A program made the position numbers and the translations under genes. The notes below the pieces were generated by a model. It was not told the origin of the DNA, made no database searches, and was given only the letters and a program-made list of their open reading frames with translations. A stretch of 27,881 nt of DNA, taken from contig ML977013.1 of assembly GCA_010015675.1 (NCBI GenBank), positions 234,741 to 262,621 on the forward strand, written 5' to 3'. This DNA is from Byssothecium circinans. Its lineage: Eukaryota; Ascomycota; Dothideomycetes; Pleosporales; Massarinaceae. The stretch's first letter is position 1; every line of letters starts with the position of its first letter. Below are positions 1 to 27,881 of this stretch, one piece after another.

Positions 1-403
1 GTTATATAACTTTAAAGTTGCTTATTTTCTTTGATTTTCTTAGTAAAAAGCAGCGTATTACGCGTATAAATACGCTAGTTAAGGCCTTCTAATAGCTTTA
101 AAAGCATTTAAACGTTCTCTTTATACTTCTAGCTTTTTTTATTATATAATTAGAGTAATAAATTATTAATCTACTACTTTAGTACGCTTTAAATAAGTTT
201 TCCTAGACCCTTTTAGAAGTAAAGTACATGTCTAAATTCTTCTTATAAGTAGTTAAGCTAGTGCTAATAAATACCTAAGACTTTTTATCTAATAATAATA
301 CATTCTTTAACTAGCCTTATCTTTCTTATAGTAATACTATTACTTACTTAAGCTATTATAAAAGGCTTAAGTTATATTTCTATAGCTTCTAAGAAAGAAT
401 ATA
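1..403. other. AT-rich RIP-mutated flank, no gene recognised
   Basis: This stretch lies left of the terminal repeat of element A. It is very AT-rich, with TpA in excess and stop codons in all frames, which is the texture of RIP-degraded repeat DNA. I found no motif that assigns it to a transposon family and no plausible gene. Confidence 0.6.
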
Positions 404-404
404 T

Positions 405-454
405 AGTAATATATTAGTTTAGTACTTAGCGTAGTTTAGTAAATAGTATACTTT
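405..454 (+). repeat. Left terminal inverted repeat of element A
   Basis: About 48 bp that match the reverse complement of 13300-13349 with only a few differences, mostly C/T or G/A. It is preceded by the T of a TA target dinucleotide at 404-405. Confidence 0.75.
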
Positions 455-1510
455 CGCATTTTTTACTTAATCCTTTACCTACTTATAACTTAGCTAATAC
501 AGATCTAATTAATAAGGTAATTAAAGAAATTAAATTACGTGAACTAAAAGAAGAATTCTTATATTAAAAAATAGTAAAAAAATATAGTATACTAGATACT
601 ATATTAAGGAGAATACACTAAGGCAAAAACGTACTAATAAAAAAGCAATAATTCTAATAGTAAAAGCTTACTCTTTAATAAGAACTAAAGCTTATAAGCT
701 ATATAGAAAAGCTTATAGCCTATTATCTACTACCTATAAAAGAGATGCTGTAGAATTTTGCTTTATTAATTACTTAAACTAATAGTAAACAACTAGTAGG
801 AAAAAGCTAAGTTACCTAATTTATTAATTATTATAACGTTAAAATTACCCTTTATTAAGCTACTAAAATAGATCGCGCGCGCTACTAAACTAATTTAGAG
901 GCTAAATATAAGTAATTCTTTTAACTTCTACTAAAGAAAATAGAGGAGTACGATATAGAGCCTTATTATAGGTATAATATAGATAAGAAGGGCTTCCTTA
1001 TAAGAGTAATTAAAAGAAGTAAAAGGATTTTTAGCAAAGCTATGTAGGACCGTAGGAAAGTAAAATTAGCTTTTTAAAATAGTAATAAAGAGTAGATAAC
1101 TATTCTAGCTTACATTTATACTAATAGAATAGTGTTACTACTAGGCCTACTATTTATAGCTACTAATAACGCTCTCTAATTAGCCTAGGTAGAAGATATT
1201 AAGGCTAAGAAGTATAAGATTTTTATTACTACTTCTCTTAATAGATAGACTAGCAATAATATAGGCCTTATATAGCTTAAGTAGATCTTTAATTAGTATA
1301 TAAAAGTAAAAGCTTATTAAGCATACTAATTACTAATTCTAGATAGCTATAGGTTTTACGTAATAAAAGAGTTTATTAACTACTATAACCATAATTAGAT
1401 TCTTTTTATAATATTTCCCTTTTAAAGTACCTACACGCTGTAGCCCCTTAATATAGTACTCTTTAAGTCTTTTTTATTAGCTTATTTAAAAGCTTTTACT
1501 ATCTACTAAG

Positions 1511-1743
1511 CTAGCGTAGCTTACATAACTCTAATTTAGCTCATGGTATAGGATATTCGTAGTGGGAATGTATGTTTAGTAGCTAAAGTAATTATATTCT
1601 TTTCTATCCTAAATAAAGAGTATAGTATACATAGCGTGCCTTATAGCTAGTATTAAAACTAGCTACTATATACTAATCTAACCCTATAACTATAGGTTAA
1701 ACTATTAGTTACTCTATACTACGGCACATAACCTCCTATGCCT
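1511..1743 (+). repeat. Left direct terminal repeat of the unclassified element
   Basis: About 230 bp almost identical to 4628-4860. Most differences are C/T or G/A transitions, and the similarity becomes uncertain over the last 20-30 bp. Confidence 0.7.
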
Positions 1744-3899
1744 ATAGCATCGCCTTATAATGCTGCAGCTAAACTAAACTAATTCGCCTAAGTTATAGCC
1801 TATAAAGGAAACAACTAACTAAAACTAACTCTATAATAGAAGAGAGAGAGAGAGAAATAAAACTAAAGAAAAGAGAAGAGAAAGGAAATTCTAACTATAG
1901 TAGATAGCTACCTTATATCTCTATTCTATTACTGTTACTATCATCCTCTTTATTACTGCCCTCATCCTTAGGCACATTAGGAATTCTATCCTAAAGGAAC
2001 TTAGCCTAACGGCGCTCTAATAGATCCTATCTGTAAAGGCGAAGAAATTTATTAATAGCTTAATTAACTATGACATTCACATTAGCAATATTATCATCCT
2101 GGCCTAAAGACAGCCTAGCTTCTTAGGTAGAGAAGTAAGACTAATTAGGGATTCCTATAGTAGGATTTAACCTATAGGTAATACGCTTAGCCTCCTTATA
2201 TACCTCCTAGCTTGCAAGAACCACCTTCTTTACGTTAGCGTGGTGTTCTATAATCTAGGCCTTTATCTTATTATAGGTTATATCATCTCTAAAGTACATC
2301 ACTAGCTTATAGTAGACCTAGGGTGAATCCTAACGCTCCTAGTAGACTAGTGCACGGAAAATCACTAAGGTCTATTAGATAGGTACTATACTAGGAAAGG
2401 GCTAATTAATGCTACTATACTTATTTAGATGCCCTAAAGGGGTGGCTAGTAGCATAATATAATTATGATAGGCTATAGTAATCTTATCATAGGTCCCTAT
2501 CTCTAGAATCTCTATATACTTTATGTCCTCATAGACTTGAATAAACCATGGTAATATAGTGTGACGCTGTTTAGTAGCTAGGCTAGTTAAGCTATAAGGA
2601 ATAGTTAATTTTAAAATATAAATCTACCTAGGTTTACAAGGGTAGCATATCTACTGCAGGTGCTTAATTTAATTATTTAACTTAGGTGGCTAAACGCCCG
2701 CACCTCCTATACCTTACTCTAATAAATATACTATTCTCTTTTCCTTCCTCTATAGCTAGTCTCCCCCCTTTCTTACCTAATTCTTATAGCCACCCCATGG
2801 CTGTAGCTTGTTGTTAGCATTAAGATAGGATTACAACTTAAGGGGATAGTTGTCATTAATGATTTAGGTTAGCTTCTTTAATATATTAATAAGGAAGGTG
2901 TCGCAGTCTTTCTACTATGTGTAGTTGCGCGCTATTATCTTTAGAGTCTATATTATTAGGATCATCTTTATTACTACCCTCTATCTTATTAACTAACTCT
3001 TTACTAAAATCTTCTATAGGTGGTAGGTCTATCTACTAGTGCGTTAAATACTAGGCGTCCTTATCCTATAGCTATATAAATCCTTGATTAATCGCGTTAA
3101 TATCTTCTTAGGTGTGGGGGTAGTAGGGATAAATATAATATCTAAGGACTAGATATTAAAAGGCGGTTCTATTAAGCTCTTAGAGAAAGTACTAGTCTTA
3201 GTTACTAATATTAAGAACTTAGAATAGACTATACTATCTGTTAGCTAGTTTATAATCTATTAACTTAGAAACTTCTTTCTTCATACTCTAGAGCAGAATA
3301 AGCTAATAGCGTTTAGCATAGCTAGTAATAATATCTTAGTATTCGTCCTAGTACTCTTTCTTACGCTAGTGTAGATGCTTAACTCTTACTACTACCTTAT
3401 CTATATAAGTGTTGCGGACATTAAGCTGTATAGCGCGAAGCATGATAAGCTTATCATAGGTATAAACCTTATTCTAGGGTAGCGTTTGCTAGGTTAGTAA
3501 TAATAGTTTAATTAGTAGTATTAGGTTCTAGCTAGTAATTAGCTATATTAGGGAATAGCCTATTAATTTATAAACTAAGACCTAGTCTACTACTATCTTC
3601 CTAATCTTTATTAAATACTAATCTAGTAATATCTATAGCCTATCCTTATCCGTCCACGCTATGTTCTAAGCTATATGGTTGTACGCCTCCAGCTATTCTA
3701 ACATATTATGCCCTTTAAAGATATTAAGATAACTCCTTAGGGGCTTTAGCTTGATGAGTGCTAGATAGGGGCGTGCCTCTAACATCCTTCTAGTTTGCAG
3801 GGTATATCCTCCTATTGATTTATTATCTAATTCTTGCTCTAATATAAACGTCACGCTTAATGCTCCCTAGCCGTAAGTGCTAGTTCATGTAGTTTTTAA

Positions 3900-4213
3900 A
3901 TAGTTTTCTAGGTAGTTAAAAGTTACTAAAATGATTAGCCACCCTCTATAGCTGCTCCCTAGCCGTACTATAGTTTTGTGCTACTCCTCAGCTTTGCATA
4001 ATAAGGTTGTGAGATTAGCTAAAGGTTACTAAAACCTATTAGCCGCCCTCTATAGCTGCTCCCTGGCTTTGCTATAGTCTTTATGCTGCTCCCTAGCTTT
4101 ACGTAAAAAGGTTATAAGATTAGCTAAAGGTTACTAAAACCTATTAGCTGCCCTCTATAGCTGCTCCCTAGCTTTGCTATAGTCTTTACGCTGCTCCCTA
4201 GCTTTACGTAAAA
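3900..4213. repeat. 105-bp tandem repeat array, about three units
   Basis: The block beginning aaggtt(g/a)t(g/a)agattagct recurs at 4003 and 4108, and a diverged partial unit precedes it from about 3900. Each unit contains the phrase gctgctccctagc twice. Differences between units are mainly transitions. It lies inside the unclassified element. Confidence 0.7.
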
Positions 4214-4627
4214 TGGGCTAGTTGCTTTCTAGCTTTTAGCGTAATTATAGGTCTCCTATATAGCTTAGCATTAGATTCTAAATTCTTATTTACTAAGGGG
4301 AACCCTTAGCGCTAGAAGCGATAAACTTGCTAGTTTTAGTAGTTACTCTCTAGTAATAGTTGCTAGTTTCCTATGTAAAAATCAGGCTAGATGTGAGCAT
4401 CCTCTCTAGTTATTAATGCTAAATAGATCGTGATACTTTTACTCTCTAGCTTTAATATAATACCTTATATAGATACTACTAATATTATATATCTCTTACT
4501 TATAGGTAACTACTACCTGCTAAATTCCTTTCAGCTATAGCTAGTAGCTACCATCGTGTTCTAAACATGCGTTGCCATCTCTATGATTATATCGCAGATA
4601 TAAGCCTAGGCATGACCTCTAAATAAG

Positions 4628-4860
4628 CTAGCGTAGCTTACATAACTCTAATTTAGCTCATAGTATAGGATATTTATAGAGGGAACGCGTATTTAGTAGC
4701 TAAAGTAATTATATTCTTTTCTATCCTAAATAAAGAGTGTAGTATATATAGCGTGCCCTATAGCTAGTATTAAAACTAGCTACTATATACTAATCTAACC
4801 CTATGACTATAGGTTAAACTATTAGTTACTCTATGCTACGGTATACTACCTTTATAAGGC
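4628..4860 (+). repeat. Right direct terminal repeat of the unclassified element
   Basis: Second copy of the repeat at 1511-1743. It abuts the ctaag that also serves as the left target duplication of the chromovirus at 4866. Confidence 0.7.
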
Positions 4861-4865
4861 CTAAG

Positions 4866-5442
4866 TGTTACTAAGGGGTATACTTGCTAAGCCTAATCCA
4901 TGTTAGGGGAGGTTAATTAGTGTAAGGTATATACGTTAGGTAGTAGGCTTCAGTAATTCAAGAGGTAAACGTATAAAGTAAACTAATTCTATAATAAACT
5001 ATAGAATAACTAAGTATTAATCTAGGTAAGAGATAAACTATAGAGAGTTAACTATAAAGAACTAGAAACTAAAAGATAAAGGAAACCTATCTAGTCTTTT
5101 TATACCTACTTCTCTACCTTATCTAGTCTTACCTACTACGTCTACTATATCCTCTTAGCACGTAGTATACTAAGTAGTAAGTGCTACGTCTACTACGTCC
5201 TCTTAGCACGTAGTATACTAAGTAGTAAGTGCTACATCTACTACGTCCTCTTAGTATATAGTATACTAAGTAGTAAGTGCTACGTCTACTACGTCCTCTT
5301 AGCACGTAGTACACTAAGCATGTTACTTAACCTACTAATGTAACTATGCCCTACGCATTACTATGCTACTATCCTTTAGCCTTAATACCTTTTGCGCTGT
5401 ATTGTCTAGTTCTAGATACCTTATATCCTTTTATTTATAACA
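4866..5442 (-). repeat. 3' LTR of the chromovirus (577 bp)
   Basis: Starts tgttac and ends ttataaca. It matches 11835-12315 apart from transitions and two extra copies of an internal 48-bp unit, which account exactly for the 96-bp length difference. It is more heavily RIP-mutated than the other LTR, for example gtagtatac where the partner has gtagcacac. Confidence 0.9.
5136..5327. repeat. Four 48-bp tandem units in the 3' LTR
   Basis: Units begin ctacgtctactac at 5136, 5184, 5232 and 5280, each exactly 48 bp. The short minus-strand open frame here (5129-5314) is only this repeat and is not a gene. Confidence 0.9.
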
Positions 5443-5444
5443 TT

Positions 5445-5456
5445 ATCCCCCTCTTT
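5445..5456 (-). other. Polypurine tract of the chromovirus
   Basis: On the minus strand this reads AAAGAGGGGGATA directly before the LTR start TGTTATAAA. This is where plus-strand DNA priming occurs in LTR retroelements, and it confirms the minus-strand orientation. Confidence 0.75.
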
Positions 5457-5647
5457 AAGGTTATCATCCTAATAACTAAAGAGGTCTGGCAGCTACGCCG
5501 CTTCTACCTATAGCTAGTATAAGAAGCGCCCTTCTCCCCTATTAACTATAAGATTATATCCTCCTTAGATGTTCTATAATTTCCCGCCTAACTATGCCTA
5601 AGGTTTTATTATCTAACTATAAATAATCTTACTTTACCTAAATTTAA

Positions 5648-6260
5648 GCCATAGACTACGTCGTGGTGAAACCATATTATTACTATCATAAGAAGAGCCT
5701 TCGCTGTCTCCTATTACTAGAGGGCAATTATGCGGAGTGCGTTTTAGCTAGGGTGAAATATTCTCTCTTTCCTTCTAAGGAAGAGTTTGCTGCCCTTGCT
5801 TAGAAGCGTTAATAGCTTCATCGTAAGCTCTAGGAAGTTAAGCGACGCAAGATCAAGCTTAATTATTAAAAGTTAGATCTAGAGGATCAGTTAGACTTAA
5901 CTACTAATAAGGAGTAAGAGTTTATTTATAGATAAGAAGGCTTCTATCACTAAGCTAGAGGCTCTTAAGAAGAAGATAGGTATTTAGAAGGGCTCTACTA
6001 GGGAATCTTATATAGGTGCCACTAAAGTTCCTTTACTACCGCAATCTAAACTACTAACTAACCTAGGCTAGCTATAGGCTAATCTTTCTTCTTTTACTAA
6101 TCCTTCTTTTAATCCTTCCTTATCTTTTAACTTTTCTACTTACCTAGCAAACCTAGAATCACTATCCTTAGGTGCCGTTAGTAATAACCCTTTACTAAGT
6201 CCTTATAGCCTATAAGATTCCATATTAGCTCCTAGGTGTTCTAGCTATCTAGCTAGTCCT
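5648..6260 (+). pseudogene. Antisense Cys-motif/coiled-coil ORF remnant inside the chromovirus
   Basis: Between the chromodomain end and the polypurine tract, the strand opposite to pol reads as a RIP-broken protein. A HKKSLRCLLLLEG stretch is followed by NYAECVLARVKYS (~5720-5760), then a basic charged segment likely to be a coiled coil (~5790-5930). After a frame change, a KLEALKKKIG segment and a Ser/Leu/Pro-rich tail follow to about 6260. The spacing of the remaining cysteines resembles small zinc-cluster-like proteins that I recall as a separate ORF in some fungal LTR elements. Several TAG/TAA stops sit where CAG/CAA would be. It is clearly non-functional; the role in intact relatives is unknown to me. 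Confidence 0.5.
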
Positions 6261-9200
6261 TTCACTTAACTAAGTACTTCCACTAACGTTTAATTTTACG
6301 CAGGTCCTTAATCTCTTCAACCTCGTAATCTTTATCCTTAAGTTCAATTCTTGTCTCAATTTTGGCGTCCGGTGGTGCTGATTTAAGGAGGGATTTATAA
6401 AAGATAGGGTGTATGCGCATGCCTTTAGGGAGTTCTAGCTTAAACGTCACTAGTCCTTTAACCTCTAGGATTTAAAAGGGTCCTATTTAGAGGTTATCTA
6501 GTTTATCGCATAGTCGTTTAGTTTTTAAATTTTTTTATAATAGGAAAACTTTATCCCCCTCTTTAAGGGTTAGTCCCTTAAGCCTTTTCTTATTTACTAA
6601 TCTAGCTATCATAAGGTTTCTTTAAGCGATTCATCAGCTTAAATTATTATGTAGTTCGCGAAGTAGTCGTGCCTTATCATTAGCTCTAGCTAAAAGACTC
6701 TTAACGTCTTTAGGATTTTGATAAGCAACTAGCTTATATCTATAATTCGCGTAGTACGGTAAGTATCCTATCGTTAAGGATCTTATACTATTATAGGCTA
6801 ATTATACTGTTAGTAGGAGTTTAACCTAGTTATCCTATAGCTTATTAGTATACATCCTTAGATACTATTCTAGTATCTAGTTCATTCATTCCATCTAACT
6901 ATCTATCTATAGGTGAAAGCTAGTTGAAAGCTTCTTATTAACTCTAAGCTTTGATAGGAACATGCTCTAATACTTAGAGGTGAATAGTATTCTATAATTA
7001 GTGATAAACTATTCTAGCACACTATGTTAACTAATAAGTGCCTTAGTTACTTTATAAGCTATTTCTTTAGCTATAACCATTTCTTCCATAGGTATTAATA
7101 TTAATGCTTTAGTCAATCAATCAACGATTACTAATATTAAGTCGCATAGCCATGTTAATCTAGGTTCTAACGATTTCAGGAGCTTTACTATAAAGTCTAT
7201 CGTGACACTAATCTATGGGCGTGCGGGAGGTTTAAGTAATTAGAGTAATCTATAGGGCTTATGTCTCTTAGGCTTGTTCTTAGAATAGGCTAAATAGTTA
7301 CCTATTACGTTCTAAACTATTTTTTATATATTAGGGATTAAGTACTTATTTAAAATTCATTAAATCATTTCATTAATCCTAGGGTATCTATATTCTTTAG
7401 ACTTATGTAGCCTTTAGATGAGTGTTCACGCTCTATCCCCTTAGACTCATTAGCGTCTATTAGGCTCCTAAGTAAGCTCATTAAGCTTCTTATTTCATAA
7501 CCATGTGACCTTAGTTACTTTAGCTAGTCATTTAACTAGAGTTCCTTTATATAGTCATGGTTAATTATAGCCTAAACTACTATCTCTATCCTTTTATAGG
7601 ACCATGTCATGCGTAATAGGTCTATCTATTTCTTAAAGGTTAGATCTTTAGCTAAGAGCATCTACCACTCTATTTAGTAATCCTAGGTGATAGTGTACCT
7701 TAAAGTCATAGTCTACTATTATCTTAGCCTATCTAACTTATTATTAGTTAAGTTTCTTAGTTATCATAAAACTTATTAGGTTCTAGTAATCTAAATATAC
7801 CTCTACCTAGTATTTAGCGCCTACTAACTAGGCTTACTATTATTTAAAGGAGTCTACTATCACTAGTAGTTCCTTATCATAAATATCATAGTTAAGTTCT
7901 ACTCCTAAGAACTTTCAAGAATAGTAGAACACTAGTCTCCATTTCCTATCCTTGCCTTGCTATAAGAGAATCACTCCTAAGGCGTAGTCTAATGCATCCA
8001 TCTCTACTCATAGTAGTTATTCTAGGTCGTGCATTTAAAGCATAGGGGCTAACAAGAATAATTCCTTAAGCGTTTTAAAGGCTTTCTACTATTCTTATCC
8101 CTATTAGAATCCCTTTTCTTTCTTAGTAATTTCTGTAAGAGGCGCTGTGGTTTTCAAGTATCCCTAGATAAACTTCTAGTAGAAGTTAGCAAATCCTAAG
8201 AAGAATTACACGTCCTTAACTGTCTTAGGTTTTAGCTATTCCCTTATAGTTTTAACTTTCTTCAGGTCTATAGCAATGCCGTCTCATGAAATAATAAATC
8301 CTAAGTAATCTATCTCCGTGACGTAGAATTCGCATTTTTCTAGCTATAGGGGTAATTGATACTCCCTAAGCTTTCTAAGCACCTTCTTAACGTATTTAAT
8401 GTAATCTTTAAGTGTTCCTAAGGTATACACTAGTATATCATCTAAATACGCAGTCACAAAAATGTCTAAGTATTCATGAAGTACTTTATTAATAAGCGCC
8501 TAAAACGTCGTGGGCGCGTTTATTAGTCTAAAAGGCATAACTATATACTTATATAGTCTATAATAAGTTTTAAAGGCTGTCAGCTATTTAAAGCCTTTAG
8601 CAATTTATATTTAATAGAAGCTATCTTATATATTAAATTTCATAATCTACTTAACTCCTTAGAGGTGGTCCATAAGTTCTTAGATTAGAGGAAGAGGGTA
8701 ATAGTTCTTCCTTATAATATGGTTTAGCTGTCTATAATCTACATAGAGTTATAGCTTTCCATTCTTCTTTAGGATAAAGAGAATTAGTAAAGCTATTAGG
8801 CTAGTACTCTCTTATATATATCCTCACTTTAAGTTCTTCTTAATGTACTCTCGCAGTTCTAACTACTAGTCCTAAGTAAGCAGATATATTAGTCCTAGGC
8901 GCAGCTTCGCGCCTTCCTCTAGGTGAATCTCGTGATCCTAATCCTAGTAATCTAGTAATGCAGTTTCTTCTATTTCCTTAAATAGGTCTTAAAACTCTTT
9001 ATATTCTAGTAGTATTATTAGTTAGGGTTCATCCTTTATAGGCGCAACTCTCTGTATCTAGATAACTCCTATTTATAAAGGGTCCTTCTTATAGATTCTC
9101 TTAATCTTATAAGGTGATATCTTACTAATCTATCTAGTCTAACTAGGTAAGCTCTAGATTACTAGGCTTAATCTTCCATAGCGTGTTCTAGTAACCTTGC

Positions 9201-11834
9201 GCGCTAGTTCTTAGCTAAACATCATGCCTTTCTACTAATTAATAGCAGGATTGTACTTCCTAAGCTAATTATAACTAATTAACATGTCTTCTTCTCTAAG
9301 ATCTATAATGTTAAGGGATGTCATGTCTTTAATTCTAAGTATATAGAATAATACTTCTTAGGTCTCTAACCTTAAGAATCTATTACTATAGGACATTAGT
9401 CTATCGTTAGCTAATACTACTTATATTAGATAGTCCTTATCTTAATAGGGTATATCATATTTCTTAACTACTTATAGGGAGATAATTATCTATGTAGCTC
9501 TACTATCTACTAGTACTGTAAGCCTACGTCCGTGTACGCGCACCTCCACCTTTAATTAATGAACTAGTAGATCTAGGTGTTATACGTTATATAGGGTTAT
9601 TATAGGAATGCTCTTACTAGCGTGACCCTATCCCTAGTAGTATCCTAGTTTTTTAACCTTAGTTTATTCCTGCGCAGGAAACCTTTCCTAAGTTTCTCTA
9701 AGAGGTGTACTTAACATATGTTATTAAAGCACCATTTATAGGGTAGGTTATTATGACTCTCCCTAATAATAGCTCTAGGTAGGCATCTTATAGTCTAAGT
9801 ATATAGGATGTTATCTCTAGTGGCCCTATCTTCTAGATAGCCTCATAGCTAGTGTTACATCTCTAGTAACATCTACTATATTTATTATATAAGTGTTAAT
9901 TTTTGTCTAAACGCATCTTCCTTAGTTTTATTAGAAAGAGCTAGGAATTTATAGCGTTTACATACGTCTACTAGATACTTAGAAGGAGGCAGTAACTTAT
10001 GGTTAGCTCTATACCTAGTCCATGCTACTTCTTCCTTTAGGAGGAGATAGAACATGCATCCTAGTAGTGATATACACTAGTTCTAATTAAGCTCCTTATG
10101 TCCCTTATCTAAGGGATGTCCTATAGGGTATTAGTGTAAGCATGCGCTATCTATATACTCTAATGTTTCCCTATCTATCCTACTAGCTGGCTAGTATCCT
10201 GCAACATGCTTACTAAGCTAGTGCAGTTAGTAGTGCGTATTATAGCACTTGCTCTAACCTAGGCGTTTATGCTATCTTTACTAGTACTTAAAATAGTGTA
10301 CGTAGTAGTTATCTTCTAAGTAGTCCTTCTCTAGGAGAAGGGCGTAGGAGGCTTATCTAGGCGTGTATTATACGCTCCTTCTTTCCTATAAATAAGAGAC
10401 GCAGTCCTCTCTCATGTAGTTATACTAATTAACTTTATTATGTTTATTATTAATCTTAATTTATTATACTTTTATTTATAGACCTTACTCCTTTATTACT
10501 ACTACTACTACTTTATTAGCGTGGCTACTACGTACTAGTATGTCTCTAGTACACGTTTTGACTTTATATATATTATCTCTACATATCTAGCATAGATTAT
10601 CCTTAAGCCTTTAAAGGACCTCATAGTTATCTATCTAGTTTAAGGGTTAGTTTATATAGGCTAAGACAGAATCCTTATCACTAACGTCATTATTAGATAG
10701 TTCCGTAGCCTAATCTACTTCTAAAGGTAGGCAAGGAGTAGGCTACTAATATAGTTCCTCTAGTTTATCCTCCTTAGGTCCTATTACCTTAAACTTAATT
10801 ATCCTAATCTTGACTACTCTAAGCTTACTTGCTTAGCCTTAGTTCTTTAGGTAGTCTCTATGGAAGTGTCCTACTTCACTATATTAGAGACATGCTTTCT
10901 TTTTAAAGCGTTCCTAGCGTTATTCATAGGTTAGGCTATCTAGCTATCTTCCCTTACCTTTATTAAACTACTTCCTTTATTAGACTTTATCTATTATTAC
11001 TATATTACTATCGTAGTTATATTATAGTGTCTTTAGCTTTCTATGTCTTCTAGAGTTAGGAATAATTATTATATCCCTTTATTTCTTCTACATCACTCGT
11101 TCGTAGAGCCTATTATCAATTTAGGTAGCTAGGTTAATCATGTCTTATAAGTCCTCTAGTTTGTCATAATAGATTATGCTATCCTTGATAGTCTCCTTCA
11201 GCCCATTGTAGAAGGCTGTGCGTAATAGCGCATCATTCTAATTAATCTTTAACTATAGTTGTTTAAATTCTATTACATACCTAGCTACTAACCTATCCTG
11301 CTAGATCTAAGATATCTTTTACTCTACCTAGGTCTCTTCGTTAAGTTCTCTAAATACCTTCTAAATCTCTTCCTTAAATGCTATCCAGCTCTTAAAGATA
11401 GTCTTCGTGTTATCCTTGCAATACCTTATCTTATTCGTAAGATAGTCATCTATAAAGGGCTGTATCTAAGTAGCTGCCTTATCTCTTAAGTATATACTAG
11501 CTACAAGGATCTTATCTATATTATCTGTTAGGGTATTAAATTAACAGTATAAATCCATGTTAGTAAGGAATAGCTTTAAGCCATCTTATCCTCTATCATA
11601 CTTTTCTAGCGCCGTAATCTTTCTATAGGGTACAGTGTCCTTAGCCTAGAGTTAAGTAATTACTTACATTAATCTATTAATCTATTTAGCCTATTACTAT
11701 AACTAGTTAGCCTAATTAGCTATCACTAATACTAGACTTAAAGCAGGTGTACTAACACTACTACTAGTAGCATGTAGGGTAGTAGGAGCTACTATTATAT
11801 ACGTTTAGGTTCTTGAACCTATAGGTAGTTAAAG

Positions 11835-12315
11835 TGTTACTAAGGGGTATACTTACTAAGCCTAATCTATGTTAGGGGAGGTTAATTAGTGTAAGGTGTA
11901 TACGTTAGGTAGTAGGCTTTAGTAATTTAAGAGGCAAACATATAAAGCAAACTAATTCTATAATAAACTATAGAATAACTAAGTATTAATCTAGGTAAGA
12001 GATAAACTATAGAGAGTTAACTATAAAGAACTAGAAACTAAAAGATAAAGGAAACCTATCTAGTCTTTTTATACCTACTTCTCTACCTTATCTAGTCTTA
12101 CCTGCTACGTCTACTACGTCCTCTTAGCACGTAGCACACTAAGTAGCAAGTGCTACGTCTGCTACGTCCTCTTAGCACGTAGCACACTAAGCACGTCACT
12201 TAACCTGCTAACGTAACTATGCCCCGCGCATCGCTGTGCTGCTATCCTCTAGTCTCAACACCTTTTGCGCTGCATTATCTAGTTCTAGATACCTTGTATC
12301 CTTTTGTTTATAACA
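11835..12315 (-). repeat. 5' LTR of the chromovirus (481 bp)
   Basis: Partner of 4866-5442 with two 48-bp units instead of four. Its right part, from about 12105, keeps many CpA/TpG sites that are TpA in the other LTR. Confidence 0.9.
12105..12200. repeat. Two 48-bp tandem units in the 5' LTR
   Basis: Units begin at 12105 and 12153 and match the four-unit array in the partner LTR. Confidence 0.9.
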
Positions 12316-13299
12316 CTAAGGACTACTTTTAGTAAAAAAAAAAAGACTTTTTCCTTCTTTTTTAGAAAGCCTAGACTGCCTCCTTTAAAAAGGAAACAAT
12401 TTTAAAGTCTTTTAAGGCTACTAGTATATAGCCCTATAACTTTAGTATAATTTTTTAAAAGTTTATTAAATTAATACTAGAGCTATAGGATTTAAGAGAG
12501 AGCTCTACCTTAGTACTTAGTAGCAAGGATTAGCTTAAAATTAAGACCTTTGTGCGTAAAGCTGTAAGGGATAAAAGTAGTAAGAAGGTATAAAAGCTAA
12601 AGCATTCTCTCTACTATATCTTTATTTAAAACGACATACTTTACGCTAAGGTGCAAGGCCTAACAAAGGCCTTATAAGTTAAGAAGAAGTATTAGAAGAA
12701 GAGCAAGCCTTTAAACCTACAGCAACGTAAGGAGTACTATAGTAGAGTAGTTTTCTAGTTTCTAAAAAAGCTAAGAAAGGCTAGAGTATGTTTAGCTATT
12801 AAAGATTAAAAAAAAAAGGAGTAATAACTTAAGAAAGCTCGTAAGAAGGTAAAATAGGCCTTAGCTAAGCTAAGTAAGCTATAAGAGAAGGAAGAAAGAG
12901 AAAAGTTAAAGGCTAAGAAAAAGGAAGAAAAAAAAGAATCATAGCAGAGAAGGAGGCTAAGAAATAACGCAAGATTTAAGAGAAAGAAAACTCTAAAAAG
13001 GCTACATAAACTTTTTAAAAGGGAAAGAGGAAGGCCTTAAAGCCTACCGCAGCGCTAAAATAGAAGAAAAAATAACGTGTAGTAGTTGCTAAGGATAAGG
13101 AAGATAAAAGTAATAAAATAGCATGTAATCTAGCACCTATAACTATAACGCGCCGTAGCTGCAACATTAAACTTCTAGCTAAATTCTAATAGCATATCTT
13201 TTTTATAGCAATTTATATAGTAATTAAATGAATTATTAGAATATTCTAGCTATTATAGATAGCTTAGTAACGAGGTGTTATAAACTGCGTAATTTAGTT

Positions 13300-13349
13300 A
13301 AAGTACGCTATTTACTAAACTACGCTAAGTACTAAACTAACATGTTACT
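13300..13349 (-). repeat. Right terminal inverted repeat of element A
   Basis: Reverse complement of 405-454. It ends at the TA at 13349-13350. This copy keeps more CpG/TpG (acatgttac where the left copy has atatattac), so the left end has been mutated more heavily. Confidence 0.75.
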
Positions 13350-13371
13350 AGGTTAAAAGTTCTTTCTTTGC

Positions 13372-15722
13372 TAAGCAAGAATTACTAAAACGCGACCTAA
13401 CGCCTAACCAAATTAAGGCTATATATAAAGAACGTAATTGTATATAGGTGCTATATTTAGTGTAGTAGTAGATAAATACTTAGTATTTTATTTAATAGCT
13501 TCTTACCTACTTACAGGCTATAATTTGATGGGGCATGCTAAGGATAAGTTGCTTAATAAGCGTACTTAGTATTCTCCGCTATGCCTCTTTTAAAGCCTTA
13601 TAAAACTCATCCTAATACTCTTAGGTAGTTAAGTAGTTATTAAATTAAAGAAACTTAGTATATATAATCCTTTTAAGCCTCTACTAAAGGTGCTTAATAG
13701 GGTTAAGGTTAGGTAAGTAAGGTAGCTACTTATCGACCTAAATGCCGTGCCTCTTTAAGAAATCCTTTGCTAGGCCCGACGTATAAATAGGCGTGTTATC
13801 TTATATAAAGATTTCTCTTAGTTAGTAATAAGGTAATAAGCCTTCCTCTAAAGCCTCTAAATAGCTCTAGGTTATATATCCTTAGTAGGTAGCTTATAGG
13901 TCCTTTTTTATAATTACTAATTTACTTTTCTATATACTACCCCTTTAAGTAAGCTACACCTTCGCCTATACTATTTACTAAGGAGGATGGCTCTTAGTAT
14001 ACTTAGTAACTATCCTATAACTCTATCTCTTATTAGGATATTGAAAAGCTTACTTAGTATTAGCCTTAGAGCCCTTTTAAATAGAGCACTTATTAAAGAA
14101 GCGATAAGTGCGACGCTGCTAAGGGTAGTTACGATGCTCTCTACACTACTTAAGCCTTAAAATAGCTATCGCATAGTTGATTTTAGGCCTATTAACGCAT
14201 TAGTAGTTCCGTAATCTAGTCTCTCTAATCACGCGGTATATAGTAGAGCGTAAGGGGCTAGTAGTAAGAGAGTCCCATCCTATCTTACTAATAAGTATAT
14301 TGTACTTGATTTTTAGTGTCTTTCGTATAACGTAAAGCACTATCAAAGCGCGCACACCATTAAAGCGCGCAGAAATGCTTGGCAAGGAACATCAAATAGT
14401 ATTATCTTAATAACAAAGCTAAACCTTAATATTTTCTTTTAAAATTTTAAACCTCGATAGATATATATATAAACTAATAGCTATGAAATTTATATAGCTA
14501 TAGCTTATGTAATCTAGTAGTTATTAAGAAAGGAAGAAATCTTAGGTAAAACCTACCTTATACTCTAGATTAATAGCTAAACGTTAGTTATATACTATAT
14601 AACTTTTAGGACTTACTTATTACTATATTAGCTAGTAGCCATTAAGATATTATAGCGTACAGCCTAGATTTAATGCTATTATAGTAGGTAGAAGGTAGGG
14701 AGTATAAAAAGTTAGAAAACCTTCTAAATAAAGTTATATATATTAGGTATCTCTACTTTCTTCTTAGGAGGAGGATAGTATATACTAAATAAAGCTATAT
14801 ATAAAGTTTAAAGTAAATACCTCTAAAACTAAAAGATCTAGCTTAGAAAGTATAGGTTTTTAGAAAATTTAGACACTGCCTTATTATAAAGCTTATATAA
14901 CCTAATTTCTAGTAGCTAACTATTTATATAGCTTCTATATATATATATATATAAAGTATATCTATAGATAAAAAGTAAGAATATCTAGCTATTTAAAATT
15001 TATAATTATGTTTTTCTAATGTTAGGTATCTCTATCCTCTTTACGCTAGTTCTCTAATAGGTCTAGGCTGCACGCTATAATTTTAGTGCTAATAGGTGTA
15101 TTATATATATATAAACTAGCTTTAAAGTTATTATAATTTATTAAGCTAGTTTATTAGGTGTTGTAGGGTATAAAGCTTAAGCAACCCTATTATTCTTTAT
15201 ACCTATATAGCTTACTAAGATATTAGAAATCCTAGAATATTTTTTATAACCTTTTAAATCTATATTATATATAGCTGTATTTAAAATTTCAGCGTAATAG
15301 CTCTATTATTTAAATTGTTATTAAGGGTTGAATATTTGATTTTCCGCCAAGCATTTCTGCGCGGTTCGATGGTGTGCGCGCTTCGATGGTGCTTTACGTT
15401 ATAGTATTTAATTCAATTAATTTGTCTTTAAGAGAGGTGTTTTGGACGGCTAGAGTGAGGTAAATCCTTAGTAGTATAGTAGTGTGAGAATTATTAAAAG
15501 ATTTAACGTATATAGCGCGTAGTATGGCTAAACTTATTAGCTAGCTCTCTTATTATATACCTAGCTTCCTACTTAGCGATGATACGCTTACGCTCTAGGG
15601 GAGTAGTATTTAGCCTTTTATAGGTATTTCTAGAGATTTCTGTACCAAACTAACGTGGTTAAGGTATTATAGTAGTAGGTTAAAGGTGTTAACGCGTTTA
15701 CGCGTTTTAGTATTTCTTACTT
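13372..15722 (-). mobile_element. Tc1-like DNA transposon C, RIP-degraded, split by element F
   Basis: The ends share the inverted core TACTAAAACGCG (13383-13394 and, reversed, 15701-15712), with similar sequence just outside. The minus strand reads a Tc1-type transposase. An N-terminal helix-turn-helix stretch (IIRELANKFSHTTRYIR, then a SRPKHLS segment) lies at ~15420-15640. After the insertion 14328-15401 comes a second DNA-binding segment ending STIYRVIRETRLRNY (~14200-14325). The catalytic part has DNTPIYTSGLAKDFLKRHG and a LPYLPNLNPIKHL stretch matching the usual PPYSPDLNPIEH (~13690-13810). Stops are TAG/TAA at CAG/CAA/TGG positions. The frame changes by one base across the insertion, so at least one indel has occurred. 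Confidence 0.75.
14328..15401. mobile_element. 1074-bp TA-flanked inverted-repeat element F inside element C
   Basis: Inverted ends of about 70 bp (14328-14398 and 15331-15401, core agcgcgcacaccat) are flanked on each side by TA (14326-14327 and 15402-15403). The interior is AT-rich, contains (TA)n tracts (~14460, 14938-14953), and shows no coding motif. Sequences on the two sides belong to one Tc1-like transposase, so this is a later insertion, probably a non-autonomous MITE-like element. Differences between its two ends are mostly C/T and G/A. Confidence 0.7.
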
Positions 15723-17145
15723 ACTAAGGTACGTGATTTAGCAAAAAGCTTAGACACTAAAATCGCGCTTTTCTTATAATGAATATCTATACGCTTTTAA
15801 CCATTAATCTACCTACCTATAACGCTTTTACCTACTATTTAATACTACGTGATTTTAAATATGCCCTTTTACAAGGGATCTAGCATTTATAACACCCTAA
15901 GAAAGGCGCGTATCAAGGGCGTAATTAACTTCTATGACTAGAGATGATTACCGTACTATAAGACTAATGTCTTTCACTTTAATGGTATCTCACGCTAGCG
16001 TAGCTATAAGATAATCTCTTAGGATAATCTAGAGGCTGATAGGACTATTATAATAGTAAAATAAGCCCTAAGAAGCGTGGTAGGCCTCCCCTCCTCTCCT
16101 CTAAAGATATTGAGTGATGCGACTAATTTCTCTAAGACCTAGGGTAGGACGCCTGCGTCCTTTCCTAGGACTAGCTAGCTAAAGAGCTTAATTTTAACGT
16201 TACTAGTAACACGCTTAAAGAAGTAATAGGCTCTATGGATTATTATAAGTATATAGCCTATATAAAAGGCTAGGTTTCAAAGCATATAGTAAAGACGCGT
16301 CATAAATAGGCTACTAATATGCTAGCTACCTACCTAGAGGCTATTATGTAGCACTACGTACGCTTCTTAGATAAGGTCTATTAGAGTATAGGGCTAGAGG
16401 GCAAGATAAGGATAATAAGACAGCCTAGAGAGCGCTATTACGCTAACTATATTCAGCATACGCTAAATCGTAACAATAAAAAAGCGCTTAAAAAGCAACA
16501 CTTATAGGCCTCTATAGGATATAATTTCAAGTCACTAATACACTTCTATAACATACCTAGCAATAAGAATAGCAAAATAAGCCTAAAGGTATATAGAGAT
16601 AGCATCCTTAAGCCTATCATTAAGCCCTAGATTAACCGTGGAGATGACTTTATACTTAAAGAGGATAATAATTCTAGCTATAGTATAGGCTAGAAGAATA
16701 TTATACGTACTTAGAAAGAGAAAAACGGCCTTAACTACTACTTTAACTGCCCGTTATCACCTAATTTATTGCCTATTGAAAACTGCTAGCAGCCTCCAAA
16801 GCAATTCCTTAAAAGGTATCCTTATTAGGATGAGTTTAAGACTCAAGAGCTTGTACTAGAAGGGTAGGAAAATATCTCTTAGGCCTTTATTAACGAGAGA
16901 GTCAATTCTATGCCCTAGAGACTCTGAGACTGTATTAAAATAGAGGGTGAAATTACTAGTAACTAAGGGCTAAATTGCTACTACAACCTTATATAAACGC
17001 CCTGTATATAGAGATTAATACTACTGTACAGCCTCATATCTCACATCCTTCAAATCTCATCGAAAACCCTCAAAAAACCCTCGTTGTAATTAGGGCGATT
17101 TGTATGGGTGGTAGGGTACGTGCGTGGTTTTGGTGTCCAAGCTTT
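15723..17145 (+). mobile_element. Tc1-like DNA transposon D, RIP-degraded
   Basis: The plus strand from about 15885 to 16970 reads a Tc1/mariner-type DDE transposase through many TAG/TAA stops. It starts with an YNTLRKARIKGVINFYD-like stretch, followed by GRPPLLS-like sequence near 16080. The catalytic core includes RGDDFILKEDNNSS (~16639-16680), GLNYYFNCP (~16730-16755), LLPIENC (~16770-16790) and a PPKQFLKRYP stretch. The tail is FINERVNSMPQRL (~16890-16925). This D..N-PIEN arrangement is that of a fungal Tc1-like family I recognise. I could not fix its terminal repeats, so both boundaries are set by the neighbouring elements. Sequence from about 17000 to 17145 is less AT-rich and may be unrelated flank. 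Confidence 0.7.
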
Positions 17146-19252
17146 TTCGTGAATCGCGTGGCCCGCCACCACCAAACGCCCGATTCCCGTATGCAACACC
17201 AAAACTTCAACACACGATAACTCTACTATTATGGGCTCAATTGAGGCTGCGCTTGCAGCTATAGAATCGCTAGAGCCTGGAGAAAAGATTATATACGCGC
17301 AAATTGCAAAAACCTATAGCGTTGAGCCTACAACGCTCGCACGGAGACACAAAGGCGTATCAACCTCACGCGCTATCCGCGGCGAAAATCAACGCGCTCT
17401 CCCCCTACAATAAGAATAGGAGCTCCTAGGATATATTAAACGCCTTATAAGGCAAGGCCTACCACCTACCTAAGCTATGATACGAAATTTTAGCTTACAG
17501 ATCGCGAGGAGAGAGCTTGGAGTAAACTAGGTTAATCACTTTATATAGCCATATCTTAATAAGCTTATTTTAAAATAGATAACGGGGATTAACAATAGCC
17601 GCTACAAGGCTAATTTAGAGAGGAAGTATAGCCTCTACTTTGACCTCCTACGCGAAAAAATTAAGTAGTATCACGTCAAGCCGCGTTATACCTATAATAT
17701 GGATGAGAAGGGCTTTCTACTTAGTATTATAGGTCGCTTAAAGAGGATCTTTAGCAAGGCCTTATATAAGGATAAGAAGAGGAGGAGTACTATCTAAGAT
17801 AGCTCTTAAGAGTAAATAACGCTGCTAGCCTATATCTACGCTAATAGATCTTACCTTAAGCCCGCTCTTATCTATTAGTTAACCTTAGGATTAATATAGG
17901 ACTCCTAGCTACAGGCCTTTAATTATAAGACTTATTAAATTTAAATCTCTTTATTACCCTCTAGCTAGACGAACAATGATATCAGCCTCGTGTAGCTTAA
18001 ACAGATGTTTAATTGCGGTATAAAAGCAAAGGCTTAATCTTCCTATTAATTACTTATCCTAGATAGCTATAGATTTTACCTTATTATAGATTTTATTAAG
18101 TACTATAATTAGAATAAGATCCTCCTTACTGTGTATCCTTCTTATTTAACCTATACGCTGCAGCTGCTTAATGTAGCTATGTTTAAGCCTCTATTAATAG
18201 CTTACTTAAATAAGATCTTAGCCTTTATAGAGAGAAGCTAGGGACTTAGCTTAATAAGTAAGAGGGATTTCTTCCCCTTTTTTTACTAAGCCTAGCAGGC
18301 CTCCTTTAAGGAAATAACAATCTTAAAGACCTTTAAGGCTACAGGCTTCTTACCCTTTAATCCTAAGGTTATCTTATAGAGATTTAATACTAGCACAAGC
18401 TCCTTAAGTAATAGCGAGTCTTTAGCCTTAAGTACCTTAAACTAGAGGAAGACTAAAGGCCTACTGCGTTAGATAATTAAGGATTAAAGTAATAAATGAG
18501 CTTAAAAGCTAAGCTAAGCCTTCTACTAAATCTTAACTTAAAAGACCCTCCTTAAGTATAATGTCAAGGGCCTACGCGAGGCTCTAATTAACAAGAGAAC
18601 GCGTAGGAAGTAAGGCAAGCCTCTCCTACTTAAGGAGCCTAAGGAATATTAAGGTAGAGTTATATTCTAGTCTCTAAGGAAAGTAAAGGAGGCACGTAAT
18701 CAACAGCAGCTTAAAGAGCGCAAGGAGGAGTAGCTGCAACACTAAAAAGCTAAGACAAACAGGCATCGTAAGGAGCTAAGGTAGGCTAAGGTAAGAGAGA
18801 AGGAGATAAGGCGTCAGGCAAGGGCTGCAGCTAGGCTGGTGAGGGAGAAGGAGAAGGCTAAGAAGGCTGCTAAGCAAGCCTCACGACAGGCAGCTCGCAA
18901 GACTGCTAAACGACTTAAACAAGCTCTTAAAACTTCCTAAAAGGGTAAGAAGCGCAGCCTCAAGGCTCCTGCCAAAGCTACTTTAAAAAAGAGAGCTGTT
19001 GTGAGGCCTGCAGGTGGTGGAGAGCCTTAAGGTGCTGTTGCAGGCGCAGCAGCTATTCAGTTACGACGCGGCCGAGCAATTAATACTCCACAGCGATATT
19101 TGTAGCGCAATATATTATTTAACACCTATACATCTCTCCACTAAAAAAAGATCGCGATAATAGCTATTGTGTGAGGCTCTACAGCTTCAAGTTGTAGGGC
19201 TGTTTTGGTGTTCGGATCGGGCGTTTGGTTGTGGCGGGCGTTTGGTGGTGAA
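17146..19252 (+). mobile_element. Fot1/pogo-like DNA transposon B, partly RIP-degraded
   Basis: The inverted ends share blocks such as ccaccaaacgcccg and caccaaaac (17146-17205 and, reversed, 19201-19252). The left end looks altered at its outer edge. The transposase starts at ATG 17231 with an open N-terminal helix-turn-helix (GEKIIYAQIAKTYSVEPTTL) to 17413. After a stop it continues with a CENP-B-type DNA-binding stretch, RYTYNMDEKGFL (~17685-17722), LLILDSYRFYLI (~18055-18095), LLNVAMFKPL (~18165-18195), and a long Lys/Arg/Ala-rich C-terminal tail (~18700-19010). It aligns with element A but has different ends, so it is a different subfamily. Its two ends are much less mutated than its middle. 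It abuts the broken MFS gene. Confidence 0.8.
17231..17413 (+). pseudogene. Transposase N-terminal fragment of element B
   Basis: A 60-codon open stretch starting at an ATG 25 bp inside the left inverted repeat. It encodes the psq/pogo-type helix-turn-helix that such transposases use to bind their own ends: an acidic start MGSIEAALAAIESLEPG, then the helix-turn-helix with SVEPTTLARRHKG. The next codon is TAA where relatives have Gln, and the reading continues after it. It is the best-preserved coding stretch of the element but cannot make a transposase. Confidence 0.7.
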
Positions 19253-19261
19253 CCTCGGTAG

Positions 19262-19665
19262 CGGAAAGAACTTTTGACCACTCGCTGTACCCAAATCAGT
19301 GGACTCTTCCTGATTGTTGGATCAATTGCTTCATTTGTGGCATTTCATCCAGCTCTCCTTGTGTCTGGTCAGATTCTCTATGGTTTGGGTTCGGCATTCA
19401 CTGTAATGGGGCGAAGTTTCGTCACTGCGCTGGTGGAGCAAGAGCATACGGGCACGTTGTACGGCGCAATTGCAGTCGTCACATATCGTGGAATAATGGC
19501 CGGTGGACCTTTTTGCTTGCCCAGGCATTTACATTGGGATTGCACATTGGAGGAATATGGATTGGACTGCCTTATCTAGTAGCAGCTGGGCTATTTACTT
19601 TTTCTTTGCTGGCTGTATCCATTGCTAAACCTATTGCTGCAGAAACCGTGGATGTCAATAGCTAG
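19262..19665 (+). pseudogene. Truncated, frameshifted MFS transporter (C-terminal part)
   Basis: Two overlapping frames together encode the last membrane helices of a major facilitator superfamily permease. The first frame runs from about 19262 and includes hydrophobic stretches GLFLIVGSIASFVAF and LLVSGQILYGLGSAFTVMG, then GTLYGAIAVVTYRGIMAGGP. Near the T-run at 19510-19514 the frame must change; the second frame continues with LAQAFTLGLHIGGIWIGL and LVAAGLFTFSLLAVSIAK and stops at TAG 19663. The upstream two thirds are missing: transposon B ends 10 bp before the fragment, and no MFS sequence is found on its other side. Secondary-metabolite and siderophore clusters often carry such exporters, so it may once have served the neighbouring peptide cluster. 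That link is inference. Confidence 0.75.
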
Positions 19666-19747
19666 AAGATCGATTATCCGGGTGATCCAAGTACAAACAT
19701 ATCACCTCTAAACTTCATATGTATCCGCTTTGGCCAGGCACTCATGC

Positions 19748-20494
19748 TCACAATCTTTCCATACCCGGCATTCCCACGTCCTCGATCTTTCCCGACATAG
19801 CCACCCACACCTCAACCAACTTCTGTGGTTCAGCGCCTTCCTTCAAAGCCAAGTGCCGACAGTGTCTCACATGCTTCGTCCTGTCGAACTTCCTCTCCAT
19901 TACGGCCCCAGTATCCCTCATCCGCACATACTTCTCCCAATACCACAGACAATGAGCAACATGCCAATCCCTTCTCGCCCAAAACCCTATCTGGCTCTCA
20001 CCTAGCAATCCGATTTCTTCGATGCTGAGAGGAATGGTGCCGTTTGCATCAGCGTAGTAGGGCCACTCGCCATTCGGTCCTGGGCCGGAGCGCTCGAATT
20101 CCGTGGTGAGTGCATCGTCGCGGCAGTATGCGGGTAGCCATGCTGCGGCCATGGAGTCGTATTTGCAATTGTTCGCGCGGGCTTGTGTGATGGTTGTGCC
20201 GCAGGAGCAGAGATTGTAGTCCGCGGGAAATGTCGAAGGGCGATAGACGTCGATTCGTGAGCTGATGCGGTGTGATATCTGAGAGATCATAGATATAAAG
20301 CCCCATACTGCGAGAAGAATAATTAAGACGCAGGCTGTGTTTGCCATGAGGCGGTTTCGCCTTGATCGAGGCGTGTGTGCAAGAGGTGCCTTTGCAGTGG
20401 AGGAGAAATCCTCAAGGTCTTCGGCATCGGCGTCTGAGGAATGTGAAGAGCTTTTACTCCCGTAATCGAGGAATGACATCTTGGAGAGGTCCAT
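19748..20494 (-). CDS. UstYa-like (DUF3328) protein, divergent subfamily, 248 aa
   Basis: Single-exon gene for a putative membrane-anchored oxidase/cyclase of the UstYa family, proteins that modify ribosomal peptides such as ustiloxin in the secretory pathway. A charged, Ser-rich N-terminus (1-50) precedes one membrane helix (~52-70). The lumenal part has a Cys region (C96, C98, C110, C124) with NC-KYD and a WLP-AYC motif (119-124), a GEWPYY stretch (~142-147), and both family motifs: HVAHC (178-182) and HVRHC (208-212). It lacks the P-AR-AI-Y region of classical UstYa and closely resembles the gene at 24990-25757, its likely paralogue. The ATG at residue 6 is an alternative start. The neighbouring MFS fragment is convergent (82 bp between stops). 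The family's HxxHC pair is established; the substrate here is inferred from context. Confidence 0.85.
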   Translation of the reverse strand: MDLSKMSFLDYGSKSSSHSSDADAEDLEDFSSTAKAPLAHTPRSRRNRLMANTACVLIILLAVWGFISMISQISHRISSRIDVYRPSTFPADYNLCSCGTTITQARANNCKYDSMAAAWLPAYCRDDALTTEFERSGPGPNGEWPYYADANGTIPLSIEEIGLLGESQIGFWARRDWHVAHCLWYWEKYVRMRDTGAVMERKFDRTKHVRHCRHLALKEGAEPQKLVEVWVAMSGKIEDVGMPGMERL

Positions 20495-21554
20495 GTTGGT
20501 ATGAGTGTGTTGTGAAGTTGGAAGTGATGTTTGGAATTATCAGGCAGTGACTACGGCTCAGGAATCTGGGGTTTCCATAGACCCTGAAAGCGTCACTCCC
20601 AGGCCCAACGGCAATGGTCTGCGTATTCGCGCTTTAGGATGGTAGCTAAGGCAGCATCGTTCGATATCATCAACAGGAAAAGAGATGTTGTCATTATAGG
20701 AAGGTAGTTTCCTGTATAGGTCACAGTGGCTAATGCATGGCCAGCTGTGATATCAGTGGTTCATCCAATGGATTGATCTCTATTTAGTGATTACTGGAGC
20801 TCAGTCTGTGTAACAGTCTCGTATAATTTCCAATTCCGTTATAGGTTGCTTGTCAAACGGTCAGCCAGCCCCACCAACCCACTTGCCCAAAAGGTAGGTC
20901 TTCGTATCAGTAAAAGTCCAGAAGTATTCCTACCGAGATGATGCATATTGTAGTCAGATGACCGCGTGGATATCATTGACTGGCAGGAATGCGTATGACC
21001 GAAAATCGGGCAATGCCTCTTTGGTACCTCTAGACTAAAGCTGAAGCTCCTATCCCCGCGGAACAATCCTTTGCCGCCTAAGGTCCTGACTGCAGTTGCT
21101 AGGGTTATCATAAACCCTAACTAGTATGTACTTCGAGACACCCCTGCATGCTGACGTCGCATGACATTACATAGAATCTAGATTTGCGGCGGGCTGAGGG
21201 GCTGACAAGGTCTAGCCGAGGCACATGTAGGGGCATTGACGATGATCACTGCGCGGATATCTTGGTAATTTAATAATCAACTGCACGGAATTCTCTAAAC
21301 GCAGAGGTTTGTCTTTACACGTGAGAAATATGATCTATGCGCTTACAGATTTTTGGGTCGCTGGTTCATGTTCAGTGGAAGTCGCTTAAGGAAGACCCTT
21401 ATTGCGGAACTGAAAGTTGCATTGCTTGTTTTATATGAATCTACCACTGTTTACACTATTTCCTTTGGCTTTTTTTCGTGGTCACCTTTGATCGGATGGT
21501 CATCAACTGCAATTCCAATGTTATCGCCTTTACCATCACTTCCAAATATATTCC
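20495..21554. other. Intergenic region upstream of the left UstYa-like gene
   Basis: About 1.06 kb of ordinary GC content with no convincing gene. It contains the promoter of the minus-strand gene ending at 19748 and the 3' region of the gene at 21555-22544. Short open frames here (for example 20839-21111 minus and 21353-21592 plus) have no recognisable motifs and look like chance. A bZIP-like element tgacgtcgc lies near 21153. Confidence 0.6.
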
Positions 21555-22544
21555 CTACTCAAAGGTTAGAGTGGGAACTCTATGAGAGATGATGGTCTTG
21601 AACGTACCAAAAACAGGATGCTCAATGATTCCAGGTGTAAATATGTCGAAAGAATGCTTGGTGGCCCACTTCTCCAAGCGGTTCCAATCAGTGCATTGGT
21701 GCTTCCCCTTATCAACGGCAAGTGGCGAGCGCTGCTTCTGCCCCCAGTAGAATGGAATGAGCGTCGTGTCTGCATTGCACTGAACGTATTGTCTTAGATA
21801 GTCGATGCAGTGTTCTTTGAACATCTGTTAGTAGATCCATTAATTGCAAAATGCGAACCTACTTACCCGTGTGGAAAAGCAGTCTATCCTCTCCACCATC
21901 ATCCAGGTCTGGGTAGTATGAGTCCCGATGTACGAAGTGATGAAGCCTTTTCAAGCAATGCAGAGAGTGGTACACCGCGAGTGTTCCGTAGTAACCGGAT
22001 CCATCTGTGAGCTCTATCAAACTTTTATCGTTGGCGAAGGGTCCGAATGAGTCTTTGGGTAAGAATAGATTTTGATGCTGCATGACACTCTTCCACGCTG
22101 TCGAGACTTCCGGGGATGGCTTTCCATTGAAGTGGCCGGTGTGCTCCGCATTGAGGGTTCCATTTGGGAGATACACGGGCGTAAGATCCAGTCGCTTTCC
22201 TACGTAATGAATTGCCTCACGAGCTGGAGCTAATGCTAACTTAGTATGAGCCACGAGGAAGAGCTCGCGTTGAGTAAAGAATACTCACATGGATAGATTG
22301 GCTGAAAGTGACCATACTGATACCCTAACCAGTGCGTGTATCCAAGACATACGATCGCATTCAAAATGAATAGCGAACAGTTCCACAAGATGGAACGTTC
22401 ATATCGCCCATAGAAAGACGAAGACGAAGTTCGTTCTTGATAGCCAAGCAACTGCTCTTTCTCAAGGAGAGTGTCAAGTGACGATTGATTAGCCTCATCA
22501 TCATTGAGCGAGGCGTACCTCCCCTTCTCGGTTTCTGGAGCCAT
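21555..22544 (-). CDS. Classical UstYa-family (DUF3328) protein, 3 exons, 290 aa
   Basis: Putative peptide-modifying oxidase/cyclase. Exons on the minus strand are 22544-22289, 22223-21867 and 21814-21555. Intron 1 (65 bp) has GTGAGT...CTCCAG with an ACTAA branch-like site. Intron 2 (52 bp) has GTAAGT...CAAAG with TACTAAC. These junctions keep the frame and rebuild typical family segments: one membrane helix (~52-70), IYPSREAIHYV at the first junction, LTDGSGYYGTLAVYHSLHC with the first HxxHC (171-175), and HTEHC (203-207) formed across the second junction, followed by IDYLRQYVQCNADTTL. The C-terminal part has a D/N-W stretch typical of the family. MAPETEKG is chosen as the start; an in-frame ATG at 22652 exists, but the added 36 residues look like UTR. 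It shares a divergent promoter with the repeat precursor. Confidence 0.9.
21815..21866 (-). other. Intron 2 of the classical UstYa gene
   Basis: A 52-nt intron, donor GTAAGT, acceptor TTCAAAG, with a consensus TACTAAC 5' of the acceptor. The nearer AG (in TAACAG) would put the downstream codons out of frame; the chosen one creates the second HxxHC motif. Confidence 0.75.
22224..22288 (-). other. Intron 1 of the classical UstYa gene
   Basis: A 65-nt intron, donor GTGAGT, acceptor CTCCAG, with ACTAAG about 17 nt before the acceptor. Removing it joins a T to CT and restores the conserved P-x-REAI region in frame. Confidence 0.8.
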
Positions 22545-22930
22545 CGTGTTGTCGGAGCCAAAGGAGAACGTGGAGAAAAAACGAGACGATTGGGAATGAG
22601 GGAAAAACAGGGAGACTGTACAGAGGGGAAGACATTGAGCGGCAACAATCAATGATCCTTTCCACTATTGGAAGGTCGTTGCAATCTTGGAATCAATGTA
22701 ACGTGATCACAAAAGCCGTTCCAGACCCATCTCTAGAAGGAAGGGACAGCTTGAGACAGCTGCGTGTGGATGGTCATGCTCATCGAAGTGCAGGTTGCAT
22801 CGATGACTAGGCCTACTGCAGTGGTGTTTGTGAACAGGGGTTGATAGTATCTAAATGCGCCATACATGTGATGAGCTGTAGTCTTTGCAGTATCAATCTG
22901 AAATAGGAAAATGGCGTGAAAGATGAGCGA

Positions 22931-22942
22931 CTCGGTGCCGAG
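22931..22942. promoter_or_regulatory. CGG/CCG palindrome, candidate zinc-cluster factor site
   Basis: CTCGGTGCCGAG has perfect 5-bp arms around TG. Inverted CGG half sites are the usual targets of fungal Zn2Cys6 factors. It lies between the divergent UstYa and precursor genes. Confidence 0.35.
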
Positions 22943-22994
22943 GAAGAAGTGATGAAGGATCGAGACCTAGACCAGTACCTTCATACGCTGGAGG

Positions 22995-23000
22995 TATAAG
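22995..23000 (+). promoter_or_regulatory. TATA-like box of the precursor gene
   Basis: TATAAG about 110 bp before the precursor ATG, followed by a C/T-rich stretch (~23007-23100) typical of highly expressed fungal promoters and leaders. Confidence 0.45.
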
Positions 23001-23108
23001 TATGTAACTTCTTTCACCCCCATAAGTCTCCGTTGTCATCGCAAACTCTTTCAGCACCTCGTCATTCAGTTACCCTACACTTCTTTAAGACTTCTCGAAC
23101 AACTCATC

Positions 23109-23623
23109 ATGTACTTCTCCAAGACACTCATTGTGGCTGCGGCCATGGCCTTCGCTACAGAAGCCCTTGTGCTTCCAGTTGCTCATGGAAATGAACTCAG
23201 CAAGCGCGTCCAGGAACAAGATGAAGGCTGGAAAATTTCCAAGCGTGAAGTCGAGCAAGACGATGGCTGGAAAATTTCGAAGCGCAGCCCCGTTGAGGAG
23301 CAAGACGACGGCTGGAAGATCTCCAAGCGCGAAAATGACCAAGACGATGGTTGGAAGATCTCCAAGCGTGGGCAGGACCAAGATGATGGTTGGAAGATCT
23401 CCAAGCGCGAGCAAGACCAAGATGACGGCTGGAAGATCTCCAAGCGCGAGCAAGATCAGGATGATGGTTGGAAGATCTCGAAACGCCATGATGAGCAGGA
23501 CGATGGATGGAAGATCTCTAGGCGCGACCCCACTGTGGAGCAGGATGACGGCTGGAAGATCAGTGAGTATTCCCATCTTTTCGTCATCTGTGTTTCCCCG
23601 CTAACTTCCTGCCAGGCAAGTAG
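23109..23623 (+). CDS. Dikaritin-type (UstA-like) RiPP precursor with nine Kex2-processed repeats, 153 aa
   Basis: Secreted precursor of a ribosomal peptide family. Exon 1 is 23109-23562 and exon 2 is 23616-23623; splicing joins A to GC so the protein ends ...ISK. An N-terminal signal peptide (hydrophobic ~6-19) leads to a first dibasic site at NELSKR (28-33). Nine repeats of mostly 13 residues follow (starts at 34, 47, 60, 75, 88, 101, 114, 127, 140), each with the core (D/E)(D/E)GWKIS and separated by KR, or RR after repeat 8. Peptides released would be variants such as EQDQDDGWKIS (twice), GQDQDDGWKIS and HDEQDDGWKIS. Variable residues sit before the core, and the core is invariant except DEG in repeat 1. 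Three UstYa-family genes around it support a cyclised product. An alpha-pheromone precursor is unlikely because the core lacks the Cys/Trp pattern of those. Kex2 cleavage and ring formation are inferred. Confidence 0.9.
23209..23562 (+). repeat. In-frame tandem repeats of the precursor (39-bp base unit)
   Basis: Nine coding repeats of 39 bp (two carry extra 6-bp insertions giving SPVEEQ and DPTVEQ). They share GGCTGGAAGATCTCCAAGCG-like DNA but differ at many synonymous sites, while the GWKIS amino acids never change, which points to selection on the peptide. Confidence 0.85.
23563..23615 (+). other. Intron of the precursor gene
   Basis: A 53-nt intron with donor GTGAGT, acceptor TGCCAG and a GCTAAC branch site 9 nt before the acceptor. 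It splits the Ser codon of the ninth repeat. Without splicing the frame would run on to 23651 with unrelated residues. Confidence 0.85.
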
Positions 23624-24989
23624 GAACCGTTTATACTCCGGTCTAAGGTGACCCCTGTCGCAAATCGAAAGGGAGATCACAGGGGGATGGGTTTACGCGC
23701 TGTGTCGGATGAGAAATCTTGCTTGAGGGCAGTTTGACGGTCAGCTTTTATTAGTTCGTGAGACAGCACCCTCTGTCATGTCCATCATTCGCGAGATTTG
23801 AGTAGCTCAGTGGATTGGAACCTAGCCGTCTTTGATGTTTAGAATGAAACCGTGCTTGTAAATGCTCGTATAATCCCACTTCTTACCTCTACGCATGACC
23901 CAATAATATCCTATCTCTCCTAAACTAGTATAGCAGGGATCTACACCTTGCATATATTCTATTTACCAGATTAAGATAAGGCTCGCGGTTCCTGCCGCTG
24001 CCAAGCCCACGTTCCTGTTGCTAAACTACCATAAGCTTCACGATACTTGACCGTAAGCTTACATTCTTCGCCGCACTCTTACATGATGTGGCAAGCTGAA
24101 AACTATGACACTGATGAATGATTTGCTGGGATCTGAATATGGCTCACGGGCAATTTTTGCCGAAATTTCACGACCAAAAGACATGTATGTGTAATCTAGT
24201 TATTTGACTACTCGCCTACTGGGTTAACCGTAGAATACAACGGCCACTCATCAACTGTGTCAACGCTTTGCCCTTCAGGAGGCTTTCCGCAACACTAGCG
24301 CAAGAACTACTGTACATTCCTATGCTGCATGCCTTATATTTCAGCCAACATTGATGAGCTTCGTAATGCCAACCCTGAAAGCGTTTAGTGTCTCTTGTGT
24401 TTATATGCAGCCAAGTGAAAGTACGGGAAAAACCTTGGGGTACATTCACATCTGCATGTCAGCTGATGACGATAGTAAGCTGCTCGTATATGCACGACGG
24501 CTTTGACCGCCTTTTCCTTGTGCTGGACTCACATAACCAAACACGCAGCGGCCCGAGGTAAAACATAACGCATTTCCCCAAACCAATGATCAGTGCACAA
24601 ATCTCGGCGATGCTGTACTCAGGTCCACGTTTTAACGAAGTGTCATGCAGTGGCGATACATAGGGTCTCGGCCTACAATGAACGGAGAATCATGCAGTGG
24701 GCATGCACAGGTAGGTCACAATGTACTATCGGGGCTAACGGGAGATAGGAAGGACCCAGATACCTCTGCACCTCCGCAAGCATAGTCTCAGATACCACTA
24801 GGTAGAGTCTTACGGCGGCAAGCCGACGGAGGTGGTATTTGTTTCAAGCTGTAGATTCACACTGCACGCGGCGTGCCCGCACCATTGCAAATTTTGGGGG
24901 TCTGTAAGCTCCCTTATCATTTGTTACCCAGCTCTAGATATCCTCAACCCTTACTCCTCCGTCTTCAGAGCAGAGAGTACGTCGACGCC
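23624..24989. other. Intergenic region between precursor and right UstYa-like gene
   Basis: About 1.37 kb without a supported gene. A minus-strand open frame at 24216-24449 has no recognisable features. The decamer catgcagtgg occurs twice (24644-24653 and 24691-24700). A CGG-rich block with the palindrome CGGCAAGCCG lies at 24813-24829, and the promoter of the next gene lies in the last few hundred bases. Confidence 0.6.
24813..24829. promoter_or_regulatory. CGG cluster with palindrome, candidate zinc-cluster factor site
   Basis: Three CGG triplets, with CGGC-AA-GCCG at 24816-24825, about 165 bp before the ATG at 24990. It resembles in type, not exact spacing, the palindrome in the divergent promoter. 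Confidence 0.3.
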
Positions 24990-25757
24990 ATGTCTCCACT
25001 TTTGAAACAGCTCCAATACCACGACCTATCTCAAGATGAAGAGTCCTCCAGTTCCAGCGAGATACACATCGCTGTCACTAAACCCCATGGCTACTACTTC
25101 AGCAAACGCAAACTTGCTCTCCTTCTGGCCACCACCGCAACATTCTCAGGACTCATAACAGCACTCGCCATGTACCTCCTCACTCCCCCGCCCGCAGTCT
25201 GCGCGTCCCAAAAGCAGCAACTGTCATCCCATCTACCTTCAAGCAGTAGCATCGTATCCTACAAGTTCCCCCCAGAACCAGCAAAATCCCAATGCGGGCA
25301 CAGTGCTGCCGAAGCAATAGCCCTAAACTGTACCTACGACCCACTCCAAGTCCAATGGCTACCTGCCCACTGTCCACAAGACCACCTCTCCGATTTCCTG
25401 TCCGCGGCTGGCAAAGATCCCATCGACGGCACCGTGCCAAGCTCTACAGGCCAATGGCGTTATTACTACGACCAAAGCGGGAAGAAAGAGATTTCAAGTT
25501 TCGAAGAGCTGTCCAAACTACCTCATGAGCAAAGATATTGGACGACGGAGAGTGAGCATAGGTTTCATTGCACGTTTGTGTTGATGCGGATTCATGCTGC
25601 ATTATTGAGAGCGAGGAAGGGCGATTTGGTCATGGATGGCAAAACTTTGAATCCGAGTCATGCTAAGCATTGTATTTTTCAGCTGGCGGGGATGGCGAAG
25701 AGTCATTATGATGATAAGTTGCTTGCTCATGGAAATGTGGGGTATGGCTCGTGTTAA
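24990..25757 (+). CDS. UstYa-like (DUF3328) protein, divergent subfamily, 255 aa
   Basis: Single-exon gene, start at MSPLLKQLQ with a good context (gccATG); the open frame upstream has only a GTG and is treated as leader. An acidic Ser-rich N-terminus precedes one membrane helix (~41-64). The lumenal part has Cys at about 102, 114 and 128 with NC-TYD and WLPAHC (123-128), a GQWRYYYD stretch, and both family motifs HRFHC (190-194) and HAKHC (224-228). The same order of motifs is found in the gene at 19748-20494, so the two are paralogues or sister subfamily members and differ from the classical three-exon gene. The likely role is oxidation or cyclisation of the precursor repeats in the secretory pathway, inferred from context. 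Downstream AATAAA at 25916 may serve as polyadenylation signal. Confidence 0.85.
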   Translation: MSPLLKQLQYHDLSQDEESSSSSEIHIAVTKPHGYYFSKRKLALLLATTATFSGLITALAMYLLTPPPAVCASQKQQLSSHLPSSSSIVSYKFPPEPAKSQCGHSAAEAIALNCTYDPLQVQWLPAHCPQDHLSDFLSAAGKDPIDGTVPSSTGQWRYYYDQSGKKEISSFEELSKLPHEQRYWTTESEHRFHCTFVLMRIHAALLRARKGDLVMDGKTLNPSHAKHCIFQLAGMAKSHYDDKLLAHGNVGYGSC

Positions 25758-25915
25758 GGGGGTGGAACTTTGACACTGTTGAGCTTACAGATGACTCTGT
25801 CTATGGTCAAAATATGCTTTACTCAAAGGAGTGGAATTTGAGTGCGGAGAGATGATGCTTGTAATCAGGTTGTGAATTATGTAGAGAGGTCTTAGCGCCT
25901 CTTTCCTGGAATAGA

Positions 25916-25921
25916 AATAAA
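25916..25921 (+). terminator. Possible polyadenylation signal
   Basis: AATAAA within an A-rich stretch 158 bp after the stop of the right UstYa-like gene. Confidence 0.35.
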
Positions 25922-26038
25922 TAATCTGCGCTTCCTGCTTATGCTACGCCTCACCATAAGCACAACTAACGGTATATGTAGTAATCACATCCCTTCAAGA
26001 TTCTTACATCCTCATGCTGAATTGCTACAGCAGTAACG

Positions 26039-26473
26039 ATGACGACACTATCACCATGTTCGCATTCAAGTGACAACAGCTTCGGGCGTCGAGTCGATCG
26101 TCACTGCCGTAGCTTTGACTTTACTTTTCTCTTTGAGGATGTTGTGTTTATTGTTATTTCATCGGCTTTATTGGTTCTTTTCTTACATGCACGGCTGAAA
26201 TACCTTAAAGGCTCTACCATCAAGGTACTGTCGCGTCGTTTACTCGTTTTCAAAGTGGTATAAATCTCTCTTTACCTATGTGGTTTCCAATTTAAAGCAA
26301 ATAACTGATATGTTTAGGTGACGCTTTCTTTCATTGTTATACTGCAAACCCTCCTCATCATTTTCCGAAGTAGAGAAGCACTACTCCGAACACGCGCATT
26401 GGTAGCGACCACTGCAAGGCTTGCCAGCATATATGCCCACCCTGGAGAACCGTCGCCCAATCTATTTGAATAA
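26039..26473 (+). pseudogene. N-terminal remnant of an ABC-C type transporter
   Basis: Exon 1 at 26039-26257 and exon 2 at 26318-26473 are joined by a 60-nt intron (GTATAA...TTTAG), giving 124 residues. The start has the fungal ABC-C N-terminal pattern SFGRRVDRHCRSFDFTFLFED (cysteine, then FDFT-LFE), here ~14-34, followed by two membrane helices (~33-50 and ~74-90) and RTRALVATTA. This is the beginning of the TMD0 domain of multidrug-resistance-like ABC transporters, normally about 1400-1500 residues long. Here it ends at TAA 26471 after sequence that no longer resembles the family. The nucleotide-binding remnant at 26697-27041 belongs to the same gene type and orientation, so most of the transporter has been deleted. 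Family call is from recalled motifs. Confidence 0.6.
26258..26317 (+). other. Intron in the ABC transporter remnant
   Basis: A 60-nt phase-0 intron, donor GTATAA and acceptor TTTAG, with CTGAT as possible branch site. Splicing joins two hydrophobic coding stretches that follow each other in the family. Confidence 0.55.
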
Positions 26474-26696
26474 AGCTCCGAGAAAGTGGGAGAAAGTGAT
26501 TAATTGAGTGGTGGAGCAAAAACTATTGAGTAGACGATATATATGTATATATATATGGCCCCTTATGAGTCACGTGGTCATCTACGTGACTGAGTGGCCC
26601 ATGAATACCGTCTTCGAACACAGACCGGCCCTCAAACATCCTTGTCCTACATTTTTTGGCATTGACCCTATTTAGTGTGCTTGTATGCCGCACATT
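26474..26696. other. Non-coding scar between ABC transporter remnants
   Basis: About 220 bp replacing the missing transmembrane domains. It includes a (TA)n-rich stretch (~26537-26556) and an imperfect palindrome (26555-26602). The minus-strand open frame at 26523-26744 has no features of a real protein. Confidence 0.5.
26555..26602. repeat. Imperfect palindrome with AGTCACGT/ACGTGACT arms
   Basis: The inner arms agtcacgt and acgtgact surround ggtcatct, and the outer arms atggcc/ggcccat are also complementary. It includes TGAGTCA and CACGTG. It may be a hairpin, a regulatory site or the trace of a small element. Confidence 0.5.
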
Positions 26697-27041
26697 ATGG
26701 TTGATTCCTGCGTCAAACCTGGCATAATAGTAATTACAGGTCATGTCACATGCGGAAAGTCAACTTTTATAACCGCTTGTTTGAAGGAAGACTATATCCT
26801 TGCGGGATCCGTTTCCTACGCTTTCATAAAGGCGGCCTTATGTCCATAAACACCGTGGATTTTGGGCCAAACTGTACGTGGGGACGTTATCGTGACTTCT
26901 CCGTTCAATGCTAAGTTGCATAACTTTACTGTATGAGCGCGTGGGTTGGAGGAAGATTTCAAGACGAGTCTTACAGGAGGTTTGCGGGCAGTGGGGAGGA
27001 TTAGGAAAGCATTGAGCAGATGTTAGAAACAGCGCGTTGTA
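26697..27041 (+). pseudogene. Nucleotide-binding domain 1 remnant of an ABC-C transporter
   Basis: One plus-strand frame carries most landmarks of the first ATP-binding domain: a KPGIIVITG lead-in, Walker A as GHVTCGKST (26739-26765), a GSVSYAFIKAALCP stretch, then the Q-loop with TPWILGQTVR where the glutamine codon is now TAA (26847). Next come a TSPFNAKL stretch, GLEEDF (~26946-26963), and a degraded signature region ending KQRVV (27027-27041) with TAG at 27024. A TGA lies at 26934. The TAA and TAG fit CAA/CAG changed by RIP. After 27041 the similarity stops and AT-rich transposon DNA begins. It was missed as an open frame because of the three stops. Together with 26039-26473 it is a single, internally deleted transporter gene. 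Confidence 0.7.
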
Positions 27042-27049
27042 AGTTATTC

Positions 27050-27881
27050 CACTAACGCAGACTTGTCAACAAGCAAGTCAACTTATAGACTTGCTTAATA
27101 ACTTAGTAACTTAGTAACACTAAGTAGGCTAAGTTAGCAGTCTAGTTTTTATTAAGTAAGTTAAGTCTCTTACCTAGACTTGCTAGGTAGACTTAATAGA
27201 CTTAGTATTTTTTTAGTATATATTTAGCTTTTAGGCGTAAGAGATAAATAAGTAAATAATGTATAACGTAATCTACTATCGAATAGCCTAAACTATCAAA
27301 TAGCCTAAAATTCCTTAGTAACACTAACACTATCTTTAATGCGAAAATACCTTAATAATACTACTCTAAATAACTCTAACATAAAGGTAGACTATAGCTT
27401 GCCTTTACCACATATAATAGAGGCTAATTTAAAAGCTATTAAAGCGCTGCTAAGGCCTTTAATATTAAGCATCGCGTCCTTAGTTAATGCGCTAAAGGAA
27501 TACCTTTTTAACTAGAAATAGTTCTAAACTATTTAAAACTATCCTTAACTAAATAGGAGATGCTTATCTAATATATTCTTAACTTTAATTCGCAAGGATT
27601 TGCGCCTACGTTAGACGAAGTATTAGATATAGCGAATAAACTACTGCGCGAGCAGGGTAGTAAGAAGGTAGGCGTTAACTAGGCAGAATAGTTTATAAAC
27701 TATTTAGAACTATTATAAACAGCCTAGAACTATTTAAAGGACCGTTAGAAAGCTCTATAGGAGGATCCTAAGGTAGTTAGCATGTAGTTTAAGCTTATGC
27801 AGGACACTAAAGCAAAGTACAGTGTATATAATAATAATATATATAACTGTGAAAAGGTAATAGAGATATAGCAGAGATAGT
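27050..27881 (+). mobile_element. Pogo/Tigger-like transposon E, 5' part, RIP-degraded, cut by window end
   Basis: AT-rich sequence begins abruptly near 27050. The plus strand reads the N-terminal DNA-binding half of a pogo/Tigger-type transposase in changing frames. A psq helix-turn-helix remnant reads AAKAFNIKHRVLS (~27440-27480), then a CENP-B-type domain with NSQGFAPTLDEVLDIANKLL (~27580-27650) and KKVGVN (~27665). EDPKVV (~27765) and AKYSVYNNNIYN (~27810-27850) follow. The catalytic part would lie beyond the window. Stops are TAG/TAA in place of CAG/TGG. Its terminal repeat was not located. It differs from elements A and B. Confidence 0.65.

Follow-up and report, generated by a model that had tools for sequence, protein, structure and literature searches.

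A predicted dikaritin-like RiPP cluster in Byssothecium circinans with a nine-repeat precursor whose conserved core has tryptophan as its only aromatic residue

Among the fungal peptides closest to the predicted products of the locus described here, the epichloecyclins carry an aromatic-Lys-Ile triplet in their core, and the core sequence of victorin, a chlorinated peptide that contains no Trp, is GLKLAF. The epichloecyclins are cyclic nonapeptides whose precursor (gigA) combines a signal sequence with Kex2-type repeats (PMC9233826, PMC6514808) and whose ring is formed via Tyr, while victorin derives from a multi-core precursor and is counted as a dikaritin with a ring through the Phe side chain (PMC9233826, PMC9632046). 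Ustiloxin and phomopsin, likewise dikaritins, are made from precursors in which a signal-like N-terminus precedes many cores separated by KR or RR, with a UstYa/DUF3328 gene adjacent, and have Tyr rings (PMC7329392, PMC9233826); a tyrosinase (UstQ/PhomQ), an S41 peptidase and a core Tyr that forms an ether ring are features of these two but are not shared by all members of the class, the S41 peptidase being conserved in clusters of the phomopsin type and missing from that of asperipin. The small, tyrosinase-free asperipin-2a cluster (aprA, aprY, aprT, aprR) comprises a repeat precursor, a UstY-type cyclase and a transporter (PMC6514808), with a single UstY gene and a core, FYYTGY, that is closed by Tyr ether links. 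In the literature examined, the rings described use Tyr or, in victorin, Phe (PMC9233826). A 2025 study established DUF3328 proteins as copper enzymes and lists halogenation, hydroxylation and macrocyclisation for the family (PMC12435403). In its member CctR, the cyclochlorotine hydroxylase, whose substrate is a non-ribosomal peptide, an N-terminal membrane helix is followed by an HxxHC(x)nHxxHC motif on two helices, for which binding of two copper ions and loss of activity on mutation are reported (PMC12435403). In lichens, too, UstY homologues have been recognised by a double HXXHC motif (PMC12048977).

The window analysed here, a stretch of 27,881 nucleotides from Byssothecium circinans, carries on its plus strand a putative precursor gene of two exons and 153 aa (23109..23623, from translation and a splice model), which from 23109 reads MYFSKTLIVAAAMAFATEALVLPVAHGNELSKR and then nine repeats. 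The signal-like N-terminus and propeptide (23109-23207, plus strand) contain a hydrophobic stretch whose top 9-residue hydropathy, the only property scored, reaches 2.71 at residue 7. The nine GWKIS cores follow on the same strand (23226..23617, with starts at 23226, 23265, 23310, 23349, 23388, 23427, 23466, 23505 and 23550), the ninth being interrupted by a predicted 53-nt intron (23563..23615, plus strand) with GT-AG ends and a CTAAC branch-like site. The intron falls within the Ser codon (A|GC) of that core, and splicing restores GWKIS-K-stop, ending at 23623; without splicing, the frame continues to 23651. Given the predicted intron, the start and stop proposed in the initial annotation are exact, and its count of nine GWKIS copies, each but the last followed by a dibasic site, is confirmed: KR follows seven cores and RR one, the ninth ends in K-stop, and SKR precedes the first. 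That annotation had described the core as (D/E)DGWKIS; GWKIS is indeed invariant in all nine copies, but the conserved unit extends further, to [DE]QD[DE]GWKIS, with E or D at position -4, Q at -3, D at -2 and D (once E) at -1. Likewise, the nine peptides that it predicted come down to eight different ones, since two of the nine predicted pieces coincide. With a repeat length of 13-15 aa (n=9), the protein has the repeat architecture of KEX2-processed repeat proteins, in which near-identical units of at least 8-10 aa follow one another in tandem with KR or RR between them; such proteins also begin with a signal peptide, for which the hydrophobic stretch is a candidate. Trp is the sole aromatic residue of the conserved unit, which contains no Tyr, Phe or His, so that the locus differs from the Tyr-based ustiloxins, phomopsins, asperipin-2a and epichloecyclins, as well as from the Trp-free victorin, in the very residue available for a ring, while resembling them in precursor architecture.

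Comparison of the copies with one another suggests that the core is maintained at the peptide level. Across the eight core positions from Q to S, codon pairs between copies were identical in 151 cases, synonymous in 129 and amino-acid changing in 8, all of the last tracing to one D/E difference, whereas the three spacer positions before the core gave 13 identical, 17 synonymous and 78 amino-acid-changing pairs; as the copies share descent, the pairs are not independent and describe a pattern rather than carry a test value. With nearly all differences between copies silent in the core, and most of those in the spacer altering the residue, the core looks to be held by selection on the peptide, with the flank drifting. 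When the mature region was shuffled 2000 times, the most frequent 5-mer occurred once in 1866 shuffles and twice in 134, as against the nine copies observed. A frame that is open through chance or low complexity, with no gene behind it, could be suggested by the antisense strand, which is also open across the repeat, by the lack of a known homologue and by the artefact-like nature of the Pfam matches: the SPDY match (E 1.3e-6) lies above the cut-off but no single stretch passes, and it was set aside as a repeat artefact, as were matches to Tim44, SnoaL_4, PepSY_2 and Inhibitor_I66, all below the Pfam cut-off. The synonymous-versus-changing pattern, the hydrophobic N-terminus, the spliced stop and the dibasic sites speak against such a frame, and we consider its probability negligible.

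The precursor matched only itself in its own 48.4-Mb genome, and among 4304 word-sharing candidates drawn from 5.8 billion proteins no relative was found at E <= 1. The same protein database contains a piece of the neighbouring protein U3 from the window (P0002), yet missed the window's own precursor, and absence from it is therefore weak evidence; gene callers seem to overlook precursor genes of this type. The string GWKIS was absent from the open-access literature searched, and GWK and WKI from the main texts of PMC7329392 and PMC6339444, in agreement with the earlier impression of an unfamiliar core. Similarly, literature listings and abstracts, with supplements and most subscription papers outside their scope, yielded neither a Trp-linked UstY product nor a core of this sequence. 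The core, and its combination with one PF11807 protein and two Pfam-silent double-HxxHC proteins, is thus undescribed in the literature examined, although the kind of cluster is itself known; on a stricter view it could count as a further member of that kind, because each such cluster has its own core.

The precursor is flanked on both sides by oxidase-like genes, three in all, which share a 6-kb span with it; all four genes have open frames. The nearest, U1, lies 564 bp away on the opposite strand (21555..22544, minus strand; 294 aa) and is predicted to consist of three exons (22544-22289, 22235-21867 and 21814-21555). It matches the UstYa family PF11807 over profile positions 10-220 with an E of 2.4e-47 and 162 bits (cut-off 25), and carries the motifs HSLHC and HTEHC with n = 27 between them; by sequence it has no relative of solved structure, the better of 2 matches standing at E 0.35. 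Counting each of the 37 UstYa loci of the 48.4-Mb genome as 1 kb, the chance that a random point lies so near one is about 0.0016. Two further single-exon genes, whose products each have one hydrophobic stretch at the N-terminus and a pair of HxxHC motifs, lie one on each side of the precursor: U2 (19748..20494, minus strand; 248 aa; HVAHC and HVRHC, n = 25) and U3 (24990..25757, plus strand; 255 aa; HRFHC and HAKHC, n = 29). Two such motifs arose in 1 of 100000 shuffles of U2 and 19 of 100000 of U3, the only two proteins shuffled in this way. The initial annotation's assignment of the precursor to the UstA type is thus borne out by a UstYa gene at close range and by two UstY-motif proteins, and the number of oxidases depends on the criterion used, as a PF11807 search alone counts one here and the motif gives three.

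How U2 and U3 relate to UstYa is less direct. They are 31-32% identical to each other across the matched stretch, and neither they nor their relatives P0003 (55% identical to U3) and L021 match any Pfam family at E <= 10, PF11807 included; in NCBIfam, U2, U3 and L021 gave nothing beyond one chance hit. A profile search with U3, U2, P0003 and L021 as queries returned 11 proteins, among them P0002, the fragment of U3 itself, and others, uncharacterised, from Paraphoma, Colletotrichum and Pyricularia. In the resulting alignment A3 (U3, U2 and P0003-P0012, with P0002, L021 and L020 left out), the six HxxHC motif residues are invariant in 12 of 12 sequences, with further invariance at Cys, Tyr-Asp, Trp and Pro; inclusion of L020, a paralogue on contig C15 in which both motifs are altered, would break the motif invariance. 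AlphaFold models of low to middling confidence (mean pLDDT 62.3 for U3 and 59.6 for U2) place each motif on a separate helix behind a single N-terminal helix, a layout which, insofar as such models can be trusted, resembles that of CctR, a protein that acts on a non-ribosomal peptide and belongs to the very family that U2 and U3 fail to match. None of 5 Foldseek matches of the U3 model in the PDB reached E <= 0.001. Comparison by hhalign of A3 with a UstYa profile built from eight sequences of the same genome, of which seven are single exons, yielded a probability of 7.1% and an E of 0.005 with both motif pairs in register. U2 and U3 are therefore likely UstY-type proteins by motif and modelled layout, and candidates only as regards UstYa ancestry. 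Elsewhere in the genome, U2/U3-type genes recur beside a UstYa match on contig C9 (L022, L003) and, by eye, on C30 (L008), and are paired on C15 (L020, L021), which suggests that the two oxidase types repeatedly occur together. Paraphoma chrysanthemicola (Phaeosphaeriaceae, Pleosporales) has a protein 85% identical to L021.

UstYa genes are common in this genome, with 56 exon matches in 37 loci. A scan of 41 loci and the window found repeat precursors near UstYa genes in the window and two others, with AYPESYKR repeats at L027:6839-7045 and PHHKGKKAGKKNNKR repeats at L028:1955-2461, both close to a UstYa gene; a low-complexity protein region in one stretch common to L040 and L041 was rejected as a precursor and left uncounted. 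Of the 37 UstYa loci, 18 were examined at 10 kb and some of the rest as shorter pieces, and in 16 of those 18 the scan detected no repeat array. This abundance, like the outcome of the scan, lends some weight to the proposal that the precursor is linear and pheromone- or effector-like, cut by Kex2 and secreted unmodified, with the UstY-type genes serving another pathway. An acidic conserved stretch would suit a soluble secreted peptide, and of the 7878 KEX2 repeat proteins surveyed in PMC7329392, 6120 lack a DUF3328 gene in their vicinity and 22% have one. However, three double-HxxHC genes flank the precursor on both sides within the 6-kb span, and repeat proteins annotated as mating factor or pheromone are almost all without DUF3328 neighbours in the same source (PMC7329392); we consider an unmodified linear peptide rather unlikely.

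These observations point to a dikaritin-like RiPP cluster, a class assignment that we regard as well supported. As to how it would operate, a scheme read from the sequences, in which a secreted precursor is cut by Kex2 and oxidised by U1-U3, appears to us probable. The N-terminus would direct the precursor into the secretory pathway; Kex2 would then cleave after KR and RR, as the sites suggest, with a carboxypeptidase removing the basic residues; and U1, U2 and U3, each of which has a hydrophobic stretch at its N-terminus and the motif pair and whose putative activity is modelled on CctR, AprY and UstYa/b, would oxidise the released peptides. The name dikaritin-like, rather than dikaritin, is used because a tyrosinase, an S41 peptidase and a core Tyr were sought and not found. 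When the best candidates were scored, tyrosinase gave 30 exon matches and S41 peptidase 6 matches genome-wide, none of either on the accessible stretches of the window's contig (C37), which sets the locus apart from ustiloxin and phomopsin. With respect to tyrosinase, the locus instead recalls the small asperipin-2a cluster, from which it differs in having three double-HxxHC genes. Given the lack of S41 peptidase matches on C37, the acidic N-terminal part of each peptide would be removed by a peptidase from outside the cluster.

A ring, if any is formed, would need Trp or Lys, since Tyr, Phe and His are all missing from the core; it may be closed through the Trp indole (or Lys), possibly with dehydrogenation at Ile or Asp. 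Closure through Trp is a tentative proposal that we rate somewhat short of an even chance. Trp itself is no mark of modification, because it is no commoner beside DUF3328 genes, where it occurs in 20.5% of repeats, than elsewhere (24.5%); Tyr occurs in 65.6% of the repeats beside DUF3328 genes (all values from the available text of PMC7329392). Trp-bearing KEX2 repeat proteins beside DUF3328 genes are thus not rare as predictions, and the literature examined offered no described product of one. Plant burpitide cyclases of the lyciumin type, which are BURP-domain proteins, are copper enzymes that join the Trp indole nitrogen to carbon (PMC12186524), a parallel to be taken as analogy only. That copper UstY enzymes, two of them unrecognised by Pfam, close a Trp ring in B. 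circinans as an independent fungal counterpart of the plant Trp-linked burpitides is a more doubtful, though possible, extension. A modified product of the cluster, ring-shaped or not, would differ from the described tyrosine-linked peptides. Its core is constrained and has no aromatic residue other than Trp, and with three double-HxxHC genes alongside it offers a direct test of whether UstY enzymes can act on Trp.

Oxidation need not entail a ring. The UstY-type proteins could instead introduce hydroxyl groups, double bonds or halogens into the core, at Ile or Asp for instance, and leave the peptide non-cyclic: hydroxylation, chlorination and dehydrogenation have been ascribed to DUF3328 proteins (PMC10880069, PMC12435403), PhomYc and PhomYd have been linked to dehydro-Ile and dehydro-Asp (PMC10880069) and the present core contains both Ile and Asp; it also has no Tyr, the ring residue of ustiloxin, phomopsin and asperipin-2a (PMC7329392). 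Since the described products of repeat precursors accompanied by UstY-type genes are rings in the sources available (PMC9233826, PMC6514808), we hold a modified but non-cyclic product to be unlikely, if a serious contender.

The cluster sits on an island of normal GC content beside RIP-like DNA. The first 19000 bases are AT-rich (GC 0.25-0.41), with TpA/ApT of 1.42-2.27 in the intervals counted over 1-20000 and again 1.42 in the last 1.9 kb, while 20001-26000 has a GC of 0.46-0.50 and TpA/ApT of 0.60-0.84. Transporter pieces lie at both edges. On the left, C-terminal pieces of an MFS-like transporter occur in two frames and are not intact (19262..19662, plus strand); one matches MFS_1 at E 0.016, under the cut-off, and the second has no Pfam match. 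Further MFS-like pieces, one of four matching MFS_1 at E 4e-6 and again under the cut-off, lie about 23 kb away (L010:5381-6310), separated from the first by an AT-rich, RIP-like stretch. On the right, a membrane-like frame recognised by eye (26021..26470, plus strand) may represent N-terminal pieces of an ABC transporter; it has no Pfam match, and together with an ABC_tran match just under the cut-off (E 5.6e-5) at L011:6344-6646 it may form the two ends of one ABC transporter gene, about 7.5 kb apart. By these weak matches, the MFS and ABC transporter pieces at the edges look disrupted, and the cluster may therefore be decaying. A non-functional remnant, its transporters broken by transposon islands and its expression lost, would account for the distances between the transporter pieces and for the high TpA/ApT of the DNA between the MFS-like ones, although every transporter Pfam match on which it draws is weak and under the cut-off. 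The precursor and U1-U3, however, retain intact frames and plausible splice sites, the island that holds them is not RIP-marked by its TpA/ApT, and the core is constrained, and we regard a dead remnant as quite improbable. Our estimates for the alternatives overlap, as a decaying cluster can be of any kind.

Within the AT-rich half, an element about 2.1 kb long (17100-19250), whose inverted ends resemble each other, is probably a RIP-marked DNA transposon, its class being a guess. The same half contains tandem arrays of 105-bp and 48-bp units, at 3913-4213 and 5136-5318.
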